DNA of 64,000 bases. It comes from a virus. Below the pieces are notes generated by a model, which did not search any database, had not been told where the DNA came from, and was given only the letters and a program-made list of their open reading frames with translations. The stretch is taken from the IMG/VR virus record IMGVR_UViG_3300028392_000045, positions 33,265 through 97,264 of that record; one strand, given 5' to 3'. This document shows, piece by piece, positions 1 through 64,000 of this stretch (position 1 is the first letter of the stretch; the number at the start of each line of letters is the position of its first letter). The translations under genes were made by a program, and so were the position numbers.

Positions 1-404
1 AAAGCATAACGGTTTCCGTTTACTGGAGTAGAAAGTCCTGTGTAGCTAATAGAGCTGTGCAAATCAATTACAGGAAGCTTAGTAGATACTTGCTGAATCT
101 GATCGTAAAAGATGTCAGGAGTAGCCATGAAAGCTTGAGTTTCAATACCATTCCAGCCAAGGTTACGGCTAAAATCAGAAGATTTAGGAGTTCCTTGTAC
201 TACACGAATACGGTTAACTGCTGAAGTAGTTTCACCACCTGACAAGTAAGCACCTGAAAGTGGGTTAATTACTCCTAGTTGTCCGTTAGTCAAGTTTACA
301 GAAGAACCAGTTGTCTGGATGTTACCAGAGTTGCGAAGCCCTTGATTACCAGAAGCTACAATGAAGTATTCCTGATAGGGCTTGTTAGTTTTTTTATTAG
401 CCAT
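1..404 (-). CDS. Structural protein, 3' end beyond window (partial)
   Basis: The gene starts at 404 and runs leftwards out of the window, leaving about 134 codons. The N terminus MANKKTNKPYQEYF is followed by Gly/Ser/Asn/Thr-rich sequence with repeated short beta-prone stretches (NLTNGQLGVI, AYLSGGETTSAVNRI), the composition of a phage virion surface or fibre protein. It is the last visible gene of the structural block, 20 bp beyond the previous gene's stop. No catalytic motif is seen. The codon choice is as rich in C-ending codons as the major capsid gene, which fits high expression. The exact virion role is not known from sequence. Confidence 0.7.
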   Translation of the reverse strand, partial: MANKKTNKPYQEYFIVASGNQGLRNSGNIQTTGSSVNLTNGQLGVINPLSGAYLSGGETTSAVNRIRVVQGTPKSSDFSRNLGWNGIETQAFMATPDIFYDQIQQVSTKLPVIDLHSSISYTGLSTPVNGNRYA

Positions 405-423
405 TGTTGTAAATTTTTAGAAG

Positions 424-1155
424 CTACAGTAGCTCTTTTATTTTTTGTTGTGATACACTCAATTCGTTAAAATTACTATACCGTCTATTTAATTCCTGTA
501 CAGCAATTGCAACCACTACATTGATATAATCATCAGGTAGATCTGTATCTGACTTAGGTTTGTTTGGTGCATTTACATTATCTTTATTTTCAAAAGCAAC
601 ATAAGTACCTAAACACACTTGATCAGGAATTTTGATGTAAGTTAAGAAACAATCTTCAGGAATAAACTCATTATCTGTATAGATATATAGTTTATCGTTC
701 CTCTGTGCAATAATAGCTCTTTGCCATTTCTTAGAACTTTTTCTATGAAAGTTAATTTGTCCAGAAAAAAGTTCTTGATGTTGTTCCCAGTCTCCTATAA
801 TTTGTAAGTCACAATCTCTTATAGTAAACTTACAAGCTACAGCAGATTTACAAGGAACAGCAGTTTTAGTTAGGTCAATTTGATAAATATCATTTGATAG
901 CTTTTCCGCCTTCATAAATGGTTGTTCAGGAAAAGATCTAACTAAAGTCTGCAACATATCTATTCGTTGCTGAGTAACTTCAAATCCAAGATCATAGAGA
1001 TTTTTATTCTCTCCATGTAAGAACATCTCCACATACTCAAATATAGCCTTATTAAGAATCTCATCCTTTTCTGGATCAGTCAGATACTTTCTATGATTAT
1101 TAGACTGTCTATTCCACTCTAAGTCTAATTTGAGATGAAGATCTTCTACTCGCAT
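424..1155 (-). CDS. Structural protein, possible head-tail connector or ring protein
   Basis: 243 residues. The N-terminal half is helical and charged (DLHLKLDLEWNRQSN, then PEKDEILNKAIFEYVEMFLHG), typical of phage neck or adaptor proteins. The C-terminal half is mixed. The start overlaps the stop of the upstream gene by 10 bp (1146-1155), so translation is probably coupled. The stop is TAG. In crAss-like phages the genes following the capsid gene encode capsid-associated and neck-ring proteins; assignment to the ring class is inference from position and helix pattern only. Confidence 0.6.
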   Translation of the reverse strand: MRVEDLHLKLDLEWNRQSNNHRKYLTDPEKDEILNKAIFEYVEMFLHGENKNLYDLGFEVTQQRIDMLQTLVRSFPEQPFMKAEKLSNDIYQIDLTKTAVPCKSAVACKFTIRDCDLQIIGDWEQHQELFSGQINFHRKSSKKWQRAIIAQRNDKLYIYTDNEFIPEDCFLTYIKIPDQVCLGTYVAFENKDNVNAPNKPKSDTDLPDDYINVVVAIAVQELNRRYSNFNELSVSQQKIKELL

Positions 1156-2240
1156 TTAACATCTTTTTGTTTCAATTCACTTATCAACTTGTAATATAGG
1201 TTTTCAGAATCAGCTTTCTTAGGATTAAATGCTTCAAACTCTTGCATAAAAGTTCCTTCAATTTTCTGAGTTGACTTACCTAGATTATACAAATTGTCAA
1301 CATCTTTTTGGCTTCTCCAAATAATAGCACCACCTGAGTTAATAAAGACATTAGTATTCAAAGCCTGTGCAATAAGATATTTAATCTTAAGTCTATTTGG
1401 TTCTTTAGTTAGAATATCCATTACCTCATTAAACTTAGTAATACGTTCTGCTTGTGTACCGTTATCGTTTTTCTTCTCATCCATGACATAATCCTGGATG
1501 GTAGATTCTACAAAGCTACTAGACACATCTCCTTTAATAAGGCGAAGGTAAACAGCAACTTGATACTGAACGAACGTAGGATATTCTCTCATCAACTTAC
1601 CTAGATTGTAAGTACCAGTAAGAATGAAGTTTCTCTTAGTTACTTTATCCTTAATAGCTTCTTCTTCTTCTGCAATGTAAAATTCATGCAAATCAGGATT
1701 TACATCATCAGCAGAATTAGCAATCATACTATGTGTTTTACATAATTGAATTGCTAATCTACCTCGTGAAGTATCAGAAGAAAAAACATTAGTACCTTCT
1801 TGTAGGTAAATTTTAAAGCCTTCCAAATAAGTCTTATTAGACAAATTCTTCATCAAGTTAATATCCGAATAAGCTTGAGCCATTGTCGGAGTAGTAACAT
1901 GTACAGTATAAGTACCTCTTGATACTTTATCCAGAATTTCAAGATAGGTTTGCTTTGTAATGTTTTTAGCTCCTCGAATAGTAGTATCCCAAGTTGAAGC
2001 CCAAGTATCATCTAGTCCTAGTTCTTCTTTGTCTTTATCAAAGAAATCATTAGGAACCATTTCCTCAAGTCCAGTAATCAACTTAGTACCTTCTCTTTGG
2101 AAAGTAAAACAAGGAGTAGCCCCTCTTGCTTTTGTTCTGTTAGTAGGTATTGAAGTACCATTGTCAGCAACAAACTCATAATTGTGTCTACCTTGAGCAG
2201 ACTGTCTAAATACAGACACTACATAAATTTTCTCAGCCAT
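1146..2240 (-). CDS. Virion structural protein of unknown role
   Basis: 364 residues, soluble, no signal peptide or membrane segment. It starts MAEKIYVVSVFRQSAQG and ends in a lysine/glutamate-rich tail. It is the first gene after the homing endonuclease insertion downstream of the major capsid gene, and overlaps the next gene by 10 bp. The collinear position is that of conserved crAss-like structural genes. I recognise no enzyme motif. A capsid auxiliary or tail role is inferred from context. Confidence 0.6.
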   Translation of the reverse strand: MAEKIYVVSVFRQSAQGRHNYEFVADNGTSIPTNRTKARGATPCFTFQREGTKLITGLEEMVPNDFFDKDKEELGLDDTWASTWDTTIRGAKNITKQTYLEILDKVSRGTYTVHVTTPTMAQAYSDINLMKNLSNKTYLEGFKIYLQEGTNVFSSDTSRGRLAIQLCKTHSMIANSADDVNPDLHEFYIAEEEEAIKDKVTKRNFILTGTYNLGKLMREYPTFVQYQVAVYLRLIKGDVSSSFVESTIQDYVMDEKKNDNGTQAERITKFNEVMDILTKEPNRLKIKYLIAQALNTNVFINSGGAIIWRSQKDVDNLYNLGKSTQKIEGTFMQEFEAFNPKKADSENLYYKLISELKQKDVKCE

Positions 2241-2272
2241 GATCTTAGCTCGTTTCGATTTTTGAAAAAATG

Positions 2273-3445
2273 TTATTCTAAAAATACTTCTTCAGGAATT
2301 GTAGAATCTTCAGTATCAAAATTCATATCGTCAGATTCTATAAGTTCCTTAAAGTTATCTCTCTTTCTTTCTGAGAAGTAATTACAGTCAGAATAAAGAA
2401 ACTCAAGAATTTTTTTAACACTACCATTTGAGTATCTTAAATCTCCTATTTCATTATCTCTGTCTTTATGACGGATGTAAATAGAAGTTTCAGTTAAACC
2501 TAAATGGTGTATCAAAACTTGTTGTACTTCAAGTAAAAAAGGTTTGTTACCAGTAAAACTTATATTGGGTCTACCTCCTGTATACCAGACAGAACCATCA
2601 CCATCATAATATCCTCTGATAAAGTGTCTAATCAAATTAGGATCAATATCAGGAATATGTTCTAGGATATGTGTTTTGTTTTGTACACAACCCCACTTAG
2701 CTAATGCATCACACAAAATAGGACTGCATATAGTCATAGTATAGAAATCCTGATGATTCTCATTCTCTCTAGTTCTAATGCCTATAGTATGTGTAGCACC
2801 AATAGCTTCTTTAAATTTATAAAGAAGTGGGCTATCTCCTTCAGCAAATCCTAACTTTATGTAAGTTTTTTGCTGGCAGTTATAACCATCTGCATAGAAG
2901 AGTCCAAGAAAATAAGCCTTGTCTTGGGTATCAATATTATCAAAATAATGATAATCGCAAGTGTAAGTATTATAATCTGCCTGTTCTCTTTTCATATCTT
3001 CAGGTAGATATTTCAATACAGTAGGTTTACCAATATCAAGTTGTTTAGCTACTTTAGCTGCTGATAACCCTTGCTCATAGAGATCGTAGATTTGAAATCT
3101 AATTTGAGTAGTAATTTCAGTTTTTACTCGAACCCATACCTTATGTTTACGCTGCATTTTCTCTACATAAGAATTACTTACTTTAAGTCTTTTAGCAATG
3201 TCAACTATACTAAGTCCTTCCTTTGTAAGTTCCACTACTTGTAATGCAACTTCTTCAGGAATTACTCTAGGTTTAGGTCTAGTGAACTCAACTCCTTTTT
3301 CTTTTAACCAAGTTTTAATAACTGGTCTTGAGATACCTACAATCTCACTAATCGTTCTTAATGAGGTTTTTTCTTGATGAAGACAAAGAATCTGATCAAT
3401 CAGACTCAATTTGACTTTTTCGGAAATAGCATTGTAATGTGCCAT
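2273..3445 (-). CDS. Free-standing LAGLIDADG homing endonuclease with three N-terminal HTH units
   Basis: 390 residues. Three consecutive helix-turn-helix units lie at about residues 10-45, 65-100 and 110-150; each has the pattern of a charged helix, Gly, Ile/Ala and a recognition helix (for example SLRTISEIVGISRPVIK, LSAAKVAKQLDIGKPTV). Two LAGLIDADG-like motifs follow, YFLGLFYADG and FIRGYYDGDG, each ending in the catalytic acidic residue, so it should act as a monomeric endonuclease. It sits alone between the capsid gene and the next structural gene, as homing endonucleases of T-even phages do. Its start codon lies inside an 8-bp stem (see 3441-3478), suggesting translational silencing on late read-through transcripts. 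Confidence 0.85.
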   Translation of the reverse strand: MAHYNAISEKVKLSLIDQILCLHQEKTSLRTISEIVGISRPVIKTWLKEKGVEFTRPKPRVIPEEVALQVVELTKEGLSIVDIAKRLKVSNSYVEKMQRKHKVWVRVKTEITTQIRFQIYDLYEQGLSAAKVAKQLDIGKPTVLKYLPEDMKREQADYNTYTCDYHYFDNIDTQDKAYFLGLFYADGYNCQQKTYIKLGFAEGDSPLLYKFKEAIGATHTIGIRTRENENHQDFYTMTICSPILCDALAKWGCVQNKTHILEHIPDIDPNLIRHFIRGYYDGDGSVWYTGGRPNISFTGNKPFLLEVQQVLIHHLGLTETSIYIRHKDRDNEIGDLRYSNGSVKKILEFLYSDCNYFSERKRDNFKELIESDDMNFDTEDSTIPEEVFLE

Positions 3446-3478
3446 AGTCTATAATTTTTTACAAAGATAAACTATGGC
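3441..3478 (-). promoter_or_regulatory. Hairpin sequestering the start codon of the homing endonuclease
   Basis: On the minus strand the segments GCCATAGT (3478 to 3471) and ACTATGGC (3448 to 3441) form a perfect 8-bp stem with a 22-nt loop. The ATG of the endonuclease (3445-3443) is inside the 3' arm. Start-codon hairpins are known for phage homing endonuclease genes, where they block expression from long transcripts. There is no clear T-run after the stem, so a terminator is less likely. Confidence 0.6.
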
Positions 3479-3518
3479 TTTCTTATTTCCAAATGTTTCT
3501 TACATTAATCCCACAGAA

Positions 3519-5117
3519 TTATTCCCAGACTATTTTTCCACATGAAGAAATGTCCCATGCCCCCAAACTACCCGACAATTCACGCTTAATTGACAAAGTT
3601 TTGCCATCACGGTACACGTTAGAACCATCACGTACAACACCATTTTTGAAGTCAATTGCGTTAGCTACAGAGTAATAGTAATCTGCCATGTCTTCTACAG
3701 CCATGAAGATGTTTTCACCTGATGCATTTTCGTCAGCGTTTTCAGACTTACCAAATTCCATAATGTCAATGTTGAATGACTCTTTTGGAAGGTAAGAACC
3801 TGGAGCTTTTTCTTTGTACAATTGATCATCATCCTTAGAAGGATCATACATGATTTGTACATCAATGCCGTTAGGGAACTTAATACGAGTGAATTGGAAA
3901 CCAAATTCTTTTTCGTATTGGTGTACTCCAGTTGGTTCTGGATTAGAACGAAGTGCAAAACCTGGCTCCAATGTTTGGAATACTGATGCGTTCTGTGCAA
4001 TCAAGTTGGACAAATAAGTAATAGCACCTGTACCACCACAAAGAATAGGCTTACGATTCATGAAACCACGACGACGGAATACAATCTGATGCAAGAAATC
4101 ATAAAGGTCAGCAAGAGTAAAGTTACCATTGTGTACCATCAATTGACCATCACGAACTAGCTGTCTCCAACCTGGAGCAGTTTTGATTGCACGCTTAGAA
4201 TCCATGTCGTTGTTAATCTGCAAACGACCAAATTCACAAGCCATTTCACGGTCTCTCTCAGTACGCTCCAACAAACGTTGTTCAGCTTTAGTGATAAAGA
4301 AGCCTTTCTCAATCTTTTCGTTAGTACCAGATTTAGTCAAAGAAGTCTGATATACATAACCACGACCAAATGCATCATGATACTGCTTACCTCCATTACC
4401 ATCTTGGTAAGTAGATTTGTTAGCACCACCTGTACGAGCAGCAGCCAATTCTTGCTTAACGAATTTGTCTGTAAAAGTTACTTCATTACCATACTGACCT
4501 ACAATAGAGCGCAATTTAGACATTGAGCTGTACTGATCAGTACCGTATTTGTCGTTTTCTTCGTTAGCTACACGAGTAGACACCCGAACAAAAATACGAC
4601 CTACTTCCAACAAGCTAGAAGGAATCCAAGTATTAGGATTGCTGTCTTGTAGTTCACAAGTATACTTCCAAGAGTGACCAGCACCAAGAGGTTGAGCTAC
4701 ATCAAGGATGTTAATCAGTGGAGCATCATCAGATTCAGTCTTGATCACACATGGTGTTTTCAACCAGTTGCGGTCAAGTGCAATTTCAAATGTTGCATTG
4801 TTTTTACCAACTTGAGATCCACCAGTTACCAACAATTCGGTAGAACGGAAATCAATATCAGCATCACCTACTACTGACCATTGGTAATCATTAGTACCAG
4901 CAGGTAGTTTGTGAAAGTTACCTTGAGCCATAGTCAAATAAGTCCAACGCTTATTTGTAAGACCAAGAGAACTTGTAGAGGAGAAAAGACGTGAAGTCAT
5001 TACTCCAAAATCAAAAGGTTTGTCGTCACGAAACAAAGCAGCATGTGAGGCACTGTCAAAAAAGTTACCACCGAAGCCTTTGTATTCACTGACGCGAAGT
5101 TGCGCTCTGCGTTCCAT
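3519..5117 (-). CDS. Major capsid protein
   Basis: 532 residues. The position after a scaffold-like gene and portal, the HK97-fold length, and a start of the crAss type (MERRAQLRVSEYKGFGGNFF) identify the major capsid protein. Base composition differs from the accessory genes: codons are richer in C and G at third positions, as expected for the most abundant virion protein. The gene is 18 bp after the scaffold stop. No frameshift or truncation. The following gap holds the homing endonuclease leader. Confidence 0.85.
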   Translation of the reverse strand: MERRAQLRVSEYKGFGGNFFDSASHAALFRDDKPFDFGVMTSRLFSSTSSLGLTNKRWTYLTMAQGNFHKLPAGTNDYQWSVVGDADIDFRSTELLVTGGSQVGKNNATFEIALDRNWLKTPCVIKTESDDAPLINILDVAQPLGAGHSWKYTCELQDSNPNTWIPSSLLEVGRIFVRVSTRVANEENDKYGTDQYSSMSKLRSIVGQYGNEVTFTDKFVKQELAAARTGGANKSTYQDGNGGKQYHDAFGRGYVYQTSLTKSGTNEKIEKGFFITKAEQRLLERTERDREMACEFGRLQINNDMDSKRAIKTAPGWRQLVRDGQLMVHNGNFTLADLYDFLHQIVFRRRGFMNRKPILCGGTGAITYLSNLIAQNASVFQTLEPGFALRSNPEPTGVHQYEKEFGFQFTRIKFPNGIDVQIMYDPSKDDDQLYKEKAPGSYLPKESFNIDIMEFGKSENADENASGENIFMAVEDMADYYYSVANAIDFKNGVVRDGSNVYRDGKTLSIKRELSGSLGAWDISSCGKIVWE

Positions 5118-5134
5118 TTATAAGAATTTTAATG

Positions 5135-6073
5135 TTAAAGTTCTAATTCGTAATCTTCTAAATTCAATCCTCCAGTCTGATAATTTTCTTGCTTACTTGT
5201 AGCAGAAGAACCAGACCAGTAATTTTTTATTTTATCTGCTACTTTTTTTGTAGTAGTAGAAAAAGCTTGCCTAGAATATCTTTCTAAATCTAGTTTGCCA
5301 TCAGCATAATGTCTTACAAAATCTACTAAATAAGGAAGTGTTTTAGGATCTTTGATCATAGCTGTAATCTTGTTACTAAAGTTACCTGATTGTAATTCAG
5401 TAGCTACTTTAGTTTTTACATCTTTTGACCAGTTCAATTCCTTGACAGTTTCTACAAAACCTTCAATTACTCTAGCTTGTTCTTCTTCAGATTCTTTCTT
5501 TTCATCTTTAGCTTGAGCTACACGATCTTTAACTGTATTAGAGACCAAATTCTGATTCTTAGCAAAAGCTCGTTTAGCTGCTTTTTCTAGTTTATCTCTG
5601 TACTTCAAATCTTCAATCTCCTCTTCAATTTCATCTTCATCTACTCCATCTTCCTTCAATACCTTACGCATAAATGCTTCTTGATCTTCTGGGTTGTCTA
5701 TATCAAACACAGAAGAATCAACAAGATTCAATACTTCTTTAAGTTCTGTAATGGTAAAGTCTTTGCCTTTAGTAAGTACTAGGTCAATAAGAGGTTGGGC
5801 AAAGTCAGGAGCTTTGGAAATGATGTCTGATTCAAATTGCTCAATAGCTTGAGTATATTGGAGATCTAAAAGATTTTGTAGACCTTCAGCAGTACCATCA
5901 AATTCTTGATCTACTGTAAGAAAGCCTTTGTCTTTGTAGTACTCATAAGCTGCTGTCGCATTAGGATCAAGTACTTGCTCTTGTCCTTCTGGTAACTCTT
6001 CCTCATGAGTCGCTTCGGTGGATTCAATCTGATCATCTGTGATCTCAAAATCCGGTAGGAATTCATTCTGCAT
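5135..6073 (-). CDS. Probable capsid scaffolding protein
   Basis: 312 residues, strongly acidic at both ends (MQNEFLPDFEITDDQIEST; C-terminal LNLEDYELEL), with long charged helical and coiled-coil-prone stretches in the middle (DEDEIEEEIEDLKYRDKLEKA). There are no cysteines and no catalytic motif. An acidic helical protein between portal and major capsid genes is the standard position of the scaffold. Whether it carries a protease is not apparent. The call rests on composition and synteny. Confidence 0.7.
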   Translation of the reverse strand: MQNEFLPDFEITDDQIESTEATHEEELPEGQEQVLDPNATAAYEYYKDKGFLTVDQEFDGTAEGLQNLLDLQYTQAIEQFESDIISKAPDFAQPLIDLVLTKGKDFTITELKEVLNLVDSSVFDIDNPEDQEAFMRKVLKEDGVDEDEIEEEIEDLKYRDKLEKAAKRAFAKNQNLVSNTVKDRVAQAKDEKKESEEEQARVIEGFVETVKELNWSKDVKTKVATELQSGNFSNKITAMIKDPKTLPYLVDFVRHYADGKLDLERYSRQAFSTTTKKVADKIKNYWSGSSATSKQENYQTGGLNLEDYELEL

Positions 6074-6147
6074 ACAAATCTATATTAAATAATGAAACAA
6101 TGTTTTACTTTTTAGATGTTTTATTAACAGTTCTATTAGTCTGATAG

Positions 6148-8628
6148 CTAAGACTTCTTTGTCTTAGCAGTCTTCTGCCTATTTGCTTTAGCTTGCTGTG
6201 CTATCTTTTGTTCCTCTAATTGAATCTTTTTTACAGCAAGCATAGTCTCAACTCCATCATTAATGCCGTTTTTATCAACATCTTTGTCAGGTGAGAAGTC
6301 AGAAGTTTTTAAAGCTGCTATTTCGGCATCTCTATCTTTAATCAAATTAATTTCTTCAAGCTTGTTAGCATGTTGTTTATCCAGAGCATCTTGTTTAGTT
6401 TTTTCAAGATTAGTAGCCTGCTCATAAGCTTGTTTCTGCATAGCTTCTGCTTGCTCTCTTTGCTTCTTAGCAGAGATAACTAGCATCTTATGTACTTTCT
6501 CTGGACTCTCACCTCTAGTAATAGCCATCACCAACTCAGATATAATTTCTACACCTTCTCCTCTATTCTGAGCTAAAGGCTGTAATCCAAGTTGTAATAT
6601 AGTTCTTCTATAATCCTCATTGTAAGTAGTGTCAGAAAGGTAAATACCTAGTCCTTCATTATCTAAATACTCTGGTTTGATTGTCAATAACTTTTTAGAG
6701 CCATCAGGTAGATTGTAGTTTAGGTAACATTGCTCTACATCAGGATTATCTTCAAAGTAGTTCTTGTAGTAAGTAGTAAACTGAGATAAATATTCATTGA
6801 GTACACTCTTCATCAAATCATTATGTACATGATAATACTCTTCAGTCATCGTATAAGAAGAAGTAACTGCTGCTTGATTATCAGTTACATTAGATGAAGC
6901 TGAATACATACCAGTAGCTTGAATAGGAACAAGCATCTCTAAACCCATTTGTCTATCTAATAGATCTAATAAGTTTTGCATATTTACTATTTCAGCAATA
7001 GATCCAGCTACTTCAGCTCTTACAGGAGATGTTTTTTGATAATCAGGTAGACCATTAGCATTTTCATTAGAGTCATAGTAGCTATCACCTAGTGCTCTTC
7101 TAAAGTGTCTCCATATTGAAAGTTTATCTGCACCTTCATACAGTGGTTGACCATTTTCATCTAGTGCTAAGTAGTCAGGTATTTTAGAAGCATCAATAGA
7201 CTTAATAAACCCTTCATACTTAGAAAGTTCTCTAAGCTGTAAATCCTTTACAAAGATATACTGCATCAAGGTAGATACAGCTCTTTGTACTAATGAGATA
7301 GGTTCAGCATTTAAAGAGGTAAATATTCTACCTTTTAGTGATAGTTCAAAATCATAAGGATTGTCTATATTAATAGGTTGATTAGGAACCTCTCTACGGT
7401 CTACAATAATATCAGAATATCTAGTACACTCATATCTTCTTGGTATCCATAGAATCTCTGCATAAATAGCATTACCTCTATCATCAATCCATTCATATTT
7501 CTTAGACTGTCTTCCCCATTTGTTGGTAAAAATAGTAGTAACAGCCTGTTTAGGTATTTCAAAATCAGCAGAAACAATTTCAGTTAATACTTCTCCATAC
7601 TCATCAATAGACGTTAGGAAAATAACTTCTCTAAAAGCCTTAAACTGAAATTTAGTTTTCCATAAAAGCCTACTAGATTGTAGTCTGTTAGAGTTATTAG
7701 ATCCAGTATTCTGCCCAATATATCTTTCATCAAACTGTCTACGCTCATATGCTTCTTCTACAGACAAGTAGTTCATCTGCATCTTAGACTGATTCGAAGT
7801 AACATCCCATGCTTTATTAGGTGAGATTTGAGTAGCAGAAGTATAAGTTCCTAATCTATCTAATTCTTCTTGTGATACTTTATCCATCAAGTCATCATAT
7901 GCTTCAGATAAAGTAACAGCAGTTCTTACCCACCAGAAATCTCCTTTTTCTACTTTACTCTCATCAGGTGATTTGTGAAAACCTACATTTAAAGTATTGT
8001 ATACTACAGGTTCAGGAATACCATTGTTTTCTGCTATGTCTATAAAACACATATCAGCAGCTAGTACATGCTTAAACGAAAGGCTTTTAATTCTTTTAAT
8101 GTCAAACTTAGCTTTAAAATACTCCAAGACATCAGAGTAAAAAATTTCCATAGAAGATTTAAAGCTAGTAACATCTTGTTCTTGTGGCTTTACTCTTTGT
8201 TCTTCTGGTACTTCTTGTACAGCTTGAGCTAGATACTCCTCTACTTTCTCTGATAATAAGTCAGTAAGTTCCTGATCTTTTCTTTTGTTATCTCTATCTC
8301 CAAGGAGTAGCACATCAAAATTAGTTCCTCTTTTTAGCATTTCACCAAGTAGGAACATATAATACTTAAATAAAGGATTGAATACTACAATTTCTCTATC
8401 TTCTTCAAAAGGTAATTTGAATACACTATTTTCAGGTGAGCAGAATTTCTGAATATTTTTTTGGATGTAGGTAATATCATTATTGATAATAGCATAAATC
8501 ATCCTTCTATTCTGATAGGAATCTAATTGAGTATTATGTTGAGGGACAATAGAATCCATAACTGCTTTGTACCAGTCTTGGTTCTTATCCTTATCTTTTA
8601 CTTTTAAGCTATATCTAATGTCGGGCAT
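6148..8628 (-). CDS. Portal protein
   Basis: 826 residues, in the portal position between TerL and scaffold. The central part is the portal body, and the C terminus has a long coiled coil rich in Lys, Gln and Glu (from about residue 715, for example KQREQAEAMQKQAYEQATN) ending KTAKTKKS, with a TAG stop. The length agrees with crAss-like portals, which carry long C-terminal extensions. The start overlaps the end of TerL by 14 bp. An 8-bp perfect stem with a 6-nt loop (6147-6168) covers the last codons and stop. Confidence 0.85.
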   Translation of the reverse strand: MPDIRYSLKVKDKDKNQDWYKAVMDSIVPQHNTQLDSYQNRRMIYAIINNDITYIQKNIQKFCSPENSVFKLPFEEDREIVVFNPLFKYYMFLLGEMLKRGTNFDVLLLGDRDNKRKDQELTDLLSEKVEEYLAQAVQEVPEEQRVKPQEQDVTSFKSSMEIFYSDVLEYFKAKFDIKRIKSLSFKHVLAADMCFIDIAENNGIPEPVVYNTLNVGFHKSPDESKVEKGDFWWVRTAVTLSEAYDDLMDKVSQEELDRLGTYTSATQISPNKAWDVTSNQSKMQMNYLSVEEAYERRQFDERYIGQNTGSNNSNRLQSSRLLWKTKFQFKAFREVIFLTSIDEYGEVLTEIVSADFEIPKQAVTTIFTNKWGRQSKKYEWIDDRGNAIYAEILWIPRRYECTRYSDIIVDRREVPNQPINIDNPYDFELSLKGRIFTSLNAEPISLVQRAVSTLMQYIFVKDLQLRELSKYEGFIKSIDASKIPDYLALDENGQPLYEGADKLSIWRHFRRALGDSYYDSNENANGLPDYQKTSPVRAEVAGSIAEIVNMQNLLDLLDRQMGLEMLVPIQATGMYSASSNVTDNQAAVTSSYTMTEEYYHVHNDLMKSVLNEYLSQFTTYYKNYFEDNPDVEQCYLNYNLPDGSKKLLTIKPEYLDNEGLGIYLSDTTYNEDYRRTILQLGLQPLAQNRGEGVEIISELVMAITRGESPEKVHKMLVISAKKQREQAEAMQKQAYEQATNLEKTKQDALDKQHANKLEEINLIKDRDAEIAALKTSDFSPDKDVDKNGINDGVETMLAVKKIQLEEQKIAQQAKANRQKTAKTKKS

Positions 8629-11600
8629 ATCTTAGTTGTTTAGTAAGTCCATGCAATACTTTAGTTCCTGATCTGTTAACAGCGTAATGTTCTTGTTCGT
8701 TTATAGCAAGAGGTAAGCCAAGTAATGCAGAAACTCCATCAAAGTTACCTTCTAATGTATACTGACGTATTTGTTTTACAGTAAATAAACATGGTATAGT
8801 CTCTATAACTCTTTTGCCGTCTGGTAATTCTTTCAGTAGGATTTCACTTAGACCATCTAATAGAGTAATCTTAGCTAATCTATCTCCTACGTTAAATCCA
8901 GTTTGAGTAGCATTCTTTTTAAAAAGGTATTGTCCTTGTTCAAATTGAGGTCTTAAACATAAGAGATGTGCTTTATTCTTTCTAATAGCATATCCTCTAA
9001 TCTTATCTCCTCGGTTGGCTTCATACCATAGATTTCTACTTTGTAATCCGTAAAAATGTAAACCTTTAAATACTATATCATTGTAGCCATCTACACTAAT
9101 TTCATGTTTACCTATATAAGTAGCTGCTATCTGATAACCAGGAAGTCCAAAGCTTAGGTACTTAGGATTGACTATAAAATAAGTAACACCAAGTGAACCT
9201 CCTTTAACTGGATCATCAGATACATAAGGGTCATGCGTTACAATAACTGCATCTGGTGGAAGCTGTCCGTTTATCTTTAATTTCTCAGGAGATATGTACA
9301 TCATAAATTCTCCTTTAGTACTCTCAGTAGGTTGTAGCGGCCAGTTAAAGATAGCGTTAGACTTTGATTTAGGTATTACAGAATAGTTAATTCCTGTAGG
9401 TGTATTAGAATCATAAAATAAATCTATTGCTGTGCCTAACTTTTCAAATAAATTATCTTTTATGAGTTCCTTTTCTCTTGCTTCTGCCTCTTTTACAGGT
9501 AAGTATCCAGTAGAACCAGATAACCACATATCATCTACCTGTAGTGGATAGTTCATCCTTTCAGCTAAGAGTACTCTAGGATCAGATGATTTAGCTGCAT
9601 CTTCTCTACGTTTTATATAGAACTCGTAAGCAGCTTGTATATCTGTATTACCATCTGCATCTTTGAATCTCTTATCAGTTAGAGGTGCAGGTAAGAAAAA
9701 GCATTGATCATCAAATTCTATACAATTATAATCTTTAGGGTGAGTAAAAATCTTCTGAGCTGGTCTTACCATTTCTAAATCACCAGAAGTACCAATACCT
9801 ACTTGAATACCAAACTGTTCACCATCTGTAGTTACTACCGCAGTGTTAGATGTCCAGGCTTCTATAAGCAATTGCATCAAACCTACCTCTTCGTATAGAA
9901 TAACGTTTCTACGTCCACCTGCACCTTCTTGAGCACCACCTTTCTTATTAGTAGAATATATTTTATGATTTACTTCAGAACCAGATCCTAGCTTCTTCCA
10001 TACTCCATTTTTAGATGCAGCAATTTCATGTACCCAAGAAGTATTAGCAGAGCCATCTCCTTTCATATTTCTATAGTAAGGACAAGGCTCAAATATATCT
10101 TTATCATCACCTTCTTTACCATATACACCAAATTTAGGATCTACTTTCAGCTCATGCATAGAGTCAATAAGTTTCTTCATTAATTCAGTAGACTTAGATC
10201 CTATACCTGCTGCAATGTCTATAGTAGCTTGACTTTTTCCTTGATCTGCATACTTCTTGGAATCAAATACTAGCTCATATAATGCTAGTGCAAGTCCAAA
10301 GAAATAAGAATTATGTGTAACTACATAATTAGTGGTTAAAAAATTATGATCTTTAGCATCTACACTAATGCATATAGTAGGTGCTTGATAATCCATTTTT
10401 TTAATACTTACAATCGAAGTATATTCATTAATATTTTTTTTAGTTATACGTTCTAATTTTCTTGATATAAAAAAAATAGGTAAGTTAGTAGTAATAAAAA
10501 GCCTCCAACAATCATTTCTAGTTGTAATACATCCTTTTATATCATGTACTTTGCCAGTTCTTTTGTCTATACCTTTTTGACTTTTTATACCTAAACTTCT
10601 TAATACCTCTTGTAAATCATTTAGTAAAGTTTCATTTGTGCTACTGAATGAAGCATATCCTTTTGATATAGAACCATCAGAATCCATTAAACCTCTTACT
10701 AACTCCATACGTTGATCTATAGAAGCATATTTATAAATGTCTGGTATAAATTTACTTTTACAACCGACATTTAATCCTAAAGCTTTTAAATCCCTGTGTA
10801 ATAAATTTTGATGTTGTAATAAAGGGGTTCCGTTTACCTTAGTGCCTATATTAATTTTTTCTCCTCTATGTACTATAGTGTAGTTGTTATTTGTACTTTT
10901 ATCATATACTATATCGTAGTCAGGAAAAGAATTTTTAAAACGTTCTAAAACTTCCATTTCACTAGTGGCTACTTTAGGAGTAGAACTTGTTAAAGCACCA
11001 TTTCCTAATAAGTATCCCAAAATATAAGGGTCTATTGGCAATTCTTGTTTTGGATAATTTACTGGTTTATTTTGTTTTACTTTATATCTATAAGTAAATC
11101 CCGATCTTTTATGAGCATATTTATATCCTTTTTCAAGCATATCTATTGTAGATATAACTTTATTATTTTTATTTACTGTCCATAAATGCTCAGGATTTGT
11201 ATAACATTTCCTACCATCTTTAAATTCTACCTCATAAACATCAGTAATACCTTGTGGGTATACTCCAGTTATTGTAGTCAAATTGCCATCAGATCCATAT
11301 ATTTTATCTCCTACTTGTGCATTCTTAATTAGCTCATAACCAGTCTCTTTATAGATATATTCAGTTTCTAACATTGCTTTCCCGCCGCCCCTAGAACCGA
11401 CCACGAGAAAATTCTTAGTATTATTATTGTATAAAGGTCTACCTAATGGCTTGTCATGTAATTCAAAAAGAATATCTCTTGGTTTTTTGTATTCTTTTAG
11501 CTTTCCTTTGGAGTTAGAAATATCAGCTAAATCAGATATAGATAAAGTAGAAGTATCTTTCAGAAGTCTCTCATCACCTGAATATCTATCATCATCTTCA

Positions 11601-11944
11601 AAACCAGAAAAACCAAAGCATTCAGTAATATAATAAGCAAAATGCCATTCTAAATCTCTTATAGATGGTATTACTTGTTTCCTAGCTTTAGTCTTTTTAA
11701 TAGTATCAAAGATAGAACAGAATTTAGCATAAAATCCTATACGTCCTGGACAGTATCTATACTTACCAAACTGTTCTACCCAAATACCTTCTATCAGTTT
11801 CTTTCTATTAGCTTTCCAAGCTTCTCTATATCTTGGATCTTCAGGATGATATTTAGGAGGTTCAAACTGATCTAAGATATAGTTAAGATTTTCTATCTTA
11901 ATCCAATCTACATTCGTAGAATAAATGCCCAGATTATACTCCAT
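8615..11944 (-). CDS. terL: Terminase large subunit interrupted by an intein
   Basis: 1109 residues, of which 190-545 are an intein (10310-11377). The spliced product is 753 residues. The Walker A motif VVGSRGGGK ends just before the intein and its Ser is the first residue after it. Walker B is ILYEEVG. The RNase H-like nuclease shows acidic motifs near residue 903 (VTHDPY), 972 (YEANRG) and 1067 (FDGVSALLG). It packages DNA into proheads through the portal. Packaging needs protein splicing, because the intein splits the ATP-binding loop between Lys and Ser. The gene overlaps portal by 14 bp and the amidase gene by 37 bp. Confidence 0.92.
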   Translation of the reverse strand: MEYNLGIYSTNVDWIKIENLNYILDQFEPPKYHPEDPRYREAWKANRKKLIEGIWVEQFGKYRYCPGRIGFYAKFCSIFDTIKKTKARKQVIPSIRDLEWHFAYYITECFGFSGFEDDDRYSGDERLLKDTSTLSISDLADISNSKGKLKEYKKPRDILFELHDKPLGRPLYNNNTKNFLVVGSRGGGKAMLETEYIYKETGYELIKNAQVGDKIYGSDGNLTTITGVYPQGITDVYEVEFKDGRKCYTNPEHLWTVNKNNKVISTIDMLEKGYKYAHKRSGFTYRYKVKQNKPVNYPKQELPIDPYILGYLLGNGALTSSTPKVATSEMEVLERFKNSFPDYDIVYDKSTNNNYTIVHRGEKINIGTKVNGTPLLQHQNLLHRDLKALGLNVGCKSKFIPDIYKYASIDQRMELVRGLMDSDGSISKGYASFSSTNETLLNDLQEVLRSLGIKSQKGIDKRTGKVHDIKGCITTRNDCWRLFITTNLPIFFISRKLERITKKNINEYTSIVSIKKMDYQAPTICISVDAKDHNFLTTNYVVTHNSYFFGLALALYELVFDSKKYADQGKSQATIDIAAGIGSKSTELMKKLIDSMHELKVDPKFGVYGKEGDDKDIFEPCPYYRNMKGDGSANTSWVHEIAASKNGVWKKLGSGSEVNHKIYSTNKKGGAQEGAGGRRNVILYEEVGLMQLLIEAWTSNTAVVTTDGEQFGIQVGIGTSGDLEMVRPAQKIFTHPKDYNCIEFDDQCFFLPAPLTDKRFKDADGNTDIQAAYEFYIKRREDAAKSSDPRVLLAERMNYPLQVDDMWLSGSTGYLPVKEAEAREKELIKDNLFEKLGTAIDLFYDSNTPTGINYSVIPKSKSNAIFNWPLQPTESTKGEFMMYISPEKLKINGQLPPDAVIVTHDPYVSDDPVKGGSLGVTYFIVNPKYLSFGLPGYQIAATYIGKHEISVDGYNDIVFKGLHFYGLQSRNLWYEANRGDKIRGYAIRKNKAHLLCLRPQFEQGQYLFKKNATQTGFNVGDRLAKITLLDGLSEILLKELPDGKRVIETIPCLFTVKQIRQYTLEGNFDGVSALLGLPLAINEQEHYAVNRSGTKVLHGLTKQLRYARH
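10310..11377 (-). mobile_element. Intein with LAGLIDADG endonuclease in TerL, Ala at position 1
   Basis: 356 codons within terL. The N-terminal splicing block begins AMLETEYIYKETGYELIKNA, so residue 1 is Ala, not Cys or Ser. The B block has the TxxH motif (TNPEHLW). The DOD endonuclease has ILGYLLGNG and LVRGLMDSDG. The C-terminal block ends NYVVTHN, followed by Ser+1. Ala1 inteins of the KlbA type splice by direct attack of the +1 nucleophile on the N-terminal junction; here that would be Ser. The insertion point, between the Lys and Ser of the P-loop, is a classic protected target. Third positions are richer in A/T than in the exteins, supporting lateral acquisition. Confidence 0.9.
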
Positions 11945-12603
11945 AAAGATTTCTTTGTTTTTACTGGAACCTGAATTGGTTGCATAATTTTAGGTTCAGA
12001 TATAGTTTGTTTAGCTATTACTTCTTTAGTCTCTGTACTATAAGTAGCAGTAGGTGTAATAAAAGTAGCTTGATCTTTTAGTTTTTCCTTGAATGCTAAC
12101 CAAGCATGTTCTAGCTGTACTCCAGAAACTATAGTAGGTAAAAACATTTTAGGACAATCCTTTCCTGTCATGTCATAATGTCTGTATACCTGATCAGTAG
12201 TTAACTTATGTTTACTTAATAGATTTTTTACTAGTTCTATAGTATTCTCTAATACTTTTTGTTGATTAGCTTCTTTGTATACACACATCTCTATACCAAT
12301 AAAAAAGTCATTAGGGTTTTGACCTTTAGGTACTAATGCATTTCTATAAGGTAGATTGTCAAATCTTTGCTTATCACCAATATGCCAAGCTACTTCATCA
12401 TCAGGTATAAGCTGAACTACTTCATGATCATCTACAAAATAATGAGCAGAAGCATTTACTTTATTCTTAGAGAAATATCTATAATGCGCTTGAGCATCTG
12501 CTTTAGATCCTACATTAGCAGTCCAGTGTATAATAATACCTTTAAGCTGTACTAGCTTTCTAAAAGGTCTATTGATAGTAATAAACTGTTGTGAAATATT
12601 CAT
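11908..12603 (-). CDS. N-acetylmuramoyl-L-alanine amidase (Amidase_2 type endolysin)
   Basis: 231 residues. The zinc-binding triad of the T7 lysozyme/PGRP family is visible as His26 (IIIHWTA), His142 (RHYDMTG) and Cys150 (KDCPK), with the conserved AHYFVDD segment between. It should cleave the bond between muramic acid and the peptide stem during lysis. The last 15 residues (KSLWSIIWAFILRM) are hydrophobic and could anchor the protein or act as a membrane-active tail. There is no N-terminal signal, so access would need the holin or this tail. It overlaps terL by 37 bp. Confidence 0.9.
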   Translation of the reverse strand: MNISQQFITINRPFRKLVQLKGIIIHWTANVGSKADAQAHYRYFSKNKVNASAHYFVDDHEVVQLIPDDEVAWHIGDKQRFDNLPYRNALVPKGQNPNDFFIGIEMCVYKEANQQKVLENTIELVKNLLSKHKLTTDQVYRHYDMTGKDCPKMFLPTIVSGVQLEHAWLAFKEKLKDQATFITPTATYSTETKEVIAKQTISEPKIMQPIQVPVKTKKSLWSIIWAFILRM

Positions 12604-12646
12604 ATCTTATAATTAAAAACTTTCAGGTATTAATCATACCTAAAAG

Positions 12647-13237
12647 CTAATCATCAAAAAAGTTTTCATCTTCTTCTACTCTAGTAAGTTTAATACCTGC
12701 TTTACCTCTTGCTACAGTCTTCTCTTCTAGGAATTTATTTCTAATCTTTTCATAAGATTCATAAATCTTAAGAGAATCTTTCTGTAGTAAATTTATTTGA
12801 GTAGCTGTACCTTTTTCTGTATACATTTTACCATTAGCATCCATTAAAGATCTGTCTAAAGTAAGCTCTGTATTCTTAATCAAGTCAGCTCTTTTAACTA
12901 GCTGCTCAATTTCTTCTTTTAAAGTCTTTTGTACAGTAGTCAAACAAAGATTAGTAAATTGACTCAATAAGGTATCTATATCATCACTCACTTTAGGTGC
13001 TAATGTCTCCATCAACATAGTTCGTCTAACCTCTTCTTTTACTCTATAGAAGATATTTAGATCTTCATCTGGATAAGTCATAAAGAAAATAAACCACATT
13101 ACCTTAGAAGACTCTACTTTATCCTTACTCTTATCTTCTTTGTATAGCGCATCAAAAGGCTTATACAACATAAAAGTAGGATTGAGTTCCCAGAAATTAG
13201 CAAGATGATTTATATTATCTGTATTTAGCTTTACCAT
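12647..13237 (-). CDS. Conserved phage protein of unknown function
   Basis: 196 residues, soluble and highly charged, with long helices (EEIEQLVKRADLIKNTELTLD) and an acidic end (VEEDENFFDD). It lies in the packaging operon before the amidase and overlaps the upstream gene by 7 bp. No nuclease, binding or membrane motif is seen. The position next to terL and amidase genes is compatible with a packaging or assembly role, which is inference. Confidence 0.6.
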   Translation of the reverse strand: MVKLNTDNINHLANFWELNPTFMLYKPFDALYKEDKSKDKVESSKVMWFIFFMTYPDEDLNIFYRVKEEVRRTMLMETLAPKVSDDIDTLLSQFTNLCLTTVQKTLKEEIEQLVKRADLIKNTELTLDRSLMDANGKMYTEKGTATQINLLQKDSLKIYESYEKIRNKFLEEKTVARGKAGIKLTRVEEDENFFDD

Positions 13238-13455
13238 GTAGGTATATATTTCTTTGTGATTACTTGACCTGACCTAGTAGTTGCAGAAATAACAACAACC
13301 TCTTTTACTTTCAGGTGAACTTCGTATGTAAAGTTATCTATCTTTTTGGCAGATATATAGTTGCCTTCTATCTTGCTAATCATACTTTCAAAACTAACTT
13401 CAATAGGTATTACTGAATTAAGTTTTGCGTAAGGAAGTTTAATTACTTCTTCCAT
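13231..13455 (-). CDS. Small protein of unknown function, beta-rich
   Basis: 74 residues, MEEVIKLPYAKLNSVIPIEV at the start, alternating hydrophobic strands and no cysteines. It overlaps the genes on both sides (13 bp and 7 bp), so it is probably translated with them as one unit. No function recognised. Confidence 0.55.
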   Translation of the reverse strand: MEEVIKLPYAKLNSVIPIEVSFESMISKIEGNYISAKKIDNFTYEVHLKVKEVVVISATTRSGQVITKKYIPTW

Positions 13456-13667
13456 CGTTCACAGTCTTTTCTTGATGTAAGAATACCTTCAAAATTACAA
13501 CCACAGAAAGTACATTTACCTGCTTCAAAACAATCTTTACAGGTCTTAACTCTATCTAGTACTTCTTTGGTATTAGTAATAGAAGCATCTCCAATAACTT
13601 TAAGATACATCCATTTTATATAGGCAAGAACAGACTCTTTAGTTAGATTACTTAATATCTTATACAT
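13443..13667 (-). CDS. Small Cys-rich, probably zinc-binding protein
   Basis: 74 residues. An N-terminal helix (about 1-30) is followed by a Cys cluster: C43, C46, C52, C55, C57 and C69 (TCKDCF, KCTFCGC, KDCERW). The spacing suggests one treble-clef or ribbon-like zinc site or more. It is the first gene after a minus-strand terminator-like hairpin. Its partner is unknown. Confidence 0.6.
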   Translation of the reverse strand: MYKILSNLTKESVLAYIKWMYLKVIGDASITNTKEVLDRVKTCKDCFEAGKCTFCGCNFEGILTSRKDCERWKK

Positions 13668-13677
13668 AGCTTTAAGT

Positions 13678-13715
13678 TAAAAAGCTGTTACCTCCTTTTT
13701 ATCAGAAGTAACAGC
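13678..13715 (-). terminator. Rho-independent terminator
   Basis: On the minus strand GCTGTTAC and GTAACAGC form a perfect 8-bp stem around a 16-nt loop, followed by TTTTT. It lies between two minus-strand genes, so it should attenuate transcription entering the packaging genes. Confidence 0.75.
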
Positions 13716-13744
13716 GAATTAATTAAAAATTTTTTAAAGAAAAA

Positions 13745-14029
13745 TTATACGAATTCGTACTTAAATTCGATACCCAATACTTTTACAAGTTCTACAATAG
13801 TCTTGTACAAGAAAGTGTTAGGCAGACGAACAATAAAATCTTTTCCTTCACATTCTTTCAAAGTTTCGGTGATTTTAGCTACCAAAAGATTGAGTAGTTC
13901 AGTAATGTGAACAGGAGTAATAACAACTTTGTCATCTTCAATGATAGTAGAAGTAGACAATTCTTGCATTAGTTCACCAATGTTGATGGTGTAGCAAGAT
14001 GCTTTAGTCAAATCTTCAGAGATACCCAT
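13745..14029 (-). CDS. Small protein of unknown function
   Basis: 94 residues, acidic, with a helical middle (VHITELLNLLVAKITETLKEC). Codon use is richer in C/G at third positions than its neighbours, resembling the capsid gene, which hints at high expression or a virion component. It ends just before the terminator at 13678-13715. No recognised motif. Confidence 0.55.
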   Translation of the reverse strand: MGISEDLTKASCYTINIGELMQELSTSTIIEDDKVVITPVHITELLNLLVAKITETLKECEGKDFIVRLPNTFLYKTIVELVKVLGIEFKYEFV

Positions 14030-14062
14030 AGCTATAGAGTTTATAAAGAGTTAAGAAATTAC

Positions 14063-14707
14063 TTATTCTTTATCTTTCACAGTCAAAGGCTTCGCGTTTG
14101 ACAGGACTGCAACAATCTGTCTAGTAGGATTCAATTGCAAATATCCAAAATGTGGATTGTCAGGTGAAGTAGGTGGCTCAAAATCTAACCAATCTGTATT
14201 GGTATATCCATACTCTAAGTGAGGTGGATGATCTACAGAAGGTTTAATAGCCATAATAGAATCTTGAGTAACTTGAACTACATCTCCTACTTGGAAACCA
14301 CAATCATAAGTTGGTTTAGCTACTACAACTCCTTTTCTGGTAAAAGGCCAAGGAGATTCCATAGTTTGTCTTACACCAATACCATTCTGAGTAACTTCTT
14401 TCATAGAAATTTTAGGTTCTATGATTAAACCAGCTTTAGTCTTTTCAGGTACAATGTGGTACATTCTTACAATAACAGAAGACAAAGGTAGGATAGAACT
14501 ATACTGTTCATCTAGTGTAGTTAGATTATTATTATAGTCTTCAATCTTCGTCTCGTTCAGTTCCCAGTAACTCTTTCGGTTTAGATCTATTAAAGGTACT
14601 GGAGTCGCCGACCGGTGCTGTTCGGTTATGTAAAAGCTTCTTTGCTGATTTGGATCGGGAAAGTGATTCTCTGCGTAATCCCGAATTGATTCTGAACTTC
14701 CTTTCAT
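14063..14707 (-). CDS. Possible GroES-like co-chaperonin
   Basis: 214 residues from the start MKGSSESIRDY; an upstream in-frame Met at 14812 adds an unlikely hydrophobic leader overlapping the previous gene. The part from about residue 75 to 175 has the order of a GroES fold: SVIVRMYHIVPEKTKAGLII, then GVVVAKPTYDCGFQVGDVVQV. Phage GroES homologues (T4 gp31) help capsid folding, and this gene is in the virion arm. The match is by eye, so treat it as a hypothesis. The last codons contain a hairpin of the dispersed repeat family (14080-14110). The first 167 bp overlap the preceding gene in another frame. Confidence 0.45.
   Translation of the reverse strand: MKGSSESIRDYAENHFPDPNQQRSFYITEQHRSATPVPLIDLNRKSYWELNETKIEDYNNNLTTLDEQYSSILPLSSVIVRMYHIVPEKTKAGLIIEPKISMKEVTQNGIGVRQTMESPWPFTRKGVVVAKPTYDCGFQVGDVVQVTQDSIMAIKPSVDHPPHLEYGYTNTDWLDFEPPTSPDNPHFGYLQLNPTRQIVAVLSNAKPLTVKDKE
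14080..14110. repeat. Hairpin of the CTG/CAG-flanked repeat family
   Basis: GTCAAA and TTTGAC pair around a 9-nt loop GGCTTCGCG, with CAG and CTG outside. Near-identical stems and loops occur on the other strand at 21598 and, diverged, at 29398. This copy is inside the last codons of the GroES-like gene. Confidence 0.6.
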
Positions 14708-14939
14708 AAGCTTCTTGTAATTTTTCTTTTTGTTCTCCTGAACAAAGGAATGAAAATAAATAAAATGTCTTCTTTGTTGGCTTAAAGGTAAGTAAATTAG
14801 GTAACATAACATAAGAATATAATTCAGGATGTTTTAAGCCTTGTTCTAAGCTATCTTCTATACCTAAAATTATATTCTCTAGTTCCTTAATTGGAAACTG
14901 CTCCTGCTCTGCTATCTGCTGTACTAGCTTTTTTACCAT
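14541..14939 (-). CDS. Small protein of unknown function with basic Ser/Arg-rich tail
   Basis: 132 residues. The N-terminal 80 residues are helical (KKLVQQIAEQEQFPIKELEN), and the last 50 are basic and low in complexity (RRESLSRSKSAKKLL) before an acidic end. The start overlaps the previous gene by 53 bp and the end overlaps the GroES-like gene by 167 bp. The C-terminal tail may simply be what the other frame permits. No function recognised. Confidence 0.45.
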   Translation of the reverse strand: MVKKLVQQIAEQEQFPIKELENIILGIEDSLEQGLKHPELYSYVMLPNLLTFKPTKKTFYLFSFLCSGEQKEKLQEAYERKFRINSGLRRESLSRSKSAKKLLHNRTAPVGDSSTFNRSKPKELLGTERDED

Positions 14940-15354
14940 CTTTCTTAACTTTGAGTTCCATAGTAAAAGTAAAAGAAACAGCTTGATTCTGTATCAATTT
15001 CTTTATCTGTAACAGTGTCTTATGTGGTCTAGTTTTATTTCCAGGTACAGGGTTTTCTACATTCACAATAAGACCTATATCAGTCAAAAAAGGTTTAAAA
15101 TAACTAATCTCAGTTCTATGTATCTTAAAACCTTCAATAACCTCCGCTACATTAGGTGAAGAAAACCAACATTTATCTGGATCTTCTCTTGACATTATCC
15201 AAGCCATAAAAGCAACATGTTTTGGTCGCATAGAGTAGTTACCTTTAGCTATCAATAAATTAAAAAACTGAATCCAAAAACCTTGCTCATCAATTTCTAA
15301 TGGCTCTTTAGCTTCTGATCCAGTTTTTCCAGTAAGTAGATTTAATTCGAACAT
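14887..15354 (-). CDS. Putative winged-helix DNA-binding protein
   Basis: 155 residues. The segment from about 30 to 90 (AFMAWIMSRED, SSPNVAEVIEGFKIHRTEISYFKPFLTDIGLI) has the helix-helix-recognition helix-wing order of a replication-initiator-like winged helix domain. The C terminus is basic (ELKVKKDGKKAS). It could be a transcription regulator of the virion arm. The family is not identified. Confidence 0.45.
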   Translation of the reverse strand: MFELNLLTGKTGSEAKEPLEIDEQGFWIQFFNLLIAKGNYSMRPKHVAFMAWIMSREDPDKCWFSSPNVAEVIEGFKIHRTEISYFKPFLTDIGLIVNVENPVPGNKTRPHKTLLQIKKLIQNQAVSFTFTMELKVKKDGKKASTADSRAGAVSN

Positions 15355-15388
15355 GCTTTTGAAAATTTATTTTTGAAAGACCGTCTTA

Positions 15389-15568
15389 TTAAGAAGATTG
15401 CTTTTCTTCGTGTCTTATAGATACTATAGCAAGGATAAAGAAAAGTAATACAATAATTTTACCTAAAGTTTTATAATCTTTTCCTGTTACTATATAGATA
15501 GCTAATCTAACCATACTAGCAAGTACAAAGTTGATAGCTATCATCATTATTTTACCAAACCAATTCAT
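15389..15568 (-). CDS. Small membrane protein, holin candidate
   Basis: 59 residues with two hydrophobic segments (IMMIAINFVLASMVRLAIYI at about 7-26, and IIVLLFFILAIVSI at about 38-51) joined by a short charged loop, and a charged C terminus (RHEEKQSS). It starts inside the last codons of the spanin-like gene (overlap 4 bp). A two-segment small membrane protein in the same arm as an amidase is the usual profile of a class II holin. This is inference. Confidence 0.5.
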   Translation of the reverse strand: MNWFGKIMMIAINFVLASMVRLAIYIVTGKDYKTLGKIIVLLFFILAIVSIRHEEKQSS

Positions 15569-16146
15569 TTCTTAATCTTAAATAAAGGTAAGTAAAGTCT
15601 TGCTTCCATAACTTTAGTACCAAACTGATAGCCAGCAGATACTCCAATGTTATGCCTATTCTGTAGCTGAATACCAACAGAAGGATTATATACAGAGTTA
15701 ATACCACCATAAATACTAAACACATCTTTACCTTTAGCAGGTACTTCAACTGTCTTAGTAATAGTAGAATCTCTATATACAAAAGGAACTCTTACCCAAT
15801 CAATCTTTCTTTTCATAGATTCAATCTTACCAGATAGTGTAATAGTATCAGAAATTCTAACTACAGTATCTTGATAAGGAACTACCATAGTATACACAGG
15901 CTCTTTCTTTAAGAAAGTATCTGTCTTACCTTGTATAGAGTCAACAATAAAAACATAATTCGTATCAATAGTCTTATACTTCAGTTTCACATACTTAGTA
16001 ATAACTGTATCCTTAAGTACATAAACCAAAGAGTCTTTAGTTACTGTTACTGTATCTACTTTACCAATAACTTGTGTACGATTACACTTAGCCATAATAA
16101 GCAAACCAATAACTAAACCTAAAAGTGCACCAGATAAAATTTTCAT
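15565..16146 (-). CDS. Membrane-anchored periplasmic protein, possible spanin
   Basis: 193 residues. The N-terminal hydrophobic segment LSGALLGLVIGLLIMAKC (4-21) would anchor it in the inner membrane or act as a signal; the Cys after LIMAK is not in a clean lipobox. A long Val/Thr/Asp/Lys-rich beta region follows (VDTVTVTKDSLVYVLKDTVI). The C terminus has alternating strands (IGVSAGYQFG, ARLYLPLF) like an outer-membrane hairpin. This architecture, next to a holin-like gene, suits a unimolecular spanin, but the homology is not established. Confidence 0.5.
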   Translation of the reverse strand: MKILSGALLGLVIGLLIMAKCNRTQVIGKVDTVTVTKDSLVYVLKDTVITKYVKLKYKTIDTNYVFIVDSIQGKTDTFLKKEPVYTMVVPYQDTVVRISDTITLSGKIESMKRKIDWVRVPFVYRDSTITKTVEVPAKGKDVFSIYGGINSVYNPSVGIQLQNRHNIGVSAGYQFGTKVMEARLYLPLFKIKK

Positions 16147-16171
16147 TCTTGTTATTTTTAATTGTTAAATA

Positions 16172-16384
16172 CTATTCAGTAACTACCTGTACTCGCTTCT
16201 TACATATCAACGTAAGCTTATCAATCATATCCTTATTCTCAGTTAATATAGAAACAACATGAATAAGATGATCATAATTAGTACGAGCAGGCATGTGATA
16301 ATTATTTGCTACTTTATCTAACCTATCTAAATGCAGTTCTAATAACCCTCTTCCAATCTTATTTACTGCTGTGAGTTTCCACAT
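16172..16384 (-). CDS. Small protein of unknown function
   Basis: 70 residues, MWKLTAVNKIGRGLLELHLD at the start, with a helical middle. It lies between the spanin-like gene and a short acidic protein gene in the first operon of the virion arm. No motif recognised. Confidence 0.5.
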   Translation of the reverse strand: MWKLTAVNKIGRGLLELHLDRLDKVANNYHMPARTNYDHLIHVVSILTENKDMIDKLTLICKKRVQVVTE

Positions 16385-16395
16385 TTTGGATCTGT

Positions 16396-16620
16396 TTAAG
16401 ATTCGAAATCTTGATTTTCAACATTTAAGAGTTCTATAATTTGCTTCTCTTCTTCCATTATAATATTCAATTTATTCAGGAGTATATTAGTAACCTCCTC
16501 ATCATCCTCAAATACAGGTAGAGTTTGATAGATCTGCTCTTTAGTAAACTCAAGAGATTCAACAAACTCAGGAGAGCTTATAATATCAAAGTAAACTCGA
16601 ATAATTTTAGTCTTCTTCAT
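16396..16620 (-). CDS. Small acidic protein of unknown function
   Basis: 74 residues from MKKTKIIRVYFDIISS. A longer start at 16656 exists, but the chosen start overlaps the upstream stop by 14 bp, as is common in this genome. The body is acidic with a helical C-terminal half (LNKLNIIMEEEKQIIELL). No function recognised. Confidence 0.5.
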   Translation of the reverse strand: MKKTKIIRVYFDIISSPEFVESLEFTKEQIYQTLPVFEDDEEVTNILLNKLNIIMEEEKQIIELLNVENQDFES

Positions 16621-16708
16621 CTTTTGCAATTTTTTCAAATTCTTCAGTAGGATCATCTTCTTCTATCGGACATTGTGTGTCATCAATTCTTTCTTGTAAT
16701 TTAGTCAT
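16607..16708 (-). CDS. Very short acidic protein, first gene of the virion arm
   Basis: 33 residues, MTKLQERIDDTQCPIEEDDP at the start and AKDEED at the end. It is below usual annotation limits but is positioned as the promoter-proximal reading frame of the leftward arm, overlapping the next gene by 14 bp. It may act as a leader or small regulator. Function unknown. Confidence 0.4.
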   Translation of the reverse strand: MTKLQERIDDTQCPIEEDDPTEEFEKIAKDEED

Positions 16709-17133
16709 ACTGTAATTTTTACAAGACGCAAGGTATAACTTATATTTTAGTTTCTCAAAAAAATTTTTAGAAAAAAATGTTTGATCAATTTATATAGCAA
16801 TAAAAGTATTTTTAATATACCCCCTATGGTATGAAAATTATAGATATGTATATGGGTATAGTATACAACCGGCTTCGCCGTCGACATTTTCTAGCTATCG
16901 AGGTTCCCCTACCCAATTTTGATTTACACTTGTATTTCGATAAAGCGTATGGGAATCTGGTTATGGTTTGTAAAGTTTGGTTATTATTATGAGCGAGCCT
17001 TGGCATTGTGCCGATAATGAAGGTATGGAATACAGTAAATCCTTAGCTTGCTCTTTTTTCTACTCTTATTCTTATACCTATATATAAGGTATAGCATTCA
17101 ATTTGATTATTAACATTCTTAACATACATTACT
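16709..17133. promoter_or_regulatory. Divergent control region between the two gene arms
   Basis: 425 bp without a convincing gene. The leftward virion arm and the rightward early arm both start from it, so it must hold divergent promoters. Visible elements are an A-tract (16757-16777), a small perfect hairpin CGGC-TTC-GCCG near 16870, the structured RNA candidate at 16991-17059, and a 7-bp inverted repeat TATACCT/AGGTATA around ATATATA at 17073-17093. A TTTG at 16780 followed by TATTTTTA at 16807 resembles a Bacteroidota promoter, but the spacing is 23 nt, longer than usual. Confidence 0.6.
16991..17059 (+). ncRNA. Structured RNA candidate ending in a T-run
   Basis: GAGCGAG (16991-16997) pairs with CTTGCTC (17047-17053) in a 7-bp closing stem with one G-U. 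Inside are two perfect hairpins, GGCA-TTG-TGCC (17002-17012) and GTAT-GGA-ATAC (17023-17033), the latter within an AAG/CTT pairing. Six T follow the closing stem. The result is a branched junction with a terminator-like end, upstream of the first early gene. It could be a small RNA, an attenuator or a degenerate tRNA without a T arm. Confidence 0.45.
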
Positions 17134-17529
17134 ATGGAATTTATTTCAATTGTGACATGTCGTCAGCTTAATGCGAAATCCAAGAAGAAAGATGGTTCGT
17201 CTTACGAGATGAACAAGAACAAAGTTTATCCAGTACAGCTATCCGTTGTAAAGGGTGAACTTCCTGGAAACTGTTTGGTTGTAGACGGAACTGTTGCAGC
17301 ACGTATTAACCTATCTACGGAAGGCTATACACTATTGACTGCTGTACAATCTGGAGTAGATCCAGTTTACGGTACTCAATATCAGTTGTCTGCATTGCCA
17401 GTTGTAGGAGTATCAGATTATCTTGCAACACTAAAGCAATTGCCTAGTGCAAAGATCATCGACACTCGATCTTCAAATCCTAAAGAAGCTTTGGAAAACG
17501 CAAACGCTGGGGATAATCCATTTTCCTAA
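17134..17529 (+). CDS. First early-arm protein, possible ssDNA-binding protein
   Basis: 131 residues. Beta-strand-rich throughout (FISIVTCRQLN, VYPVQLSVVKGELPGNCLVV), with an acidic Asn-Pro-Phe end (NAGDNPFS) similar to the C-terminal tips that single-stranded DNA-binding proteins use to recruit partners. It is the first gene of the rightward arm and is followed by a terminator and a tRNA-like element. Codon use is balanced, like that of strongly expressed genes. The ssDNA-binding call is inference. Confidence 0.4.
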   Translation: MEFISIVTCRQLNAKSKKKDGSSYEMNKNKVYPVQLSVVKGELPGNCLVVDGTVAARINLSTEGYTLLTAVQSGVDPVYGTQYQLSALPVVGVSDYLATLKQLPSAKIIDTRSSNPKEALENANAGDNPFS

Positions 17530-17536
17530 CTAAAGT

Positions 17537-17570
17537 AGACCACTCAGACTGATGGGTGGTTTACTCTTTT
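17537..17570 (+). terminator. Rho-independent terminator after the first early gene
   Basis: AGACCAC and GTGGTTT form a 7-bp stem (one G-U) with a 12-nt loop, followed by a T-rich stretch ending in TTTTTA at the start of the tRNA-like element. Confidence 0.65.
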
Positions 17571-17571
17571 T

Positions 17572-17647
17572 ATCCAGTCCTAGGGGTAATCTACGTTGAA
17601 ACATAGAAACGACGTATGAGTAAGTTCGATTCTTACACTGGATACCA
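17572..17647 (+). tRNA. tRNA or tRNA-like element with an abnormal anticodon arm
   Basis: ATCCAGT (17572-17578) and ACTGGAT (17637-17643) form a perfect acceptor stem, followed by A and an encoded CCA (17645-17647). GTAAG-TTCGATT-CTTAC (17620-17636) is a textbook T arm. Total length is 73 nt plus CCA. The D arm is short (TAG, GGGTAAT, CTA). The anticodon stem is CGTTG/CGACG, but its loop has 11 nt (AAACATAGAAA), not 7, so no anticodon can be assigned. It may be a degraded tRNA or a tRNA mimic placed after a terminator. Confidence 0.55.
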
Positions 17648-17671
17648 TTATTAACCACTAAAACATATAAC

Positions 17672-18076
17672 ATGAATTTCGAGATTAAATTCACTTCAAA
17701 GGATGGTTATCCTATTTACAAAACTACTGAAAACATCGGAGTTGCTCATGTAGATTTTATTCGCGCTGAAACAGGTGTAGCAAATCTATCTTTGGATAGA
17801 ATGCAAGGACATATTTCAAGTGTAATCGGAGGCCATAATATTCCAATTTCTGAGCATCTTGCTAGAAAATCAGGACATTTTGAGTTCGATTACTTGGTAA
17901 AAATCAAAGGAGACTCAGCTTTTCTAAATAAATATCTTCAAAAAGAAGTACAATTTAGAAAAAATGATACTACTGGAGAAGTTGAGTATGCCTGGATCAA
18001 ATGGTCATTCAATACTCACTATTTTTTAAATGTATGGGAAGAGGCAGGATTTCCATTGGATATGACAGTAGAATAA
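17672..18076 (+). CDS. Early protein of unknown function
   Basis: 134 residues, soluble, mixed alpha/beta (MNFEIKFTSKDGYPIYKTTE). There are His residues but no metal-binding pattern. It is a single-gene unit between the tRNA-like element and a strong bidirectional terminator. No family recognised. Confidence 0.55.
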   Translation: MNFEIKFTSKDGYPIYKTTENIGVAHVDFIRAETGVANLSLDRMQGHISSVIGGHNIPISEHLARKSGHFEFDYLVKIKGDSAFLNKYLQKEVQFRKNDTTGEVEYAWIKWSFNTHYFLNVWEEAGFPLDMTVE

Positions 18077-18080
18077 TATA

Positions 18081-18125
18081 ATATATAAGGTGTATTCTCA
18101 TTAATTGAAAGTACACCTTATATAT
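18081..18125. terminator. Bidirectional terminator between convergent genes
   Basis: A 14-bp stem (ATATATAAGGTGTA with its complement) encloses a 17-nt loop. It separates the rightward gene ending at 18076 from the leftward replicon-like island ending at 18165. A/T-rich flanks on both sides allow termination in either direction. Confidence 0.75.
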
Positions 18126-18164
18126 ATGTAAAAGGTTCAAATAATTATATAATTCCAATATTAT

Positions 18165-18560
18165 TTACTTTTCTTTAAACAAAATTTCAAATACAGCTTT
18201 ATGTGAGTTATTACTAGATATTTTTCCTTTATCATCATTCAATCTATAAGTATTAGGAGCTAGTTTTATAATAACTTTTTTAGCTTGTAGATTCTTTATA
18301 GAGTCAGTAAATGCTCCTATATTTTTCTTTGATACTTTAGCTATCTCTTCTTTTAAAGCTTTACTATTACTGAATACTACACCTTGAGCATAGTTTCCAT
18401 ATACATAAGCATAGTAATGTAAATCAGAGCTATTTAATTCCAACTTATGTATTACATTCAATATGCTGCAATAAGTAAAGAAATAACCATGTTCTGTAGT
18501 ATCTATAATAATAAATTCATGATAATACAAATCAACATTTTCTGGGTGTGTAATCTCCAT
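18165..18560 (-). CDS. Putative winged-helix protein of the inverted island
   Basis: 131 residues. The region from about 30 to 110 (YCSILNVIHKLELNSSDLH, ALKEEIAKVSKKNIGAFTDSIKNL, then a short wing) reads as a winged helix domain of the replication-initiator kind. It is the last gene of a three-gene leftward operon, one base after the ATPase stop. It may assist the RepL-like protein at 19245-19709 or regulate copy number. The family is not identified. Confidence 0.4.
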   Translation of the reverse strand: MEITHPENVDLYYHEFIIIDTTEHGYFFTYCSILNVIHKLELNSSDLHYYAYVYGNYAQGVVFSNSKALKEEIAKVSKKNIGAFTDSIKNLQAKKVIIKLAPNTYRLNDDKGKISSNNSHKAVFEILFKEK

Positions 18561-18561
18561 C

Positions 18562-19227
18562 TTACTTATTTTTTACTCTTAAACCATCAGGTGTCCAAAT
18601 AAAGTCTATAGTAGTTTTTGATAAATCACTACTTAAAGTAAATTCATCTTTATTTCTCTCTACAGTTAATGTAGAAAAAGACTTTTGATCTACAAAATCA
18701 TTTAGAACAAAGTCTGAATTAGTATAAGTACTTACTATAGTAGCACAGTTATTTTCTATTGTTAAAGAGAATAACCAGTCAACTAATTTTTTATCTACAT
18801 TAGGATTATTTGATATTGTCAATATGTCAGCTAGTCCATCTATTATTAAAAGATATGTAGGATATGCAGTTAAAATTTCTTCAATTGCATTTCTAGCAAC
18901 AGCTCCTCTAGTAAGTATTAAATCATAAAAATGTAGATTTTCAGGATGATAGCCTATTTGATCTACTGTTTGCTTACATAATTCCCAAGATTCATACTCA
19001 GACATATGAGTATTGATATAGATTACATGCTTATCATCTGGACATTGAGTAATGTCAAATCCTAATTTGTCTGTATTGTCAGTAAAACAACTAGCAATAA
19101 CAGACATCAATACACGTGATTTACAAGTTTTAGTCAAACCAGTAAACTTTAAAATACTACTAGTTCTTAATAGTGTAGTATTATCCAATGCTATTACATT
19201 AGTAGGTCTAGCCAAAGATGAGTTCAT
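18562..19227 (-). CDS. RecA-fold ATPase, RepA/AAA_25-like
   Basis: 221 residues. The P-loop is GLTKTCKS (30-37), with Cys where the family normally has Gly before Lys-Ser. The Walker B strand is YLLIIDGLADIL. The layout (HVIYINTHMSEYES after the P-loop, then a hydrophobic strand ending in Asp) matches hexameric RepA/KaiC-type ATPases found on plasmids and integrative elements of Bacteroidota. It lies between two winged-helix genes. The likely role is helicase or loader for an alternative replicon. The altered P-loop may weaken ATP turnover. Confidence 0.55.
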   Translation of the reverse strand: MNSSLARPTNVIALDNTTLLRTSSILKFTGLTKTCKSRVLMSVIASCFTDNTDKLGFDITQCPDDKHVIYINTHMSEYESWELCKQTVDQIGYHPENLHFYDLILTRGAVARNAIEEILTAYPTYLLIIDGLADILTISNNPNVDKKLVDWLFSLTIENNCATIVSTYTNSDFVLNDFVDQKSFSTLTVERNKDEFTLSSDLSKTTIDFIWTPDGLRVKNK

Positions 19228-19244
19228 AGTTATGTAGTTTATAG

Positions 19245-19709
19245 TTAAATAAATTTAGACATATCCATGTCTTGAATAGGTTTAATACTCTCTCTAAGTA
19301 TTTCAACATTGCCTTTAGACATAATAGAAGCTTTACATTTCATTATAGCTTCTCCATCTTCATTCTGATAAGCTTCAAAGAGATACTGAATCTTATCAAA
19401 GTCTTTGTTTTTAATACCTAAATCAGGACATACAATGTAAGAATAGTATCTAGTATGTAGTATTAAAGTAGGACTGCGTTTAAGTAGCTTCTTAAAAGTT
19501 ACATCAATACTTCGTCTACTAGAATTAATACGTTTAGCTAGTTCTTCCATTTCTACTTTACCAAATATAACTTCATTAGCAATATCCATATTATCCATCA
19601 AATACATAAGAATAGTATGTTCCAATGAACTTAAGTCATGCATGTCAACCCATAAAGAAAAAAATGCTTTAACAAATAATTTTTGCTTAGGCTTCGTTAC
19701 AAGATCCAT
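19245..19709 (-). CDS. RepL-like winged-helix replication initiator candidate
   Basis: 154 residues. The segment 25-110 follows the RepL pattern: EHTILMYLMDNMDIANEVIF, MEELAKRINSSRRSIDVTFKK, a wing, then YIVCPDLG, as in the plasmid RepL ending of Val-Asn-Pro. RepL proteins initiate replication of plasmids at a nearby origin. The gene is the first of a leftward operon, next to iteron-like repeats (19791-19880). The alternative is a regulatory winged helix protein. Its orientation, against the surrounding early arm, suggests an independent module. Confidence 0.5.
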   Translation of the reverse strand: MDLVTKPKQKLFVKAFFSLWVDMHDLSSLEHTILMYLMDNMDIANEVIFGKVEMEELAKRINSSRRSIDVTFKKLLKRSPTLILHTRYYSYIVCPDLGIKNKDFDKIQYLFEAYQNEDGEAIMKCKASIMSKGNVEILRESIKPIQDMDMSKFI

Positions 19710-20189
19710 AATTGTAAATTTTTATTGTGATTTAACAATGTAAATATACTATTTATAATTACAACATCCAAATTTAATTACAAAAAAGATGTAAAGATCC
19801 TTGTATACATGTAATAAACGTTATTTTAAAGTAAAGATCCTTGTTTTGGAGACAATAACTCTTACGGTGGTGACAAGGATTTGTGTAAAAAACAGGCCGT
19901 CAAGCCCTTATTTTGCTGGATTTTGCCTTACAGATAAAAGATAAAAGATAATAAGAGAGAATTTATTTTCTTAAATTCTTTTGCTGCAAGAAATCTAGGT
20001 AGTAAGTCAGAAAAAGTAGAGTAGGAGAGGGTATTAAGATATACTATATCAGCTCTTGACTATTTCCCCTTTTTAACTTCTACCCAAATTATCATATTCC
20101 TGACTTTTTAGTAGGAAAACAAAAATAATTTATACCACCTGACATATTGTCATTAATATATCTGACATTATGTCATCAATTTATAAAAC
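19710..20189. promoter_or_regulatory. Intergenic region with iteron-like repeats, possible plasmid-type origin
   Basis: 480 bp without a gene, between the divergent RepL-like operon and the next rightward genes. It holds a 14-bp direct repeat GTAAAGATCCTTGT at 19791 and 19831 (exactly 40 bp apart), a partial inverted copy ACAAGGAT at 19873, a GATAAAA/GATAAAA/GATAATA tract near 19935, and the paired palindromes at 20140-20175. Repeats next to an initiator gene are the usual structure of an iteron origin; this is inference. Confidence 0.5.
20140..20175. promoter_or_regulatory. Two palindromic operator-like sites
   Basis: TGACATATTGTCA (20140-20152) and TGACATTATGTCA (20163-20175) are palindromes with 5-6-bp arms, 23 bp apart centre to centre. 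They end 14 bp before the start codon at 20190. Two dyads about two helical turns apart suggest a dimeric repressor, plausibly from the adjacent island. Confidence 0.55.
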
Positions 20190-20324
20190 ATGAAAACTGA
20201 AAAGAAAGTATATGTACGTAATCCACAAATGAATTATTTCGTATACCCAAAAACATTTCTAAAAGAACCAGAAAAGTTTCACGCATTGAAAGCTGACGAT
20301 ACTTATATTTCTGATGCAAATTAA
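20190..20324 (+). CDS. Small early protein under operator control
   Basis: 44 residues (MKTEKKVYVRNPQMNYFVYP at the start), basic and soluble. Its start lies immediately downstream of the paired palindromes, making it the first gene of the rightward operon from this region. No family recognised. Confidence 0.5.
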   Translation: MKTEKKVYVRNPQMNYFVYPKTFLKEPEKFHALKADDTYISDAN

Positions 20325-20330
20325 TTTACT

Positions 20331-20540
20331 ATGATACCTAGATTTCAAAAAGAATGGGAAACTTGGTTTGATTCTTTAAGTGAAACAGAGAAAAGAGCTA
20401 TGTTTGATAAGCATATTGCTCCTACTTTTGTAATTGAACCATCTAAAGAATCATTAGATAACATTTTTAATACTCAAATCTACAGATTAGTGCAAACTAT
20501 GTGGATATATGAACAAGAAGACAATGATACCAAAATTTAA
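20331..20540 (+). CDS. Small protein, paralogue of the next gene
   Basis: 69 residues, MIPRFQKEWETWFDSLSETE at the start; acidic and helical. The N terminus resembles the next gene (MIPKFKTKYEIANEWWMALT): same MIP-(R/K)-F opening, Trp-rich helix and acidic turn. The two are a tandem duplication. Function unknown. Confidence 0.55.
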   Translation: MIPRFQKEWETWFDSLSETEKRAMFDKHIAPTFVIEPSKESLDNIFNTQIYRLVQTMWIYEQEDNDTKI

Positions 20541-20772
20541 AACTAAGTACGAAATTGCCAATGAATGGTGGATGGCTCTAACAGATGAACAATGCGTAGA
20601 GGAATTTGAAAAAACACCTTTTGCAACTGATCCTCCAATGACTACTCCACCAAAAGAAAAAATCAAAAATATGGTAATGAAATTTCATCGACAGATGATT
20701 TATGCAAGACATATGGCTGATCTACAAGGAATAACATTCGAGGAAGCTATGAAAACTGCTTTTGGATCATAA
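20524..20772 (+). CDS. Small protein, paralogue of the preceding gene
   Basis: 82 residues from MIPKFKTKYE. A start 15 bp upstream is possible, but the chosen one aligns with the paralogue and overlaps its stop by 17 bp. It has a Pro/Thr-rich linker (TDPPMTTPPKEK) and a C-terminal helix with Met and His (FHRQMIYARHMADLQG). Function unknown. Confidence 0.55.
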   Translation: MIPKFKTKYEIANEWWMALTDEQCVEEFEKTPFATDPPMTTPPKEKIKNMVMKFHRQMIYARHMADLQGITFEEAMKTAFGS

Positions 20773-20845
20773 AATCTAAAGCAATTATATTAGCTAAAAA
20801 AGAAGTATTCTTCTGGTGATATTTTCAACTTTAAAACTCAAGAAG

Positions 20846-20977
20846 ATGGCGGAATGGACTGATTTTGATTTATTATTGCAAACCGAGGAACCAGAAATTA
20901 ACTTAACTGAATCTGAAGAAGAACAGTTGAATGAATATGAATGGCAACTCGATAACTTTTTGGATTATGAGTACTAG
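20846..20977 (+). CDS. Short very acidic protein
   Basis: 43 residues, rich in Glu and Asp (MAEWTDFDLLLQTEEPE, ESEEEQLNEYEWQ), with a TAG stop. It overlaps the next gene by 11 bp. Small acidic phage proteins sometimes mimic DNA or bind basic host factors, but there is no direct evidence here. Confidence 0.45.
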   Translation: MAEWTDFDLLLQTEEPEINLTESEEEQLNEYEWQLDNFLDYEY

Positions 20978-21311
20978 AACATGCCAAATTGTGTATATTC
21001 ATGGAACTAAGTCTATTACAGGTGAAGAAGTAATTAATGAGAAAATCATTATTGCAAAACTTTCAGCCGTACAGACATTAGGTAAAAAATACACAGAAAA
21101 ATCTCCTTTCAATCCTAACATGCAAGACCATTACATTCTACCAATGAATTGTACTGTGGAAGTAAAAGATGTAGCAAATCAAAAAGTAATCTGTAAAGAT
21201 ACTTTGAAAGGTGCTCAAGCATATGGGTATTGTTATCCAGATGATAAAAAGCTTTTACTTCAAAACATTAAGGAATGTTTAAAGGGGCAACAAAATTTGT
21301 TTTCTTATTAA
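20967..21311 (+). CDS. Early protein of unknown function
   Basis: 114 residues from MSTRTCQIVYIHG; the upstream in-frame start at 20931 lies inside the acidic gene and is less likely. Mixed alpha/beta with several Cys (CTVEVKD, KVICKDT, GYCYPDD). The C terminus is helical. It is followed directly by hairpins and a terminator (21316-21410). Confidence 0.5.
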   Translation: MSTRTCQIVYIHGTKSITGEEVINEKIIIAKLSAVQTLGKKYTEKSPFNPNMQDHYILPMNCTVEVKDVANQKVICKDTLKGAQAYGYCYPDDKKLLLQNIKECLKGQQNLFSY

Positions 21312-21315
21312 GGCA

Positions 21316-21410
21316 GTCGTAGGCCGAATTACGACAGTAAATACAATCCCAGTTAGTAATTTTATTAATTAGTGTTGTGCCAGTCTGCTTGAGGGTAGGC
21401 TGGCTTTTTA
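21316..21410 (+). terminator. Hairpin plus rho-independent terminator
   Basis: A perfect 6-bp hairpin GTCGTA/TACGAC (21316-21335), flanked by CAG like the dispersed repeat family, is followed by the stem GCCAG/CTGGC (21379-21404) and TTTTTAA. The second element is a conventional terminator for the preceding gene. Confidence 0.6.
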
Positions 21411-21467
21411 ATTATGCAAGTAATTAGAATGCTTGCTTTTTTATTTTTATTATATAAATCAGAAATT

Positions 21468-21599
21468 ATGAGAATATATCACAATTCAAATTATTTTAGT
21501 TTTGCAAACCATAAAAATATTGGATTTGGATTAGGAGCTTCTAATTTTTATGTAAGGCATACATTTGATAAAAAATCAATTAATATCATACTACTCTGA
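21468..21599 (+). CDS. Micro-gene family member
   Basis: 43 residues from MRIYHNSNYF; a longer start at 21414 adds a hydrophobic leader. It has the family profile: Met-Arg-Ile start, aromatic middle, and end KSINIILL. Its stop lies at the first hairpin of the repeat cluster. Function unknown. Confidence 0.5.
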   Translation: MRIYHNSNYFSFANHKNIGFGLGASNFYVRHTFDKKSINIILL

Positions 21600-21740
21600 C
21601 AAACGCGAAGCATTTGTCTGACAGTAATTTTATCAAAAATTACAGGAGTTTGGTGATTACACAAGGAAAGCCGAATTCTGAACCTATTTGTACTATCAGA
21701 TCTTTAGATCAGATTGCCAGTCAGGATTTCCAATCCTTAC
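21598..21740. repeat. Cluster of perfect hairpins
   Basis: Successive hairpins: GACAAA/TTTGTC around CGCGAAGCA (21598-21618), GTAATTTT/AAAATTAC with a 3-4-nt loop (21624-21643), GATC/GATC near 21698-21710, and AGGATT/AATCCT around TCC (21723-21737). They are separated by CTGACAG or CAG-type spacers. No convincing gene covers the cluster. It shares stems with 14080 and 29398. Confidence 0.65.
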
Positions 21741-21768
21741 AGACAGATTTACCTGAATATTTTCATGT

Positions 21769-21999
21769 ATGAAAACAGAATACACAATACTTGTAACAGG
21801 ATCAGATCTTACAAAATTTAAAAAAGAATATGCTATATACACTAAAGCAAGCACTCAACAGTTTGCTTTGTATGATGTAGCTAATAAAGATTCTTTTATT
21901 GCTTTTTGTAAAATATTTTCAAAAGCTAATAAAGTAGAGCTTACTTTGATGATAGTAGATAGTAAAAACACTAATTCAGAATTAAAAATAAAACCATGA
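21769..21999 (+). CDS. Small protein of unknown function
   Basis: 76 residues, MKTEYTILVTGSDLTKFKKE at the start; a beta-alpha-beta pattern ending in a Lys-rich tail (LKIKP). The N terminus is similar in style to the micro-genes but the protein is longer and lacks the Ile-rich end. It overlaps the following membrane protein gene by 4 bp (ATGA). Confidence 0.5.
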   Translation: MKTEYTILVTGSDLTKFKKEYAIYTKASTQQFALYDVANKDSFIAFCKIFSKANKVELTLMIVDSKNTNSELKIKP

Positions 22000-22226
22000 G
22001 TCCAGCACTTGCAGTACTTGCAATGATTATCATATGGGTTATGTATAATAGCCTTAACGTAACCTACAACGACAAACATAAGAATGAACTCAATTACCTT
22101 GCTTTTGATGCAGGGTTTGATCCAGAGCAGACTAAACATGAATTTCATGGTTTTAGCGCAGGGTGGATAATCATTCTATTTTGTCTATTTATAGCATTAG
22201 GCTATTGGTTTAAAACAACACTATGA
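21996..22226 (+). CDS. Small membrane protein with two segments
   Basis: 76 residues. Hydrophobic segments at about 2-20 (PALAVLAMIIIWVMYN) and 54-71 (GWIIILFCLFIALGYW) are separated by a polar, charged loop. It is in a chain of ATGA-overlapping genes. It could be a superinfection or membrane-modifying early protein. Function unknown. Confidence 0.55.
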   Translation: MSPALAVLAMIIIWVMYNSLNVTYNDKHKNELNYLAFDAGFDPEQTKHEFHGFSAGWIIILFCLFIALGYWFKTTL

Positions 22227-22348
22227 AAATCGTACATATTGTGTATACTAGCTCTTTTTCTATTTCTAAAAACTTTATTGATTTCATGGAATTAAAGCAT
22301 TTAGAGGAACCAACTACTAGATGCACTCAAAAAATTATATTTACATGA
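22223..22348 (+). CDS. Micro-gene family member
   Basis: 41 residues: MKIVHIVYTS start, end RCTQKIIFT. Both ends overlap neighbours by 4 bp (ATGA). It has the Met-Lys-Ile start and Ile-Ile end of the family. Function unknown. Confidence 0.5.
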   Translation: MKIVHIVYTSSFSISKNFIDFMELKHLEEPTTRCTQKIIFT

Positions 22349-22500
22349 CAAATACAGAATTTAAGAAGTTGTTACATATTCAAGAAGACTCACTAGAAAG
22401 CAGAGTACTTGAGTATATGACATTTTTCTTTTTAGCACAGATCAAAATTAATCACTTAGCCGAGCTGATGGCACAGGCAAAATTCATAAATCTATTATAA
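22345..22500 (+). CDS. Short helical protein
   Basis: 51 residues, MTNTEFKKLLHIQEDSLESR at the start, predicted mostly helical with a hydrophobic middle (YMTFFFLAQI). It is coupled by ATGA to the previous gene and by TAATG to the next. Its sequence differs from the micro-gene family. Confidence 0.45.
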   Translation: MTNTEFKKLLHIQEDSLESRVLEYMTFFFLAQIKINHLAELMAQAKFINLL

Positions 22501-23219
22501 TGGCACAAGGTATTTATTTGGACAATTTTCATTTTGACTTTGAAACGTCATGTAAAATCGTAAAAGCTGTCTACAAGGAAGACTTCAAAGATTTCAAAAC
22601 CGATTATCCAATGTTCTATTCGAACAATAAGGAACATTTTGATGCAAATTGGAGTTCTATTAATCCATTTACTATGGGAGATTTTGAAAACATCAAAGAC
22701 GTAAACAAGCGTCGAGTCGTTTTTAATTCTTTACCTTTGTCCTTGTTGTTTTCAGATGCAGAAGTAATGCAGGCTAAGTCTGTTATTACAAAGCAGCGTG
22801 CAGAGCCAGCTAGAATGGTTCAAGATGTAGATGGAAATACTATTGCCCTTGAGGCAGGTACTATGCTAAACAACTATTATCTAGTACGTAAACCAATCAA
22901 GTCTATTTTCCCAGATGCTAATGTAGCATTTGATTTTATTTACGCTGTACGTTGTTTTTGTACATCTCAGATTGAAGATGGTAAGCCAAAAGTTTATCAC
23001 CTGATGGTGAATTCCGAAGCTGATTACTGCAAGCCTGGGCGATTTAATGTTTTGGAAGCAATTGCTACTAGAGCAAGAACCTATGTGAATAAATTCGATT
23101 CAATCTATCGTCATGGTGAAGTAATGATTTTTAAATTGCTACCTGACTCTCAGCTTTTGGATGAGAAACGACCTCTTACAGTTGAAGAGTATTTCAACTT
23201 CATGCAAGAACAGAGATGA
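22500..23219 (+). CDS. Early protein of unknown function
   Basis: 239 residues, soluble (MAQGIYLDNFHFDFETSCKI). Balanced codon use like the capsid gene suggests high expression. The C terminus is acidic and helical (TVEEYFNFMQEQR). It starts by TAATG overlap with the preceding short gene and is followed by two other genes of similar codon style. No family recognised. Confidence 0.6.
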   Translation: MAQGIYLDNFHFDFETSCKIVKAVYKEDFKDFKTDYPMFYSNNKEHFDANWSSINPFTMGDFENIKDVNKRRVVFNSLPLSLLFSDAEVMQAKSVITKQRAEPARMVQDVDGNTIALEAGTMLNNYYLVRKPIKSIFPDANVAFDFIYAVRCFCTSQIEDGKPKVYHLMVNSEADYCKPGRFNVLEAIATRARTYVNKFDSIYRHGEVMIFKLLPDSQLLDEKRPLTVEEYFNFMQEQR

Positions 23220-23253
23220 TCATTTTTTTATAATTTAGCTAAATATTGTTATT

Positions 23254-23529
23254 ATGACTACTGAAGCAATCGGGTATCTAACCCAAAATGAAGTTGGACA
23301 ATTGGTTCTAACTCCTGGTTCACCAACTAAACACATGTTGGATCAACCAGTAATGGAAGGCATTGTTAGAAAAGACATCGTTGGTGATGTTATCTTCTTT
23401 CGTGTTCTTCAAGACGGAACCAATGTAATTCACCCACAACATGGTGATTTGCGTTTGGATGCTGGTAGCTACTGCGCTACTATTCAAGTTGAGCAACTTC
23501 TAAATAAAGAAGTTCTAGCATTCGACTAA
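23254..23529 (+). CDS. Early protein of unknown function
   Basis: 91 residues, mostly beta strands (EAIGYLTQNEVGQLVLTPGS), ending LNKEVLAFD. It is followed by a strong terminator. The codon style matches its neighbours on both sides, suggesting a co-expressed, abundant trio (22500-24491). Function unknown. Confidence 0.55.
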   Translation: MTTEAIGYLTQNEVGQLVLTPGSPTKHMLDQPVMEGIVRKDIVGDVIFFRVLQDGTNVIHPQHGDLRLDAGSYCATIQVEQLLNKEVLAFD

Positions 23530-23562
23530 TTTTTTTGCATTTTTTGTTAATTTCCTATTCAG

Positions 23563-23597
23563 GGGGTTGGTTACATTTGTAGTCAGCCCCTTTTTAT
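23563..23597 (+). terminator. Rho-independent terminator
   Basis: GGGGTTG and CAGCCCC form a 7-bp stem (one G-U) around a 14-nt loop, followed by TTTTTATT. It lies between two early genes. Confidence 0.7.
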
Positions 23598-23618
23598 TAC
23601 AAAAATTCAATCAATCAT

Positions 23619-24491
23619 ATGGTAAATACTAAATGGATGGATAAACGACTAACATTCATTCAAAAACAAGCTCGTGGTGCAAAAGAATTTCAGATTCCTG
23701 TAAAACCAGACCTTGGCTTTTATAAAGGAGGTATCTGGACACCATCTGAATTTTTACCTATTCCTGGCGTTAAGAGTGTCCTGGACACAGATGTTAAGCT
23801 GATGAACCACATGGTTCCGTTTAACTTCATCTGGCCTTTCTTGATTTTAACAGGACGTGATCTTCCAGATGATTCTTCATGGGGATATGGCTCATTTGCA
23901 CCTGGACAGGAAGAATCAGACGAAGAGAAAAAGACTATGCCTGTGTCTAGCTTTTCTATGTTGTCTCACTTGTTTTTTGTGAATTACCTCAATATTGTGA
24001 ATGGTAAGAACCCTCCATACTTGATTAAGAAAATGAAGGATGACAGCTATTGGGGCTGGTTAAACCCTTCTATTAGAGACAATCAAGGAACTTTCATGGT
24101 TCCTACTGTACCCGATTGGAAAGCTGCAACTGCAAACTTTCCTCTGAATATGGATAAAGAGGAGTTTGCAAAGTATGTTTGGTTTTCAGAAAATAGTGGT
24201 GGATGCCCTCATCCGGTAGCAGAATTACTACCTTGGAACATGAACGAGGGACTTGCTGGCCAGGATGGTAAAACAGGAATATTCGATCTAGTTGGTAATC
24301 TATGTGCTACAGTTGTTGAGACTGATATGCCATTTATCACTAACGCTCTTTTGAAAGAACATTTCCCAGAAATTAAGCAAGCTGCTAATAACCTAACTTG
24401 GCAGGATGTTTTTGATGCTCAACTGTTAGGTAAAGCTCGTCCTGTAGGGACTGTAAATTGGCTTGGTTTAGGTGCTGATTTCATATTCTAA
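23619..24491 (+). CDS. Early protein of unknown function
   Basis: 290 residues, aromatic-rich (MVNTKWMDKRLTFIQKQARG; GWLNPSIRDNQGTF). No signal peptide. A Gly/Cys/His segment (SGGCPHPVAELLPWNM) might bind metal. Third positions are balanced, unlike most of the A/T-ending accessory genes. It stands alone between two hairpins. No family recognised. Confidence 0.55.
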   Translation: MVNTKWMDKRLTFIQKQARGAKEFQIPVKPDLGFYKGGIWTPSEFLPIPGVKSVLDTDVKLMNHMVPFNFIWPFLILTGRDLPDDSSWGYGSFAPGQEESDEEKKTMPVSSFSMLSHLFFVNYLNIVNGKNPPYLIKKMKDDSYWGWLNPSIRDNQGTFMVPTVPDWKAATANFPLNMDKEEFAKYVWFSENSGGCPHPVAELLPWNMNEGLAGQDGKTGIFDLVGNLCATVVETDMPFITNALLKEHFPEIKQAANNLTWQDVFDAQLLGKARPVGTVNWLGLGADFIF

Positions 24492-24520
24492 CTGACTTAG
24501 TTATATTCAATTAAATATAA

Positions 24521-24545
24521 ACCTCTATATTTGAGGTCATTTATT
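24521..24545 (+). terminator. Weak terminator-like hairpin
   Basis: ACCTC and GAGGT form a short stem around 7 nt, followed by CATTTATT. It is short, so termination is uncertain. Confidence 0.35.
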
Positions 24546-24561
24546 CACCAAATTTTAACTT

Positions 24562-25038
24562 ATGATTATTTTATGGATCATGTTATCTTCTTTTTTGGTG
24601 GAAGAAAAGCCTCAAACATATGTGGCAGATCTTCCTGAGTTTCTTGTTAGTGCTAAATACCCAACTAATGGTAAAGTGGCATTATTAGCCCGTTTGATTA
24701 ATGCAGAAGCAGGAGGTGAACCTATTCAAGGTCAATATGCCGTAGCTTCTGTAGTACTAAACAGAATGGAATATAAAAAAGCTTCTATAGCTAGTATTGT
24801 ATTTCAGTCAGGGCAATTCGACGGTGTTAGATCAAAAAGGTTTCGGCACTATGACCGTTACCAATACATAATTGCTTACAAAGTTCTTATATGTAAGCAA
24901 AGAACAATTCCTAGTTCTGTACTATATTTCCATAACAAGAAAACTAGTACAGATACAGGATGGGTTGCAGCTCTTAGTAAGTATGAATGGATGACAATTG
25001 GTAGACATACTTTTTGTCATTCAAAATATCTTATTTAG
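24562..25038 (+). CDS. SleB-type cell wall hydrolase
   Basis: 158 residues. The N-terminal hydrophobic segment IILWIMLSSFLV (2-13) suggests export. The domain from about 38 carries the Hydrolase_2/SleB pattern: LLARLINAEAGGEPIQGQYA with the catalytic Glu49, then AVASVVLNRM and a Gln-Phe segment (FQSGQFDGV). This family cleaves glycan strands. It is on the early arm, far from the amidase on the virion arm, so it may serve another step such as wall access or lysis timing. The stop is TAG. A strong terminator follows. Confidence 0.85.
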   Translation: MIILWIMLSSFLVEEKPQTYVADLPEFLVSAKYPTNGKVALLARLINAEAGGEPIQGQYAVASVVLNRMEYKKASIASIVFQSGQFDGVRSKRFRHYDRYQYIIAYKVLICKQRTIPSSVLYFHNKKTSTDTGWVAALSKYEWMTIGRHTFCHSKYLI

Positions 25039-25071
25039 ATTTCTGTTTTGATTAATTTAGTGGATTTTTTT

Positions 25072-25104
25072 GAGAAGGAGATGTAAAAAGTCTCCTTTTC
25101 TTTT
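25072..25104 (+). terminator. Rho-independent terminator
   Basis: GAGAAGGAGA and TCTCCTTTTC form a 10-bp stem (one G-U) around a 9-nt loop, followed by TTTT. It ends the cell wall hydrolase unit. Confidence 0.75.
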
Positions 25105-25125
25105 ACTAATCAAAAATTATATAAC

Positions 25126-25278
25126 ATGAAGTGCAAATTCTGTAATCAAAAAATGACAAAATCTTGTCAGAATAGACAAGCAGCTAATTCTTGTGGGTTT
25201 AAGGCTAAAAAGGAGGGTAACAACAAAAAGTCTCTAAAAGAAATTAATAGAGATGCAAAAAATAAAACAAGGCCATGA
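25126..25278 (+). CDS. Small zinc-ribbon-like basic protein
   Basis: 50 residues. MKCKFCNQKMTKSCQNRQ gives C3, C6 and C14, with a fourth Cys at 23 (NSCGFK). The rest is Lys-rich. It probably binds zinc and nucleic acid. It leads a chain of ATGA-overlapping genes up to the DNA polymerase. Confidence 0.55.
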   Translation: MKCKFCNQKMTKSCQNRQAANSCGFKAKKEGNNKKSLKEINRDAKNKTRP

Positions 25279-25460
25279 AAATAATTGACTTTTTTGTTAC
25301 AGATGCATTTTTAGTAGATTATGGAGTACTTTGTCCCGACTTATCTAAATATGCTCATCTAAATATTAAAATAAAATCCATTTTTGATGTGTTTGAAATC
25401 TCATCAGATGGGATTATAGAAATTTCAGATGTAACGAGCAAAACAATTATACTAATATGA
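25275..25460 (+). CDS. Micro-gene family member
   Basis: 61 residues: MKIIDFFVTD start, end TSKTIILI. Both ends overlap by ATGA. Longer than most members because of an acidic insert (ISSDGIIEISD). Function unknown. Confidence 0.55.
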   Translation: MKIIDFFVTDAFLVDYGVLCPDLSKYAHLNIKIKSIFDVFEISSDGIIEISDVTSKTIILI

Positions 25461-25585
25461 AATTATGTTATTTCTTTCAAGCTGCAAGATTTATGAAACC
25501 TTATAATGAGTCTTCTCTTTCTAGGATATACAACATAGTAGATGATGTTGATCCTGTAGATACAAAAAATATAATATGCATTTAA
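25457..25585 (+). CDS. Micro-gene family member
   Basis: 42 residues: MKLCYFFQAA start, end TKNIICI. It shares the C-terminal Asp-Thr-Lys-Asn-Ile-Ile with the next member, so the two look like recent duplicates. Overlaps of 4 and 10 bp. Confidence 0.5.
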   Translation: MKLCYFFQAARFMKPYNESSLSRIYNIVDDVDPVDTKNIICI

Positions 25586-25698
25586 ATATGAAGTATCAAT
25601 TTGCTAGATTTAGAAGTTATAAAGATTTTCTAAATTTAGAAATTAGTCTAGTGAAAAACGTTGATAATTTAGACACAAAAAATATAATCTTAATATGA
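25576..25698 (+). CDS. Micro-gene family member
   Basis: 40 residues from MHLNMKYQFA, or 36 from the second Met; the end is LDTKNIILI. It is closely related to the preceding member at the C terminus. ATGA overlap with the next gene. Confidence 0.5.
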   Translation: MHLNMKYQFARFRSYKDFLNLEISLVKNVDNLDTKNIILI

Positions 25699-25955
25699 TT
25701 CAATTAAACTCAAACACATTTTTTGCTCCATGTGATTTAGTAGACATGGATACCAATAAAAAAATAGGGGAAGATTATGTAGAATTTACACTTCCTACTA
25801 TATTTGAAGACAGTTTATGTCATGAAATTTTTTATCCTGAATTCAGACTAATTAAACGTATATGGAAATTCTCTTCATTGGGAATCAGTTATTCAATGAA
25901 TGCAAGACAAGCACAATTGAAGAAGCTGTCAGCTATTTCTCAAACCAGTCTATAA
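25695..25955 (+). CDS. Micro-gene family member with run-on C terminus
   Basis: 86 residues. The first 55 (MIQLNSNTFFAPCDL to FRLIKRI) match the family layout. No stop occurs at the usual junction, so the frame continues for 94 bp inside the start of the DNA polymerase gene, in another frame. The extra C terminus is probably neutral read-through. Confidence 0.45.
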   Translation: MIQLNSNTFFAPCDLVDMDTNKKIGEDYVEFTLPTIFEDSLCHEIFYPEFRLIKRIWKFSSLGISYSMNARQAQLKKLSAISQTSL

Positions 25956-28009
25956 TAGGTCTGGATATAGAAACCAGTAGAAAATACAAAAAAGGTACAT
26001 TTCCTGAAGAAGTATATAGACCAGGATTAGATCCATATACTTCAGTTGCCTGTCTGATGCAGCTAGGGACTTTAGAAAAGGTTTTTGTAATAGATACTCG
26101 TGTTATTGACATAAGTGCTTTAAAACCGATCCTAGAGTCTCCTAGCATAGTTAAAGTAGGTCATAATCTACAATTCGAATACAAACACATTCTACATAAT
26201 TTTTGTATTAAACTAGATAACATCTGGGATACCATGATATGTGAAAAAGTATTGTATAATGGTTTAGGTTTATCTAATAGTCTTGAAGCATTAGCTAATA
26301 GATATTTAGGTGTAGAATCTATAGAGACTATTAATCTATTTAATGAAGAAAAAGAAGATAAACACTCTGTCGAACCTTTAGATTCGACTGACAGTCTGGA
26401 TCTCCCATCCAGACAGTATATAGATAAATCAACTAGATTAGGTTTTATCAATATAGGAGATAGCCCATTCACCATAAAACAAATTATGTATGGTGCTGAT
26501 GATATTGTATATCCTCTTAAAATTAAGAAAATTCAAGAAAAAGGAAGAGAAGTTGGAGGAGTAATTTGGAATCCAAAAAATGCTTTCAAATTAGAAAATG
26601 CTACTGTATTAGTTTTAGCAGATATGTCACTTAGGGGTATTGGTTTTTCCAGAACTGTATGGTTAGATATTCTTAGTAAACAGTTACCTTTATTTGAGAA
26701 AAGAAAACAAATTCTTAATAAATGGGTAGAAGATAATGTACCTAAATTTTGTAGATCAGGTGATTTATTCTCTTCAATTCCTACTTGTGCTGTAGATTGG
26801 CAATCACCTACCCAAGTTGTAAAGCTTTTTAAGTATTTAGGAATATGTCCTAGAGAGGTATCTAAATCTACTAAAAAGTTAGAATACACAGTAGGTGCTA
26901 AAGAACTTCTAAAGACCATGAGAGCTGAATTACAAGAAAGCTATAGTTATAATAAGGATAAACCTATAGATAGCTTAGAAGAGCTTAAATTGGCTTATTT
27001 GCTATTTAAAAAATCACAAATGTCTTGTACTACTTTTGGTGCAAGCTGGTTAGATTATGTACATCCTATTACAGGAAGAGTACATTCTAACTTTAATCAG
27101 TATATGAACTCCTCTCGATTATCATCAAATAATCCAAATATACAAAATTTACCTCAAGGAGAATACAGAGATGCATTTATTCCTTCACCTTTAACTGACT
27201 TTATATCAGTAGATTATGCAAGTCAAGAGGTAAGAATTTTAGCTGATGTTTCTGCTAATCCAGTAATGGAAGATTTCTTTGTAAATGGTTCAAAAATATT
27301 TGGGGACGATATGCATTCATTTTCTGCTACTCAAATGATGAGAGCAAAGACAGGTGATGATACTATTGTAGTTTCTAAGAAATCACATCCCAAAGAAAGA
27401 AATATATCTAAGTCGTTAACCTTCTCATTAAGCTATGGAGGTTCAGCGCATTCAATCAAATTTAAGTTAGGATTAGAGTTAGAAGAAACTGAAACATTTA
27501 TTCAGTCTTTTTTTGATGGCTTTCCTGGACTTGAAGAAGATTTTACAAATAGAAAGAAATTCGCCATAGATAATGGCTATATAATATTAGACAAAGCAAC
27601 AGATAGACGCTACTTTTTTCCTCAGTATGAAAAAATGAAAAAAGCAGAAGAGTTAGCTAAATCTTACTACACAAGAGATATGTCTGCTGAAGAAAGAGCA
27701 GAAGTTAAATTAATACCAGAAGTAAAAGAAGCTTGGAAAACTTTTTTTACTCTAAAAGGAAAGCTAGAAAGAAGAGCATTAAATTATGGAATTCAAGGTC
27801 TTGCTGCCGGAATGACAAAATTAGCTTTAGTACTACTATATAAAGCAGGAATAGCACTTGTTTCTTGTGTACATGATGAAATATGTGCAGAAGGAAATGA
27901 AAAAGATGCAAAAACTATAGAAAGACTGATGATAGAGGCAGGAAAATACTTTTGTAAACGAGTTCCAATGGGCGCAGAAGCATCTGTAGGAGATAAATGG
28001 ATACATTGA
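25862..28009 (+). CDS. Family A DNA polymerase with 3'-5' exonuclease
   Basis: 715 residues. Exonuclease motifs: Asp35 and Glu37 in GLDIETS, VGHNLQFEYKH, and YGADDIVYP. Polymerase motif A is SVDYASQEVRILA (Asp451), motif B RNISKSLTFSLSYGG (Arg513), and motif C CVHDEICAE (His671-Asp672-Glu673). It replicates the phage genome. Between exonuclease motifs II and III (about residues 168-186) the gene contains a 52-bp double hairpin (26366-26417) read as VEPLDSTDSLDLPSR, probably an inserted element kept in frame. Its start follows a micro-gene junction, and its stop overlaps a TTG-started micro-gene. Confidence 0.93.
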   Translation: MEILFIGNQLFNECKTSTIEEAVSYFSNQSIIGLDIETSRKYKKGTFPEEVYRPGLDPYTSVACLMQLGTLEKVFVIDTRVIDISALKPILESPSIVKVGHNLQFEYKHILHNFCIKLDNIWDTMICEKVLYNGLGLSNSLEALANRYLGVESIETINLFNEEKEDKHSVEPLDSTDSLDLPSRQYIDKSTRLGFINIGDSPFTIKQIMYGADDIVYPLKIKKIQEKGREVGGVIWNPKNAFKLENATVLVLADMSLRGIGFSRTVWLDILSKQLPLFEKRKQILNKWVEDNVPKFCRSGDLFSSIPTCAVDWQSPTQVVKLFKYLGICPREVSKSTKKLEYTVGAKELLKTMRAELQESYSYNKDKPIDSLEELKLAYLLFKKSQMSCTTFGASWLDYVHPITGRVHSNFNQYMNSSRLSSNNPNIQNLPQGEYRDAFIPSPLTDFISVDYASQEVRILADVSANPVMEDFFVNGSKIFGDDMHSFSATQMMRAKTGDDTIVVSKKSHPKERNISKSLTFSLSYGGSAHSIKFKLGLELEETETFIQSFFDGFPGLEEDFTNRKKFAIDNGYIILDKATDRRYFFPQYEKMKKAEELAKSYYTRDMSAEERAEVKLIPEVKEAWKTFFTLKGKLERRALNYGIQGLAAGMTKLALVLLYKAGIALVSCVHDEICAEGNEKDAKTIERLMIEAGKYFCKRVPMGAEASVGDKWIH
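26366..26417. repeat. Double hairpin inside the DNA polymerase gene
   Basis: GTCGAA/TTCGAC with loop CCTTTAGA (26369-26388) is followed after TGACA by GTCTGGAT/ATCCAGAC with loop CTCCC (26394-26414). The first stem-loop recurs at 29373-29392 with the same 8-nt loop and a compensatory change (GTTGAA/TTCAAC). Length 52 bp, reading frame maintained. Confidence 0.75.
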
Positions 28010-28140
28010 AAATTATACTTTACTATCATGGGACGGATAACAAGACTTCAATGCAATTTGCGATGTTGGATGTTAGAGAAAGTGTAGCAAGATTGGAAGC
28101 AAAAGTGAGAAATAAAAAACAAAACTTAATAATAGTATGA
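28006..28140 (+). CDS. Micro-gene family member with TTG start
   Basis: 44 residues. The start codon is TTG, overlapping the polymerase stop in TTGA, in place of the usual ATGA. The product would be MKIILYYHGTDNK with end QNLIIV. The alternative ATG at 28054 would remove the conserved N terminus. Confidence 0.5.
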   Translation: MKIILYYHGTDNKTSMQFAMLDVRESVARLEAKVRNKKQNLIIV

Positions 28141-28274
28141 AATTGGTAGGACAACTTGGTGATGTCAGTTACAATAGTAGCAAATACATGAATAGACCAG
28201 ATAATTTAAGATATTTGTCTAATTTAGGGATTACTGTAGATTATGTTTTATCTCAATTTATGTTATTTATATGA
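28137..28274 (+). CDS. Micro-gene family member
   Basis: 45 residues: MKLVGQLGDV start, end SQFMLFI. ATGA overlaps at both ends. Function unknown. Confidence 0.5.
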   Translation: MKLVGQLGDVSYNSSKYMNRPDNLRYLSNLGITVDYVLSQFMLFI

Positions 28275-28411
28275 GCTTAATAGTAAATTATTGTGGAGGA
28301 AGATTTACTACTAAAATGGAATCAGAATTTCAATTACATAGTTGTTGGTGGGATGAAAATCCTATTTTTGTATATGATTATACAGGCCAATTTATAAACT
28401 TAATTTATTAA
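28271..28411 (+). CDS. Micro-gene family member
   Basis: 46 residues: MSLIVNYCGG start, Trp-rich middle, end FINLIY. TAA stop, followed by a 17-bp gap, so it closes a sub-chain. Confidence 0.45.
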   Translation: MSLIVNYCGGRFTTKMESEFQLHSCWWDENPIFVYDYTGQFINLIY

Positions 28412-28428
28412 CTTTTAAACTAAAGGTT

Positions 28429-28566
28429 ATGTACTTTTTCCTAATTGAGTATACTATTGGACAAGAATGGAAACATAAAACTGTTAGAGCAGATAATGCT
28501 TTTATGGCTAAAATGAAAGCTCCATTTGGTGCTAGGAATATTAAAGCTTATAAGGTAGCGTCATGA
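28429..28566 (+). CDS. Small basic protein
   Basis: 45 residues, MYFFLIEYTIGQEWKHKTVR at the start, ending AYKVAS. It lacks the Ile-rich end of the micro-gene family but is joined to the next member by ATGA. Function unknown. Confidence 0.45.
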   Translation: MYFFLIEYTIGQEWKHKTVRADNAFMAKMKAPFGARNIKAYKVAS

Positions 28567-28736
28567 ATTTATTAAACCACAATCTTGGGTCTGCTTATCA
28601 TAACTGCTATGATCAAGTAAAATACATATTTTATAAAAGTTCTAATTTGCCACCTTATTATCCTAGCAATAGTACTCAAATCTTAATTTTATCAAAGTAC
28701 AATATTTTTACTTTCGTGATTGCTACTATAATATGA
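28563..28736 (+). CDS. Micro-gene family member, extended
   Basis: 57 residues: MNLLNHNLGS start. The typical end (STQILIL) is followed by 14 more residues ending in a second Ile-rich tail (IATII). It probably lost the junction stop and acquired the next one. ATGA overlaps. Confidence 0.45.
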   Translation: MNLLNHNLGSAYHNCYDQVKYIFYKSSNLPPYYPSNSTQILILSKYNIFTFVIATII

Positions 28737-28825
28737 TAGAAGGTATGAAATATCCTTGTCCCATTGATTATTACATCCACAAAAACAAATACTATATTTC
28801 AAATCAAATAATCTTAATAACATGA
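28733..28825 (+). CDS. Micro-gene family member, short
   Basis: 30 residues: MIEGMKYPCP start, end NQIILIT. The Ile-rich end overlaps the start of the secreted protein gene by ATGA. Possibly a truncated member. Confidence 0.4.
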   Translation: MIEGMKYPCPIDYYIHKNKYYISNQIILIT

Positions 28826-29304
28826 AAAAATTTTTCTTTTTTATTCTAATGTTGCTTACTGTAACTACAAAAGCACAGTTTGGAGATGTATCTGTTATCC
28901 TTAAACAGAATTTCAAGGATTCAACTGTTACTATGGAGTGGCCTTTCAAGATTGATACTCAGAAATATGCGGTAACGTATACTTACATCCAAGATGAGAT
29001 CAAGAATGATACTGTCGCTTCTAAACGTATTTTAAAGTGGAATACTACACTTCCTTATCGTAAATTTAAATTATCTACTTATCGTTCAGTTATTCTTATG
29101 TATGTAGATATTTATCTTAAAGGAGCAAATTCTGAAGATCCAAATACCTACACATATGAAAAAACATTGTACAGTAAAACATATGATGTATATGCTGCTC
29201 GTAATGGGTATTTTGAAAAAGAAGTGGGTAAAGATGGTAGTAAATTGCTCTATTTTTATCCTGAATTTAATAGAGTTCCCTCTAAATTAAGAGGAGAAAA
29301 ATGA
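28822..29304 (+). CDS. Secreted or periplasmic beta-rich protein
   Basis: 160 residues with a clear signal peptide, MKKFFFFILMLLTVTTKAQ, cleaved after Ala-Gln in the Bacteroidota manner. The mature part is beta-rich (VSVILKQNFKDSTVTMEWPF, KYAVTYTYIQ) with a Lys-rich end. No cysteine or lipobox. It sits within a micro-gene chain, with ATGA overlap at its start. Export suggests action on the cell envelope, such as superinfection exclusion, but no homology is recognised. Confidence 0.6.
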   Translation: MKKFFFFILMLLTVTTKAQFGDVSVILKQNFKDSTVTMEWPFKIDTQKYAVTYTYIQDEIKNDTVASKRILKWNTTLPYRKFKLSTYRSVILMYVDIYLKGANSEDPNTYTYEKTLYSKTYDVYAARNGYFEKEVGKDGSKLLYFYPEFNRVPSKLRGEK

Positions 29305-29417
29305 TTTTGGTGTTTATTCTGTCGAACGTGAACTGTAGAAATTTTACATTTCTACTGTCTATCAAATCTACTGTTGAACCTTTAGATTCAACTGTCAGTC
29401 AAAAGCTACGCATTTGA
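29301..29417 (+). CDS. Short reading frame across the hairpin cluster
   Basis: 38 residues, MILVFILSNVNCR at the start. It begins by ATGA overlap with the secreted protein gene and reads through two hairpins, giving VEPLDSTVS, the same frame as in the DNA polymerase insert. It may be an invaded micro-gene. Low support for translation. Confidence 0.3.
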   Translation: MILVFILSNVNCRNFTFLLSIKSTVEPLDSTVSQKLRI

Positions 29418-29470
29418 CAGAAAAATTTAATAGAACCTTCGACTGGCAGTAAGTTTACTTAAACTTACAG
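29319..29470. repeat. Nested hairpin cluster
   Basis: Perfect stems: GTAGAAAT/ATTTCTAC (29335-29355), GTTGAA/TTCAAC with loop CCTTTAGA (29373-29392), GTCAAA/TTTGAC (29398-29418), GTAAGTTT/AAACTTAC (29449-29468), and an outer GTCGAA/TTCGAC pairing 29321 with 29443. CTGTC, ACTGTCAG and CAG motifs separate them. GAACGTGA occurs on both sides (29324 and 29471). The 29305-29533 gap holds little else. Confidence 0.7.
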
Positions 29471-29533
29471 AACGTGACTAGGTGAGGAGGTCTACAGTGA
29501 CGTGTGGGCTTCCTTTACTTTTAATTTCAGCAT

Positions 29534-29686
29534 ATGAATATTAGAATGACTTACATATTAGCAGATTTTAATAAATTTGTTTTTAAGGCTAATAACTATA
29601 GAACTGTATGCTTAAAGCCTCAAAAATGGTGTGCTAATATAGAATTAGGAACTGAATCAGAAGCTTGTTTAATAATAAAGCTATGA
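29534..29686 (+). CDS. Micro-gene family member
   Basis: 50 residues: MNIRMTYILA start, end EACLIIKL. It is the first gene after the hairpin cluster. ATGA overlap with the next. Confidence 0.5.
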   Translation: MNIRMTYILADFNKFVFKANNYRTVCLKPQKWCANIELGTESEACLIIKL

Positions 29687-29850
29687 AGTTACGTATTTAT
29701 TACACTGGTCATTGTTATTACCCATATGAAGAAATGCTTAAAAGATTTTCTAAAAGGCCAGTAAGTACTGATATAAATCTTTGGAGTGATTACTACGAAC
29801 AATTTAGTAAAACACATCCTTCTAAAACTGATATAATAGTAACAATATGA
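29683..29850 (+). CDS. Micro-gene family member
   Basis: 55 residues: MKLRIYYTGH start, Tyr-rich, end KTDIIVTI. ATGA overlaps both sides. Confidence 0.55.
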   Translation: MKLRIYYTGHCYYPYEEMLKRFSKRPVSTDINLWSDYYEQFSKTHPSKTDIIVTI

Positions 29851-29984
29851 AGATAGTAATTTTCTATACTAAAACAAGTTATCAAGATGCTTATTACTTA
29901 AATTTTTTAAAATTAAGCAAAGATCTTGCTATTTCTTTTAACGATATTTTTGATTCAGAAGGATGTAGATTAATAATAAAATGA
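29847..29984 (+). CDS. Micro-gene family member
   Basis: 45 residues: MKIVIFYTKT start, end CRLIIK. ATGA overlaps both sides. The N terminus resembles the preceding member (MKLRIYYTGH). Confidence 0.55.
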   Translation: MKIVIFYTKTSYQDAYYLNFLKLSKDLAISFNDIFDSEGCRLIIK

Positions 29985-30121
29985 AATTAGAAAATCGCTT
30001 TTTTACTACTTCTTATCGTGAATATTATGGAGCATATAAAAGTCATTTTATAAAAGAACCAAGATATTATTTTCTAATTAGAGCAACAGAAAATCTTAAT
30101 AATATGCTGATATGGATTTAA
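29981..30121 (+). CDS. Micro-gene family member
   Basis: 46 residues: MKLENRFFTT start, Tyr-rich, end NNMLIWI. TAA stop; the next start lies 10 bp inside it. Confidence 0.5.
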   Translation: MKLENRFFTTSYREYYGAYKSHFIKEPRYYFLIRATENLNNMLIWI

Positions 30122-30246
30122 AATTATGTTTATACCTAAAAAATTATTTATCAGACTATTATAAAGTGTTTAATTTTGAATACAGTAATAGTGGAACTAT
30201 TGAACCAGGATTTTTTACTGAAACTCAAATAATAGTAAAATTATGA
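30112..30246 (+). CDS. Micro-gene family member
   Basis: 44 residues: MDLKLCLYLK start, end TQIIVKL. Overlaps of 10 bp upstream and ATGA downstream. Confidence 0.5.
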   Translation: MDLKLCLYLKNYLSDYYKVFNFEYSNSGTIEPGFFTETQIIVKL

Positions 30247-30377
30247 TAATACTTATTTATTCTAAGAGGGATAGATACAATACATCAAATTTTGAAATAG
30301 CCTTAGACACACTTACAAGTCCTTTACTTGTTAGTTTTCATCTTAAACATAATACTCGTTTAATTACATTCATATGA
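30243..30377 (+). CDS. Micro-gene family member preceding the helicase
   Basis: 44 residues: MIILIYSKRD start, end TRLITFI. Its stop overlaps the helicase start by ATGA, so this chain feeds translation of a core replication gene. Confidence 0.5.
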   Translation: MIILIYSKRDRYNTSNFEIALDTLTSPLLVSFHLKHNTRLITFI

Positions 30378-31588
30378 TACAAGATGATATTCAAAATGAG
30401 GCTATAGAAACCTGGAAAGCTTCAGGTTACAATGGTACTCTTGAATTAGGTGTAGGAGCAGGTAAGACATTCTGTATGTTTAAAGCCGCTTATAAGCTAT
30501 TAGAGGATGATAAAATTAGCAAAGGGGATAAGATAGTAATAAAGGCAGAAAGAAGTAAGAGATTTGAACATACAATAATTCCAGAAGCAGCTAAATTTTT
30601 GAAATTTACTGGTAAAGACTTTCTAAAAGATTTTACTGTAGAATTTTATACTTATCAGTCTAATACTGTAGTTGAAAATGCTGTATTAGAAGTAATGGAT
30701 GAAGTGACTGACGTAGTAACCGGATTAAAATATGTTCAAATCTCTGAAACTTCAACTCCTTATATATTAGGTCTTACGGGGACACCAAATAGACACACCT
30801 ATTTATTTCCAGAAGAAGCAGTACCTAAGTTGTACATGACTCAGTTTGAGAAGGACAATAAGGAAGTTAACTATCAAACTACTAAAGGAGATATATTTGA
30901 TATGTTCCTCCCAATAGTGTATAGTAAGACAGAAGGAGAGTTAATTGAGTTAGGTGTTCTTAGCCCATTTGAGACACACATTATATACCATGAATTAGAT
31001 GATACTGCAAAAAGACTACCAATGTGGAAATCAAAACCAGATTGGCTAGTAACAGAAAAGCAGTATTATGAAAACAAAAAGGAATTCGCCCTAAGTAAAC
31101 TAGGAGTTGTAGGTATTAACATATTGAAATATGATTTACCTCGATTCCTATACAAATTAGAATCTAAAGTTAATGTTGTTAAAGAATTGCTTGATAGTAT
31201 TGAAGGCAAAACTTTACTATTTGGAGTAGAAAAAGATCTACTTTATAAAATTACACCAAATGTTGTAGAGCCAAAGAATAGTAGTTCACTTATTCAACAG
31301 TTTGATGCTGGAGATATAGATGTACTTGCTACTTCTAAAGCTGTACAGCAGGGAACTACACTACAAGGTATACAGAATATTATCTTTGTCACATTTCAAG
31401 CTGCATCAGGTCAAGCTATCCAATCTATTGGTAGAGTGCTTAGATTTGTCCCTGGCAAGATTGGCAAAGTATATTTTATTGTTACCACTGGAACTATGGA
31501 AGAAAAATGGCTTGTCGAGTTACAGAAAGTAAAAGACTCGAAAGGCAAACTTACACGAACCTTAAATCTTAATATTGTCAATGATTAA
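30374..31588 (+). CDS. Superfamily 2 DNA helicase
   Basis: 404 residues. Motif I is GVGAGKT (26-32), motif II VMDEVTDV, motif III GLTGTPNR, and motif VI QSIGRVLR. A motif resembling IV/V (DVLATSKAVQQGTTLQ) precedes motif VI. The order is that of UvsW/RecG-like phage helicases, in a compact form without extra domains. It should unwind or remodel branched DNA during replication and recombination. It overlaps the next gene by 8 bp. Confidence 0.88.
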   Translation: MIQDDIQNEAIETWKASGYNGTLELGVGAGKTFCMFKAAYKLLEDDKISKGDKIVIKAERSKRFEHTIIPEAAKFLKFTGKDFLKDFTVEFYTYQSNTVVENAVLEVMDEVTDVVTGLKYVQISETSTPYILGLTGTPNRHTYLFPEEAVPKLYMTQFEKDNKEVNYQTTKGDIFDMFLPIVYSKTEGELIELGVLSPFETHIIYHELDDTAKRLPMWKSKPDWLVTEKQYYENKKEFALSKLGVVGINILKYDLPRFLYKLESKVNVVKELLDSIEGKTLLFGVEKDLLYKITPNVVEPKNSSSLIQQFDAGDIDVLATSKAVQQGTTLQGIQNIIFVTFQAASGQAIQSIGRVLRFVPGKIGKVYFIVTTGTMEEKWLVELQKVKDSKGKLTRTLNLNIVND

Positions 31589-32141
31589 TCCGCTGTATTT
31601 TGAAGGGATAGAAAATCCCAAAATCTTAGAACTAGTACTATTTTGTATTGATAGAGAAATCAATTTACATGAATCTCTACAACAAAGTGAAGGTACTATT
31701 GTGCTTGCCGATCAGTACGAGCAAACTATAAATGATATTGTAAGAAAGTTGTATGCAGATAGAAAATTAGTAGCGGATTATAGTAGAGACAATCAACGGC
31801 TCAAATTGGCTCATCCTTTTTGGATTACTAATCATGTGCAAGATGATTATGAAAATATTAGACAATATTTTAAATTTACTTACTCTGGACAAAAAGCATT
31901 AGCTGGAGATATTAATGTAGTAAAAAATAAAATAGATCAAATTATTACAGAAAAAGGTTATACAGTTGAGCAAATAGAAAAAGCAGCAAAAGCTTATATA
32001 GATAATTGTATACAAAATAATAGATGGATGAAAACTTTACCTAATTTCTTAGGTGATGCTACTGGATCTACTTTAAGTATTTTTATTGAAGATGTTGAAA
32101 GTCAAAATATTATGAACAATGACTTTTCACGATTTATATAA
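31581..32141 (+). CDS. Replication-associated protein of unknown function
   Basis: 186 residues from MINPLYFEGI; a TTG two codons upstream is less likely. It is helical and charged, with a conserved-looking middle (LAHPFWITNHVQDDYENIRQ). It lies between the SF2 helicase and the DnaB-like ATPase and overlaps both (8 and 23 bp). The N-terminal layout (FEGIENPKILELVLFCIDRE) recalls the DnaB N-terminal domain, so it could be a split N-terminal part or a loader. This is inference. Confidence 0.5.
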   Translation: MINPLYFEGIENPKILELVLFCIDREINLHESLQQSEGTIVLADQYEQTINDIVRKLYADRKLVADYSRDNQRLKLAHPFWITNHVQDDYENIRQYFKFTYSGQKALAGDINVVKNKIDQIITEKGYTVEQIEKAAKAYIDNCIQNNRWMKTLPNFLGDATGSTLSIFIEDVESQNIMNNDFSRFI

Positions 32142-33147
32142 TGAGATTGAAAAAAATCAAGAGGATATAACCTCTAATAATATAAATTTCTTACCCTTAT
32201 ATCATGTCTTACCAGCATTGCGCGAAACATTACCTGGGATAATTAGATCTGAGCAGCTACTTATCTCCGCAAATTCTGGAGTAGGGAAAACAAAATTCTG
32301 TCATTTCCTTATTAGTACATTTTTAGCATTAAAAGAAAAGAAATCTAATCTTAAGATTAATGTTATTTATAATTCTTTAGAAGAAAGCGAATCAAAATTC
32401 AAAGCAATATATATTATAGCTTATCTTAGACAGCATGGCGAATTTATAAACTACTATAAACTTATGGGTTATAGCGAAACTAAAATGACTGCTAGGCAAA
32501 TGCAGTTAGTTAAGGAAGCTAAAGAAATGTTAGCTAATACTATAGATCCTTATATTGATGTAGTTGCCATGCCTTCTACTGTAAAATTTCATAAATATTG
32601 TCAAGATAAAATTTTAGCTAAAGGTAGAATAGATGAGCATGGTGACTATGTAAAAAATGATCCTAATGAATGGTTTATTATAGTATCAGATCATATTGGC
32701 TGCTACATTAACGAGCCTGGGAAAGACTTACAAAACACTTTAAGACATTTTTGCATTACTTTATCCAGAGTTGACCTTGGACTCAAGTATGGAGCTGTAA
32801 ATATACTTATACAACAGCAGGTTCAAAGTAAAGAAGCTATGGAAGTAAATGTGAAAGCAAAAAGTCTAATAGAAAAAGTAAAACCTTCCATAGATGGATT
32901 AGCCTTATATAAAAATTCAGCAAATGATGCTACTGTAATAATAGGTATTTTTGATCCGCATAAGTGGAAAGAACATCTACCTAACAGTACATATGCTAAG
33001 ATTAACCTGAATGAACTAGAACAATCAGGAAGAAGAATGAGGTCTCTTTGTTTTCTTAAAACCAGAGAAGGTGTACTAGAAGATAGAGAACTTCCTTTGA
33101 TTTTTGATGGTTCTACTAATACTTTTTCTGAATTTCCTAAAAATTAA
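32119..33147 (+). CDS. DnaB-like replicative helicase ATPase
   Basis: 342 residues. P-loop SANSGVGKT (50-58), Walker B-like WFIIVSDHIG, and downstream ILIQQQVQSKEAME in the position of the DnaB sensor motif. It lacks the usual N-terminal primase-interacting domain, which may be supplied by the preceding gene. It should be the hexameric fork helicase. It is in the replication cluster with helicase, ligase, annealing protein and primase. Confidence 0.8.
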   Translation: MTFHDLYNEIEKNQEDITSNNINFLPLYHVLPALRETLPGIIRSEQLLISANSGVGKTKFCHFLISTFLALKEKKSNLKINVIYNSLEESESKFKAIYIIAYLRQHGEFINYYKLMGYSETKMTARQMQLVKEAKEMLANTIDPYIDVVAMPSTVKFHKYCQDKILAKGRIDEHGDYVKNDPNEWFIIVSDHIGCYINEPGKDLQNTLRHFCITLSRVDLGLKYGAVNILIQQQVQSKEAMEVNVKAKSLIEKVKPSIDGLALYKNSANDATVIIGIFDPHKWKEHLPNSTYAKINLNELEQSGRRMRSLCFLKTREGVLEDRELPLIFDGSTNTFSEFPKN

Positions 33148-33149
33148 GT

Positions 33150-34313
33150 ATGATTCACATTGTAACTATAAAAGAGAAGATACCTCTTTTTAAAGGTGAA
33201 GAAAAAGCTAATGCTATTGAAGTTGTATTACTGAATGAGTTTGGATTTGAGCTAGTAACTCAAATGAATAGATTTCAAGTAGGTGATAAAGCTTTACTAG
33301 TAGAGCCTGACTACAACTTGCCTAATATTCCTTTTTGGGCAGATTGGATTAGCCCTAATGGTGATCCTAAAAAATCTAAACTAGGAAGTAATAATCGTAT
33401 TAGAGCTATTAAGTTTAATCTTCATAAAGGAGATGGCATGCCTGTTTATTCTAATGGTATTTTATTGACTCAAGAAGATCTTACTACAGCTCCTATTCCT
33501 GATAAATTAAAGTTTACACTGAACAGTAAATGTACAGAAGAATTTCTTACTAATCTAGGTAAAGAGTATCTAGGAATCTATAAATATGATCCTGAAACCT
33601 CTAATAAAGGTAAAGTAGGAAAAGCTAGAACAACTAAAAAATTACCTGATGGTATGTACAGAACTGATGAAGAGAACTTTAATAAAATTACTCTTACTTA
33701 TCCTATACATCTGATTGGCTCCCTTAAAATTGACGGCAGTTCTTGCTCCATATGGAAAAAAAGTAAACAATCAGGTATCTGTTCTCGAAATCTACAAATT
33801 CCTTTAATGCTTACTAATGTAATAGGTAAGAAAAAAGATATTTGGAGCAAGATTAAATCTTTGTTTGGAGTAGATATTAGTATCTATAAAGAGGAAAAAA
33901 ATACTTCTGAATTTATTACTATAGGAGAGAAGTATTTACAAAGCCTTATAGAATCTGATTACGATAATATTACTTTAAGAGGTGAAATTTATGGTAAAAA
34001 TGGTTCTAAAGGTTCTGGAAATCCTAGAAATCCACATGGTAATAAACCAGGAGATATTTTATTTTATGGTGTAGATGAGTATACTAGTTCTACAAAAAAA
34101 GAACCATATAACAAATTTGTAGAAGTTACTGACAATCTAAGTCTTACTAGATGTCCAGAAATCTTTAATAAAGAATTTTCTACAAGAGAAGAATTAATAC
34201 AAGAGTGTAATCAATATTTTGCAGATAATTTAGTGGAAGGTATCGTAATCCGTACTCCCGATTCTTCTATTTCTGCAAAAATTATGAACTTGGAGTATGA
34301 TTCAAAAAAGTAA
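33150..34313 (+). CDS. RNA ligase-like nucleotidyltransferase (OB-fold N-terminal type)
   Basis: 387 residues. The nucleotidyl lysine is Lys193 in SLKIDGSS. Motif III-like LRGEIYG, motif IV VEGIVIRTP and motif V AKIMN are present. The N-terminal domain (RFQVGDKALLVEPD, NRIRAIKFNLHKG) matches the OB domain of the DraRnl/Rnl5 family more than that of DNA ligases. It may repair nicked RNA, for example tRNAs cut by host defences, or seal DNA. It lies in the replication cluster, so a DNA substrate is not excluded. Confidence 0.75.
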   Translation: MIHIVTIKEKIPLFKGEEKANAIEVVLLNEFGFELVTQMNRFQVGDKALLVEPDYNLPNIPFWADWISPNGDPKKSKLGSNNRIRAIKFNLHKGDGMPVYSNGILLTQEDLTTAPIPDKLKFTLNSKCTEEFLTNLGKEYLGIYKYDPETSNKGKVGKARTTKKLPDGMYRTDEENFNKITLTYPIHLIGSLKIDGSSCSIWKKSKQSGICSRNLQIPLMLTNVIGKKKDIWSKIKSLFGVDISIYKEEKNTSEFITIGEKYLQSLIESDYDNITLRGEIYGKNGSKGSGNPRNPHGNKPGDILFYGVDEYTSSTKKEPYNKFVEVTDNLSLTRCPEIFNKEFSTREELIQECNQYFADNLVEGIVIRTPDSSISAKIMNLEYDSKK

Positions 34314-34315
34314 TT

Positions 34316-34924
34316 ATGGTACAATTTTCTGAAAGTCGTAAAGCATTAATGACTAAGTTAGCGGCTATCCAAGCTTTAGAGTTGGCAGCAGTTAAAAATG
34401 CTACAAATCCTGCATACAAAACTGGTAAGAATCCTTCGGGTTCAAAGTATGCTGATTTAAACTCAATTCTTGAGACTTTAATTCCTGAATTGAATAAGGT
34501 AGGTCTTGTATTATGTGGTTTTCCTACTGTAGAAGGTTTAATGATATTACTTACTGATGTAGAATCAGAAGAGTATTTATCATTTGTCTATCCTCTTGCA
34601 ATTCAAGGACAAACGCCACAAGCTATTGGCAGTCAAATTACTTACAGTTGTAGGTATGCTTTCCGTACATTATTTAATTTACAAGCAGAGGATGACGATG
34701 GAAATGCTGCATCTGGTATTCCTGTAGTAACTACAGTAAATCCTACTACAACTGGAGCAGCATCTTCTGAGCCTTCTAATTGGATTAATGCTGGAAATTT
34801 CCCTGAATTACAGGAAAAAATCACATCAGGTCAATACAAATCCATGAAAGACATTCGTGCAGATTATAAAATCTCAAAAGCAATGTCTGATCAAATTCTA
34901 GCAAAATGGCCGGAACTGTCATAA
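34316..34924 (+). CDS. ERF-family single-strand annealing protein
   Basis: 202 residues. The ERF signature is visible: KNATNPAYKT, SKYADLNSILETLIPELNK, GSQITYSCRYAFRTLFNLQA, then an acidic EDDDGNAASG turn. The C-terminal 50 residues form a separate small domain. It should promote annealing of single strands in phage recombination, probably with the RecE-like nuclease at 40825-41673. The stop lies within the next gene's start (19-bp overlap). Confidence 0.88.
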   Translation: MVQFSESRKALMTKLAAIQALELAAVKNATNPAYKTGKNPSGSKYADLNSILETLIPELNKVGLVLCGFPTVEGLMILLTDVESEEYLSFVYPLAIQGQTPQAIGSQITYSCRYAFRTLFNLQAEDDDGNAASGIPVVTTVNPTTTGAASSEPSNWINAGNFPELQEKITSGQYKSMKDIRADYKISKAMSDQILAKWPELS

Positions 34925-35319
34925 TAAAAGAAAAAGGAAAACACCAAATAAAAATCACTAAAGATCTATATACCAGTTTAGAAAATCAGTACGAGAAAAT
35001 TTTTATAAGTCAGAAGGAAGGAATATGCTATATTTATAGCCCAAGTCCTTTTATTCAAAATGGTGTTATTGCTTTAGGTATGAAGCTAGGTAAAAGAAGT
35101 ATTGAAGTAATTAACTATACTCCTATAGCATATCTACCTAAAACTTTTGATGTTGAGCTAGTAGAGGAACAAATATACCAATTCATAAAGAACGGGGTAG
35201 TAACAGATTACCCTATAAAAACATTCAGAGTAAATGAACTTACTAACGAATCCGAAGCAGTCGGAACCACAGAAGAGAAATCAATTATTCACGGGATTAG
35301 CGAGACTGACTCCGAGTAA
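34906..35319 (+). CDS. Replication-cluster protein of unknown function
   Basis: 137 residues, beta-rich (GTVIIKEKGKHQIKITKDLY), with a C-terminal Glu/Ser-rich tail. It overlaps the annealing protein gene by 19 bp and the next gene by 86 bp in a different frame. No family recognised. Confidence 0.5.
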   Translation: MAGTVIIKEKGKHQIKITKDLYTSLENQYEKIFISQKEGICYIYSPSPFIQNGVIALGMKLGKRSIEVINYTPIAYLPKTFDVELVEEQIYQFIKNGVVTDYPIKTFRVNELTNESEAVGTTEEKSIIHGISETDSE

Positions 35320-36046
35320 AATTGAAAGACAAGAAGAAGCGGATGGAAGCATTTCGCTTTCTATGTTACTGAAAAACCATGACGTATCATTTTTCCAGAA
35401 ACTAAAAGTATCAAATATTCCACAAACATTTACTAGTGGTAACAGCTTGTACTTTGCAACAAAAGGAAGTAAGTTTGATACTAAAATCGGTAACGAGCAT
35501 AATTTGTATCAACTGCACGAGTATAATGGCAAATTCTTTGGTATGACTACTGAGCAAGAGCCAAAGATTGCTAGAGAAGGTGAAGCAAATTATTTGAAAT
35601 TAGTACATACTTTGATGTCAAGCCCATCTACTGTTTACCCAAATGGTACTTGGATTAAAATTGAAGAATTGCTACAAGATTTAGAAGATCACAATATCAG
35701 TTTTGACAATCTTCTAAATGGAGATTATAATGCTGATCACTTATCAGAAACTATTGCTGCTTACAATTTAGGAGTAGTACTTCCTTTGTCTATCCGTTTT
35801 ACTAAAGATGGAGCTGCTAAACAGTCTTGCCTTGGTTTCTACTGGAATTCACTAGACTATATTTATCGTAATACTGAAGCAGAACCAGCTTTTGAGAATA
35901 AGATTATTAAAGCTAGTTTAACTGGTTATCCCATTGGCGGGAAAGAATATGTGACTTCTGCTTATCTACCTTATGAGGTAGTTGAAGTAGCACAAACTGA
36001 AGAAGTAGAACAAACTGAAGAAAGTTCAGAAGAACTTCCATTTTAA
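35234..36046 (+). CDS. Candidate single-stranded DNA-binding protein
   Basis: 270 residues. The C terminus is acidic and ends Glu-Glu-Leu-Pro-Phe (QTEESSEELPF), the form used by bacterial SSB and phage gp2.5 proteins to bind partners. The body is beta-rich with aromatic residues (SLYFATKGSKFDTK, GFYWNSLDYIY). It stands between the annealing protein and primase genes. The OB fold is inferred. It overlaps the preceding gene by 86 bp. Codon use is like that of well-expressed genes. Confidence 0.5.
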   Translation: MNLLTNPKQSEPQKRNQLFTGLARLTPSKIERQEEADGSISLSMLLKNHDVSFFQKLKVSNIPQTFTSGNSLYFATKGSKFDTKIGNEHNLYQLHEYNGKFFGMTTEQEPKIAREGEANYLKLVHTLMSSPSTVYPNGTWIKIEELLQDLEDHNISFDNLLNGDYNADHLSETIAAYNLGVVLPLSIRFTKDGAAKQSCLGFYWNSLDYIYRNTEAEPAFENKIIKASLTGYPIGGKEYVTSAYLPYEVVEVAQTEEVEQTEESSEELPF

Positions 36047-36068
36047 TTAAACAATAAATGATAGTCTA

Positions 36069-36941
36069 ATGAATGTCTTAAAAACAACTGCACAGAAACT
36101 AGAATCTATAGATCAATTAGAAGTATGGCGTAATATTTTAAATATGCCATTTCTTCAAATAGGGGAAAAATTCAGAAACCCATTTAGAATAGATAATAGT
36201 CCAGGTTGTGTATTAAGAGTTCGTGGTGGGAATATATTAATGTATGATATGGCTAGTATACAGTTTAGATGTATGAATTGTATGCAAGCTTTACAGTATG
36301 TTAATAGACCAATCAACTTAGACTATACTAATCATAAAAAATATGAGGAAAAACCTTTTAAGTTCCTCATAAATTATATTAAAAAGGATTACACTAAGAA
36401 TGATCAAGCTTATTGGGGTCAATACGGCATTAGCCTGGAACAGTTAGAGCAGGAATCCGTAGATTCAGTATACCAATACTCTTTTAATTCTAAGAAACAT
36501 CCTGATAAAATAGAAACACTATATCCCTTAGGGTATACTTATTGTATAAATGTAGTTGAACGTAAAAAGATATATCGGCCATATAGCAAGCATTCAAGAT
36601 TTTTATCTGATTTTTCTCCTCTTACTATCGGAGGTAATACTCCAATTACAAGCCCACTAATCTATACCAAGTCTTTTAAAGACTATGCGGTACTAACCAA
36701 CTTTGGCTATAGTTCAAGATTTATACACTGTGAGAATGTACTCAATCCACCTAAAGATGGGATTTATCTAGTGGATAATGATGCTCCTGGATTGAAGTAT
36801 AGAGATTATCTTAACTCAAATGGGTATATAGCTTTTACATTGCCAGTTGGTTATCCTAAAGATCCTAGTGATTGTTATAGATTTTTAGGCGAGGGGAAAA
36901 CTAAATCATTATTACATGACTGTATTTCAGCTAATCTCTGA
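36069..36941 (+). CDS. DNA primase (TOPRIM type)
   Basis: 290 residues. The N-terminal part resembles a DnaG-like zinc and catalytic start (FRNPFRIDNSPGCVLRV, FRCMNCMQAL). The TOPRIM Asp pair is in YLVDNDAPGLKY, with PKDPSDCYRF later, as in phage primases. It makes primers for the family A polymerase. The short length suggests no fused helicase, consistent with the separate DnaB-like gene. It overlaps the following small gene by 26 bp. Confidence 0.75.
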   Translation: MNVLKTTAQKLESIDQLEVWRNILNMPFLQIGEKFRNPFRIDNSPGCVLRVRGGNILMYDMASIQFRCMNCMQALQYVNRPINLDYTNHKKYEEKPFKFLINYIKKDYTKNDQAYWGQYGISLEQLEQESVDSVYQYSFNSKKHPDKIETLYPLGYTYCINVVERKKIYRPYSKHSRFLSDFSPLTIGGNTPITSPLIYTKSFKDYAVLTNFGYSSRFIHCENVLNPPKDGIYLVDNDAPGLKYRDYLNSNGYIAFTLPVGYPKDPSDCYRFLGEGKTKSLLHDCISANL

Positions 36942-37116
36942 AATAGGTTGCTCAGACTTACTCAGAGTTCAACGTACTAGAGCTTCGGTATATGCAGTTA
37001 AAATAGGTGATACTTATTACCATAAACTGAAAACATACCAAGATTTAGAAACGAGCTATTTCGAGATACCGGACGGTATGATCCGTATCGACAATCACAA
37101 AATCTCTTCAATTTAA
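36916..37116 (+). CDS. Small protein of unknown function
   Basis: 66 residues, MTVFQLISEIGCSDLLRVQR at the start, basic then mixed. It overlaps the primase end by 26 bp and precedes the Ubl gene by 13 bp. No motif. It could belong to the replication operon or to the Ubl cassette. Confidence 0.45.
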   Translation: MTVFQLISEIGCSDLLRVQRTRASVYAVKIGDTYYHKLKTYQDLETSYFEIPDGMIRIDNHKISSI

Positions 37117-37129
37117 AAATTAACAACTT

Positions 37130-37765
37130 ATGGCTAAGTTAATGATATTCAGCACTCGCGGTAATGCGAAGGTTGAAGGTGTTACTATTAATACAGTGCA
37201 AGACATCCTAGATGCTGCTCACAAAGAGAGCATGGTTCCTGATAACTATAGTATGGCTATCGTCTTCAAAACTGATTCTGGTCGTTCTAACATTATGGAT
37301 GCGCATCCTGAATCTACTATTCCAGCGGCAGACAGCTACATTGTTACTTTCAGTTTGAAAGATGTAAAAGCTGCTTCTGAAGGTAGTTTGCAAAATCAAG
37401 TACAATCTTTTCTTGATACTGATACAAGAAGTGCATTGTATCTAGCTATTAAAACGATTCAGAATTCTGATAGTCCAGAAGAATTGCTTGGCTTGTTTAC
37501 AGCAGAAATTGGTAACTATACCAATCAGAAAACTGCATATCTACGGGAGAAGATTCAGTGGTTTCTGGAAGAACTTAACAAAGAAGAAGCTAGTTCTTCT
37601 GATGCTTGGTTTTCTGATGAATATATTCAAGCTATTTATAATAAACTTAATACTATTGAAGAGACTGTATTATCTCTAAAAAATGCTGTAATTGATCTTG
37701 GTATTAATGCTGGTTATCTTGCAAAAGGATACGAAGAAGAAATTGCAAAAGAGTTATTGAAGTAA
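37130..37765 (+). CDS. Candidate ubiquitin-like (beta-grasp) protein with C-terminal helical domain
   Basis: 211 residues. Residues 2-80 have beta-grasp order: strand AKLMIFSTRG, strand KVEGVTI, helix TVQDILDAAHKES, strand MAIVFKTDSG, and final strand DSYIVTFSLKD, similar to MoaD/ThiS and PRTRC-type Ubls. Residues 85-211 are helical and acidic. The protein does not end in Gly-Gly, so conjugation would need processing, or it may act as a scaffold. Codons are balanced. It precedes E2-like, JAMM and E1 genes, which is the main support for the call. Confidence 0.45.
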   Translation: MAKLMIFSTRGNAKVEGVTINTVQDILDAAHKESMVPDNYSMAIVFKTDSGRSNIMDAHPESTIPAADSYIVTFSLKDVKAASEGSLQNQVQSFLDTDTRSALYLAIKTIQNSDSPEELLGLFTAEIGNYTNQKTAYLREKIQWFLEELNKEEASSSDAWFSDEYIQAIYNKLNTIEETVLSLKNAVIDLGINAGYLAKGYEEEIAKELLK

Positions 37766-37801
37766 TATTCATGTTTTGTTTTTGGATTTAATTGGTTATT
37801 C

Positions 37802-37832
37802 GAGGTAGGACTTAAAACCCCTACCTCTTTTT
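37802..37832 (+). terminator. Rho-independent terminator between Ubl and E2-like genes
   Basis: GAGGTAGG and CCTACCTC form a perfect 8-bp stem with a 10-nt loop, followed by TTTTT, 9 bp before the next start. It may reduce expression of the enzymes relative to the Ubl. Confidence 0.75.
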
Positions 37833-37840
37833 CTTATTCT

Positions 37841-38581
37841 ATGGAAGAAAGAGAAGCTATTGAAGAATTGCTTGAAACGTTATATCCTGATAACTGGGAA
37901 ATAACTTTTGAGGGAAATTATATCTGGAAAAGAGAAAATATAGAAATTATAGATCTTAATAAAAATGAGCTATACGATACGATAGATATTATTTTTACAA
38001 GAATGAGTTTAGATTCTGATAATCGTTCTAAGTTTTCATTTTGTAGACTAGATAGAAAAGCTACAGATCCTCGTTATCAGCACCCACACTTTAAAGGTGC
38101 TATAAAAATGGCAGACGTATTCTGTACTGGAAAGTATGTAACAGGATTGCCAATTTCAGACATTATCTACTTTGATAGTTATATGAAATGTTACAATTCT
38201 GGTAGTGGTTATACTATACAAAGTGATTTAACTAAATCTAATGTCTCTACAGCAATTAATGAATACTTATATCCTGAATTCTTTTTCAACTATGAGACAG
38301 ACTGGATAGATGTAAGAACTAAGTGTGATTTGACATTAGAAGAGTTTCAGAAGTTTGTCATACTAGACACGAATTATGAGTCTTTTACAGTATACTTTAA
38401 AGGTGTAAAGTATGACTCTTATTTAACTATTCCAGAAGCTAATCTATACGAAAAACTATTTCATAAGTTTTTACTAAACAAAAAACTAAATTTAAATGAC
38501 AACCTTAAACATTACGCCGAGCTTTTGGCAGCAAGCCATGTACCTGAACAAGAAGTTTCCGAACTTGGAATGGTCGGGTGA
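37841..38581 (+). CDS. E2-like candidate of the Ubl cassette
   Basis: 246 residues. After an N-terminal helix and strands comes RYQHPHFKGAIKMADVFCTG (79-98): the His-Pro-His and the Cys95 that follows resemble the HPN and catalytic Cys of E2 enzymes and of the PRTRC-B/Bil-type prokaryotic E2-like proteins. The rest is alpha/beta with a helical C terminus. The call rests on this motif and on the neighbouring JAMM and E1 genes. It overlaps the JAMM gene by 86 bp. Confidence 0.45.
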   Translation: MEEREAIEELLETLYPDNWEITFEGNYIWKRENIEIIDLNKNELYDTIDIIFTRMSLDSDNRSKFSFCRLDRKATDPRYQHPHFKGAIKMADVFCTGKYVTGLPISDIIYFDSYMKCYNSGSGYTIQSDLTKSNVSTAINEYLYPEFFFNYETDWIDVRTKCDLTLEEFQKFVILDTNYESFTVYFKGVKYDSYLTIPEANLYEKLFHKFLLNKKLNLNDNLKHYAELLAASHVPEQEVSELGMVG

Positions 38582-39503
38582 GCTATTATATAAAGTAGAG
38601 GGAGAAGCTACAAAAGAGACCTTTACTCCTATGCATATTATTCCACTTGATCTAGGAGATAAAGCCTACACTACTTTTAAAGATTCAGGTGTACTTGCAG
38701 AACTTATTGCAGATAATGAAGAATACTTTGATTACAAACGTGGTATGATTCATTCTCATAATACTATGCAAACTAATTTTAGTAATACTGATATTACTCA
38801 ATTGGACGATGGAGCAAAAGAATCAGATTTCTTTCTATCTGTTATTGTCAATAACGCTAATAATGTTACTGCAAAAGTAGCTAGAAAAACCATTACAGGA
38901 TTTTATACTAAAGTAGTAGAATCTTGGAACAATGGAAGAAAAGTAACTACTATGATTGACGTACCAGAAAAAGAAGAAATATTTGTACAAGACATTGAAG
39001 TAAGGTTTCACTATACTGAACTACCTGAATGGTTTACTCAAAAAGCTAATGCTCTAAAGCAAAAACCAAAACCAATAGTAAAACCTTTTACTGCTTTTGA
39101 TTATGGTAATAGAGGATTTAGCAATGGTCATACTAAAGGTTACAATGGTTATCAACCTAAAGAGGTTATCAAACATAATTCATTATCAAGTATCTATTTA
39201 GATGTAGATGAAGAACATATTTTAGATTTCTTTAAGCTGACTAATACAAAACAATTAAAAGATAAACTTACAGAGGCTACTGCTCAAACAGTATTAGAGT
39301 TTGTTGACTTTTATGAAAAAAGATTAGAATCAGACAAGAAAGACAATATTGCTGACCAAGATCAAACTCTGATAGAAGGACTAGAAGATGTTTTAGGCTA
39401 TTTAATGCTTGATTACACTAATACTCCTTTTTATAAAGAGCTACAGAAATTTATTTTTGAATTGGAACAATTAGAGAAAAATGACATCAACGTTGAGATT
39501 TAG
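38496..39503 (+). CDS. JAMM/JAB metalloprotease (deubiquitinase-like)
   Basis: 335 residues. The JAMM motif is exact: Glu25 in EWSGE, then His86-Ser-His88, seven residues, Ser96, two residues, Asp99 (GMIHSHNTMQTNFSNTD). Such zinc proteases remove or process ubiquitin-like proteins. The C-terminal 200 residues form a separate region with an acidic helical end. The TAG stop is 23 bp into the E1 gene. The long 86-bp overlap with the E2-like gene keeps the N-terminal helix that precedes the JAMM domain. Confidence 0.85.
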   Translation: MTTLNITPSFWQQAMYLNKKFPNLEWSGELLYKVEGEATKETFTPMHIIPLDLGDKAYTTFKDSGVLAELIADNEEYFDYKRGMIHSHNTMQTNFSNTDITQLDDGAKESDFFLSVIVNNANNVTAKVARKTITGFYTKVVESWNNGRKVTTMIDVPEKEEIFVQDIEVRFHYTELPEWFTQKANALKQKPKPIVKPFTAFDYGNRGFSNGHTKGYNGYQPKEVIKHNSLSSIYLDVDEEHILDFFKLTNTKQLKDKLTEATAQTVLEFVDFYEKRLESDKKDNIADQDQTLIEGLEDVLGYLMLDYTNTPFYKELQKFIFELEQLEKNDINVEI

Positions 39504-40101
39504 CACCGCGCCTTGGTATGGTACATTTAAGGATATTACTATAATTGGATTGGGAGGTGTTGGCAATGGCCTAGCTCGTATTTTAGCATTAAATGGACAT
39601 AGACTATCTATTTACGACTACGATGACGTAGAAGAGCATAACTGTATCCCACAGGGTTATCCTAGAAAGTATATTGGAGTATCAAAATACGCTGCTTGTA
39701 AATCTATCATTGCTAGTTTTGTAGAGAATTTCTCAGTCGATTGTCATGGCAAATGGGATGATAGTGAATATTTGAGACCTATTGTAATAGCTTGTCCTGA
39801 TAACTTTGACACTAGGATCTCTGCTTTTCAGAAATGGAAAAGAGATAGTGATAGAGAATTGTTTATTTCTGTAGGTTTAACTGGGGATGATTACAAAATT
39901 ATTGTCATTAAAAGAGGAGATGAAGATTTGTTTGATATGCCTTCTGATTCTGTTTCTGATGAGCCTGTAGTATGTACTAATAGGCAAAGTTTGTATATGG
40001 CTCAAGCTGTACAAGCTAAAGTAGCAGAAATTATTAATAAATTTATCATTGATCCTGATCTAGTAGAAAACACTTATGTTCACAACGGAATCACTGGATA
40101 G
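39481..40101 (+). CDS. ThiF/E1-like adenylyltransferase
   Basis: 206 residues. The nucleotide-binding GLGGVG is at 23-28. IYDYDDVEEHN (44-54) with Gln58 is the E1/ThiF acidic strand motif. Lys69 is in the conserved Ser-Lys, and ACPDNFDTR (104-112) matches the Asp-x-x-x-x-Arg region. Cys165 (VVCTN) is a candidate thioester residue. It should adenylate a Ubl C terminus. It is compact, without a zinc-ribbon or extra Cys domain. The stop is TAG, 26 bp into the next gene. Confidence 0.85.
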   Translation: MTSTLRFSTAPWYGTFKDITIIGLGGVGNGLARILALNGHRLSIYDYDDVEEHNCIPQGYPRKYIGVSKYAACKSIIASFVENFSVDCHGKWDDSEYLRPIVIACPDNFDTRISAFQKWKRDSDRELFISVGLTGDDYKIIVIKRGDEDLFDMPSDSVSDEPVVCTNRQSLYMAQAVQAKVAEIINKFIIDPDLVENTYVHNGITG

Positions 40102-40495
40102 CGTAGTTTATGACTATGATACTGCTTCACGAGTAGAGTTAATAAATTCTAATAGTGTACTACGTGCAGAAATAAATGGAGAGAATTTCTATATTGGCAG
40201 GAATGTTATTAGAAACAATGATAAAGTTGTATTAGTATATTTTAATGATAATAAACTGTATGTCAATTCTTTAGTAGGAAAAGATTTATGGTTTTTAATA
40301 GAAGATCAAGTCTTTTTATTAAAAGAGATTGATAATATTGAGGTTGAAGTTGTTAAGAATTCTGATATTTACAAAATTATGAACTTACCATCAATATCAG
40401 AATTAAATGAGCACGCGCAACAAGAGAGCAGGCTCAGCTTGGAATTATTCCGTCGTCAATCACTTGGCGAAGATTTTTCAGTTGATCCCTTTTAA
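40076..40495 (+). CDS. Protein of unknown function at the end of the Ubl cassette
   Basis: 139 residues, beta-rich, acidic (MFTTESLDSVVYDYDTASRV; NDKVVLVYFNDNKLYV), ending DFSVDPF. It overlaps the E1 gene by 26 bp and the next nuclease gene by 89 bp. It may be a substrate or partner of the Ubl system, which is speculation. Confidence 0.45.
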   Translation: MFTTESLDSVVYDYDTASRVELINSNSVLRAEINGENFYIGRNVIRNNDKVVLVYFNDNKLYVNSLVGKDLWFLIEDQVFLLKEIDNIEVEVVKNSDIYKIMNLPSISELNEHAQQESRLSLELFRRQSLGEDFSVDPF

Positions 40496-40892
40496 CAACA
40501 AAAACCATCAAGAGTTTAATATATCTACTTCCCAGGCTATGAGTAAACCACTTGATGGCTTGGGAGTAGATGTATACTTCGGTGAGCAGTTACCTCCGTA
40601 TATTCGAAAGATATACATACAGTGCAAGAAAACTCTAACTAAAGGAAAAGGCTCTATGGCTGTAGATATACTCCCTTTATTAGAGATGAAAATTAAAGGA
40701 ATTAACCTCCTTTATACTAGAGTTACCAAGAAACTAACCACAAAGAAAGGTTTAGTCTCTATGAAAGAAAGTGTAGTAGCAGAACTTGTTACTATGGAAT
40801 TAGAAACTTTTGAAATCTTTTTAGATGCTTATAAACGAGTACAGAGCACACCCAGCCCTGAACCAGAGTCAACTACAATTAATCAAGAATGA
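40407..40892 (+). CDS. PD-(D/E)XK nuclease, possible Holliday junction resolvase
   Basis: 161 residues. An N-terminal helix (SAWNYSVVNHLAK) is followed by LDGLGVDVYFGE and KIYIQCKKTL, the Asp and Gln-x-Lys of a PD-(D/E)XK core as in archaeal-type resolvases. It is basic, with a Ser/Pro/Glu-rich tail. It fits resolution of recombination intermediates before packaging. It overlaps the next gene by 68 bp. Confidence 0.6.
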   Translation: MSTRNKRAGSAWNYSVVNHLAKIFQLIPFNNKNHQEFNISTSQAMSKPLDGLGVDVYFGEQLPPYIRKIYIQCKKTLTKGKGSMAVDILPLLEMKIKGINLLYTRVTKKLTTKKGLVSMKESVVAELVTMELETFEIFLDAYKRVQSTPSPEPESTTINQE

Positions 40893-41673
40893 CTTTATTC
40901 CTTTTGAGAGTAAAGAAGCTTTTTTGATCGGGAATGTAGTTGAATGCTTACTTTGCTTTCCTGAACAGTTTGACCAATACTTCTATGAAGTAGGCAAAAC
41001 ACCAGAAGGCAAAGGTGCAGATGTTATAAAATACTTACACGAAAATAATCTGGATCTATATAATCTACCTGAAGACATAATTGAAGATCTTAAAGTACAG
41101 CATGACTATTATGCTAAAATGAGATCGGATAAATGGAAAGAGAAAATCCTAGAATTATCTGACTATTATGATAGCCTTAAATCTGCTGAAGGTAAAACAG
41201 CAGTACCAAAGGACTTGCTTGATAAATGTGATAAAAAAGTAAGAAGCCTAGATCCTAAATTATTAGATGAGATCTTTTTAGAGGCTGAGTTTCAGGTTCC
41301 TATTATATTTCAATATCAAGGAATTGAATGCAAAGCCTTATTGGATGTTGTGGGTAGAAAATGGTATGATATTAAAACAACGAGTAAACCATTTAGAGAA
41401 TTTCCTAAAAGCTTACTAAGAAATGGTTATCATATTCAAGGTTATTTCTACGATCAAGCTATTAAGTCATTAGGCTATGATATTGAGTTTGGTGGCTACT
41501 ATGTAATTCCTATGGGTATTGAGCCTGCTGTATTAGTAGAGTGGGACTTAAATTACGGTAAAGCCGAAACTGATCGACTTATTGAAAGATGGAAATGGCA
41601 TAATGAAAATCAAATTTTTGTAAATAAAGATCTACATCTTTCTAATTACAAAATGTATTTGAAATTCGATTGA
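40825..41673 (+). CDS. RecE/lambda-exonuclease-like PD-(D/E)XK protein
   Basis: 282 residues. The start region (LNQSQLQLIKNDFIPFESKE, AFLIGNVVECLL) and the core (YQGIECKALLDVVGRKWYDIKTTSKP) have the order of RecE-type exonucleases: Gly-Asn, a Lys-Ala-x-x-Asp strand, then Asp-Ile-Lys. The Gln-Gly-Tyr helix (GYHIQGYFYDQA) is also typical. It would generate single strands for the ERF protein. Its stop overlaps the next start (TGATG). Confidence 0.8.
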   Translation: MLINEYRAHPALNQSQLQLIKNDFIPFESKEAFLIGNVVECLLCFPEQFDQYFYEVGKTPEGKGADVIKYLHENNLDLYNLPEDIIEDLKVQHDYYAKMRSDKWKEKILELSDYYDSLKSAEGKTAVPKDLLDKCDKKVRSLDPKLLDEIFLEAEFQVPIIFQYQGIECKALLDVVGRKWYDIKTTSKPFREFPKSLLRNGYHIQGYFYDQAIKSLGYDIEFGGYYVIPMGIEPAVLVEWDLNYGKAETDRLIERWKWHNENQIFVNKDLHLSNYKMYLKFD

Positions 41674-42212
41674 TGGAACCACTACCATTTAGGAATAAGA
41701 CTTTTCTGTATCTAGCCAGGGCACTTACTTTATCTGGTAACTGTAGACCACTACTTGCAGAAAATATAGTTAATTATGGTGCTAAACATAAAGAAAAAGA
41801 AGGGTTATTCATCTTGTATAATTTTAAACAGATCAATAACTTTGAACAGATATATGAAGTAGCAAAAACCTTTAACAATTTTATGGAGGAATATTTGGTT
41901 GATGACCCCATTTATGGGCAGTTACATATGTTCCACTTTAGAATTAAAAAGTCAATTTATAATGCTTTTCTAGCTTCTGCTTATAGCAAGATGTATAACA
42001 AACAAGAATTAGCTATTGTGTGTCCTAATGCAATTCCATCATTGTTAGTATTACAATGTGATGAAAAAATTAAGGAGACACTAGCTAAGAAGTTGAATGT
42101 AAACTCTGATATTATAGAAGAGTTAGATGAAGCAATCATCCCAAGTCAAGAATTTTTTGAAAACGATCTATCTGAGGATCAAGAAACATATTATAAGAAA
42201 TGGAGAGTTTGA
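41673..42212 (+). CDS. Protein of unknown function
   Basis: 179 residues from MEPLPFRNKTF; a TTG one codon upstream is possible. Helical, with a Tyr/Asn-rich middle, acidic C terminus (EFFENDLSEDQETYYKK). TGATG coupling with the nuclease gene and a 13-bp overlap with mazG. No motif recognised. Confidence 0.5.
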   Translation: MEPLPFRNKTFLYLARALTLSGNCRPLLAENIVNYGAKHKEKEGLFILYNFKQINNFEQIYEVAKTFNNFMEEYLVDDPIYGQLHMFHFRIKKSIYNAFLASAYSKMYNKQELAIVCPNAIPSLLVLQCDEKIKETLAKKLNVNSDIIEELDEAIIPSQEFFENDLSEDQETYYKKWRV

Positions 42213-42598
42213 TCGCAGTTTGGAGGGAGGCATTTGGTCTTCCTCCTTTTGGTACTGAGAATCCAGAACTAAGCTGGAAACTCGTACAAGAAGAATATAA
42301 AGAGTTGTCGCAAGCTTTAGAGTCTGAACCAGATAACGTAGATAAAGAGCTTGCAGATCTTACATGGGTTGCAATTATGATGATGTATGATAGAGGATTA
42401 GACCCGTACACATTAATGTCAAAACTCTCTGCTTCCAACATGTCAAAGATATGCAAAACGGAGCAAGAAGCAAAAGACTATATTGCTAAACAAGATTTTG
42501 AATGCTATATTCAACAGTCTTCTCATGGCTATATAGTTAAGAGAGCATCTGATAACAAAATAATGAAAGCCAATTATGTCCAATTTAGTGACCTTTAG
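42200..42598 (+). CDS. MazG-like nucleotide pyrophosphohydrolase
   Basis: 132 residues. The MazG core is visible: LSWKLVQEEYKELSQALESE, followed by NVDKELADLTWVAIMMMYDRG, giving the Glu-x-x-Glu and Glu-x-x-Asp metal-binding pairs. It should hydrolyse NTPs or dNTPs, and phage versions may lower (p)ppGpp or adjust nucleotide pools. The C terminus adds 45 residues beyond the core. It overlaps neighbours by 13 and 23 bp. Confidence 0.85.
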   Translation: MESLIAVWREAFGLPPFGTENPELSWKLVQEEYKELSQALESEPDNVDKELADLTWVAIMMMYDRGLDPYTLMSKLSASNMSKICKTEQEAKDYIAKQDFECYIQQSSHGYIVKRASDNKIMKANYVQFSDL

Positions 42599-42929
42599 TA
42601 CTTTAGATAGAGTACAAGAGGAATTGAAGCACACAGACATACTTTTACATCGAGATGAGGAGGAAGACATATATTTAGTAGGTGTTGAGCCAGGAGATTT
42701 GACATACTTTCCTACTTTAGATCTAGTAGTTGCTAAATGTAAATTTATAGTATCTAAATTATATGATAATACTATAGAAATAGAAAGGTTTACATTTCAA
42801 CATGCATTGGACTTTTCTACAGATTTTGAAGGCATAGAAGAATATGAACTCAAGGATTTAGTAAAGAATAGTTCTGAATGGGATTTATTCAAAGATCTTA
42901 TGGCTCGTAATTTCGATTATGATGATTGA
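42576..42929 (+). CDS. Acidic protein of unknown function
   Basis: 117 residues, strongly acidic (HRDEEEDIYLVGVEPGDLTY; end ARNFDYDD). Overlaps mazG by 23 bp and the next gene by 11 bp. No family recognised. Confidence 0.5.
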   Translation: MSNLVTFSTLDRVQEELKHTDILLHRDEEEDIYLVGVEPGDLTYFPTLDLVVAKCKFIVSKLYDNTIEIERFTFQHALDFSTDFEGIEEYELKDLVKNSSEWDLFKDLMARNFDYDD

Positions 42930-43185
42930 GCAAACATATGCTTATTCGCATGTCCATTTTAGAGTATTATCAAATAAAGCAGATATTATATTCTGGACTA
43001 TGAACTACAAAATAAAGTCTAAAAAATATAAACAAGCTTTTGAAGTAGACGATAAAATAATTCCTTATTTAGTATTTACTCAAAGTGAATTATATACTGA
43101 AGGACAAATTCTTGTATTTATTAAGAAAGCGTATGAAATTTATTCAGCAGATCTTTTTTATAAAGATTTAAACTGTCATTTATGA
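42919..43185 (+). CDS. Small protein of unknown function
   Basis: 88 residues, MMIEQTYAYSHVHFRVLSNK at the start; alternating strands and Lys-rich turns. Joined by ATGA to the macro-domain gene. No motif. Confidence 0.5.
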   Translation: MMIEQTYAYSHVHFRVLSNKADIIFWTMNYKIKSKKYKQAFEVDDKIIPYLVFTQSELYTEGQILVFIKKAYEIYSADLFYKDLNCHL

Positions 43186-43619
43186 TTGAGTACAAAAAAG
43201 GAGACATTTTTAATTCTGGATGTTATGCTTTTGTAAATCCAGTAAATACAGCAGGAGTTATGGGGAAAGGTCTTGCATTACATTTCAAGAAAAATTTTCC
43301 TATTAATTACCAGACTTACAAATTGGCATGTGATAATCAATCCTTTCAAATAGGACAGTTATTGTATGTTACAGAAAACAAGCATTTGATTATTAACTTT
43401 CCTACTAAAAAAGACTGGAGGCTGAAATCCAACTATGAATACATAGAACTAGGATTAAAAGCTCTTAGACAGTTCCTCTTTGATGCGCAAATTGATTCTA
43501 TAGCTATTCCTGCTATAGGCTGTGGAGAAGGTGGATTACTTTGGAGTAAGGTGAAACTAATGATAGAAAAATATTTAGGAATTTTAGAATGTAAAATTGT
43601 AGTATATGAACCTAATTAA
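43182..43619 (+). CDS. DarG-like macro domain protein
   Basis: 145 residues, a complete macro domain. NPVNTAGVMGKGLALHFK (19-36), IINFPTKKDWR (70-80) and IPAIGCGEGGL (109-119) are the signatures of the DarG subgroup, which removes ADP-ribose from thymidine in DNA and counters the DarT toxin. The protein lacks the C-terminal DarT-binding domain, so it is an enzyme only. In a phage it would protect DNA from DarT-based defence. It follows a run of small genes with ATGA coupling. Confidence 0.88.
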   Translation: MIEYKKGDIFNSGCYAFVNPVNTAGVMGKGLALHFKKNFPINYQTYKLACDNQSFQIGQLLYVTENKHLIINFPTKKDWRLKSNYEYIELGLKALRQFLFDAQIDSIAIPAIGCGEGGLLWSKVKLMIEKYLGILECKIVVYEPN

Positions 43620-43938
43620 CGTACAAGTTCCTTTTTGGGACTATTTGATGGGAAAAGGAGCTAAGAATTTAGTAATTATTGGTATTATTGTATTACTGCT
43701 TTGGTTTTGTAATAGACAATGCGGTAAACATACTCATGTTACTACTATTGACAGTACACAACTTGCATTAGTAATACCTAAAGATAGCTTTAGTACTGAT
43801 ACATTAATTATGCAAACTCAGTTAAGACGAGCTATGCCTGAATTGACTGAAGAATTTGCTAAACATAATTCTACTTTCTTTGCTGCATATCTAAAGAAGA
43901 ACTACAAATATATTGATAACACGTTAAAAAGAAACTAA
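43606..43938 (+). CDS. Single-pass membrane protein
   Basis: 110 residues. One hydrophobic segment (NLVIIGIIVLLLWFCN, about 21-36) with a short basic N-terminal side, then a polar C-terminal domain with helices. Overlaps the macro gene by 14 bp, and the next gene begins in its stop (TAATG). Function unknown; it may act with the adjacent multi-pass protein. Confidence 0.6.
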   Translation: MNLINVQVPFWDYLMGKGAKNLVIIGIIVLLLWFCNRQCGKHTHVTTIDSTQLALVIPKDSFSTDTLIMQTQLRRAMPELTEEFAKHNSTFFAAYLKKNYKYIDNTLKRN

Positions 43939-44660
43939 TGAATATAGAAAGCTTGTTAACTAGTCTAGCTCCATTTTCTCTTATTATTGTATTTTTTATT
44001 CTTATAGTATATGCTCTAAGATCTAAAAATGATGGGAAAAACTTAATCAAAACCTTTATTGAAAAGAAAACATTAATGCTAGAGATAGTATTATTGTTTA
44101 TTGCAGTGGTAGAAGCTACTGTAGCTGCTCAATTAGGTCAGAAAGAAGGTATGGCTTATGCTTCTCGATTAGGTATGCATATGTCTTTAGCTTTAGCGTC
44201 TGCCACTGTAGGATTTGGCATCTTCAAACAGATGACAGAGTTCTTTGATGCTATCAGACAAAAAGCTCCTGCTTACATTATTGCTAAAGAAGGTGTAGAA
44301 TGGTTATTTTCTATTATGATTACTCTGATAGCACCAGTAGTAAATACCTATTATATTGTACTTTCTTTACATGCACAACAACAAGTATTTGCTGCTTTTA
44401 ATGGAGATTTCTTGTCTCTATCTAATCCTACTGCATTTGTAAGCACAGCAGTATGCTTTGTGCATATTTGTGGAGTGTTCTATCTAGGTCTATTGACTTA
44501 CGAAATTAAGCTTGTTGTTACTCCTATTGTTACTACTGTTCCTAATACTAAAGCAGTTATCCCTATTCATCATGGGTCAGAAGACGATGAAGATGCTGAA
44601 TTAGATTCTGTAGGTAGACATGATCCATTCTCAAAAAACGGGAGGCAGACAAAATCGTAA
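43938..44660 (+). CDS. Multi-pass membrane protein with possible -1 frameshift extension
   Basis: 240 residues. Four or five hydrophobic segments at about 10-28, 50-68, 77-96, 122-140 and 165-187 (for example SLIIVFFILIVYAL, WLFSIMITLIAPVV). The C-terminal tail is acidic. Near the end the codons read TCA AAA AAC, placing a phased A AAA AAC heptamer at 44633-44639. A -1 shift would join the 44723-45076 frame without a stop, giving about 379 residues. In phage context a transport or superinfection role is possible, but no family is recognised. Confidence 0.6.
   Translation: MNIESLLTSLAPFSLIIVFFILIVYALRSKNDGKNLIKTFIEKKTLMLEIVLLFIAVVEATVAAQLGQKEGMAYASRLGMHMSLALASATVGFGIFKQMTEFFDAIRQKAPAYIIAKEGVEWLFSIMITLIAPVVNTYYIVLSLHAQQQVFAAFNGDFLSLSNPTAFVSTAVCFVHICGVFYLGLLTYEIKLVVTPIVTTVPNTKAVIPIHHGSEDDEDAELDSVGRHDPFSKNGRQTKS
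44633..44639 (+). other. Candidate -1 ribosomal frameshift slippery site
   Basis: A AAA AAC in the X XXY YYZ phase of the membrane protein gene. The -1 frame is open from here to 45076, through the region 44639-44722 that has no other gene and through the 117-residue frame. No strong downstream stem was found by eye; GGC/GCC around 44645-44663 is weak. Confidence 0.4.
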
Positions 44661-44722
44661 GCCCAACCGTTAAGCCGTTTAGCAATGTTATAAATTTCAT
44701 AGCAAAACACGTATTAACTAAT

Positions 44723-45076
44723 ATGCCAGATGCACATGAAAAGTTAGCTGCTGCTATACAAATAGATCCTGAGATAGGTGCAGAATGTCAACGGCTAGTA
44801 GATATAGCTGTATTACATCAAAAAACTATTAAAGGATTTGAGGATGAAATGTTTGAGTTAGAGAAACTAAACACAACAGACAGAACTACTTTAAAAAGTA
44901 GAGGTGGTGCTTATAATACTGTACAAACTCAAGATAAAGTAGCGAATGTTCTTAATGGCAGAATTAGAGCAAGAATTGTATCTTTGGAAGAGATTGGTAA
45001 TTCTATTACCAAACGATACGAGCTGTACAAAACTCAATTGGATAATATTAAAGATTACCTAACAGACGTAATGTAG
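44723..45076 (+). CDS. Coiled-coil protein, or C-terminal part of a frameshift fusion
   Basis: 117 residues from the ATG (MPDAHEKLAAAIQIDPEIG), helical and charged with heptad-like spacing (GFEDEMFELEKLN, RARIVSLEEIG). The same frame is open for 28 more codons upstream (IVSPTVKPFSNVINFIAKHV), which look protein-like although there is no ATG, and this supports production by frameshift from the membrane protein gene. TAG stop. Confidence 0.55.
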   Translation: MPDAHEKLAAAIQIDPEIGAECQRLVDIAVLHQKTIKGFEDEMFELEKLNTTDRTTLKSRGGAYNTVQTQDKVANVLNGRIRARIVSLEEIGNSITKRYELYKTQLDNIKDYLTDVM

Positions 45077-45077
45077 A

Positions 45078-45269
45078 ATGGGAATTAGAAAAGGAGTCAG
45101 GTGTGAATTCTGTAATCGTACATCAACTGCTCCATGTACTTCTGCTAAACAAAGTGAGAAGTGTGTAAAGCAGTTAAAAAGACCATTAACATTTTATGCA
45201 GAGATTTACCATTATTATTTACAAATCAGAAACAGAGCTTATAGAGCGAATTATCCAAGTTCGTGCTAA
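45078..45269 (+). CDS. Small zinc-finger-like protein
   Basis: 63 residues. RCEFCNRTSTAPCTSAKQSEKC gives four Cys (9, 12, 20 and 29) like a short zinc-binding segment. The C terminus is aromatic. Overlaps the next frame by 74 bp, so the last 24 residues may not be constrained. Confidence 0.45.
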   Translation: MGIRKGVRCEFCNRTSTAPCTSAKQSEKCVKQLKRPLTFYAEIYHYYLQIRNRAYRANYPSSC

Positions 45270-45351
45270 AAATCAAGCTGCTGTAGAAAAGATTGCTAAA
45301 AGGTCTATTACTGAAGATCAGTATTATGACATTAAAGATTACTGGGCGTGA
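45196..45351 (+). CDS. Small protein of unknown function
   Basis: 51 residues, MQRFTIIIYKSETELIERII at the start, helical middle, end YDIKDYWA. It is joined to the next gene by GTGA. The alternation of a strand and helix resembles small regulatory proteins. No family. Confidence 0.45.
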   Translation: MQRFTIIIYKSETELIERIIQVRAKNQAAVEKIAKRSITEDQYYDIKDYWA

Positions 45352-45521
45352 AAGCAAACTACAAGGTTGTTAATTTACAGACTGAATTAGTGGTAAGTGA
45401 ACATGTTTCTAAATCAATTGCTAACAGACATATTAGAGACATGGGGTGGAATACTGCTATTTATAAGATAGTCTTTGCCCCTAAACTCGAAGTTGGTCAA
45501 TGGTACAATCCTAGAACATGA
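45348..45521 (+). CDS. Small protein with GTG start
   Basis: 57 residues; GTG overlaps the previous stop in GTGA. MKANYKVVNLQTELVVSEHV at the start, then HIRDMGWNTAIYKIVFAPK. The coupled neighbours on both sides support the start. Function unknown. Confidence 0.5.
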   Translation: MKANYKVVNLQTELVVSEHVSKSIANRHIRDMGWNTAIYKIVFAPKLEVGQWYNPRT

Positions 45522-45754
45522 ATGAATATTTAATAAGTCCAAAAAGCAAAACCATTACACTATATGGTAATTGGACAATTCAAGAATTCCTAGATCTACA
45601 AATGAAATTATCTATGTGTAATTTAATTGATGGGTCATGGGTTATAAAATCTAAAAAAGAAGATGACACCACAACAGCAGGAACAGTACTTCGATCAGAT
45701 AGTCGAAGCGATGTCAAAAATAATGAAGAGCAAGAGGACAGATTATTCGTCTAA
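45518..45754 (+). CDS. Small protein of unknown function
   Basis: 78 residues, ATGA-coupled. The first 48 (MNEYLISPKSKTITLYGNWT) look folded. The last 30 overlap the next gene by 92 bp and are low in complexity (Thr/Asp/Glu/Ser), so may be neutral. Confidence 0.45.
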   Translation: MNEYLISPKSKTITLYGNWTIQEFLDLQMKLSMCNLIDGSWVIKSKKEDDTTTAGTVLRSDSRSDVKNNEEQEDRLFV

Positions 45755-46001
45755 GGAAGATGCTTTATCTAATTTTAAGCAAGTAGCAGCTATTGTTGGC
45801 ATTACACCAGAGCAAGTATGTCTTGTATTAATTGCAGTGAAAGCTTCCAGATTAGGTAATCTATTTATTCAAAATTTAGATCCTCAAAACGAGAGTATTG
45901 AAGACAGTGCAAAAGATTTAACTATCTATACTATGCTTTTGCAAATGATTCTTCAGGATCATCTACAAAATATAATTAAAACTGCACAATCTGATCTATA
46001 A
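45663..46001 (+). CDS. DUF1599-like protein (nucleotide-modification-associated type)
   Basis: 112 residues. The segment MKSKRTDYSSKEDALSNFKQ, then AIVGITPEQVCLVLIAVKASRLGNLF, matches the small helical DUF1599 pattern (Lys-x-x-Asp-Tyr, Ala-x-x-Asn-Phe, Lys-x-x-Arg). Some members accompany phage nucleotide modification enzymes; related all-alpha pyrophosphatases are another possibility. The C terminus is helical. Last gene before the terminator and micro-gene array. Confidence 0.6.
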   Translation: MTPQQQEQYFDQIVEAMSKIMKSKRTDYSSKEDALSNFKQVAAIVGITPEQVCLVLIAVKASRLGNLFIQNLDPQNESIEDSAKDLTIYTMLLQMILQDHLQNIIKTAQSDL

Positions 46002-46027
46002 TTTTTTGCTTTTAATCTCAATGCTTG

Positions 46028-46068
46028 GGGGTAGATACTGTGTAAAAAGCAGGAGGCTACCCCTTTTT
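46028..46068 (+). terminator. Rho-independent terminator before the main array
   Basis: GGGGTAG and CTACCCC form a 7-bp stem with a 22-nt loop, followed by TTTTTAA, 13 bp before the first array start. Confidence 0.7.
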
Positions 46069-46080
46069 AATTTGTAAATT

Positions 46081-46221
46081 ATGGAATTAAAAAAAGAAGA
46101 AGGACATTTATGCTATCATATGAGTGCTTATCACATGATACATTACTCATATAGATTTCATATTTATCAGACTTTTATTATTTTAGGCACAGACGATACT
46201 GTATTAATAGGAATGATATGA
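46081..46221 (+). CDS. Micro-gene array member 1
   Basis: 46 residues: MELKKEEGHL start, His/Tyr-rich middle (YHMSAYHMIHYSYRFH), end LIGMI. ATGA overlap with the next unit. First unit after the terminator. Confidence 0.5.
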   Translation: MELKKEEGHLCYHMSAYHMIHYSYRFHIYQTFIILGTDDTVLIGMI

Positions 46222-46361
46222 TAATTAAATCAGGTGGTTTATACATTAGCTATTTTGCTTATCATTGTAGCTTTCTTACAAAAGAAATTAGTTTTACATA
46301 CCCCATCAGGAAAGTAAGTATTTCTGATGAATCAACTTCTTTAATGCTAATAAAAATATGA
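46218..46361 (+). CDS. Micro-gene array member 2
   Basis: 47 residues: MIIKSGGLYI start, end SLMLIKI. ATGA overlaps at both ends. Confidence 0.5.
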   Translation: MIIKSGGLYISYFAYHCSFLTKEISFTYPIRKVSISDESTSLMLIKI

Positions 46362-46495
46362 ATTTACAGGCTTATGAAAGTTTTCTATTACATGATAGCT
46401 ATTATCAAGAACTAGAAAACCTATTCGAATTTTTTCCTTATAGTGATATATATTTTGTGGATAATACTTTTTCACATTCAATTATTTTAACATGA
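46358..46495 (+). CDS. Micro-gene array member 3
   Basis: 45 residues: MNLQAYESFL start, acidic and aromatic middle, end HSIILT. ATGA overlaps. Confidence 0.5.
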   Translation: MNLQAYESFLLHDSYYQELENLFEFFPYSDIYFVDNTFSHSIILT

Positions 46496-46617
46496 AAATA
46501 CTTGTACGTAATGACTAGATGGGAGATCACTCTTCTGCTCATTATGTAAAACTCACTTTATGTTGGTCAGATATAAGAATAGATAACTTAACAAAAAAAT
46601 TGATAGTATGTGTGTAA
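46492..46617 (+). pseudogene. Micro-gene array member 4, interrupted by TAG
   Basis: The expected start gives MKILVRND, then an in-frame TAG (46516-46518), then ATG and 32 more codons ending KKLIVCV. The two parts together have normal length and ends. Either the unit is inactivated, or translation restarts at 46519. TAG is a genuine stop elsewhere in this phage. Confidence 0.45.
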
Positions 46618-46751
46618 TCTTGAATAATAGTTATGTACACTATGATAAATATATTTATCGAAAGTCTATAATATTAAATATAGTACCAGCACATCCATTC
46701 AATGTGTTTACAAAAAGAAGTACAGCATCAAAATTAATAGTAATATGCTGA
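46608..46751 (+). CDS. Micro-gene array member 5
   Basis: 47 residues: MCVILNNSYV start, end SKLIVIC. The start lies 10 bp inside the previous unit, and the stop 7 bp inside the next. Confidence 0.5.
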   Translation: MCVILNNSYVHYDKYIYRKSIILNIVPAHPFNVFTKRSTASKLIVIC

Positions 46752-46891
46752 TAAAAGGCCATGCAAGTGTTCTCTGTTTTTATATGGATAAAGACAGAAT
46801 AAAAAATTACATCGTTACAGGAGTAAAAACTTTTGGTAGTGTTAAGTCAAGTAGATACTATGAAATAACTCATACAATTATTATATTATGA
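46745..46891 (+). CDS. Micro-gene array member 6
   Basis: 48 residues: MLIKGHASVL start, Lys/Arg-rich, end HTIIIL. ATGA overlap downstream. Confidence 0.5.
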   Translation: MLIKGHASVLCFYMDKDRIKNYIVTGVKTFGSVKSSRYYEITHTIIIL

Positions 46892-47037
46892 GAATAATAT
46901 GTGTATCTGATAGTGGTAAATATTTTTACGAGCAGAAAAATTTTGATAAAATAGAATGGTGCTCTTATGGTTCAATGTTAGGTGATCGTAATTACACTAA
47001 TGCAATTATATTATGCGAATCAAAACTATACTTATAG
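46888..47037 (+). CDS. Micro-gene array member 7, run-on end
   Basis: 49 residues: MRIICVSDSG start. The usual end (TNAIIL) is followed by nine extra residues to a TAG, overlapping the next unit by 25 bp. Confidence 0.45.
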   Translation: MRIICVSDSGKYFYEQKNFDKIEWCSYGSMLGDRNYTNAIILCESKLYL

Positions 47038-47156
47038 GAATCAATTTTCTTCATGTAGACATTTCTAGTATTAATTTAATATTTCAAGATATTAAAATGC
47101 TAGATCATTTTACAGCAGTCTATCCTGGCTGTTCACAAATTATAAATTTAAACTGA
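47013..47156 (+). CDS. Micro-gene array member 8
   Basis: 47 residues: MRIKTILIGI start, end SQIINLN. The next gene starts within its stop (TGATG). Confidence 0.5.
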   Translation: MRIKTILIGINFLHVDISSINLIFQDIKMLDHFTAVYPGCSQIINLN

Positions 47157-47461
47157 TGAGAGAGATAAACATTCCCGAAAGCTTGAAAGAGCAAATTATT
47201 GAAATGCGTAACATGGCAGGTATTTCGATAGAGCCAGCTAAAACGACTCACGATCGTCTACATTCATTTCTTTCTGGTGAGCCTAACGATCAACTGCAAA
47301 AAGTAATGAATGTTTGTATGAAAGCTTATAAGCCTTATATGACAGTATCTCCATTAATGTTACAGTCCTATGGTGTGGCTATGTACTGCTTACCAGAATG
47401 TAATGATACAGAGCTACTAAAAATTGCTAAAGAGATTTATGAGACGTTAAGTCACATGTAA
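47156..47461 (+). CDS. Helical protein inserted in the array
   Basis: 101 residues, MREINIPESLKEQIIEMRNM at the start, all helical, Met-rich. Codon use is less A/T-rich than the flanking micro-genes, indicating a different origin or selection. TGATG-coupled to the preceding unit. No family recognised. Confidence 0.55.
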   Translation: MREINIPESLKEQIIEMRNMAGISIEPAKTTHDRLHSFLSGEPNDQLQKVMNVCMKAYKPYMTVSPLMLQSYGVAMYCLPECNDTELLKIAKEIYETLSHM

Positions 47462-47493
47462 TTTTAAATTTCAAAATCTTTAATTTTAAAAAC

Positions 47494-47643
47494 ATGAAAA
47501 AGAAAACCAGAAACATCAATATAGAAGAATTGGCTATTGTCAATATTCTAATTTTTACAATCGGATTATGCATGAGTTCTTTAATGGGACTTGTATTTTG
47601 TGGGTTGTATACTTTCTTTTCGTTAGTAGAATTTGACAAATGA
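47494..47643 (+). CDS. Small membrane protein in the array
   Basis: 49 residues. Basic N terminus (MKKKTRN) and one long or two short hydrophobic segments (IVNILIFTIGLCMSSLMGLV, then LYTFFSLV). ATGA overlap with the next unit. Confidence 0.5.
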   Translation: MKKKTRNINIEELAIVNILIFTIGLCMSSLMGLVFCGLYTFFSLVEFDK

Positions 47644-47771
47644 AATTGACAAAACATTATTATAAACCTATTTTATTTGATAAAAGAATTACGGATATAT
47701 TAAGAGTAGATATATTTGATAATATTTTAGGACAAGGAAAATTTTTTACTCCTATAATGGTATTGATATGA
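47640..47771 (+). CDS. Micro-gene array member 9
   Basis: 43 residues: MKLTKHYYKP start, end PIMVLI. ATGA overlaps. Confidence 0.5.
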   Translation: MKLTKHYYKPILFDKRITDILRVDIFDNILGQGKFFTPIMVLI

Positions 47772-47911
47772 TGCTGAAAACAAACTATGTGAATTTTACT
47801 TACCATCATGGTTATTTTTACTTTGCATCTAAAAGTGCGCAACCTATACAAGGTAGATATACTAGTAATCATGAATCTTATGATGAAGCAAATTTAATAG
47901 TAATAATATGA
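47768..47911 (+). CDS. Micro-gene array member 10
   Basis: 47 residues: MMLKTNYVNF start (double ATG), end ANLIVII, close to the junction consensus. ATGA overlaps. Confidence 0.5.
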   Translation: MMLKTNYVNFTYHHGYFYFASKSAQPIQGRYTSNHESYDEANLIVII

Positions 47912-48039
47912 AAATACAATTTAGAATATCAGGCATAGCTTATTTCCTAGACAAACAAAAATCAGGATTAAGTAATCCTAGTGAAGATTTAAAATATTTT
48001 GCAAAATGGAATACTAAAGAATTGATACTATGGAACTGA
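47908..48039 (+). CDS. Micro-gene array member 11
   Basis: 43 residues: MKIQFRISGI start, end KELILWN. The next start lies 10 bp inside. Confidence 0.5.
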   Translation: MKIQFRISGIAYFLDKQKSGLSNPSEDLKYFAKWNTKELILWN

Positions 48040-48209
48040 ATCTACATTATGTACCATTCTTCTATGGATCAATAATTACAAGAACTGATTTTATAAGATT
48101 TCAATTGGATGGTGAGTATCGCATTGAACACTTTATCAAAACGTCAACTTACCTGGATGCAGCTATATTTGAGGAGGTAGACGATAGTGCTTTTTTGATT
48201 TTAGTATAA
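48030..48209 (+). CDS. Micro-gene array member 12
   Basis: 59 residues, longer than most: MELNLHYVPF start, acidic insert (FEEVDDSA), end FLILV. TAA stop. Confidence 0.5.
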   Translation: MELNLHYVPFFYGSIITRTDFIRFQLDGEYRIEHFIKTSTYLDAAIFEEVDDSAFLILV

Positions 48210-48219
48210 CTGAAAAATT

Positions 48220-48366
48220 ATGCAAGTAATCTTAATCAGACCAAGTTATCATCCTTGTAATTATTTAATGCCTTATTATGTTAGAAATGCGTCATCAATT
48301 GACTTAACTTTACTATGTTACTTACGCATTCCTAGTCATGGTAATATCATCACACAAATACATTAA
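48220..48366 (+). CDS. Micro-gene array member 13
   Basis: 48 residues: MQVILIRPSY start, end NIITQIH. Separated from neighbours by 10 bp and 1 bp, so not overlapping. Confidence 0.45.
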   Translation: MQVILIRPSYHPCNYLMPYYVRNASSIDLTLLCYLRIPSHGNIITQIH

Positions 48367-48367
48367 T

Positions 48368-48511
48368 ATGCATTTAGAATACTTTTACAATAGTATAGGC
48401 TATTATGATAATGAGGTAAACATAAATTTAGAACTTCTTCCTAACTGTAGTCCAATAGAAAAAGCTCTTACATCAATTTTATGGGATGCAAAATTAATTA
48501 TAGCTATATGA
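48368..48511 (+). CDS. Micro-gene array member 14
   Basis: 47 residues: MHLEYFYNSI start, end AKLIIAI. ATGA overlap downstream. Confidence 0.5.
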   Translation: MHLEYFYNSIGYYDNEVNINLELLPNCSPIEKALTSILWDAKLIIAI

Positions 48512-48639
48512 ACATAAAAACATACTTAACTAATCGTACAAAGCATTATAAAATGAGTTTTGACTCTGATATTGCTAGAGGTATATATAATGCAAAAAGA
48601 AGTAATAGGTTTCACTCAACTTTTCTAATATGTTTATAG
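48508..48639 (+). CDS. Micro-gene array member 15
   Basis: 43 residues: MNIKTYLTNR start, basic, end STFLICL. TAG stop, 10 bp inside the next unit. Confidence 0.5.
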   Translation: MNIKTYLTNRTKHYKMSFDSDIARGIYNAKRSNRFHSTFLICL

Positions 48640-48740
48640 TAAATAAATATGGATGCGGAGAGTTTTGGTATAAACAGACACTATTTCTGTATTATGACCA
48701 TTTAGATGAAATATATTACGGATTAAAACTAATAGAATGA
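48630..48740 (+). CDS. Micro-gene array member 16, short
   Basis: 36 residues: MFIVNKYGCG start, end GLKLIE. ATGA overlap downstream. Confidence 0.45.
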   Translation: MFIVNKYGCGEFWYKQTLFLYYDHLDEIYYGLKLIE

Positions 48741-48874
48741 AACTATATACTTACAATCCAAGTATTACACACTGCCATCATAATAGACACAGCTTCTTTA
48801 ATCAGTCAAATACATTTTTTATTAGAGTATTTGGTATTAGTGAAGACTTTACTAACACAATAATTATAATATGA
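48737..48874 (+). CDS. Micro-gene array member 17
   Basis: 45 residues: MKLYTYNPSI start, His-rich middle, end TNTIIII. Shares MKLY with the next unit. Confidence 0.55.
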   Translation: MKLYTYNPSITHCHHNRHSFFNQSNTFFIRVFGISEDFTNTIIII

Positions 48875-49005
48875 AACTATACTCTTATTATAGGTTTTCT
48901 TTTTATAACAGTTACCAGCGCCAATGTAAAAATATAGTAAAAGATGATTATATTCTTATTGATTCTATTGATCCAGATGCTAGTACACTATTAATACTAA
49001 TCTAA
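48871..49005 (+). CDS. Micro-gene array member 18
   Basis: 44 residues: MKLYSYYRFS start, end STLLILI. TAATG coupling to the next unit. Confidence 0.55.
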   Translation: MKLYSYYRFSFYNSYQRQCKNIVKDDYILIDSIDPDASTLLILI

Positions 49006-49142
49006 TGAAGTTAAAATTATTACAATCAGGTGTAGGATACCATCAAAAGAATATCCATATAATAAATTCTACTGCCTTCTTAGGGATTTTTCATATCTCA
49101 AATAATGTATATTTAAATAACTCAATGTTAGCATGGATCTAA
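49005..49142 (+). CDS. Micro-gene array member 19
   Basis: 45 residues: MKLKLLQSGV start, end NSMLAWI. The next start lies 10 bp inside. Confidence 0.5.
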   Translation: MKLKLLQSGVGYHQKNIHIINSTAFLGIFHISNNVYLNNSMLAWI

Positions 49143-49276
49143 AAGCTATTACAGTAGGAAATGGATATACCGATTATCTAGTCCATTACCAATTTAATTC
49201 AGTGATGAGATATCCTACCAAATTCACTATCAAATTCACAAATAAAATACTTAATAATCTAATTTGTATCCAATGA
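49133..49276 (+). CDS. Micro-gene array member 20
   Basis: 47 residues: MDLKAITVGN start, similar to the previous unit in Gly-Tyr position, end NNLICIQ. ATGA overlap. Confidence 0.5.
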   Translation: MDLKAITVGNGYTDYLVHYQFNSVMRYPTKFTIKFTNKILNNLICIQ

Positions 49277-49431
49277 TGATAATAGCTAAATATACTCTGC
49301 ACCATTTTGATTTAAGTCAACATCACAGCAATCTTAATGATAATAGATTTTGTCCTATTCATCCATTAGATATTGATGGAAGTATTAGTGTAATGACAAA
49401 AAGATTAAGCAACAAAATAATTCTAGCATGA
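49273..49431 (+). CDS. Micro-gene array member 21
   Basis: 52 residues: MMIIAKYTLH start, His-rich, end NKIILA. ATGA overlaps. Confidence 0.5.
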   Translation: MMIIAKYTLHHFDLSQHHSNLNDNRFCPIHPLDIDGSISVMTKRLSNKIILA

Positions 49432-49562
49432 GTATAGATATATTTAGAGCTAGACATTGTTTTGGCAGTTTAATGCTAAGTACAATAACTCACAATTATA
49501 TTTATCCATCTGTTAATTATGGAAGTTATTCTTACAGAGCAAATCTAATAATAAATATATGA
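49428..49562 (+). CDS. Micro-gene array member 22
   Basis: 44 residues: MSIDIFRARH start, end ANLIINI. ATGA overlaps. Confidence 0.5.
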   Translation: MSIDIFRARHCFGSLMLSTITHNYIYPSVNYGSYSYRANLIINI

Positions 49563-49681
49563 AAATAAATCTAGTGTTATTAGCACGACCAAAGCTTTAT
49601 AGACCTGTAGCTTTTCAAAATTATAAAGCTTATTTACCTTTAGAAAATAAAGAATTTAATTTGCAAATTTGTATACAATGA
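49559..49681 (+). CDS. Micro-gene array member 23
   Basis: 40 residues: MKINLVLLAR start, end LQICIQ, like member 20. ATGA overlaps. Confidence 0.5.
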   Translation: MKINLVLLARPKLYRPVAFQNYKAYLPLENKEFNLQICIQ

Positions 49682-49803
49682 GAATACATCCATCAAAATT
49701 CAATAATCATTATTTCTCTAGGAGAAATTATAAATCAGAACCTAATAAATGTTTGTTGTATATAGGCTATTTACTTTATGGAACTGTAATAATAGAAATA
49801 TGA
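49678..49803 (+). CDS. Micro-gene array member 24
   Basis: 41 residues: MRIHPSKFNN start, end TVIIEI. ATGA overlaps. Confidence 0.5.
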   Translation: MRIHPSKFNNHYFSRRNYKSEPNKCLLYIGYLLYGTVIIEI

Positions 49804-49937
49804 TTTTATTTAGAAATGATTTTCATACTTATTATTCTTTACACATATCTCATATTTGGATTGAATATCCTAATTGTAGTTGGCTTCTTGTAGATAGTCC
49901 AGCAAAAACTAAAACATCTAATTTAATATTGTTATGA
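49800..49937 (+). CDS. Micro-gene array member 25
   Basis: 45 residues: MILFRNDFHT start, end SNLILL. A longer start at 49749 lies within the previous unit and is unlikely. ATGA overlaps. Confidence 0.5.
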   Translation: MILFRNDFHTYYSLHISHIWIEYPNCSWLLVDSPAKTKTSNLILL

Positions 49938-50065
49938 TGCTAAGAGTTAAAAAGATGCCTACTAATTTTATAAATAGACAACACTTTTATAAAGAGTCAT
50001 GGTGGACATTAGGGCAAATAAATCATCTGAATAGCCATTCCAATACAAAAATAATTTTGATATGA
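49934..50065 (+). CDS. Micro-gene array member 26
   Basis: 43 residues: MMLRVKKMPT start (double ATG), end TKIILI. ATGA overlaps. Confidence 0.5.
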   Translation: MMLRVKKMPTNFINRQHFYKESWWTLGQINHLNSHSNTKIILI

Positions 50066-50193
50066 AAATTAAAAGAGGAAGGTTTCTAAGTGCTTATTTT
50101 ATGCATGTATCAAATTTTTCAAATATTCCTAATTTAGATATTAATTTAAAAGTAAGCTATTTTTCACATACTTGTAAACTTAAATTAATATAA
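50062..50193 (+). CDS. Micro-gene array member 27
   Basis: 43 residues: MKIKRGRFLS start, end CKLKLI. TAATG coupling. Confidence 0.5.
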   Translation: MKIKRGRFLSAYFMHVSNFSNIPNLDINLKVSYFSHTCKLKLI

Positions 50194-50324
50194 TGGAATT
50201 AGATTGCAGATATTTTGGGGCTTCTCATTATAAAATTGATCCTGCTGCTCATAAAACTAATACTGGAATTTATTATATATCTGGTAAACCTAATGGACTT
50301 ACAAAAAATTTAATATGGATATGA
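50193..50324 (+). CDS. Micro-gene array member 28
   Basis: 43 residues: MELDCRYFGA start, end KNLIWI. Its stop overlaps the HNH gene start (ATGA). Confidence 0.5.
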   Translation: MELDCRYFGASHYKIDPAAHKTNTGIYYISGKPNGLTKNLIWI

Positions 50325-50572
50325 ATGATCGGTACAGAGCTAGGAAGCATAAAGTAAGATATGAGAAAATAGATAAAAATCTTGTGTACGACAGGGATGG
50401 ATGGAAATGCTATATCTGTGGTATTTTCATCTCTCCTAGTCCTGGCTATGACTTACCTTACAATGCTACCTTAGATCATGTAATACCTATGTCTAAAGGA
50501 GGAGACCATACTTATGATAATGTTAGAGCTTGCTGCTATTCCTGTAATCAGAAAAAAGATGACTCATTGTGA
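50321..50572 (+). CDS. HNH endonuclease inserted in the array
   Basis: 83 residues from MNDRYRARKH; a start two codons upstream is possible, but this one keeps the ATGA overlap. Zinc-binding Cys pairs (KCYIC and CYSCN) flank the HNH core ATLDHVIPMSKGGDHTYDN. A compact nuclease of this kind is often a homing or mobile gene. It has replaced or joined an array unit with both overlaps intact. Confidence 0.85.
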   Translation: MNDRYRARKHKVRYEKIDKNLVYDRDGWKCYICGIFISPSPGYDLPYNATLDHVIPMSKGGDHTYDNVRACCYSCNQKKDDSL

Positions 50573-50712
50573 ATCTAAAAGACTTTACTCAAAGCTACCT
50601 ATGTTATTACTATGATCAAGAATATGTTTGGAGTAATAATGGTTTTAGCTGTTATAAAACAGAAATTTTAAATATCTCAAGGGCAGATGGCTACTTAATA
50701 ATAGAAATATGA
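50569..50712 (+). CDS. Micro-gene array member 29 with GTG start
   Basis: 47 residues. GTG overlaps the HNH stop (GTGA): MNLKDFTQSY start, end GYLIIEI. The rare start suggests that a preserved overlap matters more than the codon. Confidence 0.5.
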   Translation: MNLKDFTQSYLCYYYDQEYVWSNNGFSCYKTEILNISRADGYLIIEI

Positions 50713-50831
50713 ATTTAAGAACACAATATAAATATGCAAATTTCCTTTCCTTATGTGATGTAACTGAATTTTGGAGAGCTGGAATGTATTTTGGATATAG
50801 GAATAAAACTAATTTAATAATACTATTATGA
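50709..50831 (+). CDS. Micro-gene array member 30
   Basis: 40 residues: MNLRTQYKYA start, end TNLIILL. ATGA overlaps. Confidence 0.5.
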   Translation: MNLRTQYKYANFLSLCDVTEFWRAGMYFGYRNKTNLIILL

Positions 50832-50962
50832 AAATAACTTATCATGTATTTGATTCTAGCTTTGAAGATACATACAGATATATTCGTGCTAATATAAATA
50901 ATAGCTTAGAACAATCTCCTTTAGTTTACCTAACTGATACTAGTCATTTAATTTTAATCTAA
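50828..50962 (+). CDS. Micro-gene array member 31
   Basis: 44 residues: MKITYHVFDS start, end SHLILI. TAATG coupling. Confidence 0.5.
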   Translation: MKITYHVFDSSFEDTYRYIRANINNSLEQSPLVYLTDTSHLILI

Positions 50963-51153
50963 TGCACTTAACTGTATATTACACAACACCTTGGTTTTCT
51001 ATAAAAATACAACGGCCTTTAATTAAATCCATATTTACTAGTATGAACATAAATATGTATAATCATCTGATTACTCATAATAGCATAAAAGACAATACTA
51101 AATTATTAAAACTTGAATTATGCCATTACTATGAAATTAAATATATACAATAA
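50962..51153 (+). CDS. Micro-gene array member 32, run-on end
   Basis: 63 residues: MHLTVYYTTP start. The family-like end (TKLLKLEL) is followed by 10 residues overlapping the next unit by 23 bp. Confidence 0.45.
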   Translation: MHLTVYYTTPWFSIKIQRPLIKSIFTSMNINMYNHLITHNSIKDNTKLLKLELCHYYEIKYIQ

Positions 51154-51262
51154 TTTTACTGGATACTTTAGTTCTGAAGTATTAAGAAATAATGCAGTTT
51201 ATTACACGTATTATGTATCTGAAAAAGCAACATCACTTAATAAAAATTTAATACTAATATGA
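51131..51262 (+). CDS. Micro-gene array member 33
   Basis: 43 residues: MKLNIYNNFT start, Tyr-rich, end KNLILI. ATGA overlap. Confidence 0.55.
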   Translation: MKLNIYNNFTGYFSSEVLRNNAVYYTYYVSEKATSLNKNLILI

Positions 51263-51384
51263 AACTAGTAAACTATCATGATTATCAAGCATACATTTTT
51301 AGACATATCCCATCAAATAGCTTAAGTAAATGTGATATTGTAAAACATTGTAAAGTACATAAAAATTTACTTTTCTTTATCTAA
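51259..51384 (+). CDS. Micro-gene array member 34, last of the early arm
   Basis: 41 residues: MKLVNYHDYQ start, end NLLFFI. Its last 18 bp overlap, on the other strand, the vestigial tail at 51367-51435, marking the convergent boundary of the two arms. Confidence 0.5.
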   Translation: MKLVNYHDYQAYIFRHIPSNSLSKCDIVKHCKVHKNLLFFI

Positions 51385-51435
51385 ATACAAATCTTGAAGT
51401 GTATATAAGGGGCGTAACTGCTTGACTTGACTCAT
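51367..51435 (-). pseudogene. Second copy of the C-terminal tail of the giant virion protein
   Basis: 22 codons starting at an ATG that overlaps the GIY-YIG stop (ATGA): MSQVKQLRPLYTLQDLYLD followed by Lys-Glu-Lys and TAA. The tail of the 2295-residue protein ends QLSPLYNLEDLYVD, Lys-Asn-Lys; 13 of the last 20 residues are identical. It is probably the original 3' end of that gene, separated by the homing endonuclease insertion. Confidence 0.7.
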
Positions 51436-52349
51436 GTTCGTATATATTTGAGAGTCAATCCAATTCCAGCACTTCCTTTATTTAAACCTTCAGGATATTT
51501 AGTACCTAATAAATTAATCCAATAGTCTTCTTTATTTTTTAATTCATGGGCTTTACCTTTTTCTAATTCTTTTATAGATAACAAATTCATGTCTTTGCCT
51601 GTTAAGAATTCAGTTAATTTAGTATTATTTCTCTTTTTAAGCACAGTTTCTTTATGTGCTCCAAGTCTTGTAGATAATCGTCTTGTAGTTAATCCTACAT
51701 AAGGTATTACTTCATTATCATATACTAATTGATAGATAAACCCTTCTGATTCAGGATGTACACTTTTATTACTACATGCAGAACAACCTCTATTTTTTGA
51801 AAGAATATTACAAGGTTTAGTTTCAAAGCTAGTTTTACATTCTTTACATGTGACTTCTACTTTGCCTAATCTTCTAAAAGGATATTCTATTTCTCTAAAA
51901 TCATAAATGTCACCATTTCGCTCAATACTTTTTTCTACAAAAGAGTCAAATGATTTTCTTGTTATGTGGCCTGATATTAAACTTCCACATTTAGAACATC
52001 CTCTTCCTTCTAAATGATCTTTAGCTGTTTGCTCAAAGTCCCCATGATCTTTACAAGTTATTATCAATTTTTTCTTCCCTCCTACATACACAGATTTAGT
52101 ATAGTTATATCTACCTTTGTGTTTTTCTATTGCTCTATTTATCCAGTAAGATGTTTTATCTATTGCACATTCTATTGTAGGTTTAGATCTAGTTAAACTT
52201 TGAGCTTGAACTTCGAGTAATCCATAATGATCTTGTACTAAAATCTTATTTCTTTGCCTTTTAAATTCACCAATAATTGTTAATTGTGGATTTGCTTGTG
52301 CAACTCTTTTTGTAAAATTTTCTAGTATTAATTCAGTAATACGTGTCAT
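51432..52349 (-). CDS. GIY-YIG homing endonuclease with zinc-finger DNA-binding region
   Basis: 305 residues. Two repeated Cys modules lie at about residues 108-125 and 170-195 (ITCKDHGDFEQ with GCSKCG; VTCKECKTSFE with GCSACS), resembling the DNA-binding zinc repeats of phage endonucleases. The GIY-YIG core is near residue 206: FIYQLVYDNEVIPYVGLTTR with the later Arg and His, followed by NKEDYWINLLGT. It starts 17 bp after the stop of the giant virion gene and is followed by a copy of that gene's tail, so it inserted close to the 3' end. Confidence 0.85.
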   Translation of the reverse strand: MTRITELILENFTKRVAQANPQLTIIGEFKRQRNKILVQDHYGLLEVQAQSLTRSKPTIECAIDKTSYWINRAIEKHKGRYNYTKSVYVGGKKKLIITCKDHGDFEQTAKDHLEGRGCSKCGSLISGHITRKSFDSFVEKSIERNGDIYDFREIEYPFRRLGKVEVTCKECKTSFETKPCNILSKNRGCSACSNKSVHPESEGFIYQLVYDNEVIPYVGLTTRRLSTRLGAHKETVLKKRNNTKLTEFLTGKDMNLLSIKELEKGKAHELKNKEDYWINLLGTKYPEGLNKGSAGIGLTLKYIRT

Positions 52350-52365
52350 ATTAAATTAATTTTGT

Positions 52366-55300
52366 TTACTTATTTTTGTCTACATATAAATCTTCAAGAT
52401 TATATAAAGGGGAAAGTTGTTTGTGTTTCAGGAAGTTATTAGCTCCTTTAGGATCTTGGAATAGAGTATATCCTTTAATACCAGGAATAAGCTGTAATAG
52501 AAATTTCTCTCTTTTACTCAGCCCTTCATACTTACCTGACTCTATTAGCTCTCCTGAAAACAACTCCGTAAAGTTGGTAATTAACTCAAGATCTCTAGCA
52601 GGTACAATAGGATCTTTGATAGCATTAATTAATTCAGTAGGGTTATAGAAAGAAGATACTTCAAGTAAAGCTCTGTTACTTTGATAAGCTAGTAAATCCA
52701 TAAACAAATCATCCTCGTCATCATCTCCACTATTAAGAGCTAGAGCTATAACAGTAAATGCAGAAATCATCAATAATTCTAGCACTACTCTTTTTAGATT
52801 TTCTTTCTGATAATCCTCTAACTCATTCCAATTAGCTAATAGAGATTTTATTTGACTTATTTTTTCTTTAGGCATAAAGTATTTACCTACAAGACTTATA
52901 GCTGACTGATAGGCAAATGTACCAGCAGTTCTATACATGCCTTCAGTCATATCTTGTAAAGTAAAATCATAACCTTTAGTTTTTAATCTTCTTGACATAC
53001 CTTCAAAAAGCCAACCTCTATGTAAACCTACCATAGCAAATACAGAGTGCTGATAGATAGCTGCTTTGTCTTCTGGTGATAATGCTCCATCTACTTGTGA
53101 TGTAATAGTTTTAATCCTTGATGTAAGGTTATCTATTACAGACTGTGACATACTGTGAATAGCTGTACCATCAGCAGTATTAATCATAGAGTAAGCGGAT
53201 ACCATTTTATCGAAGTCTAATCCTGCTCTTTGTGCTTCTTTAGCAGTATAGAATTTACCTTCATGCATTCTAAAGTTATCAAGTACTGAAATCATTACAA
53301 TAGCTTTAGAGAAATAATCTCCAGCTTGATAACCATACATTAAAGTCTTATCTGGTTGATTACGCATCAATACATGCTTGTCTAGGTCATTAAATAGATT
53401 ACGCATATCTTCACCTAAACCAAAAAAACGCATTAGAGTGCTAATCCTATCTGTGGATCTATACTTCTCGTGTGAGTTAAGTATACTAGGTAGCATACTA
53501 AAGAATTCTTTATTAGCAAATGCAGAAGATTTTACTGTAGTATATTTTCCTATTAAAGATTCTATAGTAGCAAAGACCTTAGTACTAATTAAGTTAGAGG
53601 TCATAGTAATAAAGTTCAAACCTAAGTTTTTACTTCTTACCCAGCCACTTAATCTATCTACTAACTTAGATACGTTTACATCATTACCTAGAATTTCTAC
53701 AGTATAGTCGTCTCTTTCTTTACCTGAAATATGTACATCTAGGAAATTCTTTAATGCAGTATAAGACCAAGTAGACTCACCTGACTTCTGTTCTTTACCT
53801 ACTAGTCGTCTAGTTTTAGATAACTGTAGAATATTTTCAAAAGTAGATAGCTTCTTTGACTTCTCTATATAGTTAGTAGCCATCTGCTTGTAAGCTACCA
53901 TAGAAGAAAGTATATCAGAGCTAATTCTTGATGGATCTTTTAGCTTACTGATAAAACGTAAAGGAGCTTGTTCTAGTAGAGTACCATCATTTAACTTAAT
54001 CTCATTATTAAACTCTGTATCATCTTCCTTTCTAGTAATAGCTCCACCTACATTAGCTTTAAGTCTTTTATACAAATCAGGATCTTTATTAAACATAGCA
54101 TCTAACATACTTTCGTAGGTTTGAGGAGCTAGTCTAATATTAGCTTCAGGTAAAGTAAAGTCAATTTTTCTCTTTTCTTTTTTCAAGTATTCTAATACTT
54201 CTTGCTGTCTAGCAGTTAGTTTGGCATAATCCTTATTAGTATAGTCTATTGTAGTAAATTTTTCTTTACCTCGTTTTACTTCACTACCATCTGATGGAGA
54301 TACAAGCTCACCTTTAAAATATTTTATAGAACCATCTTCATTAGTTGCAGTATTTAAAGACCACCATAGACTAAATTGATTAGGACTAAGATGTATTTTT
54401 CTAAGGTTAATAATTTCTTGTGCATTATCAACTACTTTAGTATTATACTTATTCCAGTTATCAATTGCCCTATTATAACTTTTTAGTCTTTCTAATTCTT
54501 TTGCATAGAAAGTTCTAGTAGCAGCATCTAATCCAGGATCAGTCATAAGTAGTTTATAACTCTGAATTAATTTTTGTTCTTTAGCTCTTTCAGTAAAATC
54601 TTGAGAAAATCTATATTGAGTATTTAAATTTTGATAAAACTCTTTTTTATTTTGTTCCCATTGAGTATAGTGTAATCTATGTAACCAGTATCCAGTTTTC
54701 TTTCTTACAGTTCTTACTTTACCAGTTTTTTTGTCTTGTTCTACATAATTATGATATTCGTATACCCAGCTCATATCTTTACCAATAAAATCTTCTACAC
54801 CTGTCATAAAGCTATCAGCCCAAGCCATTGTAGTTCTTCTAATGGCATTATTCAAATCGAATACAAGCTTATGTACTATACGATTTAAAGTATCTGTATT
54901 ATTTCTAATAGGAGCAAACCAAGTCTCTAAGAAATTAGAATCTTTATAAAAGAACTTTAATCCTTTTTTCCAATCCCATCCTATTTTAGCTTGAATCTCT
55001 TCATCAGTTAAGTCAGGAAATTCTTTTCTAAGTCCATCACCAACTTCTCCTACTCCATCTTCATATACCAATTGAGCATAGGCTTGCTGTATTACATCAA
55101 ATCTATTCTTATGGTTAGTAATAAGTTTATCTAATACCATCTTTCTAGCTGAACCTATAATACTATCTTGACCTATAATAGATTTTAACTCTTCTAAGAA
55201 TGGTCTATAATAACCAATAAAAGCTGCTAATTGAGTGACTAAATCATTATTAGTTATTGCAGTACTATTTCTATCTCCTAAATACATACCATGACTAGAT

Positions 55301-58300
55301 TTCTTTACATCAAAGTAATTCTCTAGCCATTTAAAAGCACTATTTAAATCGTTATTAAGAAAGCCTAAAAACTTATAAATACCAAGACCATTGACGTTAC
55401 CTTCTAGTTCTTCAGCAAGAGACTTAATTTGTTTGTCTACAGACTTAATTGCATCTTCAGGTATGTTATTTCTTTTACGTAATGCTTTTTGTCTTTCTTT
55501 CAAAGAGCTAATCTGACCTTTTAGATAATTCTCTTCATCCTGTAGACTATAGTAGATTTCATCTCTTACTACATTCAAAGTAGGTTCTTGTAAAAAAGTA
55601 TCAGTAATATTTTCTAAGTAGTCTGTAAGTTCTTTAGTCTTAAATAAATTTAGGAATTTTCTCCATAAACGCATTAGCCAAGTATCTACACGAATAGGAG
55701 CTAACTTATTTTTTAATACTTGATTTAGCTGCTTACCTAGAATTTCTATCCTGGCCTTACGGTCTGCCACTTTATCATCTAAATTAAAATCTTTCTTATA
55801 TCTTTCTTTGTAGGTTTCATACTCAGAAAAGAAAGGACTTTGCTCAACTAGATCATAAGCTTTTTGAAATTCAGTAGTTCCTTCACTATTCATTACAGCA
55901 ATGTGAGCTACTTCTTCTCCTAACTGCTCTACAGTATAGCCATTACCTAGAGCTACTACTTTCTTAGTAAAGTCAACTAAAGCATTTACATCTCTTAAAT
56001 TAAGATTTGACTCTTTTGCATAATCATCTAGTGTAGATAACTTTAATCCTGCTTTAGTCAATAAATTCAGTAATTTAGTCTCTACTTCTGATAAATTTTT
56101 AGTAGGTGTAGTATCTATATTACCTAGTGGATCTGAAGATAAATTAGGTATTTTTTGAAATGGAAGTTCATCAGGCTCAAAAGGAAGTGCAGTATTAGGT
56201 CTTGTACTAGATAGTTTAACTTCACTTCTAATTAAACTTCTAGGATATTTTTTAGCTACTTCTTTTAAAGCTGCTATTTTAGTATTAATTAAAGCTTGAT
56301 TAGTGTATTCTTTTTCTTTTACTTGCAGATTTTCTAGCTCCTCAGAATTAGTTTTTAAATAACTTTCCCAAACTTCATCAATTCCTAGTCCTACATCTGT
56401 CATATTAGTAATGTCATAATCTTCTACTTTAGTATTAAAAGGAGCATCATAAGGTACATTTTTCATAAACCAATTTCCATTTTGTTTATAAAACCATGTA
56501 TCATTTGCATAGCCTGTATACTGACTTTTTAATACAAATTTATCAGGTATAACTGTAGCTCTGGTATCTAATTTAGTTTTAACGCTGATAATGCTTTCTT
56601 TTATATTGTCTTTAGTTTGAGTAGGTTGAATACCTGAACTAACCCTATTGTTTTTAGTAATTTTAGGTGTAACTAACTTACCATACCTATGATCTAATAT
56701 TCTATTAATTCCATCAATAATTTTTTTAGTTTGATAAGGAATATCTTCATCATATTCTAATCTAAAATTATTGCCTGTAAGAGCTATACCCAACTCATTA
56801 TGATGATGTGCAAGATTGTCTATAATAGATGCTAGATTAGGTTGTACTACATCTATATTTTTTAAAGCTGGATATTTAGTATAGCTTACTCCGAGTAATT
56901 CAGATTTTTTATCTTTATTTACTTTTTCAGAAGCATCCCATACACTACCAGAATATACATCAGTATTAGCAGCCCATAAAATATCTTTAGATTGTGGGTA
57001 TATTTTAAATTTGATTTTACCACCTCCACCTTCTAAATGCCCTATTGTTTTATCTATAGGTTTAGTATAAGCAGAAATAGCAAATTGTCCTCCTGCTTTT
57101 TCATTATCTTCTATATGCTGTAATAAATTTTGCATCATAAGATCTACATCAAATGATGAGTAAGCACCTACTACAGAACTAAACTCTTGTCCTCTTGAAT
57201 ATACTTCTTCAGGGTTATATTGAATATTATTTATTTTTTTCCACTCGTCTATAATTTCTTTAGACTGTTCATATTCTTTGTTTTTTTCTATGAAATGATA
57301 TAATAAAGTGTTTTTTAAAGGAACTATTTGGAGATAAAAATCTAATATTTCTTGTGAATTTCCATATAATTCATCTTGGTATATATCATGTTTAGACCCA
57401 TCCTCAAACTCTAAATGGAATTTATCAGGACTTGGAGGTTCCCATTGATTTTCATCTGCCAAAAAGGTTGCTGGATCTCCTTCTATAAATTTAGCAGATT
57501 TCACCTTTTTACCTGTTATAGGATCTATTTTACCAATAATAGATTTTTTTTCTATTTTAACCTTATTTAAATCAACATCTTTAACATCTCTAGCTAATTT
57601 TCCAATATGATTACTTGCTTCTTGATAGGTTTTAAACTTCATATTATCAGGAGTAGTGTATTCTACTTCATATCCTGGAAGTATAAGCTTACTATTAGAA
57701 TAAGCTAATAAATCAGCTAAATCTTTTAATACTAGATTATCAGGAAGTTTATCTATTTCTACTTCTCTTTTAAATAATAGCTCTTTGATTAAAGATTTTA
57801 TCTCTTTTAATAGTCTTTTAAGTAGTGATATAAGCTTACCATCTTTTACTTTATCTAACCTATCAGCAGTCATCATACCAAGAAGTTCTACAATAGCTTC
57901 TTCTTGTTGTTCTTCTAATGTGTACTTTGTTTTTAAATCATTTTCAGTAATAATAAATTCATCTTTTGTAAAAAGATTCTCATTTAAAAAAGTTGATAAC
58001 CTTGTATTTGTATCATTAATTTGAATAAAATATCTTTTTGAACCAAATAAATTATCTGATGTGACTTTTGCACCAATTAAATCTGTTATTTTATTAATCC
58101 CCCAATCTTCAAAATCATGACGAAGATTATTATATTTATAAACATAATCTCTCTTAATCCTATCTAATACTTCTTTACCTCTACCATATTCAAGTTCTTT
58201 AAGTAAGTTTTGATATAGACTAGAAAAATTTTTCAAATACTCACTATTTAATTTATTCCATTCTTTACCATGTTCTTTAAAAGCTTCATTATACTCATCT

Positions 58301-59253
58301 TCTGACATAACACCTTTCATAAATGCAAAGTCAGGTTTATATCTATCTTTATTTTTTTGTACCCAATCTATAAAGTTATCTTTATTAAACTCTATATCAT
58401 TTTTATTTTTAATAGCTCTAATAATAGGGTGTCCTAATATCTCATGTATAGGCGAGTCTAATGTAGCATAAGCTAAGTTTATATAGGCTACTCCATCTTC
58501 AATCTTCCCTTTGTATTCTTTAGACCTATCTGATTCTATCTTATAAGGCATACCTATCCTATCTGCTAGTCTAGCAGCTAAGTCTCTAATAGTTTTTTCA
58601 GAAGCTATTATACCTTCATCATTACTATTTTGATAGTTAATATTAGATTGATTTTGTGCGTCTTGTTTTTTGCCCCAATCATATTTATTAATTAAATAAT
58701 CTAAGGCTGTAGCATGAGAAGGTTCTCCAAGTTCTTTATAATAAACAACAGGTTTATTTTTTAATTTACCAGATTGTAACCATTCTCTAATAAATTTATG
58801 TTGTTCAGGTTTAATAGTAGTTGTTGGAGAAAGTATCCATTCTATATATTTCTCAACACTTTCTTTTGTAGATTTAGTTCTTATTAATCCTTTTTGTATT
58901 TCACTTTCAACAGAACTAAAAGGATTACCAAATTGATTATTAGTACCATTAACTCTTAAAGAAAATATGCCACCAATAGATTTAGCATATTGTACTCCTG
59001 CTGTTTGATAAACAGATTGGATTATAACATTACCTTCTTTAGTTTTATTTCCCAGCTTAGAATAAATATTAGATACTGAAACAGTATCTTTTTTTACTAA
59101 AGTATTAGCCAATTGACTAGAATCAGGGAACTCTTGGCTATTATTTGAGTCCTGCCATACTTGAATTTTAGCAGCTACTACAATAGCAGGTAGATTCAAT
59201 TCTCTACTTAAAGCAATTACATCAGGATGATTGATATTAATACAAGAAGCCAT
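52366..59253 (-). CDS. Giant virion-associated multidomain protein
   Basis: 2295 residues, downstream of the virion RNA polymerase in the same operon. The N-terminal region (63-115) has IYSKLGNKTKEGNVII and RVNGTNNQFGNPF, the signature of a DUF4326-like domain seen in large phage proteins. A zincin-like motif IHEILGHP is at 270-276 (one residue longer than a canonical HExxH). Near 1115, GEEVAHIAV may be a second, degenerate metalloprotease-like segment. The rest is long and helical, with a hydrophobic segment near 2140 (VLELLMISAFTVIALAL). In crAss-like phages such giant proteins are capsid cargo injected with the polymerase; the role here is inferred. Confidence 0.75.
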   Translation of the reverse strand: MASCININHPDVIALSRELNLPAIVVAAKIQVWQDSNNSQEFPDSSQLANTLVKKDTVSVSNIYSKLGNKTKEGNVIIQSVYQTAGVQYAKSIGGIFSLRVNGTNNQFGNPFSSVESEIQKGLIRTKSTKESVEKYIEWILSPTTTIKPEQHKFIREWLQSGKLKNKPVVYYKELGEPSHATALDYLINKYDWGKKQDAQNQSNINYQNSNDEGIIASEKTIRDLAARLADRIGMPYKIESDRSKEYKGKIEDGVAYINLAYATLDSPIHEILGHPIIRAIKNKNDIEFNKDNFIDWVQKNKDRYKPDFAFMKGVMSEDEYNEAFKEHGKEWNKLNSEYLKNFSSLYQNLLKELEYGRGKEVLDRIKRDYVYKYNNLRHDFEDWGINKITDLIGAKVTSDNLFGSKRYFIQINDTNTRLSTFLNENLFTKDEFIITENDLKTKYTLEEQQEEAIVELLGMMTADRLDKVKDGKLISLLKRLLKEIKSLIKELLFKREVEIDKLPDNLVLKDLADLLAYSNSKLILPGYEVEYTTPDNMKFKTYQEASNHIGKLARDVKDVDLNKVKIEKKSIIGKIDPITGKKVKSAKFIEGDPATFLADENQWEPPSPDKFHLEFEDGSKHDIYQDELYGNSQEILDFYLQIVPLKNTLLYHFIEKNKEYEQSKEIIDEWKKINNIQYNPEEVYSRGQEFSSVVGAYSSFDVDLMMQNLLQHIEDNEKAGGQFAISAYTKPIDKTIGHLEGGGGKIKFKIYPQSKDILWAANTDVYSGSVWDASEKVNKDKKSELLGVSYTKYPALKNIDVVQPNLASIIDNLAHHHNELGIALTGNNFRLEYDEDIPYQTKKIIDGINRILDHRYGKLVTPKITKNNRVSSGIQPTQTKDNIKESIISVKTKLDTRATVIPDKFVLKSQYTGYANDTWFYKQNGNWFMKNVPYDAPFNTKVEDYDITNMTDVGLGIDEVWESYLKTNSEELENLQVKEKEYTNQALINTKIAALKEVAKKYPRSLIRSEVKLSSTRPNTALPFEPDELPFQKIPNLSSDPLGNIDTTPTKNLSEVETKLLNLLTKAGLKLSTLDDYAKESNLNLRDVNALVDFTKKVVALGNGYTVEQLGEEVAHIAVMNSEGTTEFQKAYDLVEQSPFFSEYETYKERYKKDFNLDDKVADRKARIEILGKQLNQVLKNKLAPIRVDTWLMRLWRKFLNLFKTKELTDYLENITDTFLQEPTLNVVRDEIYYSLQDEENYLKGQISSLKERQKALRKRNNIPEDAIKSVDKQIKSLAEELEGNVNGLGIYKFLGFLNNDLNSAFKWLENYFDVKKSSHGMYLGDRNSTAITNNDLVTQLAAFIGYYRPFLEELKSIIGQDSIIGSARKMVLDKLITNHKNRFDVIQQAYAQLVYEDGVGEVGDGLRKEFPDLTDEEIQAKIGWDWKKGLKFFYKDSNFLETWFAPIRNNTDTLNRIVHKLVFDLNNAIRRTTMAWADSFMTGVEDFIGKDMSWVYEYHNYVEQDKKTGKVRTVRKKTGYWLHRLHYTQWEQNKKEFYQNLNTQYRFSQDFTERAKEQKLIQSYKLLMTDPGLDAATRTFYAKELERLKSYNRAIDNWNKYNTKVVDNAQEIINLRKIHLSPNQFSLWWSLNTATNEDGSIKYFKGELVSPSDGSEVKRGKEKFTTIDYTNKDYAKLTARQQEVLEYLKKEKRKIDFTLPEANIRLAPQTYESMLDAMFNKDPDLYKRLKANVGGAITRKEDDTEFNNEIKLNDGTLLEQAPLRFISKLKDPSRISSDILSSMVAYKQMATNYIEKSKKLSTFENILQLSKTRRLVGKEQKSGESTWSYTALKNFLDVHISGKERDDYTVEILGNDVNVSKLVDRLSGWVRSKNLGLNFITMTSNLISTKVFATIESLIGKYTTVKSSAFANKEFFSMLPSILNSHEKYRSTDRISTLMRFFGLGEDMRNLFNDLDKHVLMRNQPDKTLMYGYQAGDYFSKAIVMISVLDNFRMHEGKFYTAKEAQRAGLDFDKMVSAYSMINTADGTAIHSMSQSVIDNLTSRIKTITSQVDGALSPEDKAAIYQHSVFAMVGLHRGWLFEGMSRRLKTKGYDFTLQDMTEGMYRTAGTFAYQSAISLVGKYFMPKEKISQIKSLLANWNELEDYQKENLKRVVLELLMISAFTVIALALNSGDDDEDDLFMDLLAYQSNRALLEVSSFYNPTELINAIKDPIVPARDLELITNFTELFSGELIESGKYEGLSKREKFLLQLIPGIKGYTLFQDPKGANNFLKHKQLSPLYNLEDLYVDKNK

Positions 59254-59264
59254 TTGGTATTATT

Positions 59265-59618
59265 TTAAGATAAGAAACGTAATTTGTATACAACACCTAC
59301 AATTAGATCAAGAACATCAGAAACAACTTGCTGTAAATATATTTCTTTTACAGTAGCTACATAAGCTTCATATGCAGTTATTTTACTTTTTAAATAAGTA
59401 ACTGGATCTTGACCTTCATTAAAAGATACAGTAGTAAATCCTTTTACAATACCATATCTACCTTGTACTTGTTCTACATAACTATCTCTTAGTTCTACAA
59501 TCTCTTTATATAACTCATCTAAAGCCATATGAGCAGCAAAACTAGAAGTCTGTAAATGCATCAAATGAGCTGTAATCTCTAGCTCAAATAAATCCTGGAT
59601 AAAATCTTTATGTGTCAT
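59265..59618 (-). CDS. DUF5856-like ferritin-fold protein
   Basis: 117 residues, all helical. LFELEITAHLMHLQTSSFAAHMALDELYKEI and SYVEQVQGRYGIV follow the phage DUF5856 pattern (His-x-x-Thr-x-x-x-x-x-His, then Glu-x-x-Gln-Gly-x-Tyr-Gly), a four-helix bundle related to Dps/ferritin. It sits between the two giant virion genes, 40 bp after the polymerase stop. The role is unknown; it may be co-packaged. Confidence 0.6.
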   Translation of the reverse strand: MTHKDFIQDLFELEITAHLMHLQTSSFAAHMALDELYKEIVELRDSYVEQVQGRYGIVKGFTTVSFNEGQDPVTYLKSKITAYEAYVATVKEIYLQQVVSDVLDLIVGVVYKLRFLS

Positions 59619-59658
59619 ACTATTGAATTTTTAAATTTGATAGTTGAAAATGTGATAG

Positions 59659-62600
59659 TTACAAACATTTAATAATTTCTGATTTCTCAGTATTAGATAA
59701 AGTGTTCCAAATCTCTTCAGTCATTGTTATACCTTTTTTATCTCTAGCATTCTTTTCTAGTATAGCATCTTTGTAGTTATCCCAGCTATAGTCGTTAGTA
59801 TCAATTTTAGATATTCTATTACCTACTATAGAGTCTTTATCAATTACATCAAGAATAGAATTATAATATTTATCTCTTAGCCTTTTCTGTTCTTTATTAA
59901 ATTTATCAAAATTTTCTTTAGATATATCTTCCTCTTCATCTAAGTTTAATGCTTCCCTAACTATATCTTCTCCCTCTACCATATTATAAGGTTTAAGAAA
60001 TAGCAATTCCTTTTCAGTAACTCCTCTTGACTTTAACTCCTTTAATATAGCTTGATAATATTCTTCCTCATTTGTTGCATATCCTTGTGCAGCCTCTCCA
60101 TACCTATTAAACTCAGCAATATCTGTTTCAAAAAATTGTTTTGCCCACTCGTCAACTAAATGTAAAGTAGAAGCTTTGTCAAAATTATAATCTAAAGATT
60201 TTTTATGAATGATATAACTACCTTTTGGTATTACAATTTTATCTTTAGTTATAATTCTTTCTTCATTTTCGTCTCCTACAACTCTTTTTCCATAATCATT
60301 AGATTTTCCTTTTAAATCTAAAGGAAATATTTTATCAGCATAATCTTTATCTATTTCAATTATGTAAGGGTTTTTAGAGTATCTACTTCCGTATGATTCA
60401 GCTAGACCCATGTTATTAGCAAAAGATACACCTTCAGATCTAAATAGAGTATCATAAGAAGGAGTAAGTATTAAATTACCCTCTAAGTCAATAGTTGGAC
60501 TATGCTCCTGCCCTCTGAATAAAGAGTTGTTAAAGTTATCTTTTGTTTTTAGAGTTTTACCAAACTTATTTACAGCATTCTGCTTTTGACTTTCAGGTAA
60601 AGCATTTATTTCTTCTAAAGTATATTGCTTATCAAAACCAGCATTTTTTACATTACTGTTGATAATATTCAACATATCTTGAGTTATAATAGTATTAGTA
60701 GTTGGTTCAGTTTTTTCTAATACAGGTATAGTCTCTACAGCTTTTACTTCATGTCTTTTTTCTGTAGGAGAATAAATCTGAAAATTCCTTATTTTTTGAT
60801 TGTATACAGCTTTAGGTTTTAAGTATTCGTATACACCAAAGTCAGCCATTACATACACATGTTCAAAATCTTTCCCTGCTTTTACATATCTAGGAGATAC
60901 AGTATCAGAATCATATGAAACATTTTTCATAGTAAATACAGTTCCATCTGCATTATACTCTATTTCACTAGTTACTTTAGGTAAATTAACATCTCTATGG
61001 TTATTTCGGATATATTGCTCAATAAAGTTTAAAGCTGTCTCTGAGTTATTCTGCTGGAATGCTTTTAAACCTTTTTCCATATGTTCTGTAAATTCCTTAT
61101 TCTTAATAAAGAAATCTACTGGAATTAGTTGTCCAAAAGTATTAAATCCAAACTCAAATCCTTTTTTATAGAAAGCATATTTGATTAGCTTTTCTGCATA
61201 TGCTATAGTATCTTTTGCTTGTTTAGTATCTATAGAAATTCCTGTAACTGGATTTGTATGCTCTACCTCATTTAGTAAATCATTCCAAGAATCAATTATA
61301 GTTTGAATTTCTACTTCATCATTAGTATTACCTCCAATAAAATTAACTACTCCATTCTTTAATTCTAGTCTACCTAAGAATTTATTATCAGGGTATAGCT
61401 CTTTGTATTTTTGTAATTGAGTCTGTACATTATTAACTACAGTATTGTCATATTTAAAGAAATCAAATCCAGATGCTATGTAAGTATATACAGAATTATA
61501 CATAGACTTCATCTGTTCATCACTTACATAAGTAAAGACATTATCTATAGCTTCATTAAAGATTTGATAGAATACACCTCTTTCCATATTAGGCATACCT
61601 AACTCATTTACTAGGTGCTTATTCCAGTTTACTAATCCTTTATTAATTAAAGCTTCTGTTACAGTAGCATCAGGTGTAAGTGTATCTGAAAAAGATTGTT
61701 CTAGTATAGAATTACCTAATGCTTTACGTACAGTCTTGATTTTCAATAAGTTATCTATTAAAGAAGGGCCAGCACCAGCATTTGCTACTTTTACACCTTT
61801 AATCAAATCTCCTAGTTTTTTAGTAGCTACACCAAGACCTTTATACATAGCTGTATATACTGTTGTATTACCTCCTTTTATAAGACCTGATCTTACACCT
61901 TCAGAAGTAATATCAAGTGCTTGTGGCTGTAAATCAAGACTAGTATCTACTTGAGTCATAAACATTTGTGCTACATCAAGAGGTACACCTAAATAAAGTA
62001 ATGTAAGAGCTGAGTTAATAGTTTCTAAAGTAAAGTTAGAATATTCAGCTTGTGGATCTTTACCATTATCTACTACAGCAGCTAATATCTGTGCTATGTT
62101 AGATGAAATTAAAGTACCATCTGTAGCATGTGTTTTAGATACTTCACTTAACTGCTCTCCATTAAATGTAATAGGCTTAACGTATACTTTACTGTATTGT
62201 ATTAAAGCTTGTACAGCGTTAAAGTTGGCAGCAGATCCTACTAGAGCTTTACCTGTATTCATTCTTTTAGCAATAATAGATAGAGTAGAAGGAGAATAAT
62301 AAGGATAAGTATCTTCTAGTATAGCTTCTTGTTCTTTCTCAGATAAAGCTAAGAATTTTTCTATGTCTAAGCCTTTCTTAGCTGCTCTAATCAATCTGTT
62401 AGTTTCTTTAAGTCTATCAAACCCACCAGGAGTTAGCTGCTCTTGTAGTGAACTAGGATGCTTTAAAATACTAGACATAATATCTAATATCTTATCTTCT
62501 CTTTCAGATCCACCAAAAAAGAATCCTCTTACTTTGTCAATATCAAAATCAAGACCAGCTATCTTAGTTACCATGTCTGGCATATAAATAACACCATTAT

Positions 62601-64000
62601 CTACAGGTAAGTAACCAATTACTTTAATATTGAACATAGAATACTTTCCTTCTGTAGGAATTCTATAAACTAAACCTTCTGTTAACTTAGCATCTGGTGA
62701 ATTAGCTAGCTTAACCATATCTACTAGACCAGTTTCAGAATCTATGTAGTTATATAATCTCTTATCATTAATAGGAGCGTATACTTCAAAATGACTAATT
62801 CCTTTTTTAGGATCTCCTCCATTCCATACTATCTTAGGCTGTCGAGCAAAGCCAATAGAAGAAGCATTAGCAAAAGTATAGCCATGCTCCATTTTGATTT
62901 TAGTAATCTTATTTTTAGATAATGAGTTAAGAATTTGTTCTACTCTAGTAACATGTATAGGATGTGATAAAGGTAAATTAGATACAGAGTCAATATAATC
63001 TTCTCGCATACCTCTATTTACCATATCTTCAATAAGTAGTCTCTTTACATTTTCTACAGTAACCTCACTAAGTAGTTTATCACTAGCTTCTACTACACCT
63101 TCAGTAAGTAGTTGATTATATAATTTGAAAGTACCAACAGCATCTAAGCCTTGATAGTATATTTCATTCTTATCTAAGTTAGCTGTAATCAACTTCATAA
63201 TCTGTGTACCAAAAATAACATCTGAGTCAAGGTGGTGAGCTGGTGTTTCTTGCTGCTTACCCCATTGAGCTAAATCAAATGTCATATTAGGTCTCTTACC
63301 TACTTTGACAGTAGTATCATAAGTAACAAAGTCATATTTTCTGTTATCCAGATTATAAGACATTGTAGTAAAGTCATAACCCATTTGCTCTAGCCATTCC
63401 TTGTATTGAGGATTGTACATAGGGTTAGGCTTACCATTTATAGTCTCTCTACCATAGAAAGGTACTATAAGAGATTCTGAGTCTTTCTTTTGAGTAGGAG
63501 CAATAAATCCATCTTCTACTGTATTCCAATTAAAGTAGAAAGGTTTAATTACAGTAAGTGTAGCTGCTTTATTATTTCCTAGAATTTGATTACCTACATA
63601 AGAATAAGGTGTTTCTCCTTTTTCTAATACCTCAAAAGTAGCCTGCATATCATCAGTCCACTCATTAAGTGTAATCATCCTATCTCTATAAGCATATAAA
63701 TCTATAAAGGTTTGAGCATCTGTTTTACTTACTTTACCATAATCAAAGCCGATAGACTTTAATTCTTCGTCCTGTTCAGACAGTTCTTCTACATCATCAA
63801 TTACTAATCCTTTTTGTATAGGAGAATGTACAGTAATGCCTTTAAAGTTATTTTTGACATTACCTCGAATAACAGGAGACCAAATTTGTTTAGCTCTTTT
63901 GTAATAGTCAATTAATCCTTTATAAAAGGCAGGATCTCCTACAGTAATCCAAGAAAGCTGTGTATGAACATACATATGCTCTAAGGTATACTGAGCTAAT
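59659..64000 (-). CDS. crAss-type virion RNA polymerase, 5' part beyond window (partial)
   Basis: 1447 codons are visible; the frame is open to the window edge, so the Met at 63975 is internal. The catalytic motif LDFDIDKVRG (DFDID at 62536-62550) belongs to the double-psi beta-barrel polymerases of crAss-like phages, which are packaged and injected to transcribe early genes. The C-terminal 400 residues include LFRGQEHSP, GVSFANNMGLAESYG and ENEERII, in the order of the Arg, Ser and Glu motifs of ADP-ribosyltransferases, so an ART-like domain may be fused. The gene leads the leftward virion block. Confidence 0.85.
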   Translation of the reverse strand, partial: LAQYTLEHMYVHTQLSWITVGDPAFYKGLIDYYKRAKQIWSPVIRGNVKNNFKGITVHSPIQKGLVIDDVEELSEQDEELKSIGFDYGKVSKTDAQTFIDLYAYRDRMITLNEWTDDMQATFEVLEKGETPYSYVGNQILGNNKAATLTVIKPFYFNWNTVEDGFIAPTQKKDSESLIVPFYGRETINGKPNPMYNPQYKEWLEQMGYDFTTMSYNLDNRKYDFVTYDTTVKVGKRPNMTFDLAQWGKQQETPAHHLDSDVIFGTQIMKLITANLDKNEIYYQGLDAVGTFKLYNQLLTEGVVEASDKLLSEVTVENVKRLLIEDMVNRGMREDYIDSVSNLPLSHPIHVTRVEQILNSLSKNKITKIKMEHGYTFANASSIGFARQPKIVWNGGDPKKGISHFEVYAPINDKRLYNYIDSETGLVDMVKLANSPDAKLTEGLVYRIPTEGKYSMFNIKVIGYLPVDNGVIYMPDMVTKIAGLDFDIDKVRGFFFGGSEREDKILDIMSSILKHPSSLQEQLTPGGFDRLKETNRLIRAAKKGLDIEKFLALSEKEQEAILEDTYPYYSPSTLSIIAKRMNTGKALVGSAANFNAVQALIQYSKVYVKPITFNGEQLSEVSKTHATDGTLISSNIAQILAAVVDNGKDPQAEYSNFTLETINSALTLLYLGVPLDVAQMFMTQVDTSLDLQPQALDITSEGVRSGLIKGGNTTVYTAMYKGLGVATKKLGDLIKGVKVANAGAGPSLIDNLLKIKTVRKALGNSILEQSFSDTLTPDATVTEALINKGLVNWNKHLVNELGMPNMERGVFYQIFNEAIDNVFTYVSDEQMKSMYNSVYTYIASGFDFFKYDNTVVNNVQTQLQKYKELYPDNKFLGRLELKNGVVNFIGGNTNDEVEIQTIIDSWNDLLNEVEHTNPVTGISIDTKQAKDTIAYAEKLIKYAFYKKGFEFGFNTFGQLIPVDFFIKNKEFTEHMEKGLKAFQQNNSETALNFIEQYIRNNHRDVNLPKVTSEIEYNADGTVFTMKNVSYDSDTVSPRYVKAGKDFEHVYVMADFGVYEYLKPKAVYNQKIRNFQIYSPTEKRHEVKAVETIPVLEKTEPTTNTIITQDMLNIINSNVKNAGFDKQYTLEEINALPESQKQNAVNKFGKTLKTKDNFNNSLFRGQEHSPTIDLEGNLILTPSYDTLFRSEGVSFANNMGLAESYGSRYSKNPYIIEIDKDYADKIFPLDLKGKSNDYGKRVVGDENEERIITKDKIVIPKGSYIIHKKSLDYNFDKASTLHLVDEWAKQFFETDIAEFNRYGEAAQGYATNEEEYYQAILKELKSRGVTEKELLFLKPYNMVEGEDIVREALNLDEEEDISKENFDKFNKEQKRLRDKYYNSILDVIDKDSIVGNRISKIDTNDYSWDNYKDAILEKNARDKKGITMTEEIWNTLSNTEKSEIIKCL

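Follow-up and report, generated by a model that had tools for sequence, protein, structure and literature searches.

A GIY-YIG endonuclease gene between two diverged copies of a virion gene's 3' end in a crAss-like phage: a probable homing element that replaces the end of its target

We found that, in a crAss-like phage, an intact gene for a GIY-YIG endonuclease lies between two diverged copies of the 3' end of a virion protein gene, and we consider it probable, on the evidence of one relative and 18 codons, that the unit spreads by homing and in doing so exchanges the 3' end of its target gene. Homing endonucleases of phages are usually seen in introns, in inteins or between genes. The original prediction for this DNA was that the element had arrived with its own diverged version of the target's last codons, replacing the native end and leaving the old one behind. 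This reading was largely supported by our analysis, in that the gene of the sole usable insert-free relative (G001; IMGVR_UViG_3300017774_003070, 103,829 bases) ends like the distal copy and the divergence between the two tails is mostly silent.

Target gene, endonuclease and second gene end

The DNA analyzed is a 64,000-nucleotide stretch (the window) that forms part of a 97,264-base crAss-like phage record. In it, the target gene is unbroken and full-length and is followed, after a 16-nt gap, by the endonuclease open reading frame (ORF), beyond which a mini-ORF carries the second copy of the gene end (Table 1). The coordinates originally given for the 2,295-codon gene, the endonuclease, the distal ORF and the ATGA overlap were correct, and the description of the target as a virion gene was borne out by two matches: the gene matches the virion structural protein phrog_37651 (E = 1.3e-22), and its C-terminal 699 aa match Gp49 of crAss001 (tblastn, 2e-19). 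The crAss001 protein has been detected in virions by mass spectrometry and is among the RNA-polymerase-associated proteins packed there (PMC10172136). The spacer ahead of the endonuclease is similar to the sequence ahead of other start codons in the same phage.

Table 1. Features of the locus, with positions in the window
Feature	Positions	Strand	Sequence or basis
Target gene, 2,295 aa, crAss001 Gp49 homologue (virion RNA-polymerase-associated cargo protein)	52366-59253	-	
Proximal 3' end, expressed and putatively imported, in frame with the 2,295-codon gene	52366-52422	-	KQLSPLYNLEDLYVDKNK, then stop
Spacer, 16 nt, A+T-rich, ahead of the endonuclease ATG	52350-52365	-	ACAAAATTAATTTAAT
Endonuclease gene, intact, 305 aa	51432-52349	-	
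GIY-YIG catalytic domain, residues about 203-285	51495-51743	-	GFIYQLVY...YVG...R...KEDYWI; PF01541, stretch 14-96 of 51432-51782
Distal mini-ORF, 22 codons, its ATG overlapping the endonuclease TGA (ATGA)	51367-51435	-	MSQVKQLRPLYTLQDLYLDKEK, then stop
Distal 3' end, probable displaced native copy	51367-51423	-	KQLRPLYTLQDLYLDKEK, then stop; homology to the proximal end and best match to the G001 gene end
Native 3' flank of the target gene, with weak conservation at the corresponding position in G001	51307-51366	-	
Last ORF of the convergent tiny-gene array	51259-51384	+	

The assignment of the endonuclease to the GIY-YIG type, made earlier from its sequence, held up: PF01541 matched its C-terminal 116 aa above the cut-off (24.7 bits; cut-off, 22.6), and Y206, G219 and R228 are invariant in an alignment of seven sequences. 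The 305-aa gene also matches the endonuclease phrog_681 (E = 2e-22). The N-terminal part of the protein is treble-clef/zinc-ribbon-like, with cysteine pairs and a match to DUF4379 below the cut-off. No intein, Hint or LAGLIDADG domain was found among the domain matches of the protein, a search of solved structures by sequence gave no match, and its AlphaFold model (mean pLDDT, 49.5) was too poor for use. A cousin of the enzyme is encoded in G001 (L018:8762-9541), with an N-terminal stretch of 121 residues that is 44% identical to that of the window's enzyme; it has a T5orf172-type nuclease domain, and its gene follows a RepL-like replication gene and shows no tail repeat. In these two enzymes, a predicted DNA-binding part is combined with different nuclease domains. 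At the junction of the endonuclease and the distal tail (51410-51457, minus strand), we also observed two repeats, one inverted (TTGACTC...GAGTCAA) and one short and direct (GTCAAGTCAAG), which are possibly a binding site or a repair scar.

On the opposite strand, about 30 tiny ORFs, most of them 40 to 50 aa long, form a tandem array at positions 46081-51384 (plus strand), and many of their stops overlap the next ATG (ATGA). The C-termini of the encoded products are hydrophobic (e.g., NLILI, VIIEI and TIIII), and the A+T-rich stretch ahead of each start also codes for the C-terminus of the previous ORF. The array appears to encode a tandem family of small proteins. An HNH endonuclease gene within the array (50315-50572, plus strand) overlaps the end of the preceding ORF and the GTG of the next one (TGA/GTG) and appears to be another scar-free insertion; a similar small HNH gene is present in G001 (L018:10633-10881). 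The large terminase gene (TerL, 8615-11944) contains an intein of about 356 aa (10310-11377, minus strand) with a LAGLIDADG domain (PF14528, 6e-12) and an Intein_splicing match below the cut-off, situated at the Walker A motif (GSRGGGK^S). This intein is absent from many IMG/VR relatives at 54 to 56% match, and the match in G001 is of comparable length. The major capsid protein gene (3519-5117) is followed directly by a gene for a LAGLIDADG endonuclease with helix-turn-helix domains (2273-3445, minus strand), beyond which a tail-repeat screen of the record found no duplicated capsid-gene tail.

Divergence of the two ends and identity of the native one

The proximal and distal tails can be aligned without gaps over 18 codons and a stop, with 13 of the 18 residues identical. 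The 13 identities counted in the original prediction stand, but they had been set against 20 positions, and the homology spans 18 codons. At the nucleotide level, 39 of the 54 coding positions are identical, the 15 differences corresponding to 28% divergence; with the stop included, 49 of 72 nt match, and the longest exact stretch shared by the aligned tails is 7 nt. The distal copy scored 67 against the proximal tail (BLOSUM62, 22 aa), and the best scores of 1,000 shuffled tails against all six frames of the window were 31 ± 4, with a maximum of 47. The homology of the tails is far above chance. It starts just after F-[LF]-K, the point at which other crAss-like phages reach the end of the conserved gp49 domain.

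The nucleotide differences between the tails comprise 6.5 silent changes on 10 sites and 8.5 replacing changes on 44 sites (pN/pS, 0.30). Thus, the synonymous divergence that the original prediction had proposed to compare is high (pS, 0.65), and the replacement divergence is low (pN, 0.19). When an equal number of changes was simulated under neutrality, the silent count was reached in 1.4 to 4.5% of stop-free cases (P = 0.014 to 0.045), a stop codon was present in 57% of all cases, and amino acid replacements as conservative as those observed arose in 1 of 5,000. The excess of silent changes and the conservative replacements argue that most of the divergence arose while each copy coded for a working protein end, and they suggest that the tails evolved apart as functional gene ends, most simply in different phages, and were joined later.

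The G001 gene is 60% identical to the window gene over the last 699 residues, has no endonuclease directly behind it and ends in ...NEFLKSRNLKPVYSAYEFFVGEEEK. Since in other crAss-like phages the protein stops at F-[LF]-K or just beyond it, as in crAss001 (...IPFFKQ), the tail is an extension common to the window phage and G001. When the last 27 nt and 60 nt of 3' flank were compared with the gene ends of G001, the distal copy ranked the orthologous end first of 171 (score, 32; next, 24) and the proximal copy ranked it 27th of 171. The reverse comparison, of the G001 end with 122 ends, placed the distal copy 1st and the proximal copy 12th. With the last 18 codons and the stop compared as DNA, the orthologous end ranked first for the distal copy (32; runner-up, 16) and fourth for the proximal copy (score, 14), and in a position-anchored shuffle test the counts were 0 of 1,000 for the distal copy and 153 of 1,000 for the proximal one. 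In protein sequence, both copies are recognizable homologues of the G001 tail: one comparison gave scores of 33 for the distal and 28 for the proximal copy, and another gave 31 and 27, each ranking first; because the G001 tail has diverged from both copies in protein, this level alone is not decisive.

We also compared the flanks. The 60-nt native flank alone ranked the orthologous end first of 171 in G001, with 33 of 1,000 shuffles reaching its score. When the flanks of the window phage and G001 were aligned locally by themselves, with no anchoring of position, the similarity was not significant. Orthology of the flank would hold whichever tail is foreign; it is only the 18-codon DNA comparison that favors the distal tail as the native one. 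The final 5 codons and stop of the last ORF in the convergent array are antisense to the distal tail, which ties this tail to the native flank. Together, the G001 comparisons and the convergent neighbor indicate that the distal copy sits at the ancestral gene end. The expectation that insert-free relatives should end like the distal copy is therefore matched by G001 (n = 1), and the reading of the distal copy as the old native end, still joined to its native flank, is largely supported by this one relative, 60% identical. We infer, with good support, that the proximal end is of foreign origin; this falls short of demonstration because a donor cannot be recognized from a single relative, nor a tree built on 18 codons.

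The same data bear on the possibility that a free-standing endonuclease inserted together with a local duplication of the last codons, target-site-like or by slippage, and that the copies then diverged in place. Such a duplication would need no foreign donor, it is consistent with the presence of the same 18 codons in both copies, and the ATGA at the start of the distal copy could allow translation and hence selection. We nevertheless consider it unlikely, as a nucleotide divergence of this size, mostly silent or conservative, is unlike that of a released copy. In addition, the released distal copy should change faster, yet it is the closer of the two in DNA to G001, and the endonuclease has stayed intact over the time that such divergence would require.

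Alternative explanations and recurrence

The record is a metagenomic virus contig, and strain variants commonly confuse assemblers; two variants, with and without the endonuclease and each with its own gene end, could have been joined during metagenome assembly. We regard this as improbable, given that the frames are clean and the junction between the endonuclease and the distal tail is a neat ATGA overlap. The absence of any exact stretch longer than 7 nt between the tails also makes a join by overlap at the repeat unlikely.

It is less probable still that the distal 22-codon ORF is itself functional, either as a small peptide or as a tail that a frameshift at the ATGA would add to the endonuclease, for example for capsid entry with the cargo protein. 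ATGA start/stop overlaps are common between adjacent genes in this phage, and the tail is conserved in kind; however, folding at the overlap was unremarkable (fold z, -0.65), and homology to a normal gene end and its flank accounts for the conservation without a new function.

Least probable of all is a group I or group II intron or an intein that carries the endonuclease and is spliced, with the distal tail as the true end: although GIY-YIG enzymes are commonly intron-encoded and NCBIfam gave a weak match, below the cut-off, to a group I intron endonuclease model, no Rfam intron was found at an E value of 0.5 in 44-60 kb, the noncoding DNA in the insert amounts to 16 nt before the endonuclease and 0 before the distal ORF, the gene has a complete end of its own ahead of the insert, and an intein is opposed by the lack of in-frame continuity (a stop before the endonuclease and a separate start) and of a Hint domain. 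For a splicing product, which the original prediction had named as the outcome that would speak against it, there is neither a detectable splicing element (Rfam) nor room for one.

Returning to a homing element that replaces its target's end, we searched for relatives, for a donor and for further instances. Single-protein scans of IMG/VR with the C-terminus of the gene or with the endonuclease found no close relatives, and a tail-specific DNA pattern found no relatives, records very near the window possibly lying outside its scope. With a conserved-motif pattern, G001 was the only IMG/VR record carrying the gene; one further match (L021) was unrelated, as were 31 bacterial loci on genome contigs that matched the same pattern. 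A TerL-based search gave many relatives at 54 to 56% TerL identity, whose contigs were fragments without the gene or were too distant. No donor of the proximal tail was found in the IMG/VR protein, pattern or TerL-based searches. The idea that the tail was copied from another virion gene was rejected, as the six frames of the window contain no other similar tail.

When all ORF ends in the complete 97,264-base record were screened for a tail repeat within 4 kb downstream, this case was the only one found, and the same screen of G001 found none. Among 12 endonuclease-bearing phage stretches (about 370 kb), no endonuclease was flanked by the tail of its neighbor; of the matches above threshold, one linked a pair of short ORFs 120 bases apart, and the other two were upstream, one to the similar end of another endonuclease and one between short ORFs. 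A stricter screen of 600 kb of crAss-like contigs (loci partly overlapping) also found no tail repeat. Since recurrence is the mark of a mobile element, the lack of a second instance in the related and endonuclease-rich phages screened counts against a homing element.

Comparable systems and a proposed route of homing

Homing that replaces the 3' end of a gene has been described for the WHO elements of yeasts (PMC7282813) and for fungal mitochondrial mORFs (PMC3630166). In the WHO elements at FBA1 of Torulaspora and Lachancea, as in the phage, the endonuclease lies directly behind the full-length target with a diverged 3' fragment beyond it, and, as we propose here, homing swaps in the donor's 3' end and displaces the old end downstream without splicing (PMC7282813). 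The WHO nuclease is intein-derived and has a zinc finger (PMC7282813), whereas the enzyme here is of the GIY-YIG type, so that the phage unit is not a member of the WHO family but would work like one. WHO elements also differ in that they lie in a eukaryotic chromosome rather than a phage, replace a long 3' part (FBA1 from base 668, compared with at least 18 codons here), form clusters rather than a single unit and have had their cleavage shown experimentally, which here is a prediction (PMC7282813). In the six frames of the window, we found no further, older displaced tails as in the WHO clusters.

The mORFs of atp6, atp9, cox2 and nad3 in Glomus sp. and Allomyces macrogynus resemble the phage locus in that an endonuclease ORF separates the inserted C-terminus, which is expressed, from the native one that was displaced, as well as in strong silent and weak amino acid divergence (63.5% DNA and 91% protein identity for atp6) (PMC3630166). 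They differ in being mitochondrial, in the LAGLIDADG type of the Glomus atp6 enzyme, in the greater length of most of the ends and in their better phylogenetic support, with a close insert-free relative (PMC3630166).

Among phage systems, the free-standing seg and mob endonucleases of T4 are likewise encoded by stand-alone genes adjoining a conserved phage gene, and they spread, as we propose for the present element, by double-strand break repair with co-conversion of the flanks (PMC2988022). A term search of the text of that review of phage homing endonucleases found no mention of duplicated target ends, and the ribonucleotide reductase case that it cites (reference 91 therein) leaves the gene in pieces, unlike the case here. 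HEG islands, which are nuclease genes at the boundaries of genetic exchange, are similar in that phage endonucleases drive the replacement of neighboring alleles and in that DNA-binding parts are repeated; in the passages of that article that we consulted, replacement of a 3' end within a gene with retention of the old end was not found (PMC10448857). We found no phage precedent for gene-end-replacing homing in the open literature, a scope that leaves out most subscription journals.

In the route that we propose, two related phages would co-infect, and the GIY-YIG endonuclease, made up of a zinc-ribbon-like DNA-binding part and a nuclease, would cleave an allele of the gp49-like gene that lacks the endonuclease, close to its last codons. 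Repair of the double-strand break would copy the last 18 or more codons of the donor and then the endonuclease gene, and the recipient's own old gene end may act as the downstream homology arm. The outcome would be the arrangement seen here: a chimeric but uninterrupted gene whose end is new and diverged, the endonuclease gene immediately after it and, beside the old 3' flank, the former end as a detached 18-codon fragment. The target gene would lose the cleavage site in this process, and the differences in its new end would probably give resistance to the enzyme. We infer the cleavage, the resistance of the new end, the mobility of the unit and the existence of a donor from the arrangement of the locus.

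In our judgment, the chances are evenly balanced that the unit represents a class of phage homing element that arose independently of the yeast WHO elements and the mitochondrial mORFs, in which a GIY-YIG enzyme is paired with a cleavage-resistant 3' end of its target and the C-terminus of an RNA-polymerase-associated virion protein is swapped at each round of homing, the old end being left as a scar that also serves as a homology arm. By carrying its own gene end, a unit of this kind would explain both harmless insertion at the end of an essential coding sequence and immunity to its own enzyme. Since tail repeats are short and are missed by ordinary annotation, such elements could be commoner than is known, and a simple screen for downstream tails could be applied to all phage genomes.
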